Below are positions 1 through 64,000 of a DNA stretch of 64,000 bases, piece by piece. Numbering within the stretch: the first letter of the stretch is position 1; every line of letters starts with the position of its first letter. The notes below the pieces were generated by a model. That model had not been told where the DNA came from, did not search any database, and worked only from the letters and a program-made list of their open reading frames with translations. A program made the position numbers and the translations under genes. The stretch is from Apibacter adventoris (GTDB taxonomy: Bacteria > Bacteroidota > Bacteroidia > Flavobacteriales > Weeksellaceae), in the NCBI RefSeq assembly GCF_002964975.1, contig NZ_PSZM01000046.1, positions 62,001 through 126,000 on the forward strand, read 5' to 3'.

Positions 1-57
1 GAGAGTGGGATTAATATGTCCAAAAAAGGGGGGAACTACGAATAAAAATTTTGCCAT
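1..57 (-). CDS. Second glycosyltransferase (N-terminus only, runs off left edge)
   Basis: An ATG at 57-55 opens a reading frame that continues past the left edge, so only 19 codons are visible. They read MAKFLFVVPPFFGHINPTL, matching the N-terminus of the complete glycosyltransferase immediately upstream at 15 of 19 positions, including the GHINPTL block typical of GT1/MGT-family N-terminal Rossmann domains. The ATG lies one base beyond the TAA stop of that gene (59-61), so the two are almost certainly co-transcribed and translationally coupled. I infer a tandem duplicate adding a second sugar, or a different sugar, to the product of the same operon. The rest of the gene cannot be judged here. 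Confidence 0.8.
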   Translation of the reverse strand, partial: MAKFLFVVPPFFGHINPTL

Positions 58-58
58 A

Positions 59-1246
59 TTATTTTTTATATATAAGTTTTTCTAAATAATGAGCTCCTTT
101 TTGTAATCCTCCTGCATTTATAAAAGACTTCTGTATTCTTTTTGCTCCATTTTTATATTTTTTATCATTAATAATAAGGTGTATAGCTTCTTTTAAATGT
201 TGAGATTTAAATCTGTTAAACTTTAACCTTATACCAGCAAAGTTTTCCGTTACACAACCTGAAACATAAGATTGATCATAAGCAATGGGAATTACAACCA
301 AAGGTATACCGAAAGAAAGCGATTCACAAACAGTATTATTACCTCCATGACATACAACTGCCTGCATATGAGGAATAATTTCTAATTGAGGTACTTTTTG
401 CTGTATAATAAAATTATCTGGAATATGTGTAAATAATTTAGGATCTGAAACTAAGACCACAGTTATTTTTTCATTTCTAAAAGCATCTATAACCTTATTA
501 AAAAAAACTAATTTTTGTTCATGATCAAAAGTAGTTCCGATACTAACTAAAATTTTAGGGCTTTTATTATCTAAATTTAATTTATCCCAATTGAAAGAAA
601 TATTTTCTTTACGGGAATTAATAATCGGTCCAATAAATTTATAATATGAAGGGAGTTGAGAGTCTCCAAAAAATTCTTTAGAAGTATATACTAATGTAAG
701 TAAATTTGAGCAATCAATTCTTTGATCTCCCATAATCCCATGTGTTTTTTGGAAAGCAATTACTTGTTCACTTTCCCATTGGTGAACCATAGGTAAATTT
801 TTGTTGATTTTTATAGAAGCAGGAGCAGTTACGGACGTTACATAGGGAATTTTTTGCTTAAAACAGCTTATTGCACCAGCAAATATCTGATGATCCGTAA
901 TCACAATATCAGGGGAATTATCAGTAAGTAGCTCAGAAATACCATCAATTATGTAATTATTCATAGGAATTAAAACGTCTTCGTATAAAAATTTTAAACT
1001 ATCAATTCCATAAACAACTTTTTTTTTGAGATGTTCTATATATGTTAGTAAATTACTTTTTTCTTCTTCACTCAAAGAAAAAGGAATAAGTAATAACTTT
1101 CCCTTTTCTGGGAGTTGTTTTTCTAATTCAGGATCAAAACTAATCCAGAAAACTTCATGGTTTCTTTCTATAAGTTCTTTTCCCAAACCTAATGTAGGAT
1201 TTATATGTCCCGTTAAGGGAGGTACTATAAAAAAAAATTTAGCCAT
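59..1246 (-). CDS. GT1/MGT-family glycosyltransferase
   Basis: A 395-residue GT-B fold glycosyltransferase of the UDP-glucuronosyl/macrolide transferase type. The N-terminus carries GHINPTL (residues 13-19), the acceptor-side signature. The C-terminal donor-binding half has HGGNNTVCESLSFGIP from about residue 300, a close match to the HGGxxTxxE signature of GT1 enzymes that bind nucleotide sugars; there is no signal peptide or membrane anchor. Length is normal for the family. It starts 18 bases after the alpha/beta hydrolase stop and is the fifth gene of the polyketide/lipid operon, so it probably glycosylates the assembly-line product in the cytoplasm. The sugar donor and acceptor cannot be read from the sequence. 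Confidence 0.88.
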   Translation of the reverse strand: MAKFFFIVPPLTGHINPTLGLGKELIERNHEVFWISFDPELEKQLPEKGKLLLIPFSLSEEEKSNLLTYIEHLKKKVVYGIDSLKFLYEDVLIPMNNYIIDGISELLTDNSPDIVITDHQIFAGAISCFKQKIPYVTSVTAPASIKINKNLPMVHQWESEQVIAFQKTHGIMGDQRIDCSNLLTLVYTSKEFFGDSQLPSYYKFIGPIINSRKENISFNWDKLNLDNKSPKILVSIGTTFDHEQKLVFFNKVIDAFRNEKITVVLVSDPKLFTHIPDNFIIQQKVPQLEIIPHMQAVVCHGGNNTVCESLSFGIPLVVIPIAYDQSYVSGCVTENFAGIRLKFNRFKSQHLKEAIHLIINDKKYKNGAKRIQKSFINAGGLQKGAHYLEKLIYKK

Positions 1247-1264
1247 TATAGAGGTTTAAACTAA

Positions 1265-2023
1265 TTAATTGAAAAATTCCATTAATTTTTTACTTATCCA
1301 TTCAGGGTTTTGAACCGGGAGATTATGGTCTCCATTTCCTTCATATAATTTAGAATTAGGGATAAGTTTATTCAATAACTTTCCATCTTCTAAACAATCG
1401 GATTGATTTCCATATAAGAGCAATATCTCTTGATGAATTGATTTCATATTTTCAGCAGAAGAAAAATCTTTATCTTTGATAAGATCCTTAGGCATAGTAG
1501 TTTCATGAAGTAGAAAATCAAAAAGTTTTTTACTTTTATTCAACTGTCTTTTATTGGGCGTTAATTGAGTAGATATAGAATAATTTCGCATATAATGTTC
1601 TAAAAACTCATTTCCGTATTTCTCTATGGTGTCATCTGTTCCGCTATCTGTAATTGGAGAATCAATAATTGCAATTTTTTGAGTTGATTCAGGATGATGA
1701 ATAGCAGTAAATAATGAAATTAATCCTCCGAAACTATATCCTACTAAGTTTGCCTTTTGAATTTTAAAAAAATTCATTAATGATATTAAATCATTAGACA
1801 TGGTTTTCAAATCATATCCATATTTTACCTTTTCACTTAACCCGTGGCTTCTTAAATCATACATGATAATATGGTGGGTTTTAGCCAGGTGTGTTGCTAT
1901 ATTGAAGTAAAACACAGATAAGTTCGTAAACATTCCGTGTATCATTATAATAGGATCCGGAGATGTTTCATTAAGTTCTAAAACATGAAATTTCTGATTA
2001 TTTATCTTTATTAGTGGCATCAA
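1265..2023 (-). CDS. Alpha/beta hydrolase, probable chain-release thioesterase
   Basis: A 252-residue alpha/beta hydrolase. It has the oxyanion HGMF motif (residues 29-32), the nucleophile elbow GYSFGG with Ser97, and a C-terminal GDH with His233; the acid is probably the Asp in the strand before it (QSDCLED). No signal peptide is present. The start overlaps the 3' end of the free ACP gene by 26 bases, a tight coupling that argues for a role on the ACP-bound product. In polyketide and fatty acid systems such stand-alone hydrolases act as release or editing thioesterases. Alternatives are a hydrolase tailoring the free product or an esterase of unrelated function. ATG codons at residues 1 and 2 are both possible starts. 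Confidence 0.82.
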   Translation of the reverse strand: MMPLIKINNQKFHVLELNETSPDPIIMIHGMFTNLSVFYFNIATHLAKTHHIIMYDLRSHGLSEKVKYGYDLKTMSNDLISLMNFFKIQKANLVGYSFGGLISLFTAIHHPESTQKIAIIDSPITDSGTDDTIEKYGNEFLEHYMRNYSISTQLTPNKRQLNKSKKLFDFLLHETTMPKDLIKDKDFSSAENMKSIHQEILLLYGNQSDCLEDGKLLNKLIPNSKLYEGNGDHNLPVQNPEWISKKLMEFFN

Positions 2024-2303
2024 TTATAAAGTTAATAATATCAATAATACGTAAGTTAATTAACTGATCCATATCTAATGTAGCAACCCAACCATTAAAA
2101 TCCATATCATCATTGTAGTAATTTTTAACTTTTTCAGCTAAAGCTACAATTTCAATACTATCCATTTCAAGATCTTTAGTAAAAGTGCTGTATTCAGTTA
2201 TCTCCAATTCATCTACGATATCTTCCCCTAAAACCTCAGTAATAAATTTTTTCAATAATTCAAATACTTCCTTTTTTTGCTTTTGTAATTCTATAGAGTC
2301 CAT
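1998..2303 (-). CDS. Discrete acyl carrier protein
   Basis: A 101-residue acidic protein with the phosphopantetheine attachment motif DLEMDSIEIVAL; the Ser of DSIE would carry the prosthetic arm. Helical pattern and size match a stand-alone ACP with a short N-terminal extension rich in Lys/Glu. It overlaps the preceding AT-DH-PPTase gene by 13 bases and the following hydrolase gene by 26, so it is embedded in the operon. It is distinct from the two ACP domains inside the megasynthase (which read LSIDSIKR), so it may load a starter, accept the finished chain for glycosylation or release, or act with the extra AT domain. Which of these applies is not visible. Confidence 0.88.
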   Translation of the reverse strand: MDSIELQKQKKEVFELLKKFITEVLGEDIVDELEITEYSTFTKDLEMDSIEIVALAEKVKNYYNDDMDFNGWVATLDMDQLINLRIIDIINFIIDATNKDK

Positions 2304-5200
2304 CCTATTATGTAATTATTATATTTAATTGTTTTAATCGTTGTATTACAAATTATTAAATCTTCTCCTTCAATTTTTTGTATTTCATACTGTTTTGGAT
2401 TTCCCTTTAATCCAACGCCTAACATTTTTCCATAAGCTTCTTTTGCAACCCAAAAACGGGTACTCCACTCATTATTATTTTTATCTTTTAGTAAATTCTT
2501 TTCATGGTTGGTTAGTGTATAGTCCAAAAAATTGGTTTCTCTTTCTTCAATTATTTCTATATCAATCCCCACAGGTTTCTCAGAAACTATACTAACAGAA
2601 TTTGTACCTTTATGAGCCAAGGATATTTCAATTTCAGAAGCTTCTTTTACTCCATATATGGAGGGTTTATTGTTAGCATCATACTGAATATTTATTTCTA
2701 TAGGGAAATATTTTTTTCCATATTTAGTTTCAATATATTTTCTTACATTATCTTTTAAAGCTATTCTACTTATTAAATAATCCTTTTTTTTATTTAATAG
2801 AAGAGAGTCATAATGTTTTTTTTCTTCCTCATTGAGATATATGTTCATTAAAAAATTCCAGTTCACCGCATAGTTATATACATTATTAAAAAAATATACA
2901 TTAGGACTTATTTCTTTTGCTAAAATGTTTTTATCAGGATTTAAAGTCATATTCCAAAGATTTTTATCAAATCCTTCAAATATTTGGTTTTTCCATCCTT
3001 TAATGATACACCAAATTTTGTTTTCTCTTTTTATAATTATATCAGCCGTAGAAATTTTATTATTAAAAGAAGTAGGGAGGCAAATACATTCAAAAACCCC
3101 TTGTTGATCTTGAACCTCCTGAAAGAAATTAATTTCTTCTATTTTAACGGGAAAACTAACTTTGGAATTTTCACCTAAAGTTAGTTGTAAGTATAAGCCA
3201 TAAAGTTGTCCTATATTATCTAATAAAGAACCTTTTCCTGTAGATTTTTTTATAAGAGCTCGAAGTCCCTTTCGGGTTATATTCTTTACTTCAAGAATTC
3301 CTTGGTAGCTAGGACCATGAAACATATGTTTTTTATAAATTATTTCAGGGCTTGGTATAGATACTATATTTTCACCCCAATCTATTTCCTGTAAGTATTT
3401 TGATTCAGGAACAGGATAATTATTTCCCAATTGCACTTCGCCACTAACAAAATTTTTAATTTTTAAGGAAATTTTATCTTTTGATTTCCAAATTCCTTCA
3501 ATTTTTTGATCAAATGGAGTATTCACTTTCATCCATTGAAAAACACTTACAGGCCCTAATTTGAGTACTTTTTGACTGGGATTTTGTTTCTGCGCGGCTT
3601 CCATTAGTAATTCTAACGTCATAGTCATAGGAATTACCGGATTTATATCACTTAAAATTTTCCAGTTTTCAGGTTGCTTAAATAGAGAGTGGTCTATCAA
3701 ATAAGGATATTCTTCCAAAGAGACATATAAGTTTTCGGTAAATGTATTACCAGTTCTGTCATATGATTTTTTATTTACGATGGATTCTTTTTCCGTAATA
3801 GAAGGATATGTTTTTTTAATAACAATATTTGTTTTTCTTTCTTTAAATAAACGAACGATTTGGTCCTGAATTAACATCATTTCTTTTATGTTCTCATTCC
3901 ACGCTCTTTCAACAGGGTCCTCAATATTTACGGAAAGATTATTAATTGCATATAATTGGGATAAATTTTCTTTAGTGTTTTCAGCGGTAATTGATTTAGA
4001 AGATCTTTTTATCGTAACAGGATCTTTAGTATCTGTAGAGGTTTTATTATTAATGCCTAAAAAAGAAAAATTTATTTCTTTTCCTTCTATATATAAAAGA
4101 GCAAGTACTCGTTTAAGTTGTTCAAGTGTAGATCTGCCGGAAATACAAGTAGATATGGCACTATAGTTTTTTGTTTTTAAAATATCATCTACAAATCCAA
4201 CTATATTTCCTATACCAATTTGTATAAATACTTTGGCTTTTTCTTGATAGTATAATTTTTCGATTAGCTCTCGAAAACGAACTGTTTCTGTAAGATGTTT
4301 AATGGTAAGTTCTTTAAATTCTTCAAAATTTTCTGGATAAAGATCTAATGTGGTAGCAGACCATAAAGGGATTTTACTTTTTTGTATTTGTATATTCTCT
4401 AATGCTTCATCAAGTATATGTAGGTGTTTTTTAATAAAAGGGGTATGAAATCCTGACTCGAAAGGTAATACCTGATAAAAAATTTTCTCTTTTCTAAGAA
4501 TATCGAGTAAAAGATCTCTTGCTTTTTCTGTGCCACATAGTAGAATTTGACTTGGACAATTATCCATAGACAAATAAAGATCGGGAATATTTTTTAACCA
4601 AGAATCCAATTTTTCTTTTCCAGAAGCAACTGCTATAAAATAAATTCCTTCAATTTTGAATTTATCAGGAATCATAGATTGTAATAAATATTTTATAGAA
4701 GATTCAGAAACTAAATCTGAAGCTTTTATTGCAAACCATTCTCCAAGGCTATGCCCTGCATTCATATCTGGATATATTCCTAACTTTTTTAAAGAATTGT
4801 CAATAATTTTACTAGCATTAAATAATTCTAATGATTGATTTAATAGCTTGTTATTATCACCAATATTATTTTCTGAGATGGAATAGTTAAAAAATTCAGA
4901 AATACTTTTAATTTCCGGATTAGTTACAGAATCAAATCCGGGAAATAAAAATGCAATTTTTCCTTCTTTTTTTAATACAGGGTCATTAGAAAACCAAATA
5001 TCTTGGCGTCCTTTCCAAGGTTTATCTTTGTCTATAAGTTTTTTTGCTTTTTCAACTCGTTCAAAAGTTGGATCAAAAATTATCAGTCGATAGTTTCCAT
5101 CATTATTTATTGTATTGGATGGTGGAAAGTCAGAAAGTATTTTTAATAAATCTTCTTTGGAATTAGAAGATACAGCAAGTACGTTAGCAATTTTTTCCAT
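2291..5200 (-). CDS. Acyltransferase-dehydratase-phosphopantetheinyl transferase fusion
   Basis: A 969-residue multidomain synthase subunit. Residues about 60-390 form an acyltransferase with FLFPGFDS and the nucleophile motif GHSLGEW (Ser151). A linker with charged helices follows. Residues about 490-700 form a double-hotdog dehydratase: DHSLF with His504, the VIPMTMTLE segment, HGPSYQG, and LLDNIGQ with Asp661 giving the DxxxQ of the second hotdog, so the His/Asp dyad is intact. The C-terminal 220 residues are an Sfp-type 4'-phosphopantetheinyl transferase with ISLAHKG, GIDIE (Asp880) and the WVAKEAYGK motif. It starts 10 bases after the megasynthase stop. This supplies the dehydration step and activates the ACPs. 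DH plus PPTase at a C-terminus recalls enediyne PksE enzymes, and the AT recalls PfaB of PUFA synthases. Confidence 0.88.
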   Translation of the reverse strand: MEKIANVLAVSSNSKEDLLKILSDFPPSNTINNDGNYRLIIFDPTFERVEKAKKLIDKDKPWKGRQDIWFSNDPVLKKEGKIAFLFPGFDSVTNPEIKSISEFFNYSISENNIGDNNKLLNQSLELFNASKIIDNSLKKLGIYPDMNAGHSLGEWFAIKASDLVSESSIKYLLQSMIPDKFKIEGIYFIAVASGKEKLDSWLKNIPDLYLSMDNCPSQILLCGTEKARDLLLDILRKEKIFYQVLPFESGFHTPFIKKHLHILDEALENIQIQKSKIPLWSATTLDLYPENFEEFKELTIKHLTETVRFRELIEKLYYQEKAKVFIQIGIGNIVGFVDDILKTKNYSAISTCISGRSTLEQLKRVLALLYIEGKEINFSFLGINNKTSTDTKDPVTIKRSSKSITAENTKENLSQLYAINNLSVNIEDPVERAWNENIKEMMLIQDQIVRLFKERKTNIVIKKTYPSITEKESIVNKKSYDRTGNTFTENLYVSLEEYPYLIDHSLFKQPENWKILSDINPVIPMTMTLELLMEAAQKQNPSQKVLKLGPVSVFQWMKVNTPFDQKIEGIWKSKDKISLKIKNFVSGEVQLGNNYPVPESKYLQEIDWGENIVSIPSPEIIYKKHMFHGPSYQGILEVKNITRKGLRALIKKSTGKGSLLDNIGQLYGLYLQLTLGENSKVSFPVKIEEINFFQEVQDQQGVFECICLPTSFNNKISTADIIIKRENKIWCIIKGWKNQIFEGFDKNLWNMTLNPDKNILAKEISPNVYFFNNVYNYAVNWNFLMNIYLNEEEKKHYDSLLLNKKKDYLISRIALKDNVRKYIETKYGKKYFPIEINIQYDANNKPSIYGVKEASEIEISLAHKGTNSVSIVSEKPVGIDIEIIEERETNFLDYTLTNHEKNLLKDKNNNEWSTRFWVAKEAYGKMLGVGLKGNPKQYEIQKIEGEDLIICNTTIKTIKYNNYIIGWTL

Positions 5201-5209
5201 GTTTTTTAA

Positions 5210-8200
5210 TCAAATTCCGAAAAATTGTTTTACTCCATCTCCTTCACCCATGATCATAATCTGTTTTTCAGTTCCATATTTTAATTCATCTATAAAGGAT
5301 TTTGCACCTTCTTTAAGAGGAATTAAAGAAATTCCTCTTTTATTAAATTCACTTTCTAATGCGCTTGATACCATTCCGGCACCCTTCCATGGTCCCCAAT
5401 TAATAGTTAAGATTCTTGAATTGTTTTTATGGGTATAAATTTGTGCGATAAGATCAAAAACGCTATTTGCAGCAGCATAATCACACTGGCCTCTATTACC
5501 ATATACAGAGGCAATACTACTAAAAAATGTTATAAATTTTACATCTGGCTTAAGTTCTTCAAATAGTATATGTAAAGGAGTTATTTTTGTAGAATATACT
5601 TGTTTAAAAGAGTCTAAGGTCTTGTGTGCAAATAATTTATCGATTAATAAGCCCGCAGCATGGATCACTCCATCTATTTTTCCATCTTTTTTATAAATGT
5701 TTTGAATGAGTTTTCTGAAATTTTTTTCATTTGTAATATCAACAGATTTATAAGTCACTTTTGACCCGCTTTCTTTAATCTTAGTTAATGTTTTAATAAT
5801 TTGATTTTCTTTATAGATATTATTTACTTTTTTTTCAATTTCAGCAGGAATTTTCATCTTTTCTTCAGAAATTAAAAATTCTCGAATTTCATTCTTTGAA
5901 GAAAAATGAACATACTTTTTATTTTCTGGTTTAGGTATAGGTGATCTTCCTACTAAAATATAATGGCATGGATATTCTTTGGATAAATGGATAATAAGCT
6001 CTGAAGTAATTCCTTGCGCTCCTCCTAGTACTAATACTACCGAGTTTATGTCTAATTGGAGCTTTGAATCTTTAGTCTTCGATAAAGGTTCAGAAATAAT
6101 ATTATAACGGAATCGTTCTTTTTCTTTATATATTATTTCAGAAGAAATATCGCTTATACTTAATTCGTTATGTACTATTTCGGAAATAGATTTTGTATTA
6201 AAAGGAGAATAAGAATTTATACATCTACAGTTAATGTGTGAATATTCTCGAGCTATACTTTTGATAAATCCAGGGAATCCTTCTATTTGATTTAGTTTTT
6301 TGATATCTTTTTCTTTTTTCAATTCTACAAGAGTATCGCTAAAAATAAAAATCCATTCTACATTTTCCAGATTTAACTGTTTTACCATTTGGAAAACATC
6401 ATCTATTTTATAATGAATGGATGATTTAATAGTATCTAAGAGAATTAAACCATTGTAATCGGATAAATCTTCATTTCCATTAATTATATCAACCTTAGCT
6501 CCTTTAGATTCTAGTTTATTTTTAACGTTTTTAGAAAAACTACCTCCATCATCTACAATTGCCAATTTTTTATTATTTATATCTAAAATTTTAGCATCTG
6601 GATCATTCCATTTTTCTAAACTAAGTTTGGCTCTTAGAAGAGTAGTTTCTGTATTATTTTTGTTTATTAAGGTTGATTCTAATTCTGATATAGATTTATT
6701 ATCAAAAGAAATAGAATGATTTATATGTTGTTGAGCATGATTTATTAAAGAAAGGTTTTCAGGATTAGTTAATTCCTCTATCCATTTTATCATTCCATTT
6801 AAAGTTTTAATAGAAGCCATTCTTTCTATGGCGTCTTCAGATTCTTCCAGATCATCAGTAAAACCTAGTTTTTCTCTTAGTGCTCCAATAATTTCCATTC
6901 TTTTTATAGAGTCTATACTTAGGTCTGCTTCTAAATCTAGATCTAGTCCTAACATATCTATAGGATATCCTGTTTTCTCACTTACAGTTTCCAGTAATAA
7001 AGCTTTTATTTCTTGGGCAGAAGGTATGGAAAATGGTTTATCAGTTGAAGTTACGAGATTAGTGGTTATTGTATTATCTAACTTCTGAGAAATTTCTAAA
7101 CTTGATTGGTTATTGATATTTTTTTTATTTTCTTTAGCTAATTCCTCAATCCATTCTATCAAACCATTTAAAGTTTTAATAGAAGCCATTCTTTCAATCG
7201 CGTCTTCAGATTCTTCCAGATCATCAGTAATGCCGAGTTTTTCTCTTAATGCTCCAATAATTTCCATTCTTTTAATAGAATCAATACTTAAATCAGCTTC
7301 CAAATCCAGATCTAATCCTAACATATCAATAGGATATCCTGTTTTTTCGCTTACAGTTTCCAATAAAAGTTTTTTTATTTCTTCTACAGAAAAGTTTGAA
7401 TTTGCAGATGTAACAATGGTATCTACATTCATTGAGGACTGTATAGATACTGATTGAGGTAAAGATTCTGTATTTGCAGTTTGAATAGGTACCTCTATAG
7501 AAGGAGGTTGCCCTAAATATCCGAGCATAACATCTCTTTGATTTTGAATTATGGATTTCATATTGTTCAAATATTCCAGAATTACCTGCTCTGAATTAGA
7601 AAGAGAAGAAATATTATCAATTGAATTACCGGACATACCATTAATTTTAACTGGTTTAGTGATTGGTAAAGCTCCATTAGAAGGCAATTTGCCAACAGAT
7701 GGAATAGCATTATGTCCATTTATCAACCATAATGTTGAATTTTTTTTGTATTGTTCCGGATTATCAATATCTAAAATGTGTACATTTCTACCATCAAATA
7801 ATTTTTCAACTTGTATTGAATTTCCTGTGGATATATATTGAGCTAGTGCTTTTAGTATAAATTCTATTCCTTCTTCATTTTTGTCTTCTGTCTGAATTGT
7901 AGTTATTTCATCTTTTCCTAAAATGGTTTGAGCTAAATTGATTAAAACTCTTCCCGGACCAGTTTCAATAAAAATTCGTGCGCCATGGTCATATAAAGCT
8001 TTAATCTCTTTGCTAAATAATACTGGTTGAATGAGATGTTCGGATAATCGTTCTTTAATCTTAATAACTTCTGACGGATAGGCATCTGCTGTTGTATTAG
8101 ACCATACAGGAATAGTAGGTTTACTAAAGCTAATTTTCTTTAAATATTTTGCATATATATTTTTTGCTTCTTTTAGTAAAGGGCTATGAAAAGCACAATC

Positions 8201-11200
8201 TACAGCTAGTTCTTTGGAAGAAATATTTTTTTTATTTAATTTTTCTACAAAAGAATTCATTGCAGTAGTTGTTCCTGCTAGTATAATCTGTTTTTGGGAA
8301 TTAAAATTAACCGGCCATATTTCCTTTTCTCCTTGTAATAATTCTTTAAGGGATCGTTCATCAATACTAACAGCAATCATTTTTCCTTTATCATCTTTTA
8401 CTGCTTCTAATATAGCATTAGCTCTTTCCCGACTTAAAAAAACTAAATGTTCAGGAGCAAAGACTCCAGAAAAGCATAAAGCAGGTAATTCTCCATAACT
8501 GTGTCCTGCAAGAATATCAGGTTTTATTCCTAAAGAATGTAGAAACTTTGCTATAGCTAAATCTACAATACCTAATAAAGGCTGAGTATTTTGGGTCTCT
8601 GTTATAGACTTTTTTTGTTTAAGTAAGCTTTCATCATCAAAAACTGCATGCGGAAATATTACTTTTTCATATTCTTTATTTTGTTGTAATAACTCTCTCA
8701 TAGCAGGAAAGGCAACAAATAAGTCTCTGGCCATATTGACCCTTTGACTTCCTTGTCCAGAAAATAAGAAAACTATTTTCCCTTTTTTAAGGTTTCTTAG
8801 GTAAATTCCTTTTTCATTTTTTTGATTAGAAAGTATAACATCAATCTTTGATAATAAATCTTCATGATTGGTAGCTACAATACAAATCTGTATATCTTTT
8901 TTATTATATAAGGATAAACTATAAGCTATATTCTTTAAAGGGAGTTTATCATTGAAATGTAATAATTGTTTGATTTTTTGTAATAGGCTTTGAGCTTCTT
9001 CTAAAGTATCTCCACGAAATACAAATAGCTCAGAGGGCCAAGACGGAAGCGTACTTTGAGTAGAAATAGTAGGCTGATAATTCTCCATTACTACATGGAA
9101 ATTTGTACCCCCAAAACCAAAAGCACTAATTCCAGAAATTCTTTTGTCATTATTCCAAATTCCTGCTTTTTTATTGAAAACAAAAGGGCTGATTTCTTTA
9201 TTATAAAAAGGATTAGGTTTATTTAAGTGTAAAGTTGGAGGTTGTATTCCATAATAGGTAGAAAGAGCCGCCTTGATTACTCCAGCAATACCTGCTGCAC
9301 ATTTGGTGTGGCCAATTTGTGTTTTTACTGATCCTAAATGTGTTTGACCTTTTACAGCCCCCGATTCTAAAAACATGTCTGTTAGAGCACTAAGTTCAGT
9401 GCGGTCTCCTACAACAGTTCCAGTACCATGAGCTTCAATTAATTCTACTTCTGAAGGTAATATACCCGCATTTTTATAAGCTCTTTGTAAAGCTTTAATT
9501 TGACCTTTTTTATTAGGAGCGGTCATACCTAAGTTTCTACCGTCACTGCTACCTCCTGTACCTCTTATAACTGCATATATTCTATCATTATCCCTTTCGG
9601 CGTCTTCAAGTCTCTTAAGTATTATCATGCCAATTCCTTCTCCTAGTGCAATTCCATCAGATTCAGAATCAAAAGATGCGCAATATCCTTTTTTAGACAA
9701 AGCATAAGTTGCTGAGAACATAAGGAAGTCGTTTAAACCATTATGTAAATCAGCCCCCCCTAAAATCACAATATCAGATTTGTTATTTTGTAATTCCTGA
9801 TATGCAATATCCAAAGCAGCAAGAGAAGAAGCACATGCGGCATCTACTGTGAAATTACTGCCACCTAAATTAAGACGATTTGCTATCCTCCCTGCCACAA
9901 CATTGGATAAAACACCTGGAAAAGAGTCTTCATTTAATTTAGGAAGCATTTGTTTAAATTCTTCTGGTAATTCACCAAATACTTGTTTTGCATATCCACG
10001 AAATCCATATGCTGCTGCTAAATCTGTGGCTCCTTCAGCCCCAATTATTACGGAGGTATTTTCTCCGTCAAACGTAGCAAGATCATAGCCGGCATCTTCT
10101 AGTGCTCTTTTAGCAACCAAAAGGCTAAGTAGCTGAACTGGTTCTATGGAGGCTAAAGATTGTGGGGGGATGCCAAATTCTAATGGATCAAAGTCTATAG
10201 TAGGAATAAATCCACCCCATTTGGAAGATACATAATCTGTATCTCGCGTTTCAGGATTATAAAAAAGATCTTTATTCCAACGAGAATCGGGAACCTCAGT
10301 TATACTATCTTTCCCTAAAATAATATTTTTCCAATATTCATCTAAATTTTGAGCCCCCGGAAAAATTCCTGCCATTCCTACAATAGCAAGTTTTACAGGT
10401 TCATGTGGGGGAGTAGGTTCTTGAATTTTGTCTAATTTTAAAATTAATGCTTGACTATTTATAGCAACACGTGTATGCAATTCTTTGATGGATATAGCTT
10501 TATCTTGTAATGCGGCTATTTGTCCGATCATATAGATACCTTTTTCTACTTGTTCTTTATTATTTAGATAAATGAGTTTATCTCCTTTTCTTTCGATTCC
10601 TTTAGAAGCAATGCGTAAACGTCCGATATTCAATTCTTCTAATTTGATCCAAACTTCTTTAGAATCTAAACCTTGAGATAGAAGTTGTTGTTTTTTCTGA
10701 TTAAAATAATCAATAAATGGAGAATCTAAAGCACGCGTTTCCTGTCCTGGAGCAGCTTCTAATAAAACGGTTTTGTCTTGATTTATAGCTTGTGTTTGAT
10801 ATTCTGAAACTATGGCTCCTGTGTCTACAGCTTCTTTTGTATAGAGATATGAAGACCCCATTAATACTCCTATTTTAGCTCCTCTTGCGGCTAAAGTAGC
10901 AGTCATGATAGAAATGAAGGCAGAGGAAAAATCGTTGTGTATTCCTCCTGCAAAAAAAAGATTAAGCGAAGGAATGTCTTCTTGTTTTAATAATCTGAGA
11001 ATTTGTTTTTCCCAGAGAACTAAGCAGGATAAAGGGCCTACATGCCCTCCACTTTCTCTACCTTCAAAAATAAAATTTCGTGCACCTTCTTTTAGAAACA
11101 TATCAAGTAAAGATGAGGAAGGTACGTGTAAAAATACTTTAATTCCTTCTTTTTCATATGGTTTGGCTAAAGAAGGTCTTCCTCCTGCAATAAGAACTAT

Positions 11201-12340
11201 GGGGGGCTTAGCTTCTAAAATATACTTCATTTGTTCATCTCTCAGCTGAACAGGTGCAAAACCTAAAATTCCTACTCCCCACGTTTGATCTTTGAGAAGT
11301 TTTGCAGTTTTTAATACTGTATTTTTTGCCGTATTTCCCTGCATAAGACTCATAGCTATAAAAGGTAAGGCTCCTTCCTGAGATATTTTTTTAGCAAATT
11401 CAGGAACATCGCTTACCCTTGCCATAGGCCCTTGCGCTATAGGAAATTTTATATTCAGATCTTTACATAAATTATTTTCAGAACTTAATATGTTTAAAGA
11501 TTGAGCTTGCAACAAATGTCCATATGATGCTTCATGAATAGCAAAAATAAAATGAGATAAGTTTTTATATTGATCCACAAAGTTGACGGACAATGTAATA
11601 TCTTGCCCCATGGGAAGAATGTTTTGAGATAAATCTGCTCCTCCTAAAAAAGGAATTATATCATTATATGTAGGATTCTTAGGTAAAGAAGGGGAATTTT
11701 TTCTTAAAAGAACCCTAAAATTATCTATTAAAATGGTTTCGCTACCACTTAGTTTACTTAATATATTTTTAGTTTCTTTGTTTAAAGTACTGCATTCCGG
11801 GAATAAGGCGACTTGACTATCCAAAATAATTCCTTTTGCTCCAAGGGCTAAAGCAGCTGCTGAGGTATGAATTCCCATCCCTCCTTGTAAATAAATATTT
11901 ATAGGAAGTTGTGAGTAATTTTTCATTATTCCTTGAAATAATACAAAAGTAGATTCATAGGCTACTTTACCTGCTCCTTCATTTCCTTTTAATATAATAT
12001 TTTTTGCTCCGTTTTTAATTGCTGTAATTGCTTCTTCCAGAGAGTATACTTGATAATATAATTCAATATTTTTTTTAGGAGAGAACTTTATGTTTAAAGG
12101 AAGAATTACTTTGGAAACATTTTTTGGTAATTCTATTGAAGATATAGCTTGGGATGAATAACAAACCCCAAAATGATTTTTTGTTTTTTCTGACAGGTCT
12201 TTTAAACATTGTTCAGCTAATTTTTTATTATGTCCAAGATGTAAAATCGGGAATGCCCCTGACTTAAAAGTGTTTAATGCTAAATTAACATCCGGAATTT
12301 CAAAAGGAGAAAGAACGAATAACTCTTTTTTTTCTTGCAT
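5210..12340 (-). CDS. PUFA/PksE-like type I megasynthase (ER-ER-KS-AT-ACP-ACP-KR)
   Basis: A 2376-residue iterative type I synthase. Residues 1-290 look like a degenerate nitronate-monooxygenase barrel (QGGMGIHTS, ALGAKG). Residues about 295-640 are a second, better preserved barrel (FPIAQGPM, GRESGGHVG, FFAGGI) of the PfaD enoyl-reductase type. KS spans about 645-1080 with Cys836 in DAACASS, EAHGTGT and the GHTKCAAG histidine. AT spans about 1185-1480 with FSGQGSQ and Ser1281 in GHSYGE. Two ACPs carry LSIDSIKR at Ser1688 and Ser1811. KR occupies the C-terminus with GGAQGI near 2104 and catalytic SSIASVYG...Tyr2288. DH and PPTase are on the next protein. No second KS or chain-length factor is visible, unlike classical Pfa systems. 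With KR, DH and ER the set could make fully or partly reduced chains. The product is unknown. Confidence 0.92.
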   Translation of the reverse strand: MQEKKELFVLSPFEIPDVNLALNTFKSGAFPILHLGHNKKLAEQCLKDLSEKTKNHFGVCYSSQAISSIELPKNVSKVILPLNIKFSPKKNIELYYQVYSLEEAITAIKNGAKNIILKGNEGAGKVAYESTFVLFQGIMKNYSQLPINIYLQGGMGIHTSAAALALGAKGIILDSQVALFPECSTLNKETKNILSKLSGSETILIDNFRVLLRKNSPSLPKNPTYNDIIPFLGGADLSQNILPMGQDITLSVNFVDQYKNLSHFIFAIHEASYGHLLQAQSLNILSSENNLCKDLNIKFPIAQGPMARVSDVPEFAKKISQEGALPFIAMSLMQGNTAKNTVLKTAKLLKDQTWGVGILGFAPVQLRDEQMKYILEAKPPIVLIAGGRPSLAKPYEKEGIKVFLHVPSSSLLDMFLKEGARNFIFEGRESGGHVGPLSCLVLWEKQILRLLKQEDIPSLNLFFAGGIHNDFSSAFISIMTATLAARGAKIGVLMGSSYLYTKEAVDTGAIVSEYQTQAINQDKTVLLEAAPGQETRALDSPFIDYFNQKKQQLLSQGLDSKEVWIKLEELNIGRLRIASKGIERKGDKLIYLNNKEQVEKGIYMIGQIAALQDKAISIKELHTRVAINSQALILKLDKIQEPTPPHEPVKLAIVGMAGIFPGAQNLDEYWKNIILGKDSITEVPDSRWNKDLFYNPETRDTDYVSSKWGGFIPTIDFDPLEFGIPPQSLASIEPVQLLSLLVAKRALEDAGYDLATFDGENTSVIIGAEGATDLAAAYGFRGYAKQVFGELPEEFKQMLPKLNEDSFPGVLSNVVAGRIANRLNLGGSNFTVDAACASSLAALDIAYQELQNNKSDIVILGGADLHNGLNDFLMFSATYALSKKGYCASFDSESDGIALGEGIGMIILKRLEDAERDNDRIYAVIRGTGGSSDGRNLGMTAPNKKGQIKALQRAYKNAGILPSEVELIEAHGTGTVVGDRTELSALTDMFLESGAVKGQTHLGSVKTQIGHTKCAAGIAGVIKAALSTYYGIQPPTLHLNKPNPFYNKEISPFVFNKKAGIWNNDKRISGISAFGFGGTNFHVVMENYQPTISTQSTLPSWPSELFVFRGDTLEEAQSLLQKIKQLLHFNDKLPLKNIAYSLSLYNKKDIQICIVATNHEDLLSKIDVILSNQKNEKGIYLRNLKKGKIVFLFSGQGSQRVNMARDLFVAFPAMRELLQQNKEYEKVIFPHAVFDDESLLKQKKSITETQNTQPLLGIVDLAIAKFLHSLGIKPDILAGHSYGELPALCFSGVFAPEHLVFLSRERANAILEAVKDDKGKMIAVSIDERSLKELLQGEKEIWPVNFNSQKQIILAGTTTAMNSFVEKLNKKNISSKELAVDCAFHSPLLKEAKNIYAKYLKKISFSKPTIPVWSNTTADAYPSEVIKIKERLSEHLIQPVLFSKEIKALYDHGARIFIETGPGRVLINLAQTILGKDEITTIQTEDKNEEGIEFILKALAQYISTGNSIQVEKLFDGRNVHILDIDNPEQYKKNSTLWLINGHNAIPSVGKLPSNGALPITKPVKINGMSGNSIDNISSLSNSEQVILEYLNNMKSIIQNQRDVMLGYLGQPPSIEVPIQTANTESLPQSVSIQSSMNVDTIVTSANSNFSVEEIKKLLLETVSEKTGYPIDMLGLDLDLEADLSIDSIKRMEIIGALREKLGITDDLEESEDAIERMASIKTLNGLIEWIEELAKENKKNINNQSSLEISQKLDNTITTNLVTSTDKPFSIPSAQEIKALLLETVSEKTGYPIDMLGLDLDLEADLSIDSIKRMEIIGALREKLGFTDDLEESEDAIERMASIKTLNGMIKWIEELTNPENLSLINHAQQHINHSISFDNKSISELESTLINKNNTETTLLRAKLSLEKWNDPDAKILDINNKKLAIVDDGGSFSKNVKNKLESKGAKVDIINGNEDLSDYNGLILLDTIKSSIHYKIDDVFQMVKQLNLENVEWIFIFSDTLVELKKEKDIKKLNQIEGFPGFIKSIAREYSHINCRCINSYSPFNTKSISEIVHNELSISDISSEIIYKEKERFRYNIISEPLSKTKDSKLQLDINSVVLVLGGAQGITSELIIHLSKEYPCHYILVGRSPIPKPENKKYVHFSSKNEIREFLISEEKMKIPAEIEKKVNNIYKENQIIKTLTKIKESGSKVTYKSVDITNEKNFRKLIQNIYKKDGKIDGVIHAAGLLIDKLFAHKTLDSFKQVYSTKITPLHILFEELKPDVKFITFFSSIASVYGNRGQCDYAAANSVFDLIAQIYTHKNNSRILTINWGPWKGAGMVSSALESEFNKRGISLIPLKEGAKSFIDELKYGTEKQIMIMGEGDGVKQFFGI

Positions 12341-12441
12341 GGCTTACTTATTCAAGGTATTTAAACAATATTATTTTATAATTTGTGTAATGATCAGTTA
12401 TTTTGTTTAAATAGTAATAATAGTATTACTTTATATAAAAG

Positions 12442-12475
12442 TTATCACCTCAATTTAGCGTGATAATTTTTTTTT
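12442..12475. terminator. Hairpin with T-run in the leader before the megasynthase
   Basis: TTATCAC (12442-12448) pairs with GTGATAA (12460-12466) over an 11-base loop. Nine T follow on the plus strand, while on the minus strand the stem is followed by CTTTTATAT. No plus-strand gene precedes it, so it is either a weak minus-strand terminator after the MATE gene or an attenuator in the megasynthase leader. Confidence 0.4.
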
Positions 12476-12499
12476 AAACTACATAAAACAATTTGTATG

Positions 12500-12507
12500 C
12501 AAATATA
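12500..12507 (-). promoter_or_regulatory. Candidate -7 element for the megasynthase operon
   Basis: TATATTTG on the minus strand matches the Bacteroidota -7 consensus TAnnTTTG. It lies just after the MATE stop codon and would give a leader of about 150 nt before the megasynthase ATG, with the 12442-12466 hairpin inside it. No clear -33 TTTG is present. Confidence 0.35.
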
Positions 12508-12531
12508 GTAATTAATATTATATGTTTTTAG

Positions 12532-13899
12532 CTATATAGCATATAAACTTTTCAATTTATATGTTTGGTATATTAAAAAAAACACAGCTAAGATTGTAGA
12601 AATTATGTCGGATAGAGGGATGGAAAGCCAAATTCCATTGAGGTTGAAAAAATTAGGGAGTATGAAAAGAGAAGGTATAAGTACTAAAAATTGTCGTGTC
12701 ATACTCAAAAAAAATGATAAAATAGCCTTTCCAATACATTGAAAAAAGTTAGAAACTACCATTTGAAATCCACTTAAAGGTAGAGTTACGGTCATTATTT
12801 GTAATGCTATAGATGCCTCCTTCGCTAAATTTGGTGAAGGGTTAAAGGGTTGTACAACCCAATTTGGAAGAAAGAAACCAAATAATAAACCTAAGAATCC
12901 TATAAAAACTCCTACTTTTATTGTGTAAATTAAAGTTTCTTTTACTCGCTTCATTTTTTTTGCTCCATAATTATATCCTATTATAGGTTGCATTCCTTGA
13001 GTAAGTCCAACCAATATCATAATAAAAACCATGGTTAAACGGTTAGCAATAGTATAAGCCTCAATAGCTGTACTTCCTCCAAATTTTTTTAATTGATTAT
13101 TAATGAAAAATATGACAAGAGAAGCGGCTATTTGCATAAAAAATGGAGCAAAGCCTATGTTAATGATGGACCAGGTAATATTTGCATTTATTCGTACTCT
13201 TTTCCAATGAAATAATAGAGTATGTTTTTTTTGGAAAAAATGTATCATCACTACAGTTACACCTATAAGCATGGATATTGTAGTAGCTATGGCAGCCCCT
13301 TTCATTCCCCAATTGAAAATAAAGATAAATATAGGAGCTATGATAATATTGGCTATAACTCCTATGAGCATGGTATACATAGATTTTTTAGGATATCCGG
13401 ATGCTCTCATTATACTATTGAAAGCAATATTTAAAGTTAAAAATATATTTCCGGGAAGGTAATATTGTAAAAATTCTTTGGCATATGGAAAAGTTTCTTC
13501 CGTTGCTCCAATAGAAATTAATATGGAATCAATATATATGTATATCCCGAAGACGGTTATACTTGTTAAAAATATAGTAAGCAAAAAGGAATTACCTACC
13601 ACTTTTTCAGCAGATTGTTGGTCTTTTTTACCTAAATATAATGAAACTCTTGTGGCAGCTCCTGCTCCAATTAATAAACCTATTCCTGAAATTAAATTCA
13701 TAATAGGAAGTACTACGCCTAGTCCCCCTATAGCATGATCTCCTAAATTTGGTCCATGACCAATATAAATACTATCTATTATATTATATAAAGCAATTAC
13801 AGTAATACCGATAATTGAAGGAATAGCATATTGCCAAAGAAGATTACTAATTTTTTTATTTTCTAAATCTTCTATATTTTTACTTTTGTAAATTTCCAT
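12532..13899 (-). CDS. MATE-family efflux transporter
   Basis: A 455-residue polytopic inner-membrane protein with about 12 hydrophobic segments and the two-fold repeat of the MATE family. Diagnostic stretches are the N-terminal LLWQYAIPSIIG, the GLGVVLPIMNLISG and GAGAATRVSLYLGKK region, and the second-half GLTQGMQPIIGYNYGAK. These transporters export cationic drugs or metabolites using Na+ or H+ gradients. The gene is transcribed in the same direction as the megasynthase operon and ends 191 bases before its ATG, so it may export the product or protect against it. It could equally be an independent multidrug pump, since a possible terminator and promoter lie between. Confidence 0.9.
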   Translation of the reverse strand: MEIYKSKNIEDLENKKISNLLWQYAIPSIIGITVIALYNIIDSIYIGHGPNLGDHAIGGLGVVLPIMNLISGIGLLIGAGAATRVSLYLGKKDQQSAEKVVGNSFLLTIFLTSITVFGIYIYIDSILISIGATEETFPYAKEFLQYYLPGNIFLTLNIAFNSIMRASGYPKKSMYTMLIGVIANIIIAPIFIFIFNWGMKGAAIATTISMLIGVTVVMIHFFQKKHTLLFHWKRVRINANITWSIINIGFAPFFMQIAASLVIFFINNQLKKFGGSTAIEAYTIANRLTMVFIMILVGLTQGMQPIIGYNYGAKKMKRVKETLIYTIKVGVFIGFLGLLFGFFLPNWVVQPFNPSPNLAKEASIALQIMTVTLPLSGFQMVVSNFFQCIGKAILSFFLSMTRQFLVLIPSLFILPNFFNLNGIWLSIPLSDIISTILAVFFLIYQTYKLKSLYAI

Positions 13900-13977
13900 A
13901 TATACTTAGATGAAAACATAGGCAGTGTTTTTTTAAGAAATAGATATTCATAGAAATATAGTTGAATACAATTTTGA

Positions 13978-14682
13978 TTATTCTTTTACTAATAATCGAA
14001 ATCCCTCGCCATGAATGTTTACGATTTCTACGTTTTCATCTTCTTTAAATAATTTTCTAATTTTTGCAATATATACATCCATGCTTCTTGATGTGAAATA
14101 GTTGTCATTATGCCATATTTTAATTAGAGCTTCTTCTCTAGGCATAAGGTCATTTTTATACTTACACAGAAGTTTTAATAATTCATTTTCTTTAGGTGAA
14201 AGTTTGTACATTTTATCTTTTACCTCTAATTGTCTAAGTTTAGTGTTAAATTTGAAACTTGAAATTTCATAAACTTCTTTGTCTTCATTTTCTTCATTAG
14301 TTGCATTATTATTATTTCTTTGCAATACTGCATTAATTTTATATAACAATACTTCTGAGTCAAAAGGTTTAGTTATATAATCATTAGCCCCTAATTTATA
14401 TCCTGTTAATATATCTTCTCTCATATTTTTAGCTGTTAAAAATATGATGGGAATATCCGGATTTATGTCTATTATTTCCTTTGCTAATGTAAATCCATCT
14501 TTTTTAGGCATCATAACATCTGAAAGGCATAGATCAAAAGTATCTGATTTAAATTTTTCCAATCCATCCTCTCCATCTACGGCAAGGGTGACGTCATAAT
14601 CATTCAAGGTTAAATAATCCTTCAGTACGGCTCCAAAACTTGGATCATCCTCTATTAATAATAATTTTACTTTTTTATCCAT
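13978..14682 (-). CDS. OmpR-family response regulator
   Basis: A 234-residue DNA-binding response regulator. The receiver domain (residues 1-120) has the acidic pair EDD, phospho-acceptor Asp55 in LCLSDVMMP, and the conserved FLTAK lysine. The C-terminal winged helix (about 140-234) has the PKENELLKLL and SRSMDVYIAKIRKLF recognition-helix region typical of OmpR/PhoB proteins. Its start overlaps the histidine kinase stop by 8 bases, so the pair is translationally coupled. The kinase/regulator pair resembles RprX/RprY of Bacteroides, but orthology cannot be settled here. It lies 78 bases upstream of the MATE gene on the same strand, so control of the MATE gene is possible but unproven. Confidence 0.93.
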   Translation of the reverse strand: MDKKVKLLLIEDDPSFGAVLKDYLTLNDYDVTLAVDGEDGLEKFKSDTFDLCLSDVMMPKKDGFTLAKEIIDINPDIPIIFLTAKNMREDILTGYKLGANDYITKPFDSEVLLYKINAVLQRNNNNATNEENEDKEVYEISSFKFNTKLRQLEVKDKMYKLSPKENELLKLLCKYKNDLMPREEALIKIWHNDNYFTSRSMDVYIAKIRKLFKEDENVEIVNIHGEGFRLLVKE

Positions 14683-16246
14683 AGTTTGATTGATTTAAAG
14701 GTATTTTTATAATAAATGTTGTTCCTTTGTGTAGTTTACTTACAACTTTAATACCACCTTTGTGTAATTTAATTATATTTTTAACGTAGGCTAAACCTAA
14801 GCCATGTCCTTTAACATTGTGAATATTCCCTGTTTCTTCCCTATAAAATTTTTCAAAAATCTTTTTTATTACATTTTCCTGCATTCCTTTGCCTTTATCA
14901 GAAATTTCAACAACATAGTCATTTTTATTATTATATGTTTTTACTGTAATTTCCGGTTTTTCCGGGGAATATTTATTAGCATTATCTAATATATTTACAA
15001 AAGCATTTGTTAAATGAAAACCATCTACAGAAGCTATATGTTTTTCGGCTGTATAATTTTCAATTATTTTGCCTCCTCTTTGTTCAACTTGTACTCGAAC
15101 CGTTTTTACACTGTTTTTCAGAACATCTCTTATATCGGTTTCTTTACGTACAAGTTCTAAAGCATTTCTCTCAAGTTTAGACATTCTTAAAACCATTTCT
15201 ACCTGTTTTTTCATTCTTTCATTTTCCTGTTTAATTAATGAAATATAAAATTTCATTTTTTCAGGATTTTCTTGTATTTTTTCTGATTTTAATGTGTCTG
15301 TTGCTATATTTATAGTAGCTATAGGGGTTTTAAATTCATGAGACATGTTATTTATGAAATCAGTTTTTATTTCCGAGATCTTTTTTTGCCTGGACATGTA
15401 ATAAATAGAGGCAATATAGATAGCAATAATTATAAGGGTAGAAGCTATAGTAACTGCGATTGCTCCAAAAATAGGGTTTAATACTGAATATTGTTTAGAA
15501 GGGAAGTAAACCGAAAGATAATATTGGGTATTATCTTTTCCATCAGAAAATAAAATAACATTATAATTTTGTTTAGGGTGTTTACTTAAAACAAAATCTT
15601 TGCTATGCACGGAGGTAGGTTTTAAATTATTATTTAATATACCACATTTAAAATCTGTATCTATATTTTGTTTTTTAAGTTCTTGGTTTACTATAGAATC
15701 AATTTGTTTAATGGATACCCTAGATTCCAAGCTCATTTGATTTACACTTAAACGGGCAAACTCATCTAAGGTAAATTTTGGGCTAGTAAAGCTATTTTCA
15801 ATATTATCTTCAATAGGTCTTAATTTTTGATCATTTGAATCCTTTTTAATCTTGAGTACCCCTTCATCAGTTAAAAGATTCGTAATTTTTAAAGTATCTT
15901 TTTGGGAAAAAGGAATAGCGAGTGGTTTTTTATGAACAATGGTTTTTTTATAGATAATGTATTTAACAGATTGAGAATCTATTACACTCATTGCTGTTTG
16001 AATCGTACTGGAATCTTTTTGAGCATTAATATTTTGATAAAAATTGGTAAAAGGCTTATAAAATTTATTGATTTCAAGAGTGTTAAGTTTTTGGGAAGAG
16101 CTATTTAATGCTTTATAAACTCTTGAAGAAAAATCTTGTTCTCCTGCATCTACAGATTGTTTAAGCCAGAAAATTTGCAACCCAATAAAGACAATGAGTG
16201 AAATTGTCATAAGTCCTGATAAAATGGGGATAAAACGTTCCTTCAT
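14675..16246 (-). CDS. Membrane sensor histidine kinase
   Basis: A 523-residue sensor kinase. A first membrane helix lies at about residues 10-29, followed by an extracytoplasmic sensor region of about 230 residues and a second helix near 255-285. The cytoplasmic kinase core shows the H box MSHEFKTP with His303, the N box ILDNANKYSP, the G1 box DKGKGM and the G2 box GHGLGLAYV. No HAMP domain is obvious between the second helix and the H box. It forms an operon with the OmpR-type regulator that follows. The signal sensed is unknown. A perfect TATTTTTG -7 element ends only five bases before the ATG, which would make the transcript nearly leaderless. Confidence 0.93.
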   Translation of the reverse strand: MKERFIPILSGLMTISLIVFIGLQIFWLKQSVDAGEQDFSSRVYKALNSSSQKLNTLEINKFYKPFTNFYQNINAQKDSSTIQTAMSVIDSQSVKYIIYKKTIVHKKPLAIPFSQKDTLKITNLLTDEGVLKIKKDSNDQKLRPIEDNIENSFTSPKFTLDEFARLSVNQMSLESRVSIKQIDSIVNQELKKQNIDTDFKCGILNNNLKPTSVHSKDFVLSKHPKQNYNVILFSDGKDNTQYYLSVYFPSKQYSVLNPIFGAIAVTIASTLIIIAIYIASIYYMSRQKKISEIKTDFINNMSHEFKTPIATINIATDTLKSEKIQENPEKMKFYISLIKQENERMKKQVEMVLRMSKLERNALELVRKETDIRDVLKNSVKTVRVQVEQRGGKIIENYTAEKHIASVDGFHLTNAFVNILDNANKYSPEKPEITVKTYNNKNDYVVEISDKGKGMQENVIKKIFEKFYREETGNIHNVKGHGLGLAYVKNIIKLHKGGIKVVSKLHKGTTFIIKIPLNQSNYG

Positions 16247-16250
16247 GTTA

Positions 16251-16258
16251 CAAAAATA
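16251..16258 (-). promoter_or_regulatory. Candidate -7 element, histidine kinase operon
   Basis: TATTTTTG on the minus strand matches TAnnTTTG and sits just before the ATG at 16246. If used, transcription would begin at about the start codon. No good -33 element is seen. Confidence 0.3.
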
Positions 16259-16385
16259 ATCAATTAAATTTTAAGTAAATGATTAGGATTTATTTACTAA
16301 TAAAAATAAGAATAAAAAATAAAATGACAGTAATATTACGTTCTATATTAATGTTTTAAATTTATGAAATTCTTTGAAAATAACG

Positions 16386-16393
16386 TAAATTTG
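16386..16393 (+). promoter_or_regulatory. Candidate -7 element for glnS
   Basis: TAAATTTG matches TAnnTTTG exactly. It predicts transcription from about 16400, giving a leader of about 16 nt to the ATG at 16416 and ruling out the longer reading frame that opens at 16395. A TTTG at 16373-16376 is too close to act as the -33 element. Confidence 0.45.
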
Positions 16394-16415
16394 CTTGTTA
16401 ATATTATTATATATC

Positions 16416-18098
16416 ATGCAAGAAGAAGAAAAAAAATCACTTAATTTTTTAGAACAAATAATAGAAGATGACTTAAGTGAGGGTTTTCCAGAAGATAAAT
16501 TAAGATTTAGATTTCCTCCAGAACCTAATGGGTATTTACATATTGGTCATACCAAAGCTATATGGATAAATTTTGGATTAGGAGAAAAATATAAAGCACC
16601 GGTTAATTTGCGTTTTGATGATACAAACCCCGAAAAAGAGGAACAGGAGTATGTAGATGCTATAAAAAGAGATGTAGAATGGTTGGGATATAAGTGGGAT
16701 AAGATATGTTACGCTTCAGATTATTTTCAAAAGTTATATGATTGGGCAGAAAAATTAATTTCAGAAGGGAAAGCATATGTAGATGATCAAACTTCTGAAG
16801 AAATTAATGCTCAAAGAAAATCACCTTTTGAAGAAGGTATTGAAAGTCCTTTCAGAAATAGAAGTGTAGAAGAAAATCTTCTTTTGTTTAGGCGAATGAA
16901 AGCCGGTGATTTTGAAGAAGGGACTCATGTTTTACGGGCAAAAATAGATATGAAGTCTGCAAATATGAATATGAGGGACCCAGTTATGTATAGAATATTA
17001 AAAAAGCCACACCATAGGACCGGAGAAGAATGGTCTATTTATCCTATGTATGATTGGACACATGGAGAATCTGATTATATTGAGCAAGTATCACATTCTT
17101 TATGTTCTTTAGAGTTTGAAAATCACAGACCACTTTATGAATGGTATCTAAATCAGGTATATAAAAAAAATACAACCAAAAGTAAACAAAGAGAATTTGC
17201 TCGATTAAATGTTAGTTATACAATTACAAGTAAAAGGAAGCTATTAAAATTAGTAGAAGGAAAATATGTCTCAGGGTGGGATGATCCGCGAATGCCTACC
17301 GTTTCCGGTATGAGAAGAAGAGGATATACCCCGGAAGCAATTAAAAACTTTTTAGAAAGAGTAGGAGTTGCTAAAAGAGAGAATCTAATAGATGTTTCCC
17401 TCTTAGAATTTACGGTAAGAGATCATTTAAATAAAATTGCACCAAGAGTAATGGCGGTTCTTAATCCAGTTAAATTGGTTATTACCAATTTAAATGAAGA
17501 CAATGAAGAATGGGTTTCGTTAGAAAATAATCCTGAAGATCCAAATTCAGGAGAAAGAAATGTACCCTTTTCTAAAGAAATATATATTGAAAGAGAAGAT
17601 TTTATGGAAGAAGCTCCTAAAAAATTTTTCCGTTTAACTTTAGGGGGAGAAGTAAGATTAAAAGGGGCCTATATAATCAAAGCAGAATCTGTACAAAAAG
17701 ATGAGCATGGGAATATCCAAACCATCTATTGTACCTATGATAAAGAAAGCAAAAGTGGAAGTGGATCAGAAGCAAGTATGAGGAAAGTAAAAGGTACTTT
17801 ACATTGGGTGTCTGTAAGACATGCCTTGCCTATTGAAGTAAGGATATATGATCGATTATTTATTGATGAATCTCCTGATAGTCATGAAGATGATTTTTTG
17901 GAATATTTAAATCCTGAATCCTTAAAGATTATTAAGGGTTTTGCAGAACCAAGTTTAAGCGAATCAAAAGTTGGAGATAAGTTTCAGTTTCAAAGGATAG
18001 GTTACTTTGCTGTTGATAAAGATTCTAAAGAAAATAAGTTAATTTTTAACAGAACTGTAACTTTAAAAGATACATGGGCAAAAATTAATAATAAATAA
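16416..18098 (+). CDS. glnS: Glutaminyl-tRNA synthetase
   Basis: A 560-residue class Ic aminoacyl-tRNA synthetase that charges tRNA-Gln. The catalytic domain starts with FRFPPEPNGY and HIGH at 42-45; LRFDDTNP follows, and SKRKLLKL is the KMSKS-equivalent loop. The C-terminal half forms the two anticodon-binding beta-barrels (RDHLNKIAPR onward). Length is close to the usual 550-560. I chose the ATG at 16416 because a -7 promoter element lies at 16386-16393 and the extra seven hydrophobic residues of the longer frame are not typical of the family. A secreted DUF2911 protein follows after 13 bases, and both end at the terminator at 19013. Confidence 0.96.
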   Translation: MQEEEKKSLNFLEQIIEDDLSEGFPEDKLRFRFPPEPNGYLHIGHTKAIWINFGLGEKYKAPVNLRFDDTNPEKEEQEYVDAIKRDVEWLGYKWDKICYASDYFQKLYDWAEKLISEGKAYVDDQTSEEINAQRKSPFEEGIESPFRNRSVEENLLLFRRMKAGDFEEGTHVLRAKIDMKSANMNMRDPVMYRILKKPHHRTGEEWSIYPMYDWTHGESDYIEQVSHSLCSLEFENHRPLYEWYLNQVYKKNTTKSKQREFARLNVSYTITSKRKLLKLVEGKYVSGWDDPRMPTVSGMRRRGYTPEAIKNFLERVGVAKRENLIDVSLLEFTVRDHLNKIAPRVMAVLNPVKLVITNLNEDNEEWVSLENNPEDPNSGERNVPFSKEIYIEREDFMEEAPKKFFRLTLGGEVRLKGAYIIKAESVQKDEHGNIQTIYCTYDKESKSGSGSEASMRKVKGTLHWVSVRHALPIEVRIYDRLFIDESPDSHEDDFLEYLNPESLKIIKGFAEPSLSESKVGDKFQFQRIGYFAVDKDSKENKLIFNRTVTLKDTWAKINNK

Positions 18099-18111
18099 AA
18101 CCTATAACAAG

Positions 18112-18972
18112 ATGAAAAAATTACTTTTAACAGGAGTCATGATGGTCTTTCTATCAATAGGGAAAGCCCAAGAAGTAAAGATTCCGGCAGCTAGTTTAAA
18201 ATCTAAGATTGAACAGATGGTCGGACTTACGGATATAGAGTTAGAATATTCTAGACCCAATAAAAAGGGAAGAGTAATTTTTGGAGGTTTGGTTCCTTAC
18301 AATGAAATATGGAGAACCGGAGCAAATGAAAATACTACAATTAAGTTAGGAGATGATGTCGAGATTAATGGAAAAACTCTTCCCAAAGGGAAATATGCTA
18401 TATATACCATTCCTAATATTGATAAGTGGGAAATAATTTTTTATTCAGATTCAGATAATTGGGGTACCCCTAAAGAATGGAATGAAGCAAAAGTAGCGCT
18501 TAGAACTATAGTCCCTGTTCAAAATTTACCCGCATCGGTAGAAACATTTATTATAGGTATCAATAATCTTTCAGATAATTCAGGACATTTACAGCTAGCT
18601 TGGGATCAAACCTTAATAGATTTGAAATTTAACGTACCCACTCAAAAAATTGCTAATGCAAGTATAGAGGGGATTTTGGCTAATCCCAAAGCAGATGCTA
18701 ATGCATATTATGCTTCTGCAAACTACTATCTTCAATCTGGAGGAGATATGAAAAAAGCATTAAATTGGATCAACAGAGCGATAGATTTAAAACAAGGAGA
18801 TTCTCCCTATTGGTTTTACAGAACCAAATCTTTAATACAAGCAAAATTAGGGAATATTAAAGAAGCAATAGAATCTGCAGAAAAATCTTTAGATGGGGCT
18901 ATAAAGGTAGGTAATAAAGAATATATAAAAATAAATACAGATGCCATTAAAGAATGGAAAAAAGTATTGTAA
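18112..18972 (+). CDS. DUF2911 secreted protein with C-terminal TPR-like helices
   Basis: A 286-residue protein with an N-terminal signal peptide (MKKLLLTGVMMVFLSIGKAQ, cleavage probably near residue 20). Residues about 25-175 match the DUF2911 family common in Bacteroidota, with the markers DIELEYSRPNKKGR, GLVPYNEIWRTGANE and LPKGKYAIYTIP. Residues about 185-286 are helical and TPR-like (YYASANYYLQSGGDMKKALNWI and later AIESAEKSL). The molecular function of DUF2911 is not known; the protein probably acts in the periplasm. It is 13 bases downstream of glnS and likely co-transcribed, although no functional link to tRNA charging is evident. Confidence 0.88.
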   Translation: MKKLLLTGVMMVFLSIGKAQEVKIPAASLKSKIEQMVGLTDIELEYSRPNKKGRVIFGGLVPYNEIWRTGANENTTIKLGDDVEINGKTLPKGKYAIYTIPNIDKWEIIFYSDSDNWGTPKEWNEAKVALRTIVPVQNLPASVETFIIGINNLSDNSGHLQLAWDQTLIDLKFNVPTQKIANASIEGILANPKADANAYYASANYYLQSGGDMKKALNWINRAIDLKQGDSPYWFYRTKSLIQAKLGNIKEAIESAEKSLDGAIKVGNKEYIKINTDAIKEWKKVL

Positions 18973-19012
18973 TTAAATTCTTTACGTAGTGAAATATAAT
19001 GTATGAAATATT

Positions 19013-19058
19013 TTAAGAGCTGTTATAGTACCTAATATAACAGCTCTTAATTTTATTT
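19013..19058 (+). terminator. Rho-independent terminator after glnS operon
   Basis: A 15-bp perfect inverted repeat (19013-19027 with 19036-19050, core AAGAGCTGTTATA) encloses an 8-base loop and is followed by TTTTATTT on the plus strand. It lies 41 bases after the DUF2911 stop. Confidence 0.85.
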
Positions 19059-19188
19059 AATGATAAAATAATCGTATAGTTTTTATATAAAATAAGAAAA
19101 TATTCCTACAAAAATATAAGGGAAATTAATAAAAAAGAATATTTCAAATTTTTTAAGAAGAAATAAATAAATTGAAATTTTAAATCAT

Positions 19189-19410
19189 TTATAAGTCAAA
19201 AACAGATGGTCGTTTAGTTATAAAACTATCTTTAATCCATAAAAAAAATGCCCCTATGAGATAAAAGGCAAAAATTCCACCTAATGTTATAAATGAAAGA
19301 TAAATAAATAACAGCCTCAATTTAGAAGCTCTTACTCCAAATTTTTCAGAAACTCTGGAGATTACTTCGAAGCCATTTGCTTCAAGCACTGTGCGTAAAC
19401 GTTCAATCAT
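19189..19410 (-). CDS. Small PspC-domain membrane protein
   Basis: A 73-residue protein of the PspC-domain family found as short forms in flavobacteria. It opens MIERLRTVLEANGFEV and continues with RVSEKFGVRASKLRLLFI, the PspC helix-turn region. One strong membrane segment follows (YLSFITLGGIFAFYLIGAFFLW) and the end is short and charged. A longer in-frame start at 19434 lies inside a TAAATTTG -7 element (19432-19439), so the ATG at 19410 is preferred and gives a leader of about 15 nt. PspC proteins are linked to envelope stress in other bacteria; the role of this short form is unknown. It is flanked by terminators and appears monocistronic. Confidence 0.75.
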   Translation of the reverse strand: MIERLRTVLEANGFEVISRVSEKFGVRASKLRLLFIYLSFITLGGIFAFYLIGAFFLWIKDSFITKRPSVFDL

Positions 19411-19431
19411 TTTGAAAAAAATAATTAAAAA

Positions 19432-19439
19432 CAAATTTA
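19432..19439 (-). promoter_or_regulatory. Candidate -7 element for the PspC-domain gene
   Basis: TAAATTTG on the minus strand is an exact TAnnTTTG match 22-29 bases upstream of the ATG at 19410. It fixes the start choice, because the alternative start at 19434 falls inside it. Confidence 0.45.
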
Positions 19440-19478
19440 ATGATATTTTATTAATTTATTGAAAAATTAATATTTAAT

Positions 19479-19526
19479 AAAACAAGCCATATAATTTTAT
19501 AAAAATTGATTTATACGGCTTGTTTT
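19479..19526 (-). terminator. Terminator after the giant T9SS protein gene
   Basis: AAAACAAGCCATATAA (19479-19494) pairs with TTATACGGCTTGTTTT (19511-19526) with one mismatch in 16. On the minus strand it begins 14 bases after the stop codon and is followed by a T-rich tract. Confidence 0.8.
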
Positions 19527-19539
19527 AAATAAAGATTAT

Positions 19540-22500
19540 TTATCTGTAACTTTCATCATAATTTCTAAGTAAAATCCAACCGGTAAACTTTCTTCCATCA
19601 GCAATTGTAATAATATACCAATAGGAGGTGGTAGGCAGGTTACGTCCTAAATATTTTCCATCCCATAAGAAACAATTATCAGATTGTTGTTCAAAAACTT
19701 TTTTACCATAACGGTCAAAGATCTTAATTTGAGAAGGGGAGTTAAAAAGATTTAATCCACAAAGTTTCCAGGTATCATTATACCCATCCCCATTAGGGGT
19801 AATCGCATTAGGAACTTTAAAAATTATTCCTTTAGAGGTAATAGCTTCGCATCCGTTAGCTTTAGAACGTACATAAAAAGTATATATACCCGGTTCTAAA
19901 TTAGTAAAAGTATTACTAGTCTGCCAGTTGATATTGTCTATGGAATATTCTAAAGGCTGAGGTCCTTTAGCTATAACTGTAATATAATTATCGCCAGCTT
20001 TAAGCTCTAAGATAACCGGGTCTTCCAAATGTTTTGCTTCAACCTTAAAAACGACAGAACAAGTTAAGTTATAATTTAAATATTTAGTAACTTTTAATGA
20101 ATATACTCCTATATCTTTAACTGTGAAATATCTATCCGTACTTATAACTTTACCGTTTAAAGACCATTCCCATTCATCAAAATTTCCTCCGTTAAGTTTT
20201 AAACTGTCAATTCTAGGACAGAGATAAATGAATTTTGGTAAAGGATTATCAGGGTAGTAGGTTTTTAATTTAATTTTAGCTAAGGAAGGACATTTTTTTC
20301 CTATAGGATTTAATTCGTCTAATCTTACATAGACATAATCAACTTTAGGATTTAAATTTTGATAGGAACTAAAATTAGTTTGTTCATTTTGTTGTTTTTG
20401 GGCATCTTCTAAAGATGAAAAGTAAGAAAACTTAACATTTGTTTCAGAAAGAGAATTAACAATATCAGCATTTACCAGCGATAAATCAAAAGAAGTGTAT
20501 CCGTCATTATCTCCATCACAAGCTTCTAATTCTACTTCTTTGTTAATTAAAGAAATTTTAGGATTTGTAGTAATTATAATAGTATTTACATTTATACATC
20601 CGGTTATTTTATCTACAACTCTTACAAAAATATTGGTATCAAAGGAGTTAATAATATATTTTTGATTTTTAGGCAATTCAGCATTATTTTTCCATGCATC
20701 TTCTTTTGTAAGAAAATATGAGAGGTTATAATTAGTAGGGGTATCTATAAAACCTATATGATCTAACTGATCAGGAATAATATAGAAAATATCGTCCAGA
20801 TCATCATCACAAATAGGCATAGTGAAAGGTCTAGGCTCGGGAGCTTTAAGTTTATTCATAGTGATCTTATTAATCCTAAAACAACCTTTAGTTCTGCTTT
20901 CAAACCGTACATAAATAGTTGTGTTACCCAATACAGGCAAATAGTTTGTAATAGCTGCAGTAGGAGTATCTAAATCGCCTAAGGGAGCTACTCCTGTTTC
21001 TGCATCTGTAAGATTTGTATAGAAAGTAACATGCAGGTCATTAAGTTGGTTTGGATACAGATTTGTTTGCATAGAGCTGATTTTTGAAGTCAGGTCTATA
21101 CGGGTATCATTGCCTGTACCATTTTCAAATTGACAAATATTGCCTATGTCATAATCCTTTGTACGAATGCTTGGATATACGTTAAGGTTTATTACAGCAA
21201 TACTATCACAATATCTATCTGCCGAAATTCTTACATATACTTTATCATTATATTTTACAGTATTTTCATAATTGGTAAGTTCTTGTTCATCAATAGGATT
21301 TTTGTTATTTTGGGCGTCATCTTCTGTTTTAAAATATTTAAATTTTGTATTATTATCCGGGAGATATTTCGCCCAAATATCTTCCACCGATTTTAGATTA
21401 AATAAACTCTTTCCGTCATCATATCCCGGTTCGGTATTTTCATCACATTTATCTAGATTTATTCCAGTTTTATTGATAGGATCTTTTTTATCGATAGGAA
21501 CTTTTTTATTGACTAGAAAGGATATTCCTACGATAGAATAACATCCGGTGTTATCATTTTTATCGATTCTTGCATATATAATATAGAAGTTAGGGTCAGA
21601 TCCATTTCCGTGGGTAAGATTGTTTTCAGAAAAGGTAAAATTTGTTTTATTTAATAAATCATTGGGATCTTGGTTTTTGGCTCCTGTAATAGTTGAGTAA
21701 TATGTAAAAGGATACAGGCTGTTTATAGTAGTAAGTGTTTCCCCAGGAATTATTCTTTCTCTATATTCATCCAGATCAGGAATAACAAATTTACCATCTA
21801 TATGCCCATCACTTTCATCACAGATTTCCGGGAATATATCTTGAGCTTTAGGAGAACTATAAAGGGTAACATTTAATTTTTTAATAATGTAACACTTGTT
21901 GATTGAATCACTTCTAAGTATAAATTTTACCCAAATCTGACTGGCAGGGGTTATTATATAATTATTAATCTCAGTATCAGGAATTTCATTAATGCCATCT
22001 ACTGCATTTTTTCTTGAAGTATAATAAGTAATTTTAAAATCCTTTGCATTAGATTTATTATTATCAATCATTTTTGGAGGATATTCTTCAAGGTTAATTT
22101 CTTTAGACATTTCCCCCGCAACACAAGATATAATTTCACCATCTTTTATTTCCCCTTTATCTTTAAAAGGATTTAAGGCATCTATTGTAAAGGATTTGAT
22201 TGAAAAACAGCCAAAATTTTTGTCTTTAACCCTTGCCCATATAGTTTTCGGAAAAGAATTGATAATATAAGCAGATGATTTAGCATCTATATCATTTTTA
22301 GCATCTTCTTCAGTATCATAATAACTAAAGTTATAGCCGGAGATGTTATAAGATAAATCCAATATTTTAGTTCTATAATCATCAAGATTTACAATTTCTT
22401 TGGTCTCTCCATTTTCATTTCCAGTATTATTATTACAAATAAAGAAGGAAAGAGGAGAGCTATTTAATTTAGGAGATTCTTTTAAATCAAATTCTATTTT

Positions 22501-25500
22501 GGTAATAATAGGGCAATCTCCTGTATTTTTTAATATTCTTACCCAAATGAAATTGGTAGGTGTGACAGTAAATGTTGTAAGGGAAGCAGTAGTATTATTT
22601 GTTGCCTCTTCCTCTGTGGCAAAAAACTTATATGTGGTTGTTGGAGGACCTGTTAATCCCGGATTTACAGAAATAAACTGATCCTGTATAAACTGAGTAG
22701 TTACAGTTTCTTTTTTATCGTTTTCACTATCACAAATATTAATAGTTTGGTTAATAATGTCAAGAGGAAATATAAATGTAATTTTTAAAGGTATAACTTT
22801 TACACATTGGGTTTTTTTATCATATACCCGCATATAAATAATGTGCTCATTATTAACACTATTATAGATTAGAGGATTTCCATCATAAACTCTTCCTCCT
22901 AAAAGGGTTCCATTATCGCCATTCAAGGCTCCTTTTTCAGTACTATAAAAAGAAATAACAGAATTAGAGTCCTTACTAATGATGAATTGATTTAAATCAA
23001 TTTTTCTATTTTTATCATTTTTATTAGCACAAGGAAAAAGCTCTGCATTATACTCTGGTAATGATATAGAAGTTTTTGAAAATTCAAATTTTATTTCTAC
23101 AAATATAGGGCATTCATCTTGTATTTCTAAACGGGCCCAAACAGACATTGGAGAAGTGTTTACTTCAAAATTTTCAATATTTGTGATATATTGATATGGG
23201 TAATTGACGCTGGCACTTTCTATAGTATTATAGTAACGAATGGGGGTTTTTAATTTTGCTAATTGTGCGGGACTAAGTAAAGCTTTTAAATCTTCTTCAT
23301 AGTTAGTTTTGTTTAGAATATTTATTATTTCTTTATTATTATTATCAAAATCACAAACCTCATAGGGACCTATAATTTTTTGATTTATAGGGGAGAGAAT
23401 AAAATGGATTTCATGTTCATAAATACAACCAAAAAATTTTAGATAGACATAAATAGTTTTTTTTTCAAATTGTACAACTTCAGTTTCATTAATATAATTT
23501 TCTAGAGTGTTGTCTAATTTATAGTCAAGAAGGTCTTGTTTACTTTTAAAAAATAAAATATTTGTGGCCCTATTTGAATAGTATGAATTAATAATATTTT
23601 TGTATTTATTATAAAATGAAACTTTTTCCTTTCCTAGCCCATCAATATAAGTATCACAAATGAAAAATACGTCCGGATCTATTTCTGATTTTGCAGAGGC
23701 AAAAACCGGAAATTTGACAGATGTTTCTACTCCGTTGGATTTTATTTTATAAACAGCCTTTATGTTTCTGGCACTGGGAACGGATACAACATAGGTATAA
23801 GGAGGGGTTTTAGTTATTAATTCATTTGTTTTAAGATCATAAAAACCAACAATATCTATTTTATCCAGAATTAGTCCGGGAGGCAAATAATATCTTAGAT
23901 AATTTTTATCTAATTTTACAGTATAGGAGGTTTTGTCAGCATTACATAAATTAAGTCCACCGCCACCGCCACCGCCAGCACCACCATCGTCTATATCATC
24001 GCTGCATTTTACAGGTTTAAATTTTATTTGACTATAACCTTCGCAATAATCTTTTGAAGTGGCTTTCACGTATATAGTGGCACTTAATGTTATGGTAGCA
24101 GATTTAGGATCACTAATCTTATACCAGTAAGAATAGCTAGGATCCGTAAAATATTCAAAAGTAAGTCCATTGGTAGGAAAATTAATTAATTGAGATTCAT
24201 GTTGGGTCAAATCATATTTAATGGTTTGGCCTTCAATTACATCGCATATCTCGAATTCCTCTTTAGGTATATTTAATCTTATAGTCTTCTTTAATTTTAT
24301 TTTAAAGGGGACGATAGTGAAACATGACGGATCATTATAATTGCTATTCCAAACTCTTAAATAAAAAGTTTTTGTGGCATCAGGTTCACCATTTACATCT
24401 AAATTAAAAGAATTTTCATTAATTTCTCCTATTCCGTTTTGGGCATCGCTCAAAGAAGTAAACACTTTGTGATAAGTACCCGATAAACCTTTGAAATTAT
24501 AATTTTTTATTTTAATTATTTTTTTACCACCATTATCCGGATCACATTCTTCGAAATATTGATTTTCCGGAACGACCGGTTTCTTATTTAATTTTAAATT
24601 AATTTTACCTATTGTATAACAAACTCCCTTTTTCAATACCTTTACATATATAGTCTTATCATTAGAGTAAACATAGTTCTTCGGGTTGTTAATCGGGTTA
24701 ATAGGGATAGAATTTGTATCTAAATTTTCGAAATAAGTAAATATTAATGATTGGTCTGGATTTATTTCTGATTGATAACCAGTCAAATCTATAGTATAAT
24801 TTTTACCGCTATCTAAACAGAAAGCTTGCGTAGTAATTTCTTTGACCTTAGGAAAGTTATTTGAAAATTTAACGTCTATATCTTCTTTTATCTTAAAGGG
24901 AGAACATAAATTGTAAGTTACTTCAACAGAATATTTACCATCTTCTGCAGGTTGTACAATAATTGTTTTTTTATTTCGGGTTCCTGAAATTTCAAATCCA
25001 TTATATTTCCATACTATGGTTATATCTGTATTACCATTAGGAGTAAACCTCCAGCCCTCATTATGAGCTTCCCAGTTTCCGCTATTTCTGCCGGGAGCAA
25101 TAATACCATTACTGGAATCATAATTGGTTAGCCCTACAATTGCATTTTTTCTGTAAGCATTGTCCTCATTAAAAATAGGATTAGTGCTTTCATTTTTATA
25201 TCGGTCTTTTATATAAACATCAATGATATTAGTTGTTTCATAGAGTATGATTTGAGAGGTAGAATTTTTGTTAGGCATAGGATAGCCATATTGGGGGATA
25301 TTGTTATAATTAATGATTACTTTTCGGTTAGGATATGTGCCTTCTACCCGATATCTAACCTCATTTATATTTAACATATCATGAAAGACGCCAAAAATTG
25401 AATTTTTAGGAAGTCCACTGATTAAGGTATTAACTGGAGCATAGGGACATTCATCTTTTGCCAATTTTGTGTTAAAACTAACGACCCCGTTATCACTAAT

Positions 25501-25881
25501 GATAATTGAATTATATTTATTACCATAAAAACAGAAGTCAAAAGGAAGTGAAATAATATTGCTGAAAGTATCATCTTGTTTTCCATTATCCCTTTTTATA
25601 GTTACTAAATTTCCATCTTTAAAATCTCCTATTGGCTTATATGGAACAGACTCAACATTATAAGTGTTAGGTTGTTTTATTTCAGGAAATTCTGTTATTA
25701 ATTGGATTTTTTTTCCGGGTAAAAAATTATAATCACAATTAATGTTTATAATCTTAGTATTATTATTATGATCTTTTAATTTTACTTCAGGGATTAAGGC
25801 AGATTGAGAGAATAAATAATTAAAGCCTAATAGTATGAGAGTGAAATAAAGAAAAAATAATTTAAATTTTTGTAATTTCAT
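19540..25881 (-). CDS. Giant secreted protein with T9SS type B sorting domain
   Basis: A 2113-residue cell-surface or secreted protein. Residues 1-26 are a signal peptide. The N-terminal 300 residues are beta-rich (LPFDFCFYGN, ISDNGVVSFN) as in other gliding-associated proteins. The middle is built of about 14 degenerate units of 85-110 residues. Each starts with a CD-type anchor (EECDPDNGG, EICDVIEG, VCDFDNN, ICDSENDK, EICDESDG, ACDGDNDG), contains a YYxTxxDA-like strand and ends with an IWVRV/IYVRI strand plus Cys. An Asp/Gly-rich tract occurs near residue 640. The last ~90 residues are the type B sorting domain: NAITPNGDGYNDTW, IKIFDRYGKKVF, W(D/N)GK and a WxxL ending. Export would use Sec, then T9SS. 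An adhesin role is inferred. It stands alone between two intergenic regions. Confidence 0.9.
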   Translation of the reverse strand: MKLQKFKLFFLYFTLILLGFNYLFSQSALIPEVKLKDHNNNTKIININCDYNFLPGKKIQLITEFPEIKQPNTYNVESVPYKPIGDFKDGNLVTIKRDNGKQDDTFSNIISLPFDFCFYGNKYNSIIISDNGVVSFNTKLAKDECPYAPVNTLISGLPKNSIFGVFHDMLNINEVRYRVEGTYPNRKVIINYNNIPQYGYPMPNKNSTSQIILYETTNIIDVYIKDRYKNESTNPIFNEDNAYRKNAIVGLTNYDSSNGIIAPGRNSGNWEAHNEGWRFTPNGNTDITIVWKYNGFEISGTRNKKTIIVQPAEDGKYSVEVTYNLCSPFKIKEDIDVKFSNNFPKVKEITTQAFCLDSGKNYTIDLTGYQSEINPDQSLIFTYFENLDTNSIPINPINNPKNYVYSNDKTIYVKVLKKGVCYTIGKINLKLNKKPVVPENQYFEECDPDNGGKKIIKIKNYNFKGLSGTYHKVFTSLSDAQNGIGEINENSFNLDVNGEPDATKTFYLRVWNSNYNDPSCFTIVPFKIKLKKTIRLNIPKEEFEICDVIEGQTIKYDLTQHESQLINFPTNGLTFEYFTDPSYSYWYKISDPKSATITLSATIYVKATSKDYCEGYSQIKFKPVKCSDDIDDGGAGGGGGGGLNLCNADKTSYTVKLDKNYLRYYLPPGLILDKIDIVGFYDLKTNELITKTPPYTYVVSVPSARNIKAVYKIKSNGVETSVKFPVFASAKSEIDPDVFFICDTYIDGLGKEKVSFYNKYKNIINSYYSNRATNILFFKSKQDLLDYKLDNTLENYINETEVVQFEKKTIYVYLKFFGCIYEHEIHFILSPINQKIIGPYEVCDFDNNNKEIINILNKTNYEEDLKALLSPAQLAKLKTPIRYYNTIESASVNYPYQYITNIENFEVNTSPMSVWARLEIQDECPIFVEIKFEFSKTSISLPEYNAELFPCANKNDKNRKIDLNQFIISKDSNSVISFYSTEKGALNGDNGTLLGGRVYDGNPLIYNSVNNEHIIYMRVYDKKTQCVKVIPLKITFIFPLDIINQTINICDSENDKKETVTTQFIQDQFISVNPGLTGPPTTTYKFFATEEEATNNTTASLTTFTVTPTNFIWVRILKNTGDCPIITKIEFDLKESPKLNSSPLSFFICNNNTGNENGETKEIVNLDDYRTKILDLSYNISGYNFSYYDTEEDAKNDIDAKSSAYIINSFPKTIWARVKDKNFGCFSIKSFTIDALNPFKDKGEIKDGEIISCVAGEMSKEINLEEYPPKMIDNNKSNAKDFKITYYTSRKNAVDGINEIPDTEINNYIITPASQIWVKFILRSDSINKCYIIKKLNVTLYSSPKAQDIFPEICDESDGHIDGKFVIPDLDEYRERIIPGETLTTINSLYPFTYYSTITGAKNQDPNDLLNKTNFTFSENNLTHGNGSDPNFYIIYARIDKNDNTGCYSIVGISFLVNKKVPIDKKDPINKTGINLDKCDENTEPGYDDGKSLFNLKSVEDIWAKYLPDNNTKFKYFKTEDDAQNNKNPIDEQELTNYENTVKYNDKVYVRISADRYCDSIAVINLNVYPSIRTKDYDIGNICQFENGTGNDTRIDLTSKISSMQTNLYPNQLNDLHVTFYTNLTDAETGVAPLGDLDTPTAAITNYLPVLGNTTIYVRFESRTKGCFRINKITMNKLKAPEPRPFTMPICDDDLDDIFYIIPDQLDHIGFIDTPTNYNLSYFLTKEDAWKNNAELPKNQKYIINSFDTNIFVRVVDKITGCINVNTIIITTNPKISLINKEVELEACDGDNDGYTSFDLSLVNADIVNSLSETNVKFSYFSSLEDAQKQQNEQTNFSSYQNLNPKVDYVYVRLDELNPIGKKCPSLAKIKLKTYYPDNPLPKFIYLCPRIDSLKLNGGNFDEWEWSLNGKVISTDRYFTVKDIGVYSLKVTKYLNYNLTCSVVFKVEAKHLEDPVILELKAGDNYITVIAKGPQPLEYSIDNINWQTSNTFTNLEPGIYTFYVRSKANGCEAITSKGIIFKVPNAITPNGDGYNDTWKLCGLNLFNSPSQIKIFDRYGKKVFEQQSDNCFLWDGKYLGRNLPTTSYWYIITIADGRKFTGWILLRNYDESYR

Positions 25882-26262
25882 TTCTATTATAATATTATAC
25901 GAGATTTTTATTTGTGTAAAAAGGCTAAAAATGGTAAAACTATAAGCAAATATAGGATAAAAAATTATATTTTGCTACTAATAATTTCAATTAAAAAGGT
26001 TTGTTGTTTTTTCATTTTTTGTCAAAATTAATAATTTTTGTTTCATTAGTTGATTATAATAGTTTCGATATTAGATATAAATTCGTTATGAATAGGCTAA
26101 ATATGCAAATTTTTCTTCATTATTAATTAAAAAAATAAATTATAAATTTTATATTGTTACTGAAAAGTCAATTCCTGTGTTTCAGATTTCTGAAAAGATA
26201 AAAATGAAGATTTTTTTTGTATAGAGCATTATCATAAATAATAAAAAATAAGTCTGTTTAGA
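25882..26262. other. Intergenic region between tex and the giant T9SS gene
   Basis: This 381-bp AT-rich stretch holds no convincing gene. A TATATTTG -7 element for the downstream gene is at 25947-25954, and a short 6-bp hairpin at 26180-26195 is too weak to call a terminator for tex. Nothing else was seen. Confidence 0.6.
25947..25954 (-). promoter_or_regulatory. Candidate -7 element for the T9SS protein gene
   Basis: TATATTTG on the minus strand matches TAnnTTTG and would give a leader of about 60 nt before the ATG at 25881. No -33 TTTG is evident. Confidence 0.4.
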
Positions 26263-28392
26263 TTATTCTATCATGGAAAGTTGTATTCTTTTTCTTTCTT
26301 TTTCAATATTAATGATTTTAGCTTCAATTATTTGATGAAGCGTTACTACAGAATTAATATCAGAAATGAATTCTTTATGGATTTGTGAAATATGTATGAA
26401 CCCATTTTCTTTAATCCCAATATCCACAAAACAGCCAAAATTAGTTATATTATTGATGATTCCTCGAACCTTCATTCCTATTTTAAGGTCGCTTATAGAT
26501 TTCAAAGAAGGATCAAAACTAAAGAACTGAGTTTGTTTACGTGGGTCTAATCCGGGTTTTTCAAGTTCTTGTAAAATATCTTCTAAGGTAGGAAGTCCCA
26601 CTTCTGAATTTAAATATGTATGAATATTAATTTTTTGTATATTTTCTTTATTCTGTATAAGATCTTTTATGGTAATTCCCAAATCATGAGCCATTCTATT
26701 AACCAATTTATAATTTTCAGGATGAACAGCTGAGTTATCCAAAGGGTTTTCCGCAAATGGGATTCTCAAAAAAGCAGAGGCTTGCTGAAAAATTTTTTCT
26801 CCTAGTCTGGGTACTTTTTTAAGATCTTCTCTTGAAGAGAACAACCCATGTTCTGCGCGGTAATTTATAATATTTTCCGCCATTTTTTCTCCTATTCCCG
26901 ATACGTATGAAAGTAGTGATTTACTTGCCGTATTCAAGTTTACGCCTACATTATTTACACAGGAGGAAACTACAAGACCCAGTTCTTTTTTTAGTAGGGT
27001 TTGATCTACGTCATGTTGATATTGTCCTACTCCTATAGATTTAGGATCAATCTTAACTAATTCAGCTAACGGATCAGAAAGTCTTCTTCCAATAGATACC
27101 GCACCTCTAACCGTAACATCGTACGCAGGAAATTCTTCTCTGGAAATTTTTGAGGCAGAATATACAGATGCCCCTGCTTCATTAACTACAAAAACCTTAA
27201 TGGGGCGTTCAAAGGCAATGGATTGTATTAAATGCTCTGTTTCTCTAGATGCAGTACCATTTCCTATAGAAATAGCTTCTATTTTATAGGCATTAATTAA
27301 AGATTTTATTTTTCTAACGGCTTCTTTAGTTTCTCTTTGTGGGGGATGGGGATATAAGGTGTCATTATGTAATAATTTACCTTGTTCATCTAAACAAACT
27401 ATTTTGCATCCAGATTTATAGCCCGGGTCTATAGCTAGTATTCTTTTTTCTCCTAAAGGCGGTTGTAACAATAATTGTTTTAAATTGGAAGAAAATACAT
27501 TAATGGCTGTAAGGTCGGCATTTAATTTGGCTTTTTGGAAAACCTCGTTACTTAGTGCAGGTTCTAATAAACGTGTAAAAGAATCTTTAATTGCAATTTT
27601 AATTTGCTCTAAAATTTTTTCCTGATTTGTTTTTAAAACAATTTCTTCCATAATTTTCAATGCATCATTGGTATTAACTTTTATTTTTAATCTTAAAAAT
27701 CCGTCTTTTTCCCCACGTGTCATTGCTAATATTCGATGAGAAGGAGAGTTTTTTAATATTTCAGAAAAACTAAAATAATTAGAAAATTTTTGTCCATCGG
27801 CTTCATTTTCTTTTGAAGTTATAATTTTAGATTCAATATGAGCAGTCTTATGGAAAAAATTACGAAGCTTATTCCGAATCCATTCATTTTCATTCAACCA
27901 TTCTGCAATTATATAACGGGCTCCTTCTAATGCTTCATTACCGGTAGAAACATTCTTTGATACATATCTTTTCGCTAAAGTATCCAAATCAGGAATGTTC
28001 TGTTGTTTCATAAGAATTTTAGCTAATGGTAATAGCCCGTTTTCCTTGGCTGTATCGGCTTTGGTTTTTCTTTTCTTTTTAAAAGGCAGGTAAAAATCTT
28101 CCAATAAGGTAAGATTATAACATGTTTCAATTTTAGTTTTTAGTTCATATGTAAGTTTTCCTTGTTCTTCAATACTTTTTAGAATATAGTCTTTCCTTTT
28201 TAAAATATCCTCATAATCTGATTTTAATTGAGCAATTTGAGCAATTTGTACTTCATTCATATTACCGGTTGCCTCTTTCCTATATCTAGCAATAAAAGGA
28301 ATAGTACAGTCATCTTGTAACAATTTTATGGTATTTTCAATTTCTTTTTCCGGTAAATGGTTTTGTTTTTGAATAAAAGTAACTATATTCAT
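26263..28392 (-). CDS. tex: Tex-family S1 RNA-binding transcription accessory protein
   Basis: A 709-residue cytoplasmic Tex protein, normal length for the family. The N-terminal helical region contains CTIPFIARYRKEATG. The YqgF/RuvX-like nuclease fold near residues 320-420 shows RILAIDPGYKSGCK. Helix-hairpin-helix repeats follow (VSGIGEKMAENIINYR and LKKVPRLGEKIFQQ). The C-terminus is an S1 domain (VRGIINNITNFGCFVDIG, ENGFIHISQI). Tex proteins bind nucleic acid and affect transcription and stress responses. It is transcribed alone, divergently from rsmG with 107 bases between the start codons. Confidence 0.95.
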   Translation of the reverse strand: MNIVTFIQKQNHLPEKEIENTIKLLQDDCTIPFIARYRKEATGNMNEVQIAQIAQLKSDYEDILKRKDYILKSIEEQGKLTYELKTKIETCYNLTLLEDFYLPFKKKRKTKADTAKENGLLPLAKILMKQQNIPDLDTLAKRYVSKNVSTGNEALEGARYIIAEWLNENEWIRNKLRNFFHKTAHIESKIITSKENEADGQKFSNYFSFSEILKNSPSHRILAMTRGEKDGFLRLKIKVNTNDALKIMEEIVLKTNQEKILEQIKIAIKDSFTRLLEPALSNEVFQKAKLNADLTAINVFSSNLKQLLLQPPLGEKRILAIDPGYKSGCKIVCLDEQGKLLHNDTLYPHPPQRETKEAVRKIKSLINAYKIEAISIGNGTASRETEHLIQSIAFERPIKVFVVNEAGASVYSASKISREEFPAYDVTVRGAVSIGRRLSDPLAELVKIDPKSIGVGQYQHDVDQTLLKKELGLVVSSCVNNVGVNLNTASKSLLSYVSGIGEKMAENIINYRAEHGLFSSREDLKKVPRLGEKIFQQASAFLRIPFAENPLDNSAVHPENYKLVNRMAHDLGITIKDLIQNKENIQKINIHTYLNSEVGLPTLEDILQELEKPGLDPRKQTQFFSFDPSLKSISDLKIGMKVRGIINNITNFGCFVDIGIKENGFIHISQIHKEFISDINSVVTLHQIIEAKIINIEKERKRIQLSMIE

Positions 28393-28412
28393 CTAATAAA
28401 AATTTATTAAAG

Positions 28413-28420
28413 CAAAGTTA
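28413..28420 (-). promoter_or_regulatory. Candidate -7 element for tex
   Basis: TAACTTTG on the minus strand is an exact TAnnTTTG match 21-28 bases upstream of the tex ATG, predicting a short leader of about 14 nt. Confidence 0.45.
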
Positions 28421-28499
28421 AAATTAATAATAACATTCTTTTATTATCATCCTCAATACTAATAAAATTCATAATTTTACATATGTATAATCGATAAAT

Positions 28500-29120
28500 A
28501 TGGAGATACTTAAGAAATACTTTCCAGAACTTACTCAAGATCAGGAAATGAAATTCAGTAAACTTCCTGAGGTTTACATGCAATGGAATGAAAAAATTAA
28601 TGTTATATCCAGAAAAGATATAGACTCGTTATTAGAAAAACATGTCTTACATTCATTAGGAATTGCAAAGGTATTTTTATTTCCTCCTCATTCAAAAATC
28701 ATGGATGTAGGTACAGGTGGGGGCTTTCCTGGAATTCCCTTGGCTATACTTTATCCTGAAGTTGATTTTTTGTTGGTAGATTCCATTGGGAAGAAAATTA
28801 AAGTGGTAGAAGAAGTAGTAAAACTTTTGGGGCTTACCAATGTTCGAACTCTTCATAAAAGAGCAGAAGAAGTTCCGGAAAAATTTAATTATATAGTTAG
28901 CCGTGCTGTAACTCAAATGCCTGTATTTATGAGTTGGATAAAAGATAAATTTTTGACGTCTCATAATGAAATAAAAAATAACGGAGTTTTATATTTAAAA
29001 GGAGGAGATTTATCTGAAGAACTTAAAAAATTTCCTTCTGCAAAGCTCTATTCTTTAAAAGATTTTTTTGAAGAAGATTTTTTTAAAACCAAAAGTGTTG
29101 TATATATAGAAAAAACCTAA
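28500..29120 (+). CDS. rsmG: 16S rRNA (guanine-N7) methyltransferase
   Basis: A 206-residue RsmG (GidB) methyltransferase that modifies G527 of 16S rRNA using S-adenosylmethionine. The SAM-binding motif I is DVGTGGGFPGIPLAILYP (from about residue 69), preceded by the family's KHVLHSLGI and followed by LVDSIGKK, LHKRAEEVP and VSRAV. Length is typical. It heads a plus-strand run with the TPR protein (22 bases downstream) and the beta-barrel protein. The upstream TAATTTTA only partly resembles a -7 element. Confidence 0.95.
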   Translation: MEILKKYFPELTQDQEMKFSKLPEVYMQWNEKINVISRKDIDSLLEKHVLHSLGIAKVFLFPPHSKIMDVGTGGGFPGIPLAILYPEVDFLLVDSIGKKIKVVEEVVKLLGLTNVRTLHKRAEEVPEKFNYIVSRAVTQMPVFMSWIKDKFLTSHNEIKNNGVLYLKGGDLSEELKKFPSAKLYSLKDFFEEDFFKTKSVVYIEKT

Positions 29121-29142
29121 ATGTAAATTTTTAAGCAATTAA

Positions 29143-32121
29143 ATGTATAAAAATATTAAATGGACTATAATTCCAGTATTAGGAGTTAATTTATTAGTAA
29201 ATGCTCAATTATCAGAAATATATTATGATAAAAATTATCAGATTAATACTGCAAAAGATCTGTATAATCAGGAAGCATATAGAGGAACCCAATATATAGT
29301 AAATGATCTGATTAATTTTAACCATTTAGAGTCGTATCAACAGGAAATTGCCAGCTTTTATGATGCGTTAATAGGGCTTATATTGCAAGATGAAGGTGCA
29401 GAAAATAATTATAATGCTTTTGTGGTAAAGTATCCGCAGAGTGCTATGGTCGAAAGTTCACATTTACAATTAGGGAATTATTATTTATCCCGTCAATATT
29501 ATGATGTAGCAGAAGAAGAACTTTCACAAGTAAATATTGAAAAATTACCTAGTGGCAAAAGAGCAGATCAATATATAAAGTTAGGATATGCTCAATTTAT
29601 GATGCAGGATTTTGAAAATGCGGAAAAAAGTTTACAAAAGGGTAGGACAACGGGGAAATATAAAAAACAGATTACTTATTTATTAGGGCATATAGCTTAT
29701 GCAAAAGGAGAGTGTGCAGAAGCTAAAGAAAAGTTTTCATCATTGGCAGAGGATCCTGAATTTACAGAAAAAGTAAGGCCCTATTTAGTACAAATTTATT
29801 TTAATGATGGAGAATATGATTTAGCTATTAGTAATGGAAAATCTTTGTTAAAGCAAAATAAACATCCAGAAATTGCATTGGAAATCTCGAAAATTATAGG
29901 TGAAAGTGAATTTAGAAAACAAAATTATACAGAAGCAGAGCCTTATCTTAAAACTTATATACAAAAAGCACAAGATCCGACATTAGCAGATTATTATCAA
30001 ATGGGTTATGTACTGTATCAAGAAAATAAGTATGAAGGAGCAGTAAACTATTTTAATAAAATAATTGTCGGAGATATTTCTCCTATTTCTCAAAATGCCT
30101 ATTATCAATTAGGAAATTCGTATTTAAAAATCGGAAAGAAAAAAGAAGCTTTAACAGCTTTTAAAGCTGCTTCTGAAATGGATTTTGATAAAACCATTCA
30201 GGAGAATGCGTATTTAAATTATGCAAAACTAAGTTATGATGTAGGAAATCCTTATACTTCCGCATCTCGCGTATTGAATGAATATTTGAAGACATATCCA
30301 CATTCTGAATATAAACAAGAAATAAGGGAATTATTAATAAAGTCCTATATTAATTCAGGGAATTTTGCAGAAGCCTCTCAATTATTGGATCAAATACCCG
30401 ATAAATCTCCTCAGTTACTTATTAAAGAACAAGAGGTTTCTTATGCCTATGGAGTTCAGTTATATAATCAGGGAGAAATAGAAGCAGCTTCCCATCAATT
30501 TGAAAAAGCAAAAAAACTTAAAAATAATTCACAATATTATCTTCGTTCTCTTTACTGGAATGCAGATTGTCAATATCTATTAGGAAATTATCAGGTAGCA
30601 ATAGAGAATCTGAATTCTTTACAGAAGTCGGGAGGCAATATTCCCGAGTCACAACAAATACCTTATCAAAAAGGATATGCATATTTAAAATTGAAAAAAT
30701 TTACAGAAGCCGGACAGTCTTTTGAAGAATATCTAAAAAATCCTAAATCAAGGTATAAATCAGATGCGGAATTGCGTTTAGCCGATGCCTATTTAGGAAG
30801 TAATAATTTAGATCGTGCTGTGGATTTTTATAATAAAGTAGCTTCCTTACAAGATCAGGATGGAGAATATTCGCAATATCAAAAAGCTTTAGTTTATGGT
30901 CTTAAAAATGATCAAAAAAATAAAATTATAGAATTAGAAAAATTTGTAAAAAAATATCCCCAAAGCGAAAATATTGTAAATGCTTACTTTGAATTAGGAT
31001 TAGCTTATGCCGAAACGGAAAATTACACTAAGTCTGATTTGAATTTTCAGAAAGTAATAGATACATCTAAAAATAATGATATGGTTGCAAGATCATATCT
31101 TAGTAAAGCAGATAATTCTTACAGTCAAAAAGAATATCAGCGAGCGATCAATGAGTATGGGTACATAGCTGACCAATACCCTCAAACCGACTATGCTTTA
31201 CAGGCAGTGAATGGAGCCAAATCTGCTTTTATAGAAGGCGGGAGAGTTAAAGAATATGAAATATGGGCCAAAAAGAAAGGATATAGCATTAATAGTTCAG
31301 ATGCAGAGGAATTAGCGTTTTTAGCTGCAGAAAAAGATTATTTAGAAAAAAAATATACATCAGCAGCACAGGAATTTAAATTGTTTTTGAGTAACTATGC
31401 TCACACAAACAGACAAACAACAACAAAGTATTATTTAGGAGATAGTTATTTCCAGCTTAAACAATATGATCAGGCGATAGAAGTTTTAAAACCTGTAGCC
31501 AGTTCACCCAACGAATATCAAGAAGATGCCTTATATCGTTTATCGAAAATTTACTTAAAACAAGAAAAAGAAAATGATGCACGTTTGGCTTTAGAAGCTT
31601 TATATAAAATAACTTCCAACGAAGGATATAAATCTTTTGTAGAATTAGAGCTAATGTATATCTATTCTGAGGAAAAAGAGTATTCCAAAGCAAATGATAT
31701 GGCCATAAAGGTTCTTGCAAATTCAAAAAATCCCGAAAACGTAAAAGAGCAAGCATCTTTAATAAAAGCTCGGGGATTATATTTTTCTGGCAAATTAAAA
31801 GAAGCCAGAAATATGTTTGCAAATTTGGAAAAGTCAACCCACAACTCCGTAAAAGCTGAAGCACTTTATTATAATGCTCTCTTTAAAAGTAAAGATAAAA
31901 AATATGATGCAAGTAATACCGTAATATATACTTTGACCTCCCAATATTCTGACCAACAGTACTGGGGAGCCAAAGCCTTACTTATTATGAGTGATAATTA
32001 TTATAATTTAAAAGATAATTATCAGGCAAGCTATATCTTAGAACAGATAATAGCTAATTATAAAGAATATCCTGATTTGGTTTCAGAAGCACAAAATTCA
32101 TTAAGTAAAATAAAAAAATAA
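29143..32121 (+). CDS. Large secreted TPR-repeat protein
   Basis: A 992-residue protein with a signal peptide (cleavage after about residue 22, VNAQ) followed almost entirely by tetratricopeptide repeats. Examples are YYQMGYVLYQENKYEGAVNYF, AYYQLGNSYLKIGKKKEALTAF and FELGLAYAETENYTKSDLNF. About 20 or more helical hairpins can be counted by eye, with no enzymatic domain. It is probably periplasmic or outer-membrane associated and works as a scaffold. It lies 22 bases after rsmG and 26 before a beta-barrel gene, which suggests a TPR/barrel pair at the outer membrane. The partner and function are unknown. Confidence 0.87.
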   Translation: MYKNIKWTIIPVLGVNLLVNAQLSEIYYDKNYQINTAKDLYNQEAYRGTQYIVNDLINFNHLESYQQEIASFYDALIGLILQDEGAENNYNAFVVKYPQSAMVESSHLQLGNYYLSRQYYDVAEEELSQVNIEKLPSGKRADQYIKLGYAQFMMQDFENAEKSLQKGRTTGKYKKQITYLLGHIAYAKGECAEAKEKFSSLAEDPEFTEKVRPYLVQIYFNDGEYDLAISNGKSLLKQNKHPEIALEISKIIGESEFRKQNYTEAEPYLKTYIQKAQDPTLADYYQMGYVLYQENKYEGAVNYFNKIIVGDISPISQNAYYQLGNSYLKIGKKKEALTAFKAASEMDFDKTIQENAYLNYAKLSYDVGNPYTSASRVLNEYLKTYPHSEYKQEIRELLIKSYINSGNFAEASQLLDQIPDKSPQLLIKEQEVSYAYGVQLYNQGEIEAASHQFEKAKKLKNNSQYYLRSLYWNADCQYLLGNYQVAIENLNSLQKSGGNIPESQQIPYQKGYAYLKLKKFTEAGQSFEEYLKNPKSRYKSDAELRLADAYLGSNNLDRAVDFYNKVASLQDQDGEYSQYQKALVYGLKNDQKNKIIELEKFVKKYPQSENIVNAYFELGLAYAETENYTKSDLNFQKVIDTSKNNDMVARSYLSKADNSYSQKEYQRAINEYGYIADQYPQTDYALQAVNGAKSAFIEGGRVKEYEIWAKKKGYSINSSDAEELAFLAAEKDYLEKKYTSAAQEFKLFLSNYAHTNRQTTTKYYLGDSYFQLKQYDQAIEVLKPVASSPNEYQEDALYRLSKIYLKQEKENDARLALEALYKITSNEGYKSFVELELMYIYSEEKEYSKANDMAIKVLANSKNPENVKEQASLIKARGLYFSGKLKEARNMFANLEKSTHNSVKAEALYYNALFKSKDKKYDASNTVIYTLTSQYSDQQYWGAKALLIMSDNYYNLKDNYQASYILEQIIANYKEYPDLVSEAQNSLSKIKK

Positions 32122-32147
32122 ATGAATTTAATATAGATTTTAATCCT

Positions 32148-33902
32148 ATGAACACTCAAAATAAAATATATTTTTTAACTTTTCTTTTAATTATTTCTAC
32201 ACAAGGATATGCTCAATTACATGAAGAAGTACTAAATGTTGGGAAAAAGAAAAATCCTGAAGTCAATGTGAAAAATATTCAGAAAATAAAAAATAATCCG
32301 GAAAGATACCCTCCTATTTCAGAACAACCATCTTTAGATAAAAAAGAGGATACCTTAACTTATTCTATTATTAATATTCCTGCAGTTTCAGATTTTCAAA
32401 CCACTCAACTTCCTCCACAGCCTTTGAACTCAGATTTTAATGAATCCTATAAAGATAATTATTTAAAAATGGGTTATGGAAACCGAAATACACTATTAGC
32501 AGATGCCTATTATAATTATCCTATAGAAAATAATAGAGTGGGAATTAAGTTTTCTGCACTCTCCACAGACGGACCTAAAAATCAATATGATTGGAAAACA
32601 GCTTCTTCCCATATTAACACAGAAGCATTTTATTTATTAAAATTAAAAACAGGGAAGTTACATTTAGCAGGAAATTATACTTATAACGGATCTAATTATT
32701 ATGGAATTAATGCTCCGGAAATATTTGCTACACCAGGAATGAAACTTAAACAAAATACAAATCAATTGTCTTTTAAATCAGATTATGATTTGTATTCTAA
32801 TAATTATTTGGACAAGGCTTCCTTACAGGCAGGATATTGGTGGGATAAGTTTGATTCTAAGGAATCCTTTGTTGATATAAAAGCTCAATTAGCAAAAAGT
32901 AATGAAAATGCTTCTTTGTTAATTGGTGGATTAAATTTTGCAGTCGAAGCAGATGTTTTATTTAATTACACAGATACTCAATTTGGATTAGCCACAAAAA
33001 ATAAATACTCATACATTACAGCAGGATTTTCTCCGGTTTTAAAAATATCAAGTCAGGGGTCTTACTTCCAAATTGGAGCTAATATGATTTATAATGGAGA
33101 ACTAAAAAATAATAATAGCAAATTCTTTTTTCACCCCAAAGCAGAATTTTTATTTCATGCAGCAAAAGAAATTAGTGTATTTGCCGGTTTAAATGGTGGA
33201 TTAAAACTTCATAATATGGCAGAGTTATCAGTGGAAAATCCTTATTTATTATCAAATCAGGTTTTAAAGCCAACTAATACTTTATATAAAATTTATGCAG
33301 GAATGAAAGGCGATGTAGGCGAAGGTTTTAAATATGAAGCAGAAGCTTCTTTCACCAAAGTTGAAGATTTTTGGGTTTATATGAAAAATTCAGTTGATTT
33401 AGTACAATCTTCGGAGTCTCTTACTTCTTATAACCGATCAAATACTTTTAATGTAGCATATGATGACGGTAATATTTTTACTATAAAAGGTTCCTTACAA
33501 TATTTTTATAATGGAGATCTTAATTTAGGCATAGAAGGGGAATATAATCATTATGATTTAGATAAACTAAAAGAAGCTTATCATTTACCAAATTTTAAAA
33601 TAGGTTTAGACGGAAACTATAAAGCAATAGATGATAAACTTAGATTAAGTGCTAAACTATTTTTTACAGGAGAAAGAAAAAGTAATTATTTATATTATGA
33701 TCCGCAAACACTATCAGTTAATGAAGGAATTGCAAAATTAGATAGCTATTTTGATTTAAATCTTTCAGCATCTTATCAATTATTAAATAATCTCTCCCTA
33801 TATGTAAACGGGAACAACTTATTTGGTAAACACTATGAAAGATTTCAAGGATATAAAGTTTTAGGAACTCAGATTTTGGGTGGCTTTATATTTAAGTTTT
33901 AG
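32148..33902 (+). CDS. TonB-dependent-receptor-like outer membrane beta-barrel protein
   Basis: A 584-residue outer-membrane protein. A signal peptide ends near residue 22 (GYAQ). A Pro/Lys-rich segment of about 75 residues follows, then about 480 residues of alternating amphipathic beta strands (YLKMGYGNRNTLLADAYYNY through SASYQLLNNLSLYVNGNNLFG). The protein ends in Phe, as expected for BAM-assembled barrels (GGFIFKF). The NNLSLYVNGNNLFGKHYE stretch resembles the C-terminus of TonB-dependent receptors, but no plug or carboxypeptidase-regulatory-like domain is visible. Co-transcription with the TPR protein suggests they work together. The substrate is unknown. Confidence 0.82.
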   Translation: MNTQNKIYFLTFLLIISTQGYAQLHEEVLNVGKKKNPEVNVKNIQKIKNNPERYPPISEQPSLDKKEDTLTYSIINIPAVSDFQTTQLPPQPLNSDFNESYKDNYLKMGYGNRNTLLADAYYNYPIENNRVGIKFSALSTDGPKNQYDWKTASSHINTEAFYLLKLKTGKLHLAGNYTYNGSNYYGINAPEIFATPGMKLKQNTNQLSFKSDYDLYSNNYLDKASLQAGYWWDKFDSKESFVDIKAQLAKSNENASLLIGGLNFAVEADVLFNYTDTQFGLATKNKYSYITAGFSPVLKISSQGSYFQIGANMIYNGELKNNNSKFFFHPKAEFLFHAAKEISVFAGLNGGLKLHNMAELSVENPYLLSNQVLKPTNTLYKIYAGMKGDVGEGFKYEAEASFTKVEDFWVYMKNSVDLVQSSESLTSYNRSNTFNVAYDDGNIFTIKGSLQYFYNGDLNLGIEGEYNHYDLDKLKEAYHLPNFKIGLDGNYKAIDDKLRLSAKLFFTGERKSNYLYYDPQTLSVNEGIAKLDSYFDLNLSASYQLLNNLSLYVNGNNLFGKHYERFQGYKVLGTQILGGFIFKF

Positions 33903-33981
33903 ATATTTCCTATTATTTCCCTAATTAAACAATTTCAGAAATCATCTCAATTAATATTTTAATAAAAAAAATAAAAAAGTA

Positions 33982-34014
33982 AAAAAAGACTATTGATATT
34001 CAATAGTCTTTTTT
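33982..34014. terminator. Bidirectional terminator between convergent operons
   Basis: A 15-bp perfect stem (33982-33996 with 34000-34014, core GACTATTGA) with a 3-base loop is flanked by an A-run on one side and a T-run on the other. It lies between the stops of the beta-barrel gene (plus) and the YqeY gene (minus), so it can serve both. Confidence 0.88.
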
Positions 34015-34043
34015 AGTAAAATGTTTTTATTTAAAAGGTAAAT

Positions 34044-34490
34044 TTAAGAAAGTAATTTTTTAACATTTTCAGATATAACTTTACCCTCTGCCTTACCTTG
34101 TAATTTTTTAGTAGCAATTCCCATTACTTTTCCGAGGTCTTTAATGTCTTTAGCTCCAGTTTCTTCTATAATTTTTTTAAGTTCAGATATTAATTCATCA
34201 GTGGTAAGTTGTTGTGGGAGGAATTGTTCTATAACTTTTGATTGGGCTAATTCATTTTGAGCAAGTTCTTCCCGGTTGTTAGCTTTAAATTGTTCATAGG
34301 CTTCCTTTCTTTGTTTAACAAGCCTCTGTAATAAAGCTATTTCTTGCTCTTCAGCTATTTGATCAGTTTTACCATCTGTTTTAAGTAATAGTAATTGTGA
34401 TTTTATAGCCCTGAGAGATTCCAAAGCTACTTTATCTTTATTTTTCATGGCAACCTTTATGGCGTCCATTATTTTATTTTCTAAGTTCAT
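34044..34490 (-). CDS. GatB/YqeY domain protein
   Basis: A 148-residue stand-alone YqeY-type protein. It is homologous to the C-terminal helical domain of GatB in the tRNA-dependent amidotransferase. Markers are AIKVAMKNKDKVALESLRAIKS, VKQRKEAYEQF, EQFLPQQLT and the tail DLGKVMGIATKKLQGKAEG. It has no catalytic domain; binding to tRNA is assumed from the homology. It is the last gene of the division cluster, 18 bases after ftsZ, an arrangement recurrent in flavobacteria. A terminator follows at 33982-34014. Confidence 0.93.
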   Translation of the reverse strand: MNLENKIMDAIKVAMKNKDKVALESLRAIKSQLLLLKTDGKTDQIAEEQEIALLQRLVKQRKEAYEQFKANNREELAQNELAQSKVIEQFLPQQLTTDELISELKKIIEETGAKDIKDLGKVMGIATKKLQGKAEGKVISENVKKLLS

Positions 34491-34508
34491 ATTTATTTTT
34501 TGTTTTTC

Positions 34509-36347
34509 CTAATCTACATTATCATGAAAAAAATTATTGGGACGAATTTGAATTTCGTTTGATTTTTTATTGAAATATACATTAGATTCATTATCTGCAT
34601 TTTTTTTCTCATCCAAATCTACCCCTTGTCTTAAATAAGCAGGTATTTTTTCTACTTCGTCTACATTTTGTTTAGAGAGGTTCTGGAATTTACTATTCAA
34701 TTTTTTAAGTCTTTCCCGTCTTTCTTTTATTTTCTTTTCCATTAAATCATTCAATGCTTCTATATTCTCTTCATTTATTTCAGAAGTAGTAATATTAATA
34801 TCCTGAGGGGTTGTATTTTTTTCATATTTAAAAATATCTTCTTCTGAGGAAACGGAATTTTTTTCTGTAGAAGAGTTTTCATCTGTAACCGTTACTTTTT
34901 GAGTAAAATTATCTATTTCATCTAAATTAAAAATAGAAGTTTGGTTTACTGCAATTTCTTTTTCTGATTTTATTTCTTCTTGTAAAGAATCTTCCTTAGA
35001 AACAAATGATTTTGCGTGATTTTCTGTTTCTTGATTAATTCTATCTTTTTTAATTAAAGTAATTTCTTCATCCAATTCTATTTTAGATGTGTTTTGTTCT
35101 GGTTTATTGGATATTCCATAAGATATAATTTCTTCTTCCTCTTCTAAAGTTATTATTTTTTGAGGAGCTATGGGTTGGGAATGAAATTCTTTTTTATCTT
35201 CCGTTTCGGGTTGTAAGGTAAAAGAAGTTATTTGTGGTTCTTCTTTATCTTCTTCCCTAGTAATAGTAGATGCAGTTTTTCCTCCTATATTCATTATATT
35301 AGGAAAAACAGGTTCATCACTTAAGGTATGGATAATTTTTTCTTTCTCTTTACCACTATTTCTTTCATCGTCTATAGGGAATCCTGTGGCAATGACCGTT
35401 ACACTTATATTTTCCCCTAAATTTTCATCTTCTCCAATTCCCATAATAATATTAGTATTATTACCAGATTCGGATTGAATATGATCATTGATTATACCTA
35501 TTTCATCCACTGTAATTTCATCATCACCGGAAACAATTAATAAGAGTACGTTTTTAGCTCCGGAAATTTTATTATCATTAAGCAATGGAGAATCTAAAGC
35601 AGCCATAATAGCATCTTGAGCTTTGTTAGGTCCTGAAGCTATGGAAGAGCCCATTATGGCTGTTCCACTATCAGCAAGAACTGTTCGTGCATCTCTTAGG
35701 TCAATGTTAATGGAATAATTTTTTGTAATTACTTCTGCTATTCCTTTAGCAGCAGTACTTAGCACTTCATTAGATTTTGAAAATCCAGATTTGTATCCTA
35801 AATTTCCATATAGTTCCCTTAATTTATCATTTTTTACAACGATCAGAGAATCAACATTTCTTCGAATTTTTTCTAATCCTTTTTCAGCTTGTTCTAGGCG
35901 AGATTTACCTTCAAAAGAAAAAGGAATAGTTACAATACCTACGGTTAATATACCCATTTCTTTCGCTATTCCGGCTATTATTGGAGCAGCTCCTGTACCA
36001 GTTCCACCTCCCATTCCGGCAGTTATAAATACCATTTTGGTATCTTCTCCTAAAGCACTTTTTATATCGTCTATACTTTCAAGGGCGGCTTGTTCTCCTA
36101 TTTCCGGATTTGCCCCTGCTCCTAATCCCTCTGTAATCGTGGTTCCTAGTTGTATTTTGTTAGGGATTGGATTATTTACTAAGGCTTGAGCATCCGTATT
36201 ACAAATAATAAAATCAACTCCGGTAATTCCTTGATCATACATATAGCCCACAGCATTATTACCTCCTCCACCTACGCCAATGACTTTTATGGCAGAGGGT
36301 CTGTTTTTAGGTAATTCAAAAAATAATTTATTGTTAGTATTATCCAT
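34509..36347 (-). CDS. ftsZ: Cell division GTPase FtsZ
   Basis: A 612-residue FtsZ, the tubulin-like GTPase that forms the division ring. The GTPase core (about 1-330) has GVGGGGNNAV, the tubulin signature GGGTGTG at 113-119, and NIDLRDARTVL. An acidic, low-complexity linker of about 200 residues follows. The conserved C-terminal peptide for FtsA binding appears as IPAYLRQGVDL near residue 570, but it is not terminal: about 35 more residues follow, ending FFHDNVD. This long form is usual in Bacteroidota. The gene follows ftsA by 12 bases. Confidence 0.97.
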   Translation of the reverse strand: MDNTNNKLFFELPKNRPSAIKVIGVGGGGNNAVGYMYDQGITGVDFIICNTDAQALVNNPIPNKIQLGTTITEGLGAGANPEIGEQAALESIDDIKSALGEDTKMVFITAGMGGGTGTGAAPIIAGIAKEMGILTVGIVTIPFSFEGKSRLEQAEKGLEKIRRNVDSLIVVKNDKLRELYGNLGYKSGFSKSNEVLSTAAKGIAEVITKNYSINIDLRDARTVLADSGTAIMGSSIASGPNKAQDAIMAALDSPLLNDNKISGAKNVLLLIVSGDDEITVDEIGIINDHIQSESGNNTNIIMGIGEDENLGENISVTVIATGFPIDDERNSGKEKEKIIHTLSDEPVFPNIMNIGGKTASTITREEDKEEPQITSFTLQPETEDKKEFHSQPIAPQKIITLEEEEEIISYGISNKPEQNTSKIELDEEITLIKKDRINQETENHAKSFVSKEDSLQEEIKSEKEIAVNQTSIFNLDEIDNFTQKVTVTDENSSTEKNSVSSEEDIFKYEKNTTPQDINITTSEINEENIEALNDLMEKKIKERRERLKKLNSKFQNLSKQNVDEVEKIPAYLRQGVDLDEKKNADNESNVYFNKKSNEIQIRPNNFFHDNVD

Positions 36348-36359
36348 CGTTTTTAGATT

Positions 36360-37724
36360 TTATTCAGTATCGTTAATGTATTTTATAAATTTTTCTTGAA
36401 AGGTTGAAAAAATTGACTTTTTCTTTTCTTTATTAGGTTTTGATGCAACCTTTTCTTCTTTTTTTATCTTTGTCACTTTTTTGTTAGATTCTTGAATTAC
36501 AGATTGTTGAGGGGTTTCTTCATTAGTAGGAATGATTTTTTCCTTTTTTTCAGGTTCTATTTGGAGATTGTCGAGACCGGTCATTAATAGTCCAATTGCA
36601 GTAGCATATTCAGGACTTGCCAATTCTCCAGGCTGACCACTAGCTAGGTGTTCATTGCAATACCCAATGCGTACATCCATACCTGTAGTATATTCTGTAA
36701 GTTGTCTAAGATGTTTTAATTTTGCTCCACCACCGGTCATTACAATTCCGGCAATAAGTTTCTTTTTTTGTTCTTCACAACCATAGTTTCGTAATTCTAG
36801 ATACGCTAATGAAATAATTTCTTCAATTCTGGCATGAATAATTTGAGAAAGCTTTTTTACTGTAATTTCTTTAGGATCTCTGCCATGTAATCCGGGAATG
36901 CTTATAACCTCAATTTCTTTGTTTTCAGAAGGCCATGCAGAGCCATATTTTACTTTTAGAATTTCTGCCTGTCTTTCAATAATAGAACATCCGGTTTTAA
37001 TGTCATCTGTAATTACGTTTCCTCCAAATGGAATTACAGCAGTATGGCGAATGATGTTGTCTTTAAATATTGCTATATCTGTAGTACCCCCTCCTATATC
37101 AATAAGGGCTACACCAGCTTCTTTTTCTTCTTGGCTCAGAACGGCATCAGAAGAAGCAAGGGGCTCTAAGGTAATTCCAATTAAGTTAAGACCAGCTTCT
37201 TTTACACACCTTGCAATATTTCTAATAAGAGATATTTGACCTACCACCACATGGAAGTTTGCTTCCAGTCTACTTCCATGAAATCCTCTGGGTTCAATAA
37301 TTTCTGTTTGTGAGTCTACTTTATATTCTTGAGGAAGAACATGAATAATCTCTTCACCAGGAAGCATAACCAGTTTATGTACTTGCTCTTTTAAACGCTC
37401 TAAATCGGTATCATCAATGACATCTTCAAAATTAGGGCGAGAAATATAATCACTATGTTGTAGGCTACGTATATGTTGTCCGGCAATTCCTACCGTAACA
37501 TCTTTTATTTTATAATTGGCTGCTTTTTCAGCTTCAGCAACAGCTTTTTTTATAGAGTCTATGGTTTGGGTTATATTATTTACCACACCTCGGTGAACGC
37601 CTAAACTTTTCGCTCTCCCCATACCCAATATCTCCAATTTCCCGTGTTCATTTCGTTGACCAACAATAGCTACAATTTTAGTTGTACCTATATCGAGACC
37701 TACTGCGATTTTATTATTGTTCAT
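36360..37724 (-). CDS. ftsA: Cell division protein FtsA
   Basis: A 454-residue actin-like ATPase that tethers FtsZ to the inner membrane. The phosphate-1 loop AVGLDIGTTKIVAIVG is at the N-terminus, phosphate-2 LIDIGGGTTDIAIF near 215, and the adenosine motif IVMTGGGAKLKHL near 330. The SHS2/1C domain lies between the first and second actin lobes (ITQTIDSIKKAVAEAEKAA). A lysine-rich linker leads to a C-terminal amphipathic helix (FSTFQEKFIKYI) expected to bind membrane. It lies two bases after ftsQ and 12 before ftsZ. Confidence 0.97.
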   Translation of the reverse strand: MNNNKIAVGLDIGTTKIVAIVGQRNEHGKLEILGMGRAKSLGVHRGVVNNITQTIDSIKKAVAEAEKAANYKIKDVTVGIAGQHIRSLQHSDYISRPNFEDVIDDTDLERLKEQVHKLVMLPGEEIIHVLPQEYKVDSQTEIIEPRGFHGSRLEANFHVVVGQISLIRNIARCVKEAGLNLIGITLEPLASSDAVLSQEEKEAGVALIDIGGGTTDIAIFKDNIIRHTAVIPFGGNVITDDIKTGCSIIERQAEILKVKYGSAWPSENKEIEVISIPGLHGRDPKEITVKKLSQIIHARIEEIISLAYLELRNYGCEEQKKKLIAGIVMTGGGAKLKHLRQLTEYTTGMDVRIGYCNEHLASGQPGELASPEYATAIGLLMTGLDNLQIEPEKKEKIIPTNEETPQQSVIQESNKKVTKIKKEEKVASKPNKEKKKSIFSTFQEKFIKYINDTE

Positions 37725-37726
37725 AA

Positions 37727-38455
37727 TTATCTTTTTGTTGCAACTATTTGATTTTCATATTTTAAACTTATTTTTTTATAAGCATCAAAACCTATGAAAT
37801 CTAAATATTGTTTATAAAATTCTTTAAGATTGGTAAGTTTCTGACGATTATTTTCAATTTCTCCATATTCAATATAGGTACCTTCTATATTGAGAAGGAA
37901 GTTATAAGAATTTCCTTTATCTTTTTCTATGCCTATAATGTGATTTTTTAACAAATTATCAACAGAAATTAATTCACATAATTTTGCTATATCTTTGTAT
38001 TCATTTTTATGTATATCTCCTCCAACTAACATACAGGGGAAAGAAAAATCTAAAGACAAAGGAAATTTATTTCCTTTGTTGTCCAGATAAAATTCTTCTT
38101 TTGGAGTTTTTATTCTTGCTATGGGAATTCTTTGTGATATAGTTACATTTATTTCGCCATTTAAATTTATATAGACGTTGCTTTTAGATATAAAAGGGTT
38201 GGAATGTAATATTTCTTCTGTTTTTATAATATTTATATCCTCTATTTTTTCTGCTTTTATTCCATTTTTAGAGGATTGATTTATTACATTAATTACTTTT
38301 TTATCTGTAATAAAATGAATTTTATCTGAATTTTCTATATATATATCCATTTTATCAATAGGTCTGTTATTATGCCTTTTAATGGCAAAATTCATTAAAA
38401 AACCTAATAAAAAAATTAATAATGATATTTTTAAAAATCTATACTTCAGCTTCAT
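37727..38455 (-). CDS. ftsQ: Cell division protein FtsQ/DivIB-like
   Basis: A 242-residue bitopic membrane protein. A membrane helix lies at about residues 8-26 after a short basic N-terminus (KLKYRFLK). The periplasmic part contains a POTRA-like region (IHFITDKKVINVIN, NPFISKSNVYINLNGEINVTISQRIPIARI) and a beta domain (FYLDNKGNKFPLS). Sequence conservation is low, as usual for FtsQ, but position between murC and ftsA and the topology make the assignment firm. The start overlaps the murC stop by 17 bases. Confidence 0.9.
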   Translation of the reverse strand: MKLKYRFLKISLLIFLLGFLMNFAIKRHNNRPIDKMDIYIENSDKIHFITDKKVINVINQSSKNGIKAEKIEDINIIKTEEILHSNPFISKSNVYINLNGEINVTISQRIPIARIKTPKEEFYLDNKGNKFPLSLDFSFPCMLVGGDIHKNEYKDIAKLCELISVDNLLKNHIIGIEKDKGNSYNFLLNIEGTYIEYGEIENNRQKLTNLKEFYKQYLDFIGFDAYKKISLKYENQIVATKR

Positions 38456-39800
38456 GTAACCACTCTATTAAAGGTTCGTATAATGTATCTATATTTCCAG
38501 CACCTACAGTTAGTAGAATGTCAAATTTTTTTGATTTTATCAATTTCAATGCTTTATCCAGTGAAGTAACATTCTTGTTAGGATTAGGTATTTTTTGAGC
38601 TAACCATTCGGAAGTGATACCCTCTATTTGTAATTCACGAGCTGGATAGATATCCAATAAAATCAGTTCATCGGTTTTGTTTAAACTCCGGGCAAAATCC
38701 TCTGCAAAATCCCGAGTTCTTGTATATAAATGTGGTTGAAACACAGTTAATAATTTCTTTTCAGGATAAAGATCTCTTACAGCATTAATAGCAGCGTTGA
38801 GTTCAGTAGGATGATGTGCATAATCATCTATATATACTTTTCCATTTGTAAAAGAATGCTTAGTAAATCTTCTTTTTACACCATTAAAAGAAGCAAGAGC
38901 CCGACGTAAAATCTCTGGATCAATTCCTATTTTCAGTCCTATACTTAATGCTGCTACTGCATTTTCTACATTATGTTTTCCTGGTAGATGCAAGGTTAAA
39001 TGTTTTATAGATATTTCTGGTGTAATCAGATCAAATTCGACTGTATCTTTTACGACTTGTATATTTTTTGCATAATAATCTGCTTTTTCATAAGCGGAAT
39101 ATGTATAATGTTTGGCTTTTATCGTTATTCCTTTCTTTACCAATAGAAATCCTGTTTCAGGTACTAAATTTGCAAATTCATTAAAGGAATTTAATACATG
39201 TTTAGTGTCTCCGTAAATATCTAAATGGTCAGCATCTGTAGAGGTAATTACAGCCATGTCCGGATATAAAGATAAGAAAGAACGGTCGAATTCATCTGCT
39301 TCAACTACTGATATTTGATTTCCATTATAGATAAAATTAGTATTATAATTTACGGAAATTCCACCTAAGAAAGCAGTTGCCGGTAAATTTGCATATTTGC
39401 ATAAATATCCAAGTAGTGTGCTTGTGGTAGTTTTTCCATGAGTTCCAGCAATTGCAAGACATTGTGTGGTTTGGGTAATTAATCCTAAAACCTTTGATCT
39501 TTTTAAAAGCTGATATCCTGATTTTTGAAAATATTTTTTTATATTGGAGTCTTTAGGTATAGCCGGCGTATAAATTACTAAAGTATTATCAGGATTTAGA
39601 TTTGTTGGAATCTCAGATATTTCATCTTTATAGGTAATTACTATTTTTTCTTCAGTTAATTTTTGGGTAAGTTGAGTAGAGGTTTTGTCGTAACCATATA
39701 TTTGAGCTCCTGAAAATTTAAAATAACGGGCTAGGGCACTCATACCGATTCCACCGATTCCTATAAAATAATAATATGTATAAGAATGAATATCTTTCAT
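38439..39800 (-). CDS. murC: UDP-N-acetylmuramate--L-alanine ligase
   Basis: A 453-residue Mur ligase adding L-Ala to UDP-MurNAc with ATP. The N-terminal Rossmann domain reads YYFIGIGGIGMSALA, the ATP loop GTHGKTTT is at 119-126, and the central domain has VVEADEFDRSFL, TDADHLDIY and LPGKHNVENAVAA. The C-terminal domain has IDDYAHHPTE and FQPHLYTRT. All catalytic blocks are present and length is typical. It sits between murG (7 bases) and ftsQ (17-base overlap). Confidence 0.97.
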   Translation of the reverse strand: MKDIHSYTYYYFIGIGGIGMSALARYFKFSGAQIYGYDKTSTQLTQKLTEEKIVITYKDEISEIPTNLNPDNTLVIYTPAIPKDSNIKKYFQKSGYQLLKRSKVLGLITQTTQCLAIAGTHGKTTTSTLLGYLCKYANLPATAFLGGISVNYNTNFIYNGNQISVVEADEFDRSFLSLYPDMAVITSTDADHLDIYGDTKHVLNSFNEFANLVPETGFLLVKKGITIKAKHYTYSAYEKADYYAKNIQVVKDTVEFDLITPEISIKHLTLHLPGKHNVENAVAALSIGLKIGIDPEILRRALASFNGVKRRFTKHSFTNGKVYIDDYAHHPTELNAAINAVRDLYPEKKLLTVFQPHLYTRTRDFAEDFARSLNKTDELILLDIYPARELQIEGITSEWLAQKIPNPNKNVTSLDKALKLIKSKKFDILLTVGAGNIDTLYEPLIEWLHEAEV

Positions 39801-39807
39801 TTATTAC

Positions 39808-40914
39808 TTAATTTAATTTTAGTTTTTTTATAATATGATTTACTATATCCTGTGTAGCATTAGGTTTTGCTAATTTTATAATGTTTTCTTTCAATGTTTT
39901 ACGTAATTCTTCGTCCTGAATCAGTTTTGAGAGTTCAGGAAGTAACTTGCTGGAAACCTCAGTATCTTTTACCATTAAAGCAGACTTGTTATTTACCAAT
40001 TGCTGTGCATTTTTGGTTTGATGATCCTCAGCAGCATAAGGAAATGGAATGAGCACAGTAGGTTTACCTGCTACACATAGTTCCGATATAGCTATTGCTC
40101 CGGCCCTTGATATAATAATATCTGAAGCTGTATAAGCTGTAGCCATGTCTTTTATAAATTCTGAAATGTATATGTCAGGATTTTTACTAATATCGTTATT
40201 TATAAGCTCTTGATAATCTAATTTTCCTGTTTGCCAAATTAATTGAATGTTTTGTGAATTTATAATGTTTTGAGCGTTTTGTGTCCAAAAATTGTTTATA
40301 GTTCGAGAGCCTAAAGATCCTCCGACGGAAAGAATGATAAGTTTTGAGGGATCTAATCCTAATTCTTTTTTTGCCTCTTCTTGAGAAATGATTTTTTCAA
40401 ATAATGATTTCCTTACAGGATTTCCGGTATTATAAATTTTTTCTTTAGGGAAAAATTTTTCCATTCCTTCATAAGCAACATAAATTTCTTCGGCTTTATG
40501 ACAAAGTTTTTTGTTTGTAATTCCGGGAAATGAATTTTGTTCTTGTATAAAGGTTGGTATGCCCATTTTAGAAGCTGCATAGAGAGCTGGCCCAGAGGCA
40601 AATCCACCAGTGCCTATAACTGCATCAGGCCTAAATTGTGAAATTAATTTTTTGGATTTTTTTAAACTGGAAATTAATTTAAATGGAAATTTCAGATTGG
40701 ATAAGATGGATGATCTTGAAATTCCTGATATCCAAAGACCTTCAATTTTATAACCAGATTGAGGAACTTTTTCCATTTCCATTTTATCTTTTGCACCGAT
40801 AAATAAAAATTCAGCATTAGGAAAACGAGATTTTAATTCATCTGCAATAGCTATAGCCGGAAAAATGTGACCCCCTGTGCCACCACCACTAATTATAAAT
40901 TTAGGCGATTTCAT
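39808..40914 (-). CDS. murG: Lipid II synthase MurG (N-acetylglucosaminyltransferase)
   Basis: A 368-residue GT28 enzyme that transfers GlcNAc from UDP-GlcNAc to lipid I at the cytoplasmic face of the membrane. The N-terminal glycine loop is SGGGTGGHIFPAIAIA. TGGFASGPALYAA and IQEQNSFPGITNK are the G-loop and acceptor segments. The donor site shows SVGGSLGSRTIN, SRAGAIAISEL and PFPYAAEDHQTKNA. It overlaps ftsW by 14 bases, so flippase-type SEDS protein and MurG are translationally coupled. Confidence 0.97.
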   Translation of the reverse strand: MKSPKFIISGGGTGGHIFPAIAIADELKSRFPNAEFLFIGAKDKMEMEKVPQSGYKIEGLWISGISRSSILSNLKFPFKLISSLKKSKKLISQFRPDAVIGTGGFASGPALYAASKMGIPTFIQEQNSFPGITNKKLCHKAEEIYVAYEGMEKFFPKEKIYNTGNPVRKSLFEKIISQEEAKKELGLDPSKLIILSVGGSLGSRTINNFWTQNAQNIINSQNIQLIWQTGKLDYQELINNDISKNPDIYISEFIKDMATAYTASDIIISRAGAIAISELCVAGKPTVLIPFPYAAEDHQTKNAQQLVNNKSALMVKDTEVSSKLLPELSKLIQDEELRKTLKENIIKLAKPNATQDIVNHIIKKLKLN

Positions 40915-42094
40915 AATTTGTTTTATCTTTTATATTGTTTTCATTATGAGGTAAATCTTTGGGTTTTATATCTCTGCTTACACTAATGATGATTCCTAAT
41001 GCCATATAAGTTACCCACATAGAAGTACCTCCATAGCTAAGTATCGGTAATGGTTGACCTGTTACCGGAATTAGGTTTACAGCTACAGCCATATTGGAAA
41101 ATGCCTGAAATATTATCGGTAATCCTACTCCTACTACTAAAAGAGTACCAAATACACTTTCTATTCTTGTGGCTATAACTATAATTCTCCACAATATGAG
41201 TAGATATAAGAAAAAACAAATAGCTACTCCTGCATATCCGTATTCTTCTACAATTATTGCAAATATAAAGTCAGAGGAAGATTGAGGTAAAGATTGTTTA
41301 AAGGCACTTTTACCGGGACCTCTCGGAATAATTCCTCCTTGTATGATGGCTGCTTTAGCTTGCTGTACCTGATAGCTTTCATTTTTATCATTTCCAAAAA
41401 AATTTTCTATCCTGCTTTTCCAGGTATATACACGGTTGCTAGGGAATAATTCAGGATATTTAAGGATTATTGTAATAAAGATTGCAACTATTAAAATTCC
41501 CGTACCAACTATACCTAAAATTATTTTTATGGGATATCCGCCAATAAATAATAAAGCTAAAACCATTAAAAATATTATAATTGCCGTAGAACCGTTTGCA
41601 GGAAAAATAAGTCCGACGACAAGAAAAATTGGTAATAAAACGGGTAAAAAACTATTATTGAGTGTTATAATTTTATTTTTGTTTCTGTCTAAATAACGGG
41701 CAACATAGATCATTAAGATTAAAGAAGCAAATACTGAGGTCTGGAATGCAAAGGGAACACCAGGTAATTTTAGCCATCTTGCAGCATTTGCTCCATCTAT
41801 ATTTTGACCTTGTATAAGGGTAAGAATTAAAAGAAATATAACCAATGGGAGTAAAAGTTTTGAGAATCCACCAATATATTTATAATCTATTTTTTGAAAT
41901 ATAAATACAATGCCTAATCCTATGATAATAAAACCGGCATGTTTAGCGAAATGACCTAATACAGACCCTTGTCCCACTACATACTGCAGGTTGGAGCTTG
42001 CAGAATATACTGGTAGGAAAGAGGCTAATGAAATTAGGAATATAGAGGCCCAAAGTGTAGCATCTCCTTTAAAGTATTCTTTTAATTTTCGCAT
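40901..42094 (-). CDS. ftsW: SEDS-family septal glycosyltransferase FtsW
   Basis: A 397-residue polytopic protein with about ten membrane helices. SEDS markers are GSVLGHFAKHAGF, NGANAARWLKLP-like sequence (GANAARWLKLPGVPFAFQTS), the loop with QVQQAKAAIIQGGIIPRGPGKS, DFIFAIIVEEYGYAG and LPILSYGGTSM. The Asp/Glu region around EEYGYAG corresponds to the catalytic loop area of SEDS enzymes. It works with FtsI in septal peptidoglycan synthesis. The gene lies between murD (15 bases) and murG (14-base overlap). Confidence 0.96.
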   Translation of the reverse strand: MRKLKEYFKGDATLWASIFLISLASFLPVYSASSNLQYVVGQGSVLGHFAKHAGFIIIGLGIVFIFQKIDYKYIGGFSKLLLPLVIFLLILTLIQGQNIDGANAARWLKLPGVPFAFQTSVFASLILMIYVARYLDRNKNKIITLNNSFLPVLLPIFLVVGLIFPANGSTAIIIFLMVLALLFIGGYPIKIILGIVGTGILIVAIFITIILKYPELFPSNRVYTWKSRIENFFGNDKNESYQVQQAKAAIIQGGIIPRGPGKSAFKQSLPQSSSDFIFAIIVEEYGYAGVAICFFLYLLILWRIIVIATRIESVFGTLLVVGVGLPIIFQAFSNMAVAVNLIPVTGQPLPILSYGGTSMWVTYMALGIIISVSRDIKPKDLPHNENNIKDKTNYEIA

Positions 42095-42109
42095 TTACCG
42101 TTATGTAAT

Positions 42110-43447
42110 TTATAATTTTCTTACTTCTTCTTTAAATTGTATTCCACGATCTTCATAATTTTTAAATAGATCAAAGCTTGCGCATGCAGGAGATAGAAGT
42201 ACAGTATCTCCTTTTTTTCCATAAAGGTATGACGCATTTACAGCATCTTTCATAGAATGGGTCTCTGCAATGTTAGGGATTATATCTTGAAAAGTGTTTA
42301 TAATTTTTTCATTGTCCAAGCCTAAACATACAATGGCTTTTACTTTTTGTTTTACAAAAGGTATTAATTCCGAGTAATCATTGCCTTTGTCTGTTCCTCC
42401 TACAATCCAAATTACTGGTGACTTCATACTCTCTAAAGCATAGTAAACTGAATTTACATTTGTCGCTTTACTGTCATTTATAAAATTGATTCCATTTATT
42501 TTTAAGACGAATTCTAAACGATGTTCTACAGCTTCAAAATCTGCAAGGCTTTGTTTAATAAATTCATTTTTTATTTTAGATATTTTTCCTGCAATTCCAG
42601 CAGCCATTGAATTGGCTACATTATGTTTCCCTATTAAAGCTAAATCTTCAATTTTCATTTTTAAAGCGTCTTCTGTGTTTGTTGTTATGTATATGTTTTT
42701 TTGGTCACTATAGGCACCTTTTTCTACTTTTTCTTTAAGGGAAAAGGGTAATAAGTGTGCTTTTGTATGGTTGTTTTGTAACCATTTTTGAGTTATTTCA
42801 TCGTCTAAGTTGTATATAAAGTAATCCTTTTCATCCTGATTCTTTGTGATTTTGAATTTTGAATTTATATAATTTTGATAATTATAATCATATTGATCCA
42901 AATGATCAGGGCTTAAATTAAGAACCATCGCGATATGAGGTTTAAAATTCTGTATGTTGTCTAGTTGAAAACTACTTATTTCGAGTATGTAATATTCATA
43001 ATTTTCTTCTGCAACCTGCCAGGCAAAACTTTTTCCTATATTCCCAGCCAGTCCTACATTAAATCCTGCTTTTTTAAAAATTTCATAAGTAAGTGAAGTT
43101 GTAGTGGTTTTTCCATTAGACCCTGTAATTGCTATTAAAATAGATGAAGTATATCGTGAAGCAAATTCTATTTCTGAGGATATAGTTATTCCTTTTTCCT
43201 GAATTTTTTTTATGATTGGAGCTTTTTTGGGAATTCCAGGACTTTTGATTATCCAATCTGCATTCAAGATTTTTTCATCCGTATGTTGTTGCTCTTCAAA
43301 AAGAATTTTTTTATCGAGTAATATATCTTTATATTCTTTTTTTATGATTCCTTTGTCTGAAAGAAAGACATCAAAATTTTGTTTTTTTCCTAATATGGCA
43401 GCTCCTATTCCACTCTCTCCGCCTCCTAATATGACTAATCTTTTCAT
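42110..43447 (-). CDS. murD: UDP-N-acetylmuramoyl-L-alanine--D-glutamate ligase
   Basis: A 445-residue Mur ligase that adds D-Glu. The N-terminus is LVILGGGESGIGAAIL, and the ATP loop GSNGKTTTT starts at 109. The central domain has LEISSFQLD, LNLSPDHLDQYD and GKHNVANSMAAG. The C-terminal domain has FINDSKATN, VGGTDKGNDY and LLSPACASFDLFKNYEDRG, all hallmarks of MurD. It lies between mraY (4 bases) and ftsW (15 bases). Confidence 0.97.
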   Translation of the reverse strand: MKRLVILGGGESGIGAAILGKKQNFDVFLSDKGIIKKEYKDILLDKKILFEEQQHTDEKILNADWIIKSPGIPKKAPIIKKIQEKGITISSEIEFASRYTSSILIAITGSNGKTTTTSLTYEIFKKAGFNVGLAGNIGKSFAWQVAEENYEYYILEISSFQLDNIQNFKPHIAMVLNLSPDHLDQYDYNYQNYINSKFKITKNQDEKDYFIYNLDDEITQKWLQNNHTKAHLLPFSLKEKVEKGAYSDQKNIYITTNTEDALKMKIEDLALIGKHNVANSMAAGIAGKISKIKNEFIKQSLADFEAVEHRLEFVLKINGINFINDSKATNVNSVYYALESMKSPVIWIVGGTDKGNDYSELIPFVKQKVKAIVCLGLDNEKIINTFQDIIPNIAETHSMKDAVNASYLYGKKGDTVLLSPACASFDLFKNYEDRGIQFKEEVRKL

Positions 43448-43451
43448 GTGC

Positions 43452-44675
43452 TTATCTTATTTTAAGGGTGATTATACAAAATAGGGCTAACATAATTCCA
43501 ATAATCCAGAAACGTGTTACAATTTTGCTTTCATGATAACCTAATTTTTGAAAATGATGGTGTAGGGGAGACATTAAGAATATTCTTCGTCCTTCTCCGT
43601 ATTTTTTCTTTGTATATTTAAAGTAAGAAACTTGTACAATTACAGAAAGGTTCTCAACTAAGAATATACCACAAAGAACCGGAATTAATAGTTCTTTTCT
43701 TAAAACAATTGCAAGTACGGCTATAACACCTCCTATAGTCAAACTTCCTGTATCTCCCATAAATACTTGTGCAGGATATGTATTATACCATAAAAAACCT
43801 ATTAAAGCTCCGGCAAAGGCTGCTGAGAATATAACTATTTCTCCGGAATTAGGTATGTACATTAAATTCAGATAATCTGCCATCATAATATTTCCCGATA
43901 CGTAAGCAAAAAGAGCCAGGGTGGCCACTATAATTACAGAACTTCCAGCTGCAAGACCATCTATGCCGTCTGTGAGATTTGCACCGTTTGATACAGCTGT
44001 AACTATGGTAATTACGATAGGAATTAAGACAATCCATACTAAGTCTTGAGATTTTTTTTCATCTACCCCGAACCATTCAAGTATTTTGCCATAATCAAAT
44101 TGGTTGTTTTTGAAGAAAGGAATAGTAGTTTTAAAAGATTTTTCATTGGGATAAAAATCTTTGCTATATTCTATATTATGAATTCCTTCTATTTTTTCTT
44201 TGATGACAATATCTTTATTCAGATATAGGGTAACTCCAACAAATATTCCTAGTCCTATTTGCCCTAATACTTTAAATTTACCTTTTAATCCATCTTTATT
44301 GTTTTTGTGTATTTTTAAATAATCATCTAAAAAACCTATTATACCCATCCAAAGGGTGGATATTATTAGTATAATTATATATATATTATCTAACTTGCAG
44401 AATAGAAAGATGGGAACTAATGTTGCTAAAATGATGATAACCCCTCCCATGGTTGGGGTGCCTTCTTTTTCCTTTTGTCCGGAAAGTCCCAATTCTCTTA
44501 CAGTTTCTCCGAGTTGTTTTTTCCTCAAAATATTTATTATCATTTTTCCTATAATGAGAGAAATGAATAATGAGGTGAATATAGCGGCTAATGCTCTAAA
44601 AGTTATATATTTATATAGTCCACTTCCAGGTATGTAAAAATGTTCATTTAAATATTCAAATAAGTAATACAGCAT
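43452..44675 (-). CDS. mraY: Phospho-N-acetylmuramoyl-pentapeptide transferase
   Basis: A 407-residue inner-membrane enzyme making lipid I from UDP-MurNAc-pentapeptide and undecaprenyl phosphate. Diagnostic motifs are [28 protein letters not shown] with the catalytic [34 protein letters not shown], and [24 protein letters not shown] charged insertion of about 50 residues in the middle ([11 protein letters not shown] through KSQDLV) is longer than in E. coli MraY and typical of Bacteroidota. It lies one base from murE and four from murD. Confidence 0.97.
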
Positions 44676-44676
44676 A

Positions 44677-46137
44677 TTAATTTATATTTTTTAATAATTC
44701 TTGGGCTATAGTCATATCATCAAATGGAAATTTTTCACCATTAATTTCCTGATAGTTTTCATGTCCTTTTCCTGCGATTAGGATTATATCTTTGGTTTTA
44801 GCTATTTTAATAGCGGTTTTAATTGCTTGTTTTCTGTCAGTTATTGAAATATATTTATTAGTATTTTGAGCTTGTACTCCTGCTTCTATTTCTTTAATTA
44901 TTTCATCTGGAACTTCATCTCTAGGGTTGTCAGAAGTAATGATAGTAAAATCAGACAGTTGGGTAGCAATATTTCCCATTTCAGGTCTTTTACTTTTGTC
45001 TCTATGGCCACCACATCCAAATATTGTAATAAGTTGCTCGTTACGTGTTCTGGTTTGATTGATTGCTTCTATAATATTTTTTAAGGCATCTGGTGTATGG
45101 GCATAATCAACAATTATATAAATATTTTGCTTTGAAATATAAGTTTCAAATCTTCCTTTTACTCTTTGGAGTTTGCTTATTGCTGTAAGTGCTTCTATTG
45201 AAGAAAAGCCTAATTCTATAGCAATAGTATATGCTAATAGTTCATTATAAGCATTAAATTTCCCGGATAAAGATGTCCAAAACTCATTTCCGTTAAATTG
45301 TAAAAGCATTCCATCTAATCTGTTTTCAATTATTTTTCCTTTGAAATCAGAATTAGATTTTAATGAGTAGGTAATTTTTTTTGCTTTTGTGTTTTGTAAC
45401 ATTACCCATCCATTTTTATCATCTATATTTGTAATTGCTATTGCATTTTTTGGCAATTCATCAAAAAACTTTTTTTTAGCAGCTATATAATTTGCAAAGG
45501 TTTTATGGTAATCTAAATGGTCATGTGTAATGTTGGTAAAAGCTCCTATTTTAAAATTTAGTCCAGCAAGTCTGTTTTGGTGAATTCCATGAGAACTTAC
45601 TTCCATAAATGCGTATTTACAATTATTTTCTACAGCTAAGGCTAATATTTTATTAATAGTAATAGGGTCTGGAGTGGTATGATTACTGTTTAATGTTTGG
45701 TTCGCAATTTTGTTTTCTATGGTTGAGAGTAATGCACATTTAAAACCCAATTGTGTAAAAAGATTGTATAATAGGGTAGTAGTTGTGGTTTTTCCATTGG
45801 TGCCCGTTATTCCAATTAATTCTATTTTTTCAGATGGATTTTCATAAAAATTTGAAGCAGTAATACCTAGTGCTATAGAAGTATTTGAAACTTTTATATA
45901 CGTAATGTTTTCTTTAATTTCTGAAGGAATATCTTCACAAATTATTACAGTTGCTCCATTTTCTATAGCTGTAGATATATACTTATGTCCATCTAAATCA
46001 TAGCCTTTAATAGCAAAAAAGATATCTTTGTGCTCTATTTTTCGTGAATCAAAAGAAATGTTATTAACTGAGGTTTTTACATTCCCGATCACTTTTTCAA
46101 TAGCTACTTTATATAATAAATCTGAAAGTATTTTCAT
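44677..46137 (-). CDS. murE: UDP-MurNAc-tripeptide ligase (probably meso-DAP adding)
   Basis: A 486-residue Mur ligase for the third stem residue. The N-terminal domain ends before the ATP loop TGTNGKTTT (111-119); [22 protein letters not shown] and THDHLDYH follow. The carbamylated-lysine and C-terminal region shows [30 protein letters not shown] and ITSDNPRDE. The DNPR box is the known signature of ligases using meso-diaminopimelate, so the cell wall is inferred to be DAP type. It overlaps ftsI by 4 bases. Confidence 0.97.
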
Positions 46138-48098
46138 GCTCTGAGTTTTAAATATATTGTCATACCTTTTTTTATAGGATGCCCGATAATTGATTGTTGT
46201 ATCACTTTTCCTTCTCCTGTATATACTACTTTGAGCCCTAGATTTTCCAGAGCAGGGATTGCATCTCTTCCATAATAACCTACTACATTAGGAACAAAAT
46301 GAGTTGATGTGTCAAAATTGGGTTTTAGACTTGAAGTAATTAATTTTTTTATATTATATGATTCTTTATTTTCTTCTTCTTTAGGTAAGTTTAGTGGCTT
46401 TTTGAGGTAAACTTTTCCAGCAATTTCTTTGAAAACAGGAGCGGCTACTTGAGATCCATAATAACCATTTCGGGGTTTGTTTATTACTACAATACATGAA
46501 TACTCCGGATTATTTACAGGGAAAAATCCACAAAAAGAAGCTTGATATAATCTACCTTTACCTTTATTCCAATATTCTACCTGTGCAGTGCCCGTTTTTC
46601 CTGCCATAGATAAATTAGGTGTATAAATACTTCGGGAAGTACCCATTTCAACTGCATAGGCAAGCATTTGTTTTAAGTTAGTGATAGCTTTATCTGAAGC
46701 CATTTTTTTGTTTAAAACAATAGGTGTAAATTTTTGGGTTATGACTCCTTTTCTCTCAATTTTTTCTAATAATTGAGGCTTCATAAGTTTGCCCCCATTA
46801 GCTACCCCATTATAAAAAGTTAATATTTGTAGTGGAGTTAATTTTACTCCATAACCAAAAGACATCCATGGTAAAGATATTGGGCTCCAGGTTTTATCAT
46901 ATTTTGGTATGTAAGGAGAGCTTTCTCCAGGAATGTCTATTCCTGTTTTTTTATTAATGCCCCAATTATTTATTTTATTAATAAAATCAGAAGGGTTTTT
47001 AGAATAATATTTTTCCACAACTTTGGAAATACCTACATTACTAGACTGAGATAATACCTGAGATAAAGTAATTACTCCATGTCCGTGGTCATCCTTAACA
47101 GTGAAATTTCTATAATTCCATGAGCCATTTCCGATATTAACAGTGGTTTCTGGTTCTACATATCCATCATCTAAAAGGGCTAACATTGAAATAGATTTGA
47201 AAGTGGAACCAGGTTCTGAGGCTTCCCATACAGCAAAATTTCTCAAGTCATCATAAGTACCGTTTTTAGTTCGTTGTAGATTAGTTAAAGCAACAATTTT
47301 CCCTGATTTTACATCCATCACAATTGCACATCCATGATCGGCTTCTGATTTTTCTAATTGATCTTGTAATGCAGAATAGGCTATATCCTGAATTCGCATA
47401 TCAATTGTAGTATATACATTATCACCGTCTTGGGGTTCAATTTCTATATTTATAGGCTTCCATTGTTTTTGATTAATCCGTTGTTGAATTTCTTTACCGT
47501 TTTTTCCTTTTAAATAAGCAGAAAAAGCTCCTTCTAAACCGGATTTACCTCTAGAATCATCAAATCCTAAGGTTCTGCTTCCAAATCCTGAAATAGTTTT
47601 TATCCTCTCTGTTCTTCTTTCAACGATAAAACCTCCTTTATTTTGACCTTTATTAAGTATAGGAAATTTTTTAAGCCTTGCAAATTGTTCGTAATCAAGT
47701 CCTTTAGCTAAAACCATATACTGATTTTTTTTTGCTCTTTCATGATTTAATTTTTCATAAAAGTATTTACTTGGTTTACCAAACATTCTCTCTAAAGAAT
47801 CACATAATGATATAATTGAGTCTAGATACAATTCTTTACGAATTGTTTTCATATCCATATATATATCATATTTTGTAATAGTAGTAGCCAATAAAATTCC
47901 ATCAGAAGCATATAAGTTTCCCCTGGCGGCCGGAACTTCAATATTTCTAAAATTTGTTGTTTGGGCTAAATTTTTATATTTTTCAGTATCATGCGTTTGT
48001 ATATATATTAAACGTCCAAAGACGGAAACGGCAAATAAGAGAATAAATGCAGAAACCAGATAGGTGCGGGCTAATATATTTTTACGCTCGTTATTCAT
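46134..48098 (-). CDS. ftsI: Septal transpeptidase (PBP3/FtsI) with C-terminal PASTA domain
   Basis: A 654-residue class B penicillin-binding protein. A membrane anchor lies at about 11-30, then the dimerisation domain (ARGNLYASDGILLA). The transpeptidase carries the three active-site motifs: STFK in EPGSTFKS, SSN in LSQSSNVGISK, and KTGT in AGKTGTAQVE. The last ~65 residues are a PASTA domain (VPNVVGYYGRDAIPALENLG), as is common for Bacteroidota FtsI and absent in E. coli. It crosslinks septal peptidoglycan with FtsW. It overlaps ftsL by 8 bases and murE by 4. Confidence 0.96.
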   Translation of the reverse strand: MNNERKNILARTYLVSAFILLFAVSVFGRLIYIQTHDTEKYKNLAQTTNFRNIEVPAARGNLYASDGILLATTITKYDIYMDMKTIRKELYLDSIISLCDSLERMFGKPSKYFYEKLNHERAKKNQYMVLAKGLDYEQFARLKKFPILNKGQNKGGFIVERRTERIKTISGFGSRTLGFDDSRGKSGLEGAFSAYLKGKNGKEIQQRINQKQWKPINIEIEPQDGDNVYTTIDMRIQDIAYSALQDQLEKSEADHGCAIVMDVKSGKIVALTNLQRTKNGTYDDLRNFAVWEASEPGSTFKSISMLALLDDGYVEPETTVNIGNGSWNYRNFTVKDDHGHGVITLSQVLSQSSNVGISKVVEKYYSKNPSDFINKINNWGINKKTGIDIPGESSPYIPKYDKTWSPISLPWMSFGYGVKLTPLQILTFYNGVANGGKLMKPQLLEKIERKGVITQKFTPIVLNKKMASDKAITNLKQMLAYAVEMGTSRSIYTPNLSMAGKTGTAQVEYWNKGKGRLYQASFCGFFPVNNPEYSCIVVINKPRNGYYGSQVAAPVFKEIAGKVYLKKPLNLPKEEENKESYNIKKLITSSLKPNFDTSTHFVPNVVGYYGRDAIPALENLGLKVVYTGEGKVIQQSIIGHPIKKGMTIYLKLRA

Positions 48099-48435
48099 CT
48101 TTTACTTTGGGAACAAGTATTTTATAAGGTTGCTTTTCTAATGCTAAAAGAGAATCTGAAATTACCATGTTTTCTAATTCAGATTCAACTTTTAATTTCA
48201 TGAGTTTACTGTGTACTAGAGCAAAGCGAGCTTTATATTCTTCTGCTTTTTCTTTTAGTTCTGAAATTTTTACTACTTTTTCATCTACTTTATGTGAAGA
48301 AGAAATAGATATAAGTGCAAGAACCACAATAAATAGTATAAATTTCCAACTGGAGAAGGCACCACCTTCTATCAGAAATTTACCTTTGAGTATGTCCGAT
48401 ATATTTCTAGTTTTTGATTTAATTCTTTTTGCCAT
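48091..48435 (-). CDS. ftsL: FtsL-like divisome protein
   Basis: A 114-residue bitopic protein. A basic cytoplasmic N-terminus precedes a membrane helix (SSWKFILFIVVLALISISS) and a periplasmic coiled coil (KISELKEKAEEYKARFALVHSKLMKLKVE). The sequence alone is weakly diagnostic, but size, topology and position between rsmH and ftsI match FtsL. It would bridge FtsQ and the FtsWI synthase. It overlaps rsmH by 17 bases and ftsI by 8. Confidence 0.85.
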   Translation of the reverse strand: MAKRIKSKTRNISDILKGKFLIEGGAFSSWKFILFIVVLALISISSSHKVDEKVVKISELKEKAEEYKARFALVHSKLMKLKVESELENMVISDSLLALEKQPYKILVPKVKDE

Positions 48436-49333
48436 CTCTTTTTATTGCAATTCTCATTTTTGCACTACGCGCCCTCGGGTTTTCTCTAATCTCATCATCA
48501 TCTGGTATAATAGGTTTAGAGGAAACTAAATCAAAAGGTTTATTCCAATTTCCATATAAATCTCTTTCTGGTTCACCATTGAAAAGTCCGGTTTTTATAA
48601 ATTTTTTAACTATTCGGTCTTCCAAAGAATGATAAGCTATAAATACTAAAACCCCTCCAGGTTTTAAGATTTCATAGCTTTGTAAAAGTAAATCTTTCAA
48701 AGCTTTTATTTCATCGTTAACTTCTATTCTTAGCGCTTGAAATAATTGTGCAAAAAATTTATTTTGTTTATGTTCTGGAATATTTTTTTTAAATATTTCT
48801 TTTAATTGATTTGTAGTGGAAATGATACTTTTTTTTCTTTCAATAATAATTTCTTTCGCTATTTTTCTAGCTTGGGGAAGTTCTCCATACAAATAAAATA
48901 ATTCTGATAATTGTTCTTCAGAATATTCATTGACAATTTCTTTAGCTGAAAAATACTGTTGTGTATTCATTCTCATATCTAAAGGTCCTTCAAAACGAGT
49001 AGAAAAACCTCTTTCTGCCTTATCAAATTGATGAGAAGATACCCCTAAATCAGCCAATACTCCATCTATAGAAGTGATGCTATGAAAACGTAAGGAATTT
49101 TTTAAATATCTGAAATTTTGATTTATAAAAGTAAATCTAGGATCATTAATTAAATTATCTTGAGAATCTGCGTCTTGGTCAAAAGCATATAGGCGTCCTT
49201 TTGACTCTAATTTTTTTAAAATCAGATTAGAATGTCCACCCCCACCAAAAGTGCAATCCACATATATGCCCTTGGGATTTAAGACTAAATGGTCAATGCT
49301 TTGTTGTAATAAAACAGAATTATGGTAGCTCAT
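48419..49333 (-). CDS. rsmH: 16S rRNA (cytosine(1402)-N4)-methyltransferase
   Basis: A 304-residue RsmH (MraW) enzyme that methylates C1402 in the decoding centre. Markers are YHNSVLLQQSIDHL, the SAM site VDCTFGGGGHSNLIL, YAFDQDADS, GVLADLGVSSHQFD, ERGFSTRFEGPLDMRMN and VFIAYHSLEDRIVKKF. The C-terminus has RENPRARSAKMRIA. All family blocks are present. It overlaps mraZ by 14 bases and ftsL by 17. Confidence 0.97.
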   Translation of the reverse strand: MSYHNSVLLQQSIDHLVLNPKGIYVDCTFGGGGHSNLILKKLESKGRLYAFDQDADSQDNLINDPRFTFINQNFRYLKNSLRFHSITSIDGVLADLGVSSHQFDKAERGFSTRFEGPLDMRMNTQQYFSAKEIVNEYSEEQLSELFYLYGELPQARKIAKEIIIERKKSIISTTNQLKEIFKKNIPEHKQNKFFAQLFQALRIEVNDEIKALKDLLLQSYEILKPGGVLVFIAYHSLEDRIVKKFIKTGLFNGEPERDLYGNWNKPFDLVSSKPIIPDDDEIRENPRARSAKMRIAIKRDGKKN

Positions 49334-49784
49334 CTTCAGACATATTACCCATTACATCCTCTGCTAAATTTGCAAAGTCTTCATCATTAACATCTACAGC
49401 TTTTTCATAAAGCTCTTTGTCCCAAATTTCTATTATATTTACAGATGCTACAACTACCATGTTTTTATTTAGCTTAGCAAATTGAATCAAGTCTTTACTA
49501 ATTTGTAATCTTCCGCTATTGTCTATGTCTACATTTTTTAATCCCGCAGTGAATTGTCTTATAAAATCATTATTTTTCTTTACAAAACGATTCAGTGAAT
49601 TAATTTTTTTCATTATTTGGTTCCACTCACACATGGGGTGTAATTCCAAACAAGGTTGAAAAACGGATCTTTTAAGAACAAAACCATCTTGCAATAAGCT
49701 ATCTAGTTGTTTTTTAATACCTGAAGGTAACAACATTCTCCCTTTTGCATCCAGGGTACACTCATATGTTCCTATTAAATTCAC
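49320..49784 (-). CDS. mraZ: Transcriptional regulator MraZ
   Basis: A 154-residue protein with two SpoVT-AbrB-like halves: NLIGTYECTLDAKGRMLLPSGIKKQL and, in the second half, NVDIDNSGRLQISKDLI. MraZ binds repeats upstream of its own operon and represses it. A longer frame opens with GTG at 49832, but that start lies inside three AGTGG repeats likely to be the MraZ operator. I therefore prefer the GTG at 49784, which gives the usual family start (xNLIGTYEC) and length. Neither option is ATG. It heads the 14-gene cluster and overlaps rsmH by 14 bases. Confidence 0.9.
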   Translation of the reverse strand: MNLIGTYECTLDAKGRMLLPSGIKKQLDSLLQDGFVLKRSVFQPCLELHPMCEWNQIMKKINSLNRFVKKNNDFIRQFTAGLKNVDIDNSGRLQISKDLIQFAKLNKNMVVVASVNIIEIWDKELYEKAVDVNDEDFANLAEDVMGNMSEDELP

Positions 49785-49818
49785 TTTTAAATTAGTTTTC
49801 AAAAGTAAAAAATAATTT

Positions 49819-49843
49819 CCACTTTTATCCACTTTTTCCCACT
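49819..49843 (-). promoter_or_regulatory. Candidate MraZ-binding boxes (three AGTGG repeats)
   Basis: On the minus strand AGTGG occurs three times at an exact 10-bp period (plus-strand CCACT at 49819-49823, 49829-49833 and 49839-49843). Known MraZ operators are TGGGN repeats separated by 5 bases, the same period. They lie 35-59 bases upstream of the preferred mraZ start, so autoregulation of the division cluster is likely. Confidence 0.7.
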
Positions 49844-49956
49844 TTTGTTAATAAGTTATTGGGGTTTTTAAATATTTTTGTGGTTATGATTATTTCTGTT
49901 AAGAAATAGAGAAAATTAATTGTGAAATATTATTTTTATTTAGTAATAATATAATG

Positions 49957-49964
49957 TATTTTTG
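49957..49964 (+). promoter_or_regulatory. Candidate -7 element for the hydrolase-engB genes
   Basis: TATTTTTG is an exact TAnnTTTG match 31-38 bases upstream of the ATG at 49995. The divergent mraZ promoter must lie in the same 210-bp region, but no -7 match for it was found. Confidence 0.45.
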
Positions 49965-49994
49965 CATTTAGATTAGTTTTATGATTTAAGGGGG

Positions 49995-50759
49995 ATGATA
50001 TTTAATTTTCGTAAGGAAAAAAAGCATATTTACACTGAAGCAGGAGAGGGTAAGCCTATAGTTTTATTACATGGATTAATGGGAGGTTTGAGTAATTTTG
50101 AACATCAAATAGAGTTTTTTTCTAATCATGGATATAAAGTTTATTTTTTGGAGTTACCATTGTATTCCTTATCGCCGCTAAAAACCAATATATTAGGTTT
50201 GACCGGCCATGTTGCTAGTTTTTTAAAAAGTATTGTTAAAAAACCTGCCATATTGATTGGGAATTCTTTAGGCGGACATTTAGCTTTAATGTTAACACTC
50301 AAAAAGCCTGAATGTGTTGATGCATTGGTACTGACAGGAAGTTCTGGTTTATATGAAAGGAGTTTTGGGGATACTTACCCAAAAAGAGGAAGTTATGAAT
50401 ATATTAAGAATAAATCTGAAGAAGTTTTTTATGACCCTAAGGTAGCAACCAAGGAATTAGTGGATCAGGTTTATGAAACGGTATCAGATAGATCTAAAGC
50501 GATAAAAACTATTCAGATAGCCAGAAGTGCTATGAAACATAATTTATCATCAGAGTTAAAAAATATTCAAAAGGATACATGTTTAATATGGGGTAAACAA
50601 GATAATGTTACACCTCCAGAAGTAGCTGTGGAATTTAATGAATGTATATCAAAATCACAATTGTTTTGGATTGATAAATGTGGACATTCAGCTATGATGG
50701 AAAAACCTGATGAATTTAATAAGATTCTTTTAAAATGGCTGAAAGATGTGAATAAGTAG
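49995..50759 (+). CDS. Alpha/beta hydrolase
   Basis: A 254-residue cytoplasmic alpha/beta hydrolase with HGLMGG (26-31), nucleophile elbow GNSLGG (Ser91) and terminal catalytic His231 in [10 protein letters not shown]; the likely acid is in [10 protein letters not shown]. The substrate cannot be predicted. It differs clearly from the hydrolase of the lipid operon. It starts a plus-strand unit with engB 26 bases downstream and runs divergently from mraZ. Confidence 0.88.
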
Positions 50760-50785
50760 ATTTAGTAAGCATAAATTGTGAAATT

Positions 50786-51406
50786 ATGAATATACTTTCA
50801 GCAGAATTTATAAAAAGTAGTAAGTATTTAGAAGAATGTCCAGAAGCAAATAAGCCTGAATACGCATTTATTGGAAGATCTAACGTAGGGAAATCTTCTT
50901 TAATAAATATGTTAGCTAATAAAAAGGGTTTAGCTAAAACATCTTCTACTCCGGGTAAAACTCAACTTATCAATCATTTTGTAATTAATAATAGTTGGTA
51001 TTTAACCGATCTTCCCGGATATGGCTATGCAAAAGTATCCAAATCAGAGCGAGCATCTTTTTCAAAAATGATAGAAAAATATGTATTAGGAAGAAGTAAC
51101 TTGGTAAATCTATTTGTTTTAATAGATTCTCGACATTTACCTATGAAACTAGATGTAGATTTTATAAATTGGCTAGGGCAAAATAGTATACCGTTTAATT
51201 TAGTTTTTACAAAAATTGATAAAATTTCTCAGCGAGAATTTTCATATAATTTTAAAAAGTATTCTCAAGAATTAAGGAATACTTGGGAGGAGCTTCCTGA
51301 AATGTTTAAAACTTCTTCTGAAAAAAAAATAGGTAAGGAAGAAATATTATCTTTTATAGAAGACACGAATAAATATTTGATTAGGAATAAAATTTTCTTT
51401 AACTAA
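50786..51406 (+). CDS. engB: Ribosome biogenesis GTP-binding protein EngB/YsxC
   Basis: A 206-residue circular-order-normal TRAFAC GTPase. G1 is GRSNVGKSS (30-38), G2 has STPGKTQ, G3 is [14 protein letters not shown]4 is VFTKIDK and G5 is [10 protein letters not shown]. EngB assists assembly of the large ribosomal subunit. Length is normal. It lies 26 bases after the hydrolase and 48 before rlmB, all on the same strand. Confidence 0.96.
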
Positions 51407-51454
51407 TAAACTAGATAATTTTACTTTATTATATATACATAGATTTTTTAATTA

Positions 51455-52195
51455 ATGGAAAAAGATTTTATATTCGGTATACATCCAATAATTGAGGCTA
51501 TAGATGCCGGAAAAACCATTGATAAAGTATTTATTCAAAATGGCTTGTTAGGAGATAATATTAAAAAATTAAAAATAAAATTATCTCAGGCGGGTATTTA
51601 CATAAAATATGTACCTATAGAAAAACTAAATCGTTTAACTAAGAAAAATCATCAAGGTGCCTGTGCTTTTCTCTCTCCCGTTCAGTTTTTTAGTATAGAA
51701 GATGTAATTCCTCAACTTTTTGAAGAAGGAAAAATGCCTTTTGTACTAATTTTAGATCATCTAACTGATGTTAGAAATTTTGGAGCTATCTGTAGAACGG
51801 CAGAAATTACCGGAGTAGATGTTATTGTTATTCCAGAAGAGGGATCTTCACCTATAAATTCTGATTCTGTTAAAACCTCAGCAGGAGCAATTTTTAATTT
51901 GAAAATTTGTAAAGAAAAAAATTTATTAAAAGTTCTGGATTATTTAAAATTGAGTGGAATAAAAGTTGTATGTGCTACAGAGAAAACAGATAAACTAATT
52001 TATGAAGAAAATCTCATTCCTCCTATAGCAATTATTGTCGGAAACGAAGAAAGAGGTATTTCTAAAGAATTGCTAAAAAATGCAGATGCGAATTTAAAAC
52101 TTCCTATTTTAGGGAAAATTGAATCATTAAATGTTTCTGTGGCATGTGGTGTTTTTTTATATGAAGTAGTTAGACAAAATTTAAAATTATCTTAA
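51455..52195 (+). CDS. rlmB: 23S rRNA 2'-O-ribose methyltransferase (RlmB/TrmH family)
   Basis: A 246-residue SpoU-class methyltransferase with the trefoil knot fold. The N-terminal substrate-binding domain starts IFGIHPIIEAID and includes KKNHQGACAFLSP. The SAM/knot motifs are LDHLTDVRNFGAICRTAEITG, GNEERGISKEL and SLNVSVACGVFLYEVVRQ. The full two-domain architecture points to RlmB (G2251 of 23S rRNA), although other SpoU paralogs cannot be fully excluded. Confidence 0.92.
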   Translation: MEKDFIFGIHPIIEAIDAGKTIDKVFIQNGLLGDNIKKLKIKLSQAGIYIKYVPIEKLNRLTKKNHQGACAFLSPVQFFSIEDVIPQLFEEGKMPFVLILDHLTDVRNFGAICRTAEITGVDVIVIPEEGSSPINSDSVKTSAGAIFNLKICKEKNLLKVLDYLKLSGIKVVCATEKTDKLIYEENLIPPIAIIVGNEERGISKELLKNADANLKLPILGKIESLNVSVACGVFLYEVVRQNLKLS

Positions 52196-52232
52196 TAAAT
52201 TTATTAATTTTATCGTAATAAAAAAATAAAAA

Positions 52233-52484
52233 ATGAAAAGCTCGCTAATTTTAGGATTTATATTTTTGATAATAGGAGGAATTCTTGGTTATATAAGATA
52301 TAGTGATTCTACAGAACCTTTTTTAACTTATACTCTCGTTATAGGGATACTTATAGGTGCAGGATTAAGGTTACTTTTTGGGGCTATTATAGGATATAGT
52401 AGTAAAGCGCAAAGTGTAAAAAGGCAACAAAGAATTAAAAATAATGATAATATTACAGTTGAAAAAACACCTACGGATGTTTAA
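52233..52484 (+). CDS. Small two-helix membrane protein, unknown function
   Basis: An 83-residue protein with two hydrophobic segments (LILGFIFLIIGGILGYI and YTLVIGILIGAGLRLLFGAIIGY) and a basic, hydrophilic C-terminus (SVKRQQRIKNN). I do not recognise a family. It follows rlmB by 37 bases and its stop codon overlaps the stop codon of the convergent exosortase-associated gene by 3 bases (shared TTAA). Confidence 0.65.
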   Translation: MKSSLILGFIFLIIGGILGYIRYSDSTEPFLTYTLVIGILIGAGLRLLFGAIIGYSSKAQSVKRQQRIKNNDNITVEKTPTDV

Positions 52485-52918
52485 TTTTTAGAAAACTTAA
52501 GGGTATAAATAAATATTGGTATAAGTAATAGCAATAATAAAGGGTGAATTAGTATTCTTCTTATATAATAGGTAGGCATATATCCTAATAAAAAATTGTT
52601 GCTTATGGATATTAAATATAATATCGTAAATAGTATAAATACTATAATAAATATAAAGCAGGAAAATTTAGTGATTTTTTTATTTTTGAACCATAAGTAA
52701 ATTATCATAATGGATATTATACTATTAAGAAAATATCTGAAAATTAAAGAATATAATAATTTTATGGAATCAAAGGGAGGAGAGTTGTAGTGATTAAAAT
52801 CTGATTGTTTAAAGAAAGATAATAAAGGATCGTAAAATAAAACAGTTTCATATTTTCTTATAAAAATTAATAACAAAAAACATATAACAATTCCAACAAT
52901 TTTAATTATTTGTCTCAT
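52481..52918 (-). CDS. Exosortase F system-associated membrane protein
   Basis: A 145-residue protein with about four hydrophobic segments and the pattern of the small protein that accompanies XrtF in flavobacteria (KYETVLFYDPLLSFFK, FDSIKLLYSLIFRYFLNS, then YYIRRILIHPLLLLL). Its function is unknown; by association it supports exosortase F. It overlaps xrtF by 4 bases (ATGA type), so the two are coupled. Confidence 0.8.
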   Translation of the reverse strand: MRQIIKIVGIVICFLLLIFIRKYETVLFYDPLLSFFKQSDFNHYNSPPFDSIKLLYSLIFRYFLNSIISIMIIYLWFKNKKITKFSCFIFIIVFILFTILYLISISNNFLLGYMPTYYIRRILIHPLLLLLLIPIFIYTLKFSKN

Positions 52919-53451
52919 TTTTTTGCAGGTTTTAAAACAAAAAAGTTAATCCAAATAATCCATAATAATATTACTAATCCATATATGATGGCGGGGAATA
53001 TATAATCATGAAGTTCATTTCTATACATAGGATAAAAGTATGCGGAGTAATTTATAAAAGCAATTCTGATAATATTGGAAATATGCAGTATAATTAGCGT
53101 AACCAAGATATAGATTACTGTTTTTTTCCATGTTGAAGCAAACGAAACAATAAATGCAAGATAAAGAATCATTATAGAAAGAGCATTGCATCCTTCATTA
53201 ACAATGCTAACTAATTTTTTATTAATAAAAAAGAGCATATAATTATCTTGGTTAATATGTAAAGTAGAACTGTTAATTTTTATTATTTTTAATAAATATG
53301 AAGATTGTTGTGCTACTATTTTTGTGAAAGGATCACAGGTATGTAATTGAATTTGATAATGATTTAAATATAAATTATATAAGCTTATCAGTATAAAATA
53401 AACAGAAAAAAATTTAAGTAGACATATTAAAATCGGTTTATATTCTTTCAT
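52915..53451 (-). CDS. xrtF: Exosortase family protein XrtF
   Basis: A 178-residue polytopic cysteine transpeptidase-like protein. The exosortase active-site set is visible: Cys88 in NEGCNALSI, Arg129 in SNIIRIAF, and His148 in RNELHDYIFP. It is shorter than Gram-negative PEP-CTERM exosortases, as expected for the XrtF class of Bacteroidota. Exosortases process C-terminally tagged proteins during envelope export. No protein in this window shows an obvious matching C-terminal tripartite tag. It overlaps its partner gene by 4 bases and has its own -7 element upstream. Confidence 0.88.
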   Translation of the reverse strand: MKEYKPILICLLKFFSVYFILISLYNLYLNHYQIQLHTCDPFTKIVAQQSSYLLKIIKINSSTLHINQDNYMLFFINKKLVSIVNEGCNALSIMILYLAFIVSFASTWKKTVIYILVTLIILHISNIIRIAFINYSAYFYPMYRNELHDYIFPAIIYGLVILLWIIWINFFVLKPAKK

Positions 53452-53501
53452 AAATTATACTTTATAAAATGATATATAAATATTATAGTAATTTTAAATA
53501 A

Positions 53502-53509
53502 CAAATATA
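53502..53509 (-). promoter_or_regulatory. Candidate -7 element for xrtF
   Basis: TATATTTG on the minus strand matches TAnnTTTG and lies 51-58 bases upstream of the xrtF ATG. Confidence 0.4.
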
Positions 53510-53540
53510 ATTCTAAGTATTTTATATATAAACAAATTTT

Positions 53541-53576
53541 AACACCAGATTATATTTTATAATCTGGTGTTTTTTT
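53541..53576. terminator. Strong hairpin between pnp and xrtF
   Basis: AACACCAGATTATA (53541-53554) pairs perfectly with 53558-53571 around a 3-base loop. It sits 22 bases past the pnp stop and should terminate pnp on the minus strand, yet its T-run (TTTTTT) is on the plus strand and the minus-strand side continues AAAATTTG. Confidence 0.65.
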
Positions 53577-53592
53577 ATATGTTTTTTGATAA

Positions 53593-55737
53593 CTAATTTT
53601 TATTTTCTTCTTTTTTTTCGGGTTTCGGAAGTAAAACTTTTCTGGAAAGCTTCATTTTCTTTTTGTCATCCGTACCTAAATATTTTACTTCAATAAAATC
53701 ACCTAACCTAACAGAATCTTCAACCTTTTCTATTCTTCTCCATTCTAATTCTGAAATATGAACTAGCCCTTCAACACCTTTAGATATTTCAACAAAAGCA
53801 CCAAAAGGTTTTATTGATACTACTTTAGCTTTGTAGGTAGAACCTACTTCCGGAACAAAAGCAATTTGTTTAATTTTAGCTACGGCATCATCAATCATTG
53901 CTTGGTCTACTCCTGAAATTTCTACTTTGCCTATTTCATCGCTTTCTTCAATGGTAATAGTTGTTCCGGTATCTTTTTGAAGTTGTTGAATAATTTTTCC
54001 ACCAGGGCCAATAACAGCACCAATAAATTCTTTAGGGATTTCTAACGAAATTAATTTAGGCGCATTAGGCTTCAATTGTTTATTAGGCTCAGGTATAGTA
54101 TCTAATATTTTCCCTAGTATGTGAAGTCTTCCTTCTTTAGCCTGATTAAGAGCCTGCTCCATAACCTCAAATGATAAACCTTTAATTTTAATATCCATTT
54201 GACAAGCGGTAATACCATCGGCAGTTCCGGTTACTTTAAAATCCATATCTCCCAAATGATCTTCATCACCTAAAATATCTGATAAAACACTCCATTTTCC
54301 TGATTCTTTATCTGTTATTAATCCCATAGCAATTCCAGATACAGGTTTTTTTATTTGTATACCTGCATCCATAAGTGCAAGAGTTCCTGCACATACAGTA
54401 GCCATTGAAGAGGAACCATTAGATTCAAGTATGTCTGAAACTACACGGATAGTGTAAGGTGTATCATCAGGGATAACATGTTTTAATGCTCTTTGAGCAA
54501 GATTACCATGCCCAATTTCTCTTCGAGAAACTCCTCTTACAGGTCTAACTTCTCCGGTTGAAAATGGAGGAAAATTATAATGTAAGTAAAATTTTTCCTC
54601 ATGTTGAGAAATAACGTTATCCACCCTATTTGCATCTAAATTAGAACCTAAAGTAACAGTAGTTAATGATTGAGTTTCTCCTCTGGTAAAAATTGCAGAT
54701 CCATGAGCTCCAGGTAAATAATCTACTTCACACCATATTGGACGAATAGTTTTATTGTCTCTACCATCTAACCTGATGTTTTCATTTAAAATCAATTGTC
54801 GTACAGCTTCTTTTTGAATGTCATGAAAATATATAGCCGCTAGAGGTTGCTTTTCTTCCATTTCCTCTTCAGAATATTTTGAAAGAAAATCATCTAATAT
54901 AGCTTGAAATTTATCACTTCTTTCGTGTTTTTCAGAAGGTGTTTTAGCAATGTCATATACTTTTTGATAAGCAAAATCAGTAATTTCCTTTCTTAGATCC
55001 TCATCATGTACTTCATGGCAATATTCTCTTTTTGTTAAAGATTTAGGAACCTTATTAGCTAATCTTTCAATGGCATCTATTTGTTTTTTAATTGCTTCAT
55101 GAGCGATAGCTATAGCTTCTATCATTTCTTTTTCAGATATTTCACTCATTTCTCCTTCAATCATGACAATTGAATCTTTAGAGGCTCCAACCATTATATC
55201 CAATTCAAAACTTTCATTCATTTGTTTTAAGTTTGGATTAATGATAAATTTACCTTGTTGGCGTATAACTCTAACTTCTGAAATTGGTCCATTAAATGGT
55301 ATATCTGTAACAGCTATGGCTGCAGATGCTGCTAAACCGGCAAGTGAATCAGGTAAAATGGTACCATCATAAGAAATAAGTTGAATCATTAATTGAACTT
55401 CTGCATGAAAGTCATCTGGAAATAAAGGCCTTAAAACTCTGTCAACAAGCCTCATAGTTAAAATTTCTTCATCTGTGGGTCTTCCTTCTCTTTTCATAAA
55501 CCCACCAGGAATACGGCCTCCTGCAGAAAATTTATCCCGATAATCAACAGTTAAAGGTAAAAAATCTACTCCGGGGTTTGCTTCTTTAGCTGATACAACT
55601 GTGGCTAACAACATTGTTCCGCCACATTTTACAACAACAGAACCATCCGCTTGTTTTGCTAATTTACCGGTTTCAAGAATAATTTCTCTTCCATCATCTA
55701 AGATAATTTTTTCTGTAATTGCTTTTGGAATTTCCAT
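53593..55737 (-). CDS. pnp: Polyribonucleotide nucleotidyltransferase (PNPase)
   Basis: A 714-residue phosphorolytic 3'-5' exoribonuclease. Two RNase PH domains are present; the first contains [28 protein letters not shown]-type sequence and [15 protein letters not shown], the second [23 protein letters not shown] and [15 protein letters not shown]. The KH domain has [15 protein letters not shown], and the S1 domain has [20 protein letters not shown]. Length is normal. It lies downstream of rpsO, the classic order, with its own structured leader between (55837-55891). Confidence 0.97.
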
Positions 55738-55836
55738 AAAAAATTTAAAATTAAATTAATATTATATTAAATATATAAAGCAATAAAAAAGTTATCTTAC
55801 ATTTATTTATAGTATCATTCTTGTTGATAAACTTTC

Positions 55837-55891
55837 AGAGAACACTCAAGTCCATTAAAATTATAATGAGATTAATGGATTTCAGTGCTCT
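55837..55891 (-). ncRNA. Structured 5' leader hairpin of pnp
   Basis: Between the rpsO terminator and the pnp ATG, 55837-55891 folds into a long imperfect hairpin: CTCT/AGAG and CACT/AGTG steps separated by a 2-base bulge, then an 8-bp TCCATTAA/TTAATGGA helix with a 13-base loop. About 18 pairs form in total. Long stems in pnp leaders are autoregulatory sites in enterobacteria; a similar role here is inference. Confidence 0.5.
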
Positions 55892-55971
55892 ATGGTTACA
55901 TCTAAAAAGATAGACATATAATTTTAAACAAATTCTCTTCTTTATTAGCTTTTTTATTTTTTAAAATAAAT

Positions 55972-55997
55972 AAAGAGGTAATTATAATTACCTCTTT
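55972..55997 (-). terminator. Terminator after rpsO
   Basis: AAAGAGGTAATT (55972-55983) pairs with 55986-55997 and is followed on the minus strand by ATTTATTTT. It begins 10 bases after the rpsO stop, between rpsO and pnp, so read-through to pnp may be partial. Confidence 0.75.
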
Positions 55998-56006
55998 TGC
56001 AAGATA

Positions 56007-56276
56007 TTACTTACGAATACCTAATTCAGCGATTATTGCTCGATATCTGTTGATTTCTTTTTTCTTCAGATAATCTAATAATCTTTTTCGTTTACCTACT
56101 AAAGCAACCAAAGACCTTTCTGTATTATAATCTTTGTGATTTTTTTTTAAATGTTGAGTTAGATGGTTAATTCTAAAGGTAAATAAAGCTATTTGCCCTT
56201 CTGCACTTCCGGTATTCTTTTCATCTTTACCGTGTTTTGCGAAAATTTCTTTTTTTACTTCTGATGTTAGATACAT
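56007..56276 (-). CDS. rpsO: 30S ribosomal protein S15
   Basis: An 89-residue S15 that binds the central domain of 16S rRNA. Conserved blocks are KHGKDEKNTGSAEGQIALFT, INHLTQHLKKNHKDYNTERSL and LVGKRKRLLDYLKKK, ending RYRAIIAELGIRK. Length is exactly typical. It is followed by a terminator and then pnp, and preceded by a -7 element 38-45 bases upstream. Confidence 0.98.
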   Translation of the reverse strand: MYLTSEVKKEIFAKHGKDEKNTGSAEGQIALFTFRINHLTQHLKKNHKDYNTERSLVALVGKRKRLLDYLKKKEINRYRAIIAELGIRK

Positions 56277-56313
56277 TCCAATATTATTTTAATGATTTTT
56301 ATGTATAGAACTG

Positions 56314-56321
56314 CAAATATA
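56314..56321 (-). promoter_or_regulatory. Candidate -7 element for rpsO
   Basis: TATATTTG on the minus strand is an exact TAnnTTTG match, predicting a leader of about 31 nt before the rpsO ATG. Confidence 0.5.
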
Positions 56322-56358
56322 TGATTTTTTTATAAATAACTGGAAATTAAGGAAAAAT

Positions 56359-56390
56359 AAAAGGTGTTATCTGCCAAGATAGCACCTTTT
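56359..56390 (-). terminator. Terminator after the META-domain genes
   Basis: AAAAGGTGTTATCT (56359-56372) pairs with 56377-56390 with one G-T wobble around loop GCCA. It lies 19 bases after the META-domain stop and ends in a T-run on both strands. Confidence 0.8.
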
Positions 56391-56408
56391 ATTTTTCTTT
56401 GATTAATT

Positions 56409-56861
56409 TTAGTTTGCTGAAGGAGTAAAAACTAAAACTGTTTTTCCATTTTGAACAAATTGTAAATTGTTATTTTTTAATACTAAAGTGCTTTTTTTAC
56501 TTATTAACTCTATATATTTATTTTCTTGATTTACTTCAGGACAAGACATAAAAGTAGACATCATAGGAGTAGGAGTAAATATATTTCCAATAAGAGAAAA
56601 TCCTCCATTATATTGGTTACAACCACTGTTGCCATTTACTTTATGGGAATTGAAATCAAAGGTAATACTTGGTATTTCTCCTTTAAATGCATTATTAGCT
56701 GTAATTCCGTCAATAGAACTAAGAGTCCATGTTCCTTTTAATTTATTCGCTATTTCTTTACTTTGACTTTTAGATGAATTATTATTTTTTGTTGAGTTAC
56801 AACTTTGCATTGCAAATGATAAGGCTAAAATTAATAAAGCACTTGAAATTATTTTTTTCAT
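56409..56861 (-). CDS. META-domain lipoprotein (copy 1)
   Basis: A 150-residue lipoprotein. A signal peptide ends in the lipobox-like AMQSC with lipidated Cys21, followed by an Asn/Ser/Lys-rich tether. The rest is one META/HslJ domain (GTWTLSSIDG, GNSGCNQYNGGF, MSTFMSCPEVNQENKYIELI, LQFVQNGKTVLVF). META domains occur in heat-shock protein HslJ and in secreted proteins, with no known enzymatic activity. A paralog with the same layout lies 48 bases upstream, clearly a tandem duplication; the two are probably co-transcribed. Confidence 0.85.
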   Translation of the reverse strand: MKKIISSALLILALSFAMQSCNSTKNNNSSKSQSKEIANKLKGTWTLSSIDGITANNAFKGEIPSITFDFNSHKVNGNSGCNQYNGGFSLIGNIFTPTPMMSTFMSCPEVNQENKYIELISKKSTLVLKNNNLQFVQNGKTVLVFTPSAN

Positions 56862-56909
56862 GTTTAAATATATAAATTGATTAAATTGTTAAATATGTTA
56901 ATATTGTTT

Positions 56910-57362
56910 TTATTTTGGTATAAATTCTAATACTACTTTCCCGTTTTGAACAAATTGAAGTGTATAGTTATTAAATATTAAGGTACTTTTTTTAGCTAAT
57001 AAATCCAATAATTTAGATTCTTGATTTTTAGAAGGACATATCATTCGAGTTGTTATTAAAGGAGTAGGAGCATATAAATTACCTAATAAAGCAAATCCAC
57101 CATTAAATTGGTTACAACCACCATTTCCTGATACGGTATGATTAGTAAAATCAAACATCAATGAGGGTATATCTTCCTTAAAAGCATCAGAAACATTTGT
57201 TTGCTCTATAGATTTTAATACCCAAGTTTTATTTAATTTAGATTCTAAGTCTTTATTTTCTATTTTATCTGTAATGGTATTAGTTGTATTACAGCTTTTA
57301 ATAGTGAAACCGATTATTGTCATTATGAAAACAATCAAATTAATTTTTGCAAACTTTTTCAT
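56910..57362 (-). CDS. META-domain lipoprotein (copy 2)
   Basis: A 150-residue paralog of the neighbouring META protein. The signal peptide (NLIVFIMTIIGFTIKSC) gives a lipobox-like site with Cys24. The META domain shows KTWVLKSIEQ, GNGGCNQFNGGF, TTRMICPSKNQESKLLDLL and LQFVQNGKVVLEF. The two copies have the same length and share the SGxxGCNQ and QFVQNGK blocks but differ throughout the N-terminal tether. A TACTTTTG -7 element is 48-55 bases upstream, so this copy is the first gene of the pair. Confidence 0.85.
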   Translation of the reverse strand: MKKFAKINLIVFIMTIIGFTIKSCNTTNTITDKIENKDLESKLNKTWVLKSIEQTNVSDAFKEDIPSLMFDFTNHTVSGNGGCNQFNGGFALLGNLYAPTPLITTRMICPSKNQESKLLDLLAKKSTLIFNNYTLQFVQNGKVVLEFIPK

Positions 57363-57409
57363 TTTATATTAATATTATAAATAATATGTTTCTATTTCAA
57401 ATATTCTGC

Positions 57410-57417
57410 CAAAAGTA
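57410..57417 (-). promoter_or_regulatory. Candidate -7 element for the META-domain pair
   Basis: TACTTTTG on the minus strand matches TAnnTTTG and predicts a leader of about 40 nt. The rest of the 57363-57658 intergenic stretch is AT-rich with nothing else recognisable. Confidence 0.4.
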
Positions 57418-57658
57418 AGCTTAATAATAATTATTCATTTATTATATAAATTTTACTTTCATTATATATTAGAAATTTTCTTGTTTTAAATAGCATTAAT
57501 TGTTTTTTTACATTGTAACCAGATTTATAGTAAACAAAATTAAGAAAGGATCTACTCTTCTTTTTATGTTTATATAAATTGTTGTTTAGAATAATGTAAT
57601 AAAAGTTATATCATGCTATAAGAAAATTCATATTTAATTGTATATGTCTAATTAGATA

Positions 57659-58633
57659 TTAATTTAAATTTTTTATTTTATCTGTGTCCATTAGTGCTAG
57701 AATAACCGAAGTGAGAAATAAAGGAATATATAAACGCATTTCAAATATTAAACCGGTAAAGAAGCAACTAAATATATAAGGAATACTTAGAATATGAAAA
57801 TAAATTATCAATAATTTATTTTTTTTATGATTTGCTAAAGATATAGATAAAATAAATAATAATATCCAAGCCAGCAGCCCAATTAAGTTTTTAGGGAGAA
57901 GAATACTTAAAAAAGTTATATGCATAAAAATTGTGTTGTTTTGGAAATAAAGTCTAAGTCCAATATATGCAATTAAATATGCTAAAATCATTAGTAAAAC
58001 AGGATAGAAAATTTTTTTAGAAATTCCATATTTAAAGAATAAAATGGAAATAAGGTACGAAATTGAAAGAGCAGAAGTTTCTCTATTCAGTGCTGATATA
58101 AAAATTATGAAAAACATACCAATTAAGTATATTATACGACTTTTTATTAAATATTCTAATGACATTAATATAAATACAAGAAGGAAAAAATAAGCTGAAA
58201 CATCATAAGGAACAACTACAAATTGCGTGAGGCATATAGCAGAAATGATAGAATAAATTAATAGCAATTTATAGTTTTTTGCTATTTTTATTAATGGATT
58301 ATTCAGTATTAATACCAATATAATTGAGACAAGAGAAGTAAAAAAGGTATTTAAAATAAAGTAAGAATTATAGAAACTATTTGAAGCATGGCTATCTAAA
58401 ATTAGTAATCTTGAATCAGGAATATTAGGGGATTTAATTGCTTCATAAATGAAATATAGAAAATATTTACTTAATATACGAAATTTATATACAGAATTGT
58501 TGTATTGATTTTTGAAACCTTCTTCTGAGAATACATCACCTGTATAATTTGTAGTAAAACCATAATAAACAATATAGTTTAATAATAAAGATAACAGTAT
58601 TGCATAAACTATAATTTTGAAAGAAGATCTCAT
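57659..58633 (-). CDS. Polytopic membrane protein, possibly GT-C-like
   Basis: A 324-residue integral membrane protein with about nine hydrophobic helices. The N-terminal soluble loop contains YKFRILSKY, and a cytoplasmic or loop segment reads ALNRETSALS; similar FRxL and NRET motifs occur in membrane glycosyltransferase-like proteins of surface polysaccharide systems. I cannot place it in a named family. It stands alone between a META-domain pair and the M13 peptidase, all on the minus strand, with a -7 element at 58660. Confidence 0.7.
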   Translation of the reverse strand: MRSSFKIIVYAILLSLLLNYIVYYGFTTNYTGDVFSEEGFKNQYNNSVYKFRILSKYFLYFIYEAIKSPNIPDSRLLILDSHASNSFYNSYFILNTFFTSLVSIILVLILNNPLIKIAKNYKLLLIYSIISAICLTQFVVVPYDVSAYFFLLVFILMSLEYLIKSRIIYLIGMFFIIFISALNRETSALSISYLISILFFKYGISKKIFYPVLLMILAYLIAYIGLRLYFQNNTIFMHITFLSILLPKNLIGLLAWILLFILSISLANHKKNKLLIIYFHILSIPYIFSCFFTGLIFEMRLYIPLFLTSVILALMDTDKIKNLN

Positions 58634-58659
58634 ATTTATTATTTTAAATAATAAATTAC

Positions 58660-58667
58660 AAAGTTAA
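58660..58667 (-). promoter_or_regulatory. Candidate -7 element for the polytopic membrane protein gene
   Basis: TAACTTTG on the minus strand is an exact TAnnTTTG match 27-34 bases upstream of the ATG at 58633, located just after the M13 peptidase terminator. Confidence 0.45.
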
Positions 58668-58681
58668 TAAATTATATAAAA

Positions 58682-58713
58682 TATCCCTGTAGATTTTAAT
58701 TTCTACAGGGATA
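58682..58713 (-). terminator. Terminator after the M13 peptidase gene
   Basis: TATCCCTGTAGA (58682-58693) pairs perfectly with 58702-58713 around an 8-base loop and is followed on the minus strand by TTTTATATAATTT. It begins 25 bases past the stop codon. Confidence 0.85.
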
Positions 58714-58737
58714 AAATAAAATATACTTTTTTTATAA

Positions 58738-60756
58738 TTACCAGATAGTTACTCTTTTATCTTTCTCTTTATACATATTATCACCAGGTTTTACATCAAA
58801 AGCATTATAAAAATTATCTACATTTTTAATAGGAACGGTGGCTCTGTAATACCCCGGAGCATGTGGGTCTGTTTTTAATTGGTTGCTTAAAGCCTGATCG
58901 GTAATTTTAGTTCTCCAAATAGTAACCCAAGACATAAAATATCTTTGATTAGGAGTATATCCTTCTATTTTTTCTGGAGAGCCCTTATCTTTTAAATACA
59001 TTTGTAAAGCATCAAAAGAAATGGCTAAACCACCTAAATCTGCAATATTTTCTCCTAATGTTAATTGTCCATTAATATGTTGACCGGGTAGAGGTTCACA
59101 AGCATTAAACTGAACAGCCAAAGCTTGAGTTGCTTTTTCAAATTTAATTTTATCTTCCGGAGACCACCAGTCTTTTAGATTTCCATCTCCATCAAATTGG
59201 GAACCGCTGTCATCAAATCCATGAGTCATTTCATGTCCAATTACAGCGCCTATTCCTCCAAAATTTACTGCAGCATCAGCTTTATAATCATAAAAAGGTG
59301 GCTGCAAAATAGCTGCAGGAAAAACAATTTCATTATAAGCGGGGTTATAATATGCATTTACGGTTTGAGGAGACATAAACCATTCTGATTTATCTACCGG
59401 TTTACCAATTTTATCTTTGTTTTTATTATACTTAAATATTTTTGCATTTAAACTATTTTGGAAATAAGATCCACCATCGTTTATAGAAATAATTTCTAAT
59501 TTGGAATAATCTTTCCATTGATCAGGATATCCAATTTTTACAGTAAATTTATTAAGTTTATCTATTGCTTTTTCTTTTGTAGAAGCAGACATCCAAGTTA
59601 AGTTATGAATGTGAGTAACAAAAGATTTTTTAAGGTAATCTATGAGTTCTTTAGCATTTACTTTAGCTTCTTCAGGAAAAACTTCAGCTACATATAGTTT
59701 TCCAAATGCCTCGCCAATTAAACTGTTAATGCAAGTAAGGGCTCTTTTGTCCAAAGCTCTCTGTTCTTTTTGTCCATGAAGAATTTTCCCATTAAAATTA
59801 AAATTTACATTATCTAATTCTTCTGTTAAACTACCGGCAGCTTTTCTTATAATTTCTAATTTTATAAAATCTTTAAGTAGTGAAATTTTTTGAGAACTAA
59901 TATTTTTATCAAAATTTTCATAATATTTTTTTTCAGGGATAATTACAGTGTCCACTTTTATTTCCAAATCAGTAAAATACTTTGCAAAATCAGTGTTTTT
60001 AGATAATTTAGATAAATCTTTTATAGAATAAGGATTGTTTTGTAGCTTAGCATCTCTTATTTGTTCTATGGTTAGCAGACTAAGGGCCAATTGTTTTTCA
60101 AAATTTACCAATTTGGAGGCAGTAACATCAGGGGTTTTATTACCGATAATTTTTAGTAATTGCGCTAGGTAATGAGTATATTCTTTTAATATTTGTTCAG
60201 ATTTTTCATCATTTTTTTGATAATAATCTCTTCCCAAACCCAATTTCACACAATCTAAATATACCATGTTTTTATTACTGTCATTAGGAGAGGGATCTAC
60301 ATAAAATTCATAGAAAGGATTCATACCTATAGGGGTAAATTCTACTAATAAATTTTGCAATTCGTTATAATTGTTTATTTTATCAACTTTATCTAAATAT
60401 GGTTTAATAGGAGCAATTCCTTGTTTGTTTCGTACTTCCATATTCATAAACGAAGCATAAATATCAGCAATTTTTTGACCTTCACTTCCTTTAGGAAACT
60501 TTTGATTTAATGATTTTTTCAAAATTTGTAAAGAAATAGAATCGGTAGTTTCTCTTAATTGGTTAAAACTCCCCCATTGGGAATGGTCCGCAGGGATTTT
60601 TGTTGTTTTCATCCAGTTCCCGTTTACATAATTATAAAAATCATCTTGAGGTCTTACTGATTTGTCCATGTACTGTAGGTTGATTGCATTATTTTGAGCA
60701 AATAGTCCTAGGGTAGGAATAGTAATTGCTGTAATAATAAGAATTACTTTTTTCAT
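58738..60756 (-). CDS. M13-family zinc metallopeptidase (neprilysin/PepO-like)
   Basis: A 672-residue secreted or periplasmic endopeptidase of the neprilysin family. A signal peptide ends near residue 20 (GLFAQ). The N-terminal M13 domain opens VRPQDDFYNYVNGNWMK. The zinc site is HEMTH at 508-512 within IGHEMTHGFDDSGSQFDGDG; the third ligand is Glu in GENIADLGG near 569. VNAYYNPAYNEIVFPAAILQPPF precedes it, and the C-terminus ends in the conserved W (RVTIW). All catalytic elements are intact, so it is probably an active oligopeptidase. It is monocistronic. Confidence 0.95.
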   Translation of the reverse strand: MKKVILIITAITIPTLGLFAQNNAINLQYMDKSVRPQDDFYNYVNGNWMKTTKIPADHSQWGSFNQLRETTDSISLQILKKSLNQKFPKGSEGQKIADIYASFMNMEVRNKQGIAPIKPYLDKVDKINNYNELQNLLVEFTPIGMNPFYEFYVDPSPNDSNKNMVYLDCVKLGLGRDYYQKNDEKSEQILKEYTHYLAQLLKIIGNKTPDVTASKLVNFEKQLALSLLTIEQIRDAKLQNNPYSIKDLSKLSKNTDFAKYFTDLEIKVDTVIIPEKKYYENFDKNISSQKISLLKDFIKLEIIRKAAGSLTEELDNVNFNFNGKILHGQKEQRALDKRALTCINSLIGEAFGKLYVAEVFPEEAKVNAKELIDYLKKSFVTHIHNLTWMSASTKEKAIDKLNKFTVKIGYPDQWKDYSKLEIISINDGGSYFQNSLNAKIFKYNKNKDKIGKPVDKSEWFMSPQTVNAYYNPAYNEIVFPAAILQPPFYDYKADAAVNFGGIGAVIGHEMTHGFDDSGSQFDGDGNLKDWWSPEDKIKFEKATQALAVQFNACEPLPGQHINGQLTLGENIADLGGLAISFDALQMYLKDKGSPEKIEGYTPNQRYFMSWVTIWRTKITDQALSNQLKTDPHAPGYYRATVPIKNVDNFYNAFDVKPGDNMYKEKDKRVTIW

Positions 60757-60782
60757 GCGTTATTTTAGAATTAAATATATAC

Positions 60783-60790
60783 CAAAAGTA
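60783..60790 (-). promoter_or_regulatory. Candidate -7 element for the M13 peptidase gene
   Basis: TACTTTTG on the minus strand matches TAnnTTTG 27-34 bases upstream of the ATG at 60756. Confidence 0.45.
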
Positions 60791-60854
60791 CTAAAAATAC
60801 TGCATATGAGTTTTTTTTAACAAAAGTTTAAAAATAAGGTATATATTTAATTAC

Positions 60855-60862
60855 TACATTTG
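60855..60862 (+). promoter_or_regulatory. Candidate -7 element for ftsE
   Basis: TACATTTG is an exact TAnnTTTG match 40-47 bases upstream of the ftsE ATG at 60902. Confidence 0.45.
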
Positions 60863-60901
60863 TAGAAATATAATAAGAACCTAAAGATAGAATAATTAAA
60901 A

Positions 60902-61603
60902 ATGCGTGATACCATTTTATATTTAAAAAATGCAAATATTTACCAGAAAAATCTTTTAATACTAAGTAATGTAAATCTGAAGCTGGAAAGAGGGGCTTTT
61001 TCTTATCTTATAGGAAAAACAGGAAGTGGTAAAAGTTCGCTATTAAAAGTTTTATATGGGGATCTTCCTTTGTTAGAGGGAGAAGGAGGAGTAGTAGATA
61101 TAGATTTGGTTTCGCTAAAAAATAGTGAAATACCTATTTTAAGAAGGAAATTAGGGATAGTTTTTCAAGATTTTCAGTTATTAACAGACAGAACTGTAGA
61201 AAAAAATTTAATTTTTGTACTTAAAGCTACAGGTTGGAAAGATAAATTTGCCATTGGTGAAAGAGTAGAAGAAGTTTTAGACAGTGTAGGAATGGGCACC
61301 AAAAAACATAAAATGCCTCATGAGCTTTCGGGGGGTGAGCAACAAAGGGTAGCAATAGCCAGAGCATTATTAAATCATCCGGCTTTAATATTGGCTGATG
61401 AGCCTACAGGAAATTTGGATCCGGAAACTTCTAATGAAATAATGATCTTATTAAAAAATATTTCTAAAAAGAATCATTGTGCTATTCTTATGGCTACACA
61501 TGATTATTCAATGATTAAAAATTTTCCGGCTAAGACAATTAAATGTGAGGATGGAAAAATTTTTCATGGAGACTCTGAAGAACTTTTCGTTATAAATGAA
61601 TAA
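60902..61603 (+). CDS. ftsE: Cell division ABC transporter ATP-binding protein FtsE
   Basis: A 233-residue ABC ATPase. Walker A is GKTGSGKSS (38-46), the Q-loop FQDFQLLTDRTVEKN, the signature LSGGEQQRVAIARAL, Walker B LILADEPTGNLDP, and the switch His is in MATHDYS. The FQDFQLLxDRTVxxN stretch is characteristic of FtsE, which works with FtsX to control septal peptidoglycan hydrolases. FtsX is not adjacent here: the next gene is convergent, with stops only 7 bases apart. A LolD-type role is the main alternative. Confidence 0.85.
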   Translation: MRDTILYLKNANIYQKNLLILSNVNLKLERGAFSYLIGKTGSGKSSLLKVLYGDLPLLEGEGGVVDIDLVSLKNSEIPILRRKLGIVFQDFQLLTDRTVEKNLIFVLKATGWKDKFAIGERVEEVLDSVGMGTKKHKMPHELSGGEQQRVAIARALLNHPALILADEPTGNLDPETSNEIMILLKNISKKNHCAILMATHDYSMIKNFPAKTIKCEDGKIFHGDSEELFVINE

Positions 61604-61610
61604 TCTATTT

Positions 61611-64000
61611 TTATGTGAATAGATCAATTTGTAAATTCTCAGTTGTGTCCTGATTAGCATCTACTTTTACTATTTCAATTTTGTCAAATATGTAAACTAA
61701 TATTTTATCTTTTATTTTTTTTCCTAAAGATTCTAAAACTTTAGCATACTCTTTAATTTGTTTTTTATGTTTTGGTAATTTTTTTCCTGTTTTAAAATCT
61801 AGTATTGATATAAATCCGTTAATTTCTACTAAACGATCAGGGCGATAAAATCTTCCTTCAAATAAGATTTCTCTCTCCGGATATATAAAATACTGACCGG
61901 AAAAATAATTTTTTAATTGTTTATGTTTGATTACTGAATTAATAGTTTGAGTGATTAATTTTTCTTCTTCCCTATCAATTATTCCTTCAAAAATGAGTTT
62001 TTGTATAATAGGGTAAACTTTGTTTTCAGTTGTTATTTCGGATAAAACCTGATGGATAATGTTTCCATATCTGATTTCTTTATTTTCTTTTGTATATTTT
62101 TTTCCAATTTCTGTACTTACCTTTATTTTTTGCGACCAGCTTTCTGAAATCCAATCAATATTTTTTTCTTCAAGAGAATTTTTATTATCCAAATTTATTT
62201 TTTGAGTTTCGATGTCCGGATATAGTTCTATTATACCTTCTGTAGGGAAATGATTTTTTTTTAGAAATTTTTCTATTCTACCTATATCTGAATTTTTTTG
62301 TTCTTTTAATATAAAAAGTTGTTGCGAAGCCCTTGTGGTAGCTACATACTGAACACATAAATCATCTATAAAATTTTCACTTTTTTTAATTTCTATAACT
62401 TCGTCAATAGCATCGTTTGTTTGGTCTACACCTGATTTTCCATAGGTGTAGTATTGGTTAAAGCCATTATACAAATCTTCCTCCAAAGGAAACCAATATT
62501 CGTCTTGATAAACTCGGTTTTCTGCCAAGGGATAAATAACTATTGGAAATTCTAAACCTTTAGATTTATGAATGGTCATTACTTGTATAGCATTCATATT
62601 TTCTGGAAATTGAACAGAAAGATTTGAACTTTTTAATTCCCAATTTTCTAAAAAATCATTTATACTTATTGTTCCGTTTTTTTCTAAATGTAAAATTACA
62701 TCCAATAAAGCAGAAAGATACATTTCATCTCCTTTTCCAAATTTTAAAGATCTTATCAAATTTTCCACAAAATCATAGAAACTTAAATTATTATTCAGCG
62801 TATCGCATATATTTATTTCAAAAGTGTTTTTTAGGTAAAGAAGTGTATCCGTAAAAGATAAATCTTTTATTTTAAGCATTTCTGAAGTAAAATCTACTAA
62901 TTTTATTTTTCGTAGTATATGTAACTGGTATAGAGTATAAATTAAAGCTTCTTTGTTTTGAGGAGTATTTAACCATTTTAATGCGGAAATAATAGTTAAG
63001 ATGACTGGAGAAGAAGATAATAATAATGCTTCTTCTGTTAATACCGGATACCCTTTTTCGGTTAACGCTTCAATAATAGGGAAACTATGTTTCTTGTTCC
63101 GGGTTAAAATAGCTATGTCTTTAAAATTGAAACTGTTTGAAATTGATTCTTCAATAATTTCTAAAATTCTATTGACCAATGGGCTGTTTTCTTCTATATC
63201 AGGAGAAACAAATGAAATTTGAACCCTTCCTCCATTTTTTAGATATGGAATTTGGTAAGAATGGCTACCAAATAATTTTTTGTTTTCTTCATTTGTGAGT
63301 TCAGTTTCTGCAATAAATTGGTAAAAATCATTATTAAAATTGACAATGTTGGGCAGACTTCTGTAATTATTTGGTAAGGTTATGATAGAAATATTTTCCT
63401 TTTCAGAATTAGAAATCAGGTTCATCAAAATTTCAGGTTTTCCTGATCGAAACCGGTAGATAGATTGTTTAGGATCTCCTACTAGTGTAATTGAAGAACC
63501 ATAAGTTACTTTTGCATTTTCAACTAATGGTAAAAAATTGTTCCATTGTAATTGAGAGGTATCCTGAAATTCATCAATAAAATAATGATTATATTTTCCT
63601 CCTAATTTTTCATATATAAAGGCAACAGGTTCATTTTTTAGATGATTATTTATTATTGGATTTACATCTGAAAGAAAAAGAATGTCATTTTCTGATTTTT
63701 TTTGGTTTAGAAATCTAGATATTTCTGATTGTAACTCAATGGTAATTAAATTTTGTCTTACCGATTCATCTATTTTAATCCGGTTTATTAACTCTTTAGT
63801 CTGGTAAAAATATTTTATAAGTTGTGGAGCGATAGATTCAATTTCATTTATTTTGGTAGATTTTAGTTTTGCATATTTTTCATTTTCACAAAAATCTTTA
63901 TAAAAATTAGATTTTAGATTAATGGCTGCATAATTTTGTTTAATAAGAGTTTCATCAGTTAATTTATAAAAAAATCCTCCCATTCCTCTGCCACCTTGGT
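61611..64000 (-). CDS. UvrD/AddA-type helicase-nuclease (N-terminus beyond right edge)
   Basis: The C-terminal ~795 residues of a large superfamily 1 helicase. Walker A is beyond the edge, and the frame stays open to 64000 (QGGRG before the first internal Met at 63983), so that Met is not the true start. Visible motifs are II (YFIDEFQDTSQLQW), III (LVGDPKQSIYRFRSG), IV (LPNNYRSLPNIV), V (VMTIHKSKGLEFPIV) and VI (YVATTRASQQLFIL). The C-terminus carries a RecB-type nuclease core, PDRLVEINGFISILDFKTGK, with the Asp and D-x-K residues. It likely acts in double-strand break processing as the AddA/RecB-like subunit. The AddB-like partner is not visible. Confidence 0.9.
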   Translation of the reverse strand, partial: QGGRGMGGFFYKLTDETLIKQNYAAINLKSNFYKDFCENEKYAKLKSTKINEIESIAPQLIKYFYQTKELINRIKIDESVRQNLITIELQSEISRFLNQKKSENDILFLSDVNPIINNHLKNEPVAFIYEKLGGKYNHYFIDEFQDTSQLQWNNFLPLVENAKVTYGSSITLVGDPKQSIYRFRSGKPEILMNLISNSEKENISIITLPNNYRSLPNIVNFNNDFYQFIAETELTNEENKKLFGSHSYQIPYLKNGGRVQISFVSPDIEENSPLVNRILEIIEESISNSFNFKDIAILTRNKKHSFPIIEALTEKGYPVLTEEALLLSSSPVILTIISALKWLNTPQNKEALIYTLYQLHILRKIKLVDFTSEMLKIKDLSFTDTLLYLKNTFEINICDTLNNNLSFYDFVENLIRSLKFGKGDEMYLSALLDVILHLEKNGTISINDFLENWELKSSNLSVQFPENMNAIQVMTIHKSKGLEFPIVIYPLAENRVYQDEYWFPLEEDLYNGFNQYYTYGKSGVDQTNDAIDEVIEIKKSENFIDDLCVQYVATTRASQQLFILKEQKNSDIGRIEKFLKKNHFPTEGIIELYPDIETQKINLDNKNSLEEKNIDWISESWSQKIKVSTEIGKKYTKENKEIRYGNIIHQVLSEITTENKVYPIIQKLIFEGIIDREEEKLITQTINSVIKHKQLKNYFSGQYFIYPEREILFEGRFYRPDRLVEINGFISILDFKTGKKLPKHKKQIKEYAKVLESLGKKIKDKILVYIFDKIEIVKVDANQDTTENLQIDLFT

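Follow-up and report, generated by a model that had tools for sequence, protein, structure and literature searches.

Why would a lipid synthase carry, ahead of an apparently intact enoyl reductase, a second barrel of the same kind whose catalytic residues are replaced? This question is raised by a gene of Apibacter adventoris, whose genome is 2.75 Mb. We analysed a stretch of 64,000 nucleotides from this genome (positions 62,001 to 126,000 of contig NZ_PSZM01000046.1; hereafter, the window) and compared the locus with related loci in other bacteria.

Domain order of the synthase

The gene is a single open reading frame of 2376 aa on the minus strand (5210-12340), in which Pfam models detected NMO, KS, AT, two PP-binding stretches, and KR. 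The PfaA-type arrangement of KS, AT, tandem ACP, and KR was confirmed by TIGR02813, which scored 1034.8 bits, above its cut-off of 1010.1. We read the full order as ER1-ER2-KS-AT-ACP-ACP-KR. The putative pseudo-reductase ER1, a degenerate barrel of the FabK/NMO type, takes up residues 1-285 (11486..12340), and ER2, a predicted FabK-type flavin enoyl reductase domain, residues 286-640 (10421..11485). Then follow the KS with the active-site motif DAACASS (residues 651-1085; 9086..10390), the AT with GHSYGE (residues 1188-1497; 7850..8779), two ACP domains with motif copies at residues 1675 and 1798 (6797..7378, outer limits approximate), and the KR (residues 2101-2319; 5384..6040), all on the minus strand.

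A sequence-only reading of this DNA had proposed two enoyl-reductase-like barrels fused in tandem to the N-terminus of a KS. This arrangement holds: the domains lie in one frame, and both hhalign and AlphaFold2 support the two barrels. The motifs quoted in that reading are also present, with QGGMGIHTS at residue 152, ALGAKG at 165, GRESGGHVG at 427, and FFAGGI at 462.

Homology and predicted fold of ER1

Searched alone, ER1 matched the Pfam NMO family at 5.2e-4 with 19.9 bits, below the curated cut-off of 28 bits, and its profile found FabK in the PDB at 1.6e-7. Performing hhalign comparisons, whose E-values refer to single comparisons, we find that ER1 aligns with eight stand-alone FabK-like proteins over 231 columns (E 2.8e-16, probability 98.7) and with ER2 over 162 columns (E 9.2e-11, probability 97.0, 23% identical). 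FabK was the best NCBIfam match of each of these eight proteins, at 282-329 bits, all below the cut-off of 453. Four control regions taken from the synthase itself (KS, AT, KR, and a linker) reached probabilities of only 0.10-0.31 against ER1; thus, we rejected a chance likeness of ER1 to FabK. A profile comparison had been suggested as a check on the first domain, and its FabK-like outcome is the strongest sequence evidence that ER1 is a putative barrel.

We also predicted the structure of the two domains together. The AlphaFold2 model of residues 1-646, built from five sequences (mean pLDDT 62.9, pTM 0.54), shows eight strands in TIM-barrel order in each half. The predicted strands span residues 6-10, 30-34, 57-60, 75-81, 93-98, 114-118, 148-152, and 170-174 in ER1, and 301-303, 327-329, 355-359, 381-385, 401-406, 422-426, 460-464, and 489-494 in ER2. 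In agreement with the barrel claimed earlier for residues 1-290, no fold other than a TIM barrel was obtained there. In this model, ER1 resembled TIM barrels of other families (TenI and KDPG aldolase) with Z of 14.7-14.9 and rmsd of 2.6-2.8; these were four matches among the best 50 rows, covering model ranges from 3-180 to 3-255. ER1 was modelled poorly in isolation (pLDDT 57.5). For this isolated model, Foldseek placed FabK on top at E 3.1e-6 but with a TM of 0.36, and the best VIA Z was 8.6, level with unrelated TIM barrels.

Family assignment of ER2

The sequence-only reading had assigned the second barrel to PfaD/nitronate monooxygenase. ER2 matched Pfam NMO at 1.1e-16, and its predicted fold agrees with PfaD (Z 19.6) and FabK (Z 20.4) about equally well. 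By sequence, however, ER2 is FabK-like, and we rejected its identity as a PfaD: the PfaD model TIGR02814 was unmatched by ER2 at E<=10 and unmatched across the whole genome at E<=0.001, and the sole NCBIfam match of ER2 at E<=10 was FabK TIGR03151 (2.3e-29; 102.6 bits against a cut-off of 453). FabK was found in the PDB at 3.4e-18 with ER2 and at 8e-23 with a five-sequence profile, and PfaD was hit in neither search, with no chain of that name at E<=1 in the latter. Against the eight stand-alone FabK-like proteins, hhalign gave ER2 an E of 6e-18; KS, AT, and KR reached probabilities of 0.47-0.67 against ER2. We therefore place ER2, by its sequence, provisionally in the FabK/NMO branch. The distinction from PfaD matters because FabK is reported to be just ~20% identical to the ER domains of PKS or PUFA synthases (PMC13311796).

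FabK residues 1-3 align with residues 286-288, and ER1 fills the place preceding ER2, where PfaD has a subdomain of ~80 residues. Judging from its family, intact motifs, and setting, ER2 is presumably a working, FMN-binding enoyl reductase.

Catalytic and FMN-binding sites of the two barrels

The FMN and catalytic sites described for TIM-barrel enoyl reductases are a motif I Met, the motif III xEAGGH with the catalytic His, and the phosphate-binding Gly-Gly and Gly-Thr (PMC13311796). We checked these sites in an alignment of 19 rows to which 33 were added, one of them being the window again; removal of repeats left 46 genomes or plasmid records. Seventeen of the 46 had been found by ER1-containing queries, and only the 29 ER2-found members are unbiased on the retention of ER1.

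The sites are kept in ER2. In the window, its motif I is QGPMARVSD (residues 303-311; 11408..11434, minus strand) and its motif III is GRESGGHVG (residues 427-435; 11036..11062, minus strand), with the catalytic His433 at 11042-11044. Met306, Glu426, Glu429, Gly431, Gly432, His433, Gly465, Gly466, and Gly495 are each present in 46/46 members, and position 496 is Thr in 43 and Ser in 3.

Several of the sites are replaced in ER1. The counterpart of xEAGGH in the alignments is GNEGAGKVA (residues 119-127; 11960..11986, minus strand), in which Lys125 (11966-11968) takes the place of the catalytic His. The first barrel had been called degenerate and said to lack an equivalent of GRESGGH; the degeneracy stands, but the equivalent is not missing. 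Position 125 is Gln in 11 members, Leu in 11, Lys in 10, Trp in 5, His in 3, Arg in 3, and Met, Ser, and Tyr in one each. Glu is absent from position 118 in all 46 (Lys 43, Arg 2, Val 1). The pairs Lys125/His433 and Lys118/Glu426 were aligned by hhalign itself. At the aligned position 13, Met occurs in none of the members and Phe in 40 of 46. With Lys125 and Phe13, the ER1 of the window has neither the catalytic His nor the motif I Met of an active reductase. The loss of this Met is less certain, as motif I of ER1 precedes the hhalign-aligned columns (which start at residue 17-19), and the assignment comes from aligning the family and from the location just behind strand 1. In the phosphate loop, Asp174-Ser175 stands against Gly-Thr, and Asp174 is found in 43/46 members. 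This match was taken from the FabK alignment; the direct ER1-ER2 hhalign alignment is shifted by one residue here, and the Gly is absent in both registers. Other positions of ER1 are retained: Glu121 and Gly124 are invariant (46/46), and Gly153 and Gly154 are each found in 45/46.

Analysing 31 rows of the genus g20, we find that position 125 has an entropy of 2.34 bits next to nearly invariant neighbours. Of 621 positions, it ranks first by the excess of its entropy over that of its surroundings; as the rows are not independent but related, the rank is descriptive rather than a probability. We read position 125 as a site apparently freed from catalysis in a barrel that would still be kept for structure. 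ER1 is the faster-evolving barrel (mean entropy 0.52, versus 0.23 in ER2). At least 258 of its 276 columns are filled in every one of the 46 members, and its invariant positions number 17 in 50 rows and 127/276 among the 31 rows of g20. ER1 also has conserved features of its own, namely an LDSQ loop (173-176) in most rows and a GQ (245-246) that is mostly followed by Asp. Taken from these alignments, the view that ER1 is a pseudo-reductase conserved across Bacteroidota, Streptomyces, and Alphaproteobacteria is well supported.

Distribution and age of the tandem

An ER1 query (E<=1e-6) matched 4 of 395 Bacteroidota genomes, the source genome included, and an ER2 profile (E<=1e-40) matched the same four. 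Within the source organism's own family, 100 of 296 genomes, from 2 of 33 genera, matched an ER2 query, with open frames of 1788-2397 aa. ER1 was present in all 30 of the loci fetched from this query (30 of 101 matches taken). The tandem barrels were likewise observed in Mucilaginibacter and Fulvivirga, and plasmid-borne tandems were found in two Streptomyces, Beijerinckia, Methylosinus, and one Rhodobacteraceae bacterium. The evidence from beyond Bacteroidota thus consists of five plasmid records, two of them the nearly identical Streptomyces ones. The ER1 of the Rhodobacteraceae bacterium is very divergent (21% identical to that of the window), and in Methylosinus the annotated gene start cuts into ER1. 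A second, divergent tandem synthase was observed in a genome of the same genus (L067, G001:C54), 60% identical over the two barrels.

We built an unrooted tree of 36 rows (14 + 14 + 8), using 14 of the 19 alignment rows (L003, L007, L008, L009, and L028 were omitted). The ER1 rows form one group and the ER2 rows another, across phyla, with 100/99 support each; the long branches d1_L027 and d1_L025 were flagged. A recent local duplication as the origin of ER1 was rejected on this grouping, and the separate groups suggest that the ER1-ER2 tandem is old.

The operon and its surroundings

The synthase is followed on the same strand by a partner of 969 aa (2291..5200), read as AT-(DH inferred)-phosphopantetheinyl transferase, a probable free-standing ACP of 101 aa with an LEMDSIE motif (1998..2303), an alpha/beta hydrolase that may act as an off-loading esterase (1265..2023), and a UDPGT/MGT-type glycosyltransferase (59..1246). 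A second glycosyltransferase of 396 aa, 36% identical to the first, lies just beyond the window. After it, on the same strand, we noticed a 528-aa protein, hydrophobic by eye (L073:2279-3865(-), just outside the window), which may be part of the operon. A Pfam scan of the 101-aa frame gave no match. Such a frame was seen in all three loci looked at for it (the window, L063, and L070), and Streptomyces has an annotated acyl carrier protein at the corresponding place. Upstream of the synthase are a MATE family transporter (12532..13899, minus strand), which adjoins the synthase in seven other loci of the same genus (some cut by the locus end), and a two-component pair. Farther away, a 2113-aa protein (19540-25881, minus strand) has the C-terminal CHU_C type IX secretion signal as its sole Pfam match at E<=1e-5.

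The DH of the partner has no Pfam match to PS-DH in the window; the Streptomyces homologue carries a PS-DH domain, and we infer the DH of the window's partner from full-length alignment. A search of the 969-aa partner for a ketoacyl-synthase was also without a match (E<=1), so the partner lacks the second KS, or KS-CLF, of PfaC/PfaBC. The partner is without the N-terminal KS region of ~450-480 aa that its Bacteroidota and Streptomyces homologues have. Among the partners of six genomes of the same genus, we observed that the KS Cys is replaced in four (DASEVSS, DASELSS, or DASTASS, with EANGT for EAHGT), that L065 shows neither KS motif by pattern, and that L066 keeps the Cys. Cys and EAHGT are both kept in five g20 loci, Mucilaginibacter, Fulvivirga, Streptomyces, and the second copy in G001, L067.

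The order of synthase, partner, hydrolase, and glycosyltransferase recurs in five other loci of the Apibacter genus (L062-L066), all of which have a second glycosyltransferase as well, and in five g20 loci (L068-L072) and Streptomyces. In the g20 loci, the glycosyltransferase place is taken by one protein of 801-803 aa; the one scanned (L070) contains two glycosyltransferase stretches. The hydrolase and glycosyltransferase had no match in the Beijerinckia, Methylosinus, and Rhodobacteraceae loci or in the fetched stretch of L067; the absence of this operon from the three alphaproteobacterial loci counts against the explanation favoured below. Because the operon in the window holds an AT, a probable DH, a PPTase, a probable free ACP, a hydrolase, and, with the one just beyond, two glycosyltransferases, its likely product is a glycosylated long-chain lipid; a glycosylated lipid is likewise suggested for other loci where the set is complete. 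The locus would mark an uncharacterised gene cluster of glycolipid type in bee-gut and related bacteria.

Proposed role of ER1

Our best explanation, which we favour with no more than even confidence, is that ER1 is a tethered, FMN-less dimer partner of an active ER2 in a Pfa-like synthase; the same even confidence covers, as part of this explanation, a secondary-lipid synthase of the iterative, Pfa-like kind with the 2376-aa protein as its first subunit. ER2, as an FMN-bound barrel of the FabK type, would reduce the ACP-borne trans-2-enoyl chain. As read from the sequence alignments, ER1 is a second FabK/NMO-like barrel with replacements at the catalytic His, at the Glu preceding motif III, at the Gly-Thr of the phosphate loop, and apparently at the motif I Met, whereas neither its length nor the residues conserved within ER1 itself have been lost. 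Being permanently tethered to ER2, it would convert what was a homodimer into a pair within one chain and fix ER2 onto the KS dimer. TIM-barrel enoyl reductases are reported to require dimerisation, and thraustochytrid ERb alone is insoluble and FMN-free, forming a stable dimer with ERc (PMC13311796). A dimer partner is therefore the most likely role of ER1, in line with the structural or dimerising function that the sequence-only reading had named among its options. Counting in favour are also the homology and predicted fold of both barrels, the site record of the 46 members, the joint occurrence of ER1 and ER2, and the conserved operon. Counting against this explanation are the 3 of 46 members that have His at the catalytic position of ER1, the faster evolution of ER1 relative to ER2, and the pTM of 0.54 for the two-barrel model. 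Somewhat more tentatively, the family may represent a class of lipid synthases, spanning no fewer than three phyla, whose once homodimeric FabK-type reductase has become a single chain with one active and one dead, FMN-free barrel, the dead half being obligate and setting the stoichiometry on the megasynthase.

Several other explanations have to be weighed against the dimer partner. ER1 might be a docking or gating module that keeps the ACPs, or else the partner subunit, beside ER2. Its own LDSQ loop and GQ agree with such a role, as does its location where PfaD has the N-terminal subdomain for which a contact function has been proposed (PMC13311796). However, the stand-alone FabK-like proteins have a GQ towards their end that aligns with the one in ER1, so some of this conservation reflects the mere fold, and we regard this role as possible but rather unlikely. 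It is less probable still that ER1 gained another ligand or activity by way of its phosphate loop, changed from GT to DS, and Lys/Arg118: these replacements are conserved (Lys/Arg118 in 45/46, Asp174 in 43/46) and do not look like random drift, but the old catalytic position 125 varies freely, which argues against chemistry at the same site. A functionless, decaying relic would account for the faster evolution of ER1 and for the loss of its cofactor and catalytic residues. The nearly full length of ER1 throughout the 46 members from three phyla, of which only the 29 found with ER2 are unbiased here, and its invariant positions in both the 50-row set and the one-genus set speak against decay, and we consider a relic the least credible of all the readings.

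ER2 itself might be a FabX-like dehydrogenase/isomerase or an oxidase resembling nitronate monooxygenase. It shares the superfamily with these enzymes, and FabX structures reach Z of up to 15.5 against its model; FabK structures nevertheless score higher, FabK is the sole NCBIfam match (though at 102.6 bits), and the KR and the DH (the latter by homology) in the setting leave an enoyl substrate. We hold such an activity of ER2 to be highly improbable, if a little less so than the relic. The family is a clear natural record of which half of a reductase pair may lose its catalytic residue, and would allow a simple test of whether TIM-barrel enoyl reductases require two active sites or just a dimer.

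Comparison with known systems

PfaD had been described in the sequence-only reading as normally a separate protein, a generalisation weakened by published fusions. A fused pfaDA with a pfaBC-PPTase partner is reported for Aquimarina TRL1, Flavobacterium N502540, and Ottowia, and likened to Renibacterium (PMC13291983). The M and N types of Shulse and Allen are found in Actinobacteria and Bacteroidetes, their products being given as uncharacterised, and Chryseobacterium gleum is listed in the same paper (PMC3098273). These synthases share with the present locus the pfaD-pfaA fusion and the PPTase-bearing pfaBC partner (PMC13291983, PMC3098273). A second barrel goes unmentioned in the parts of these texts available to us, whereas there are two here, one of them degenerate; the comparison is by description, and the published synthases may hold the same tandem. 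In the titles and abstracts of the open literature searched, a degenerate ER barrel in such synthases was undescribed. The PfaD-PfaA fusion is thus already published, and the putative degenerate second barrel would be the new part.

FabK, the stand-alone enoyl-ACP reductase II, is the nearest sequence family to ER2 and shares its predicted fold and motifs. Unlike the ER1-ER2 pair, it is described as a free-standing dimer (PMC13311796) and has no fused pseudo-copy. The thraustochytrid PUFA synthases were called unique in a 2026 paper for their two TIM-barrel reductase domains (PMC13311796), and the present family would set beside them a bacterial one with two reductase barrels in one chain. The likeness lies in the two TIM-barrel reductase domains per synthase, which in thraustochytrids form the ERb/ERc heterodimer (PDB 9SDD, PMC13311796). 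ERb and ERc lie on separate proteins, are 75-80% alike and near PfaD, and both have FMN and the catalytic His (PMC13311796). The Apibacter ER1 and ER2, unlike them, stand in tandem, are FabK-like, and are 23% identical over 162 columns, and one of the two is without the catalytic residue.
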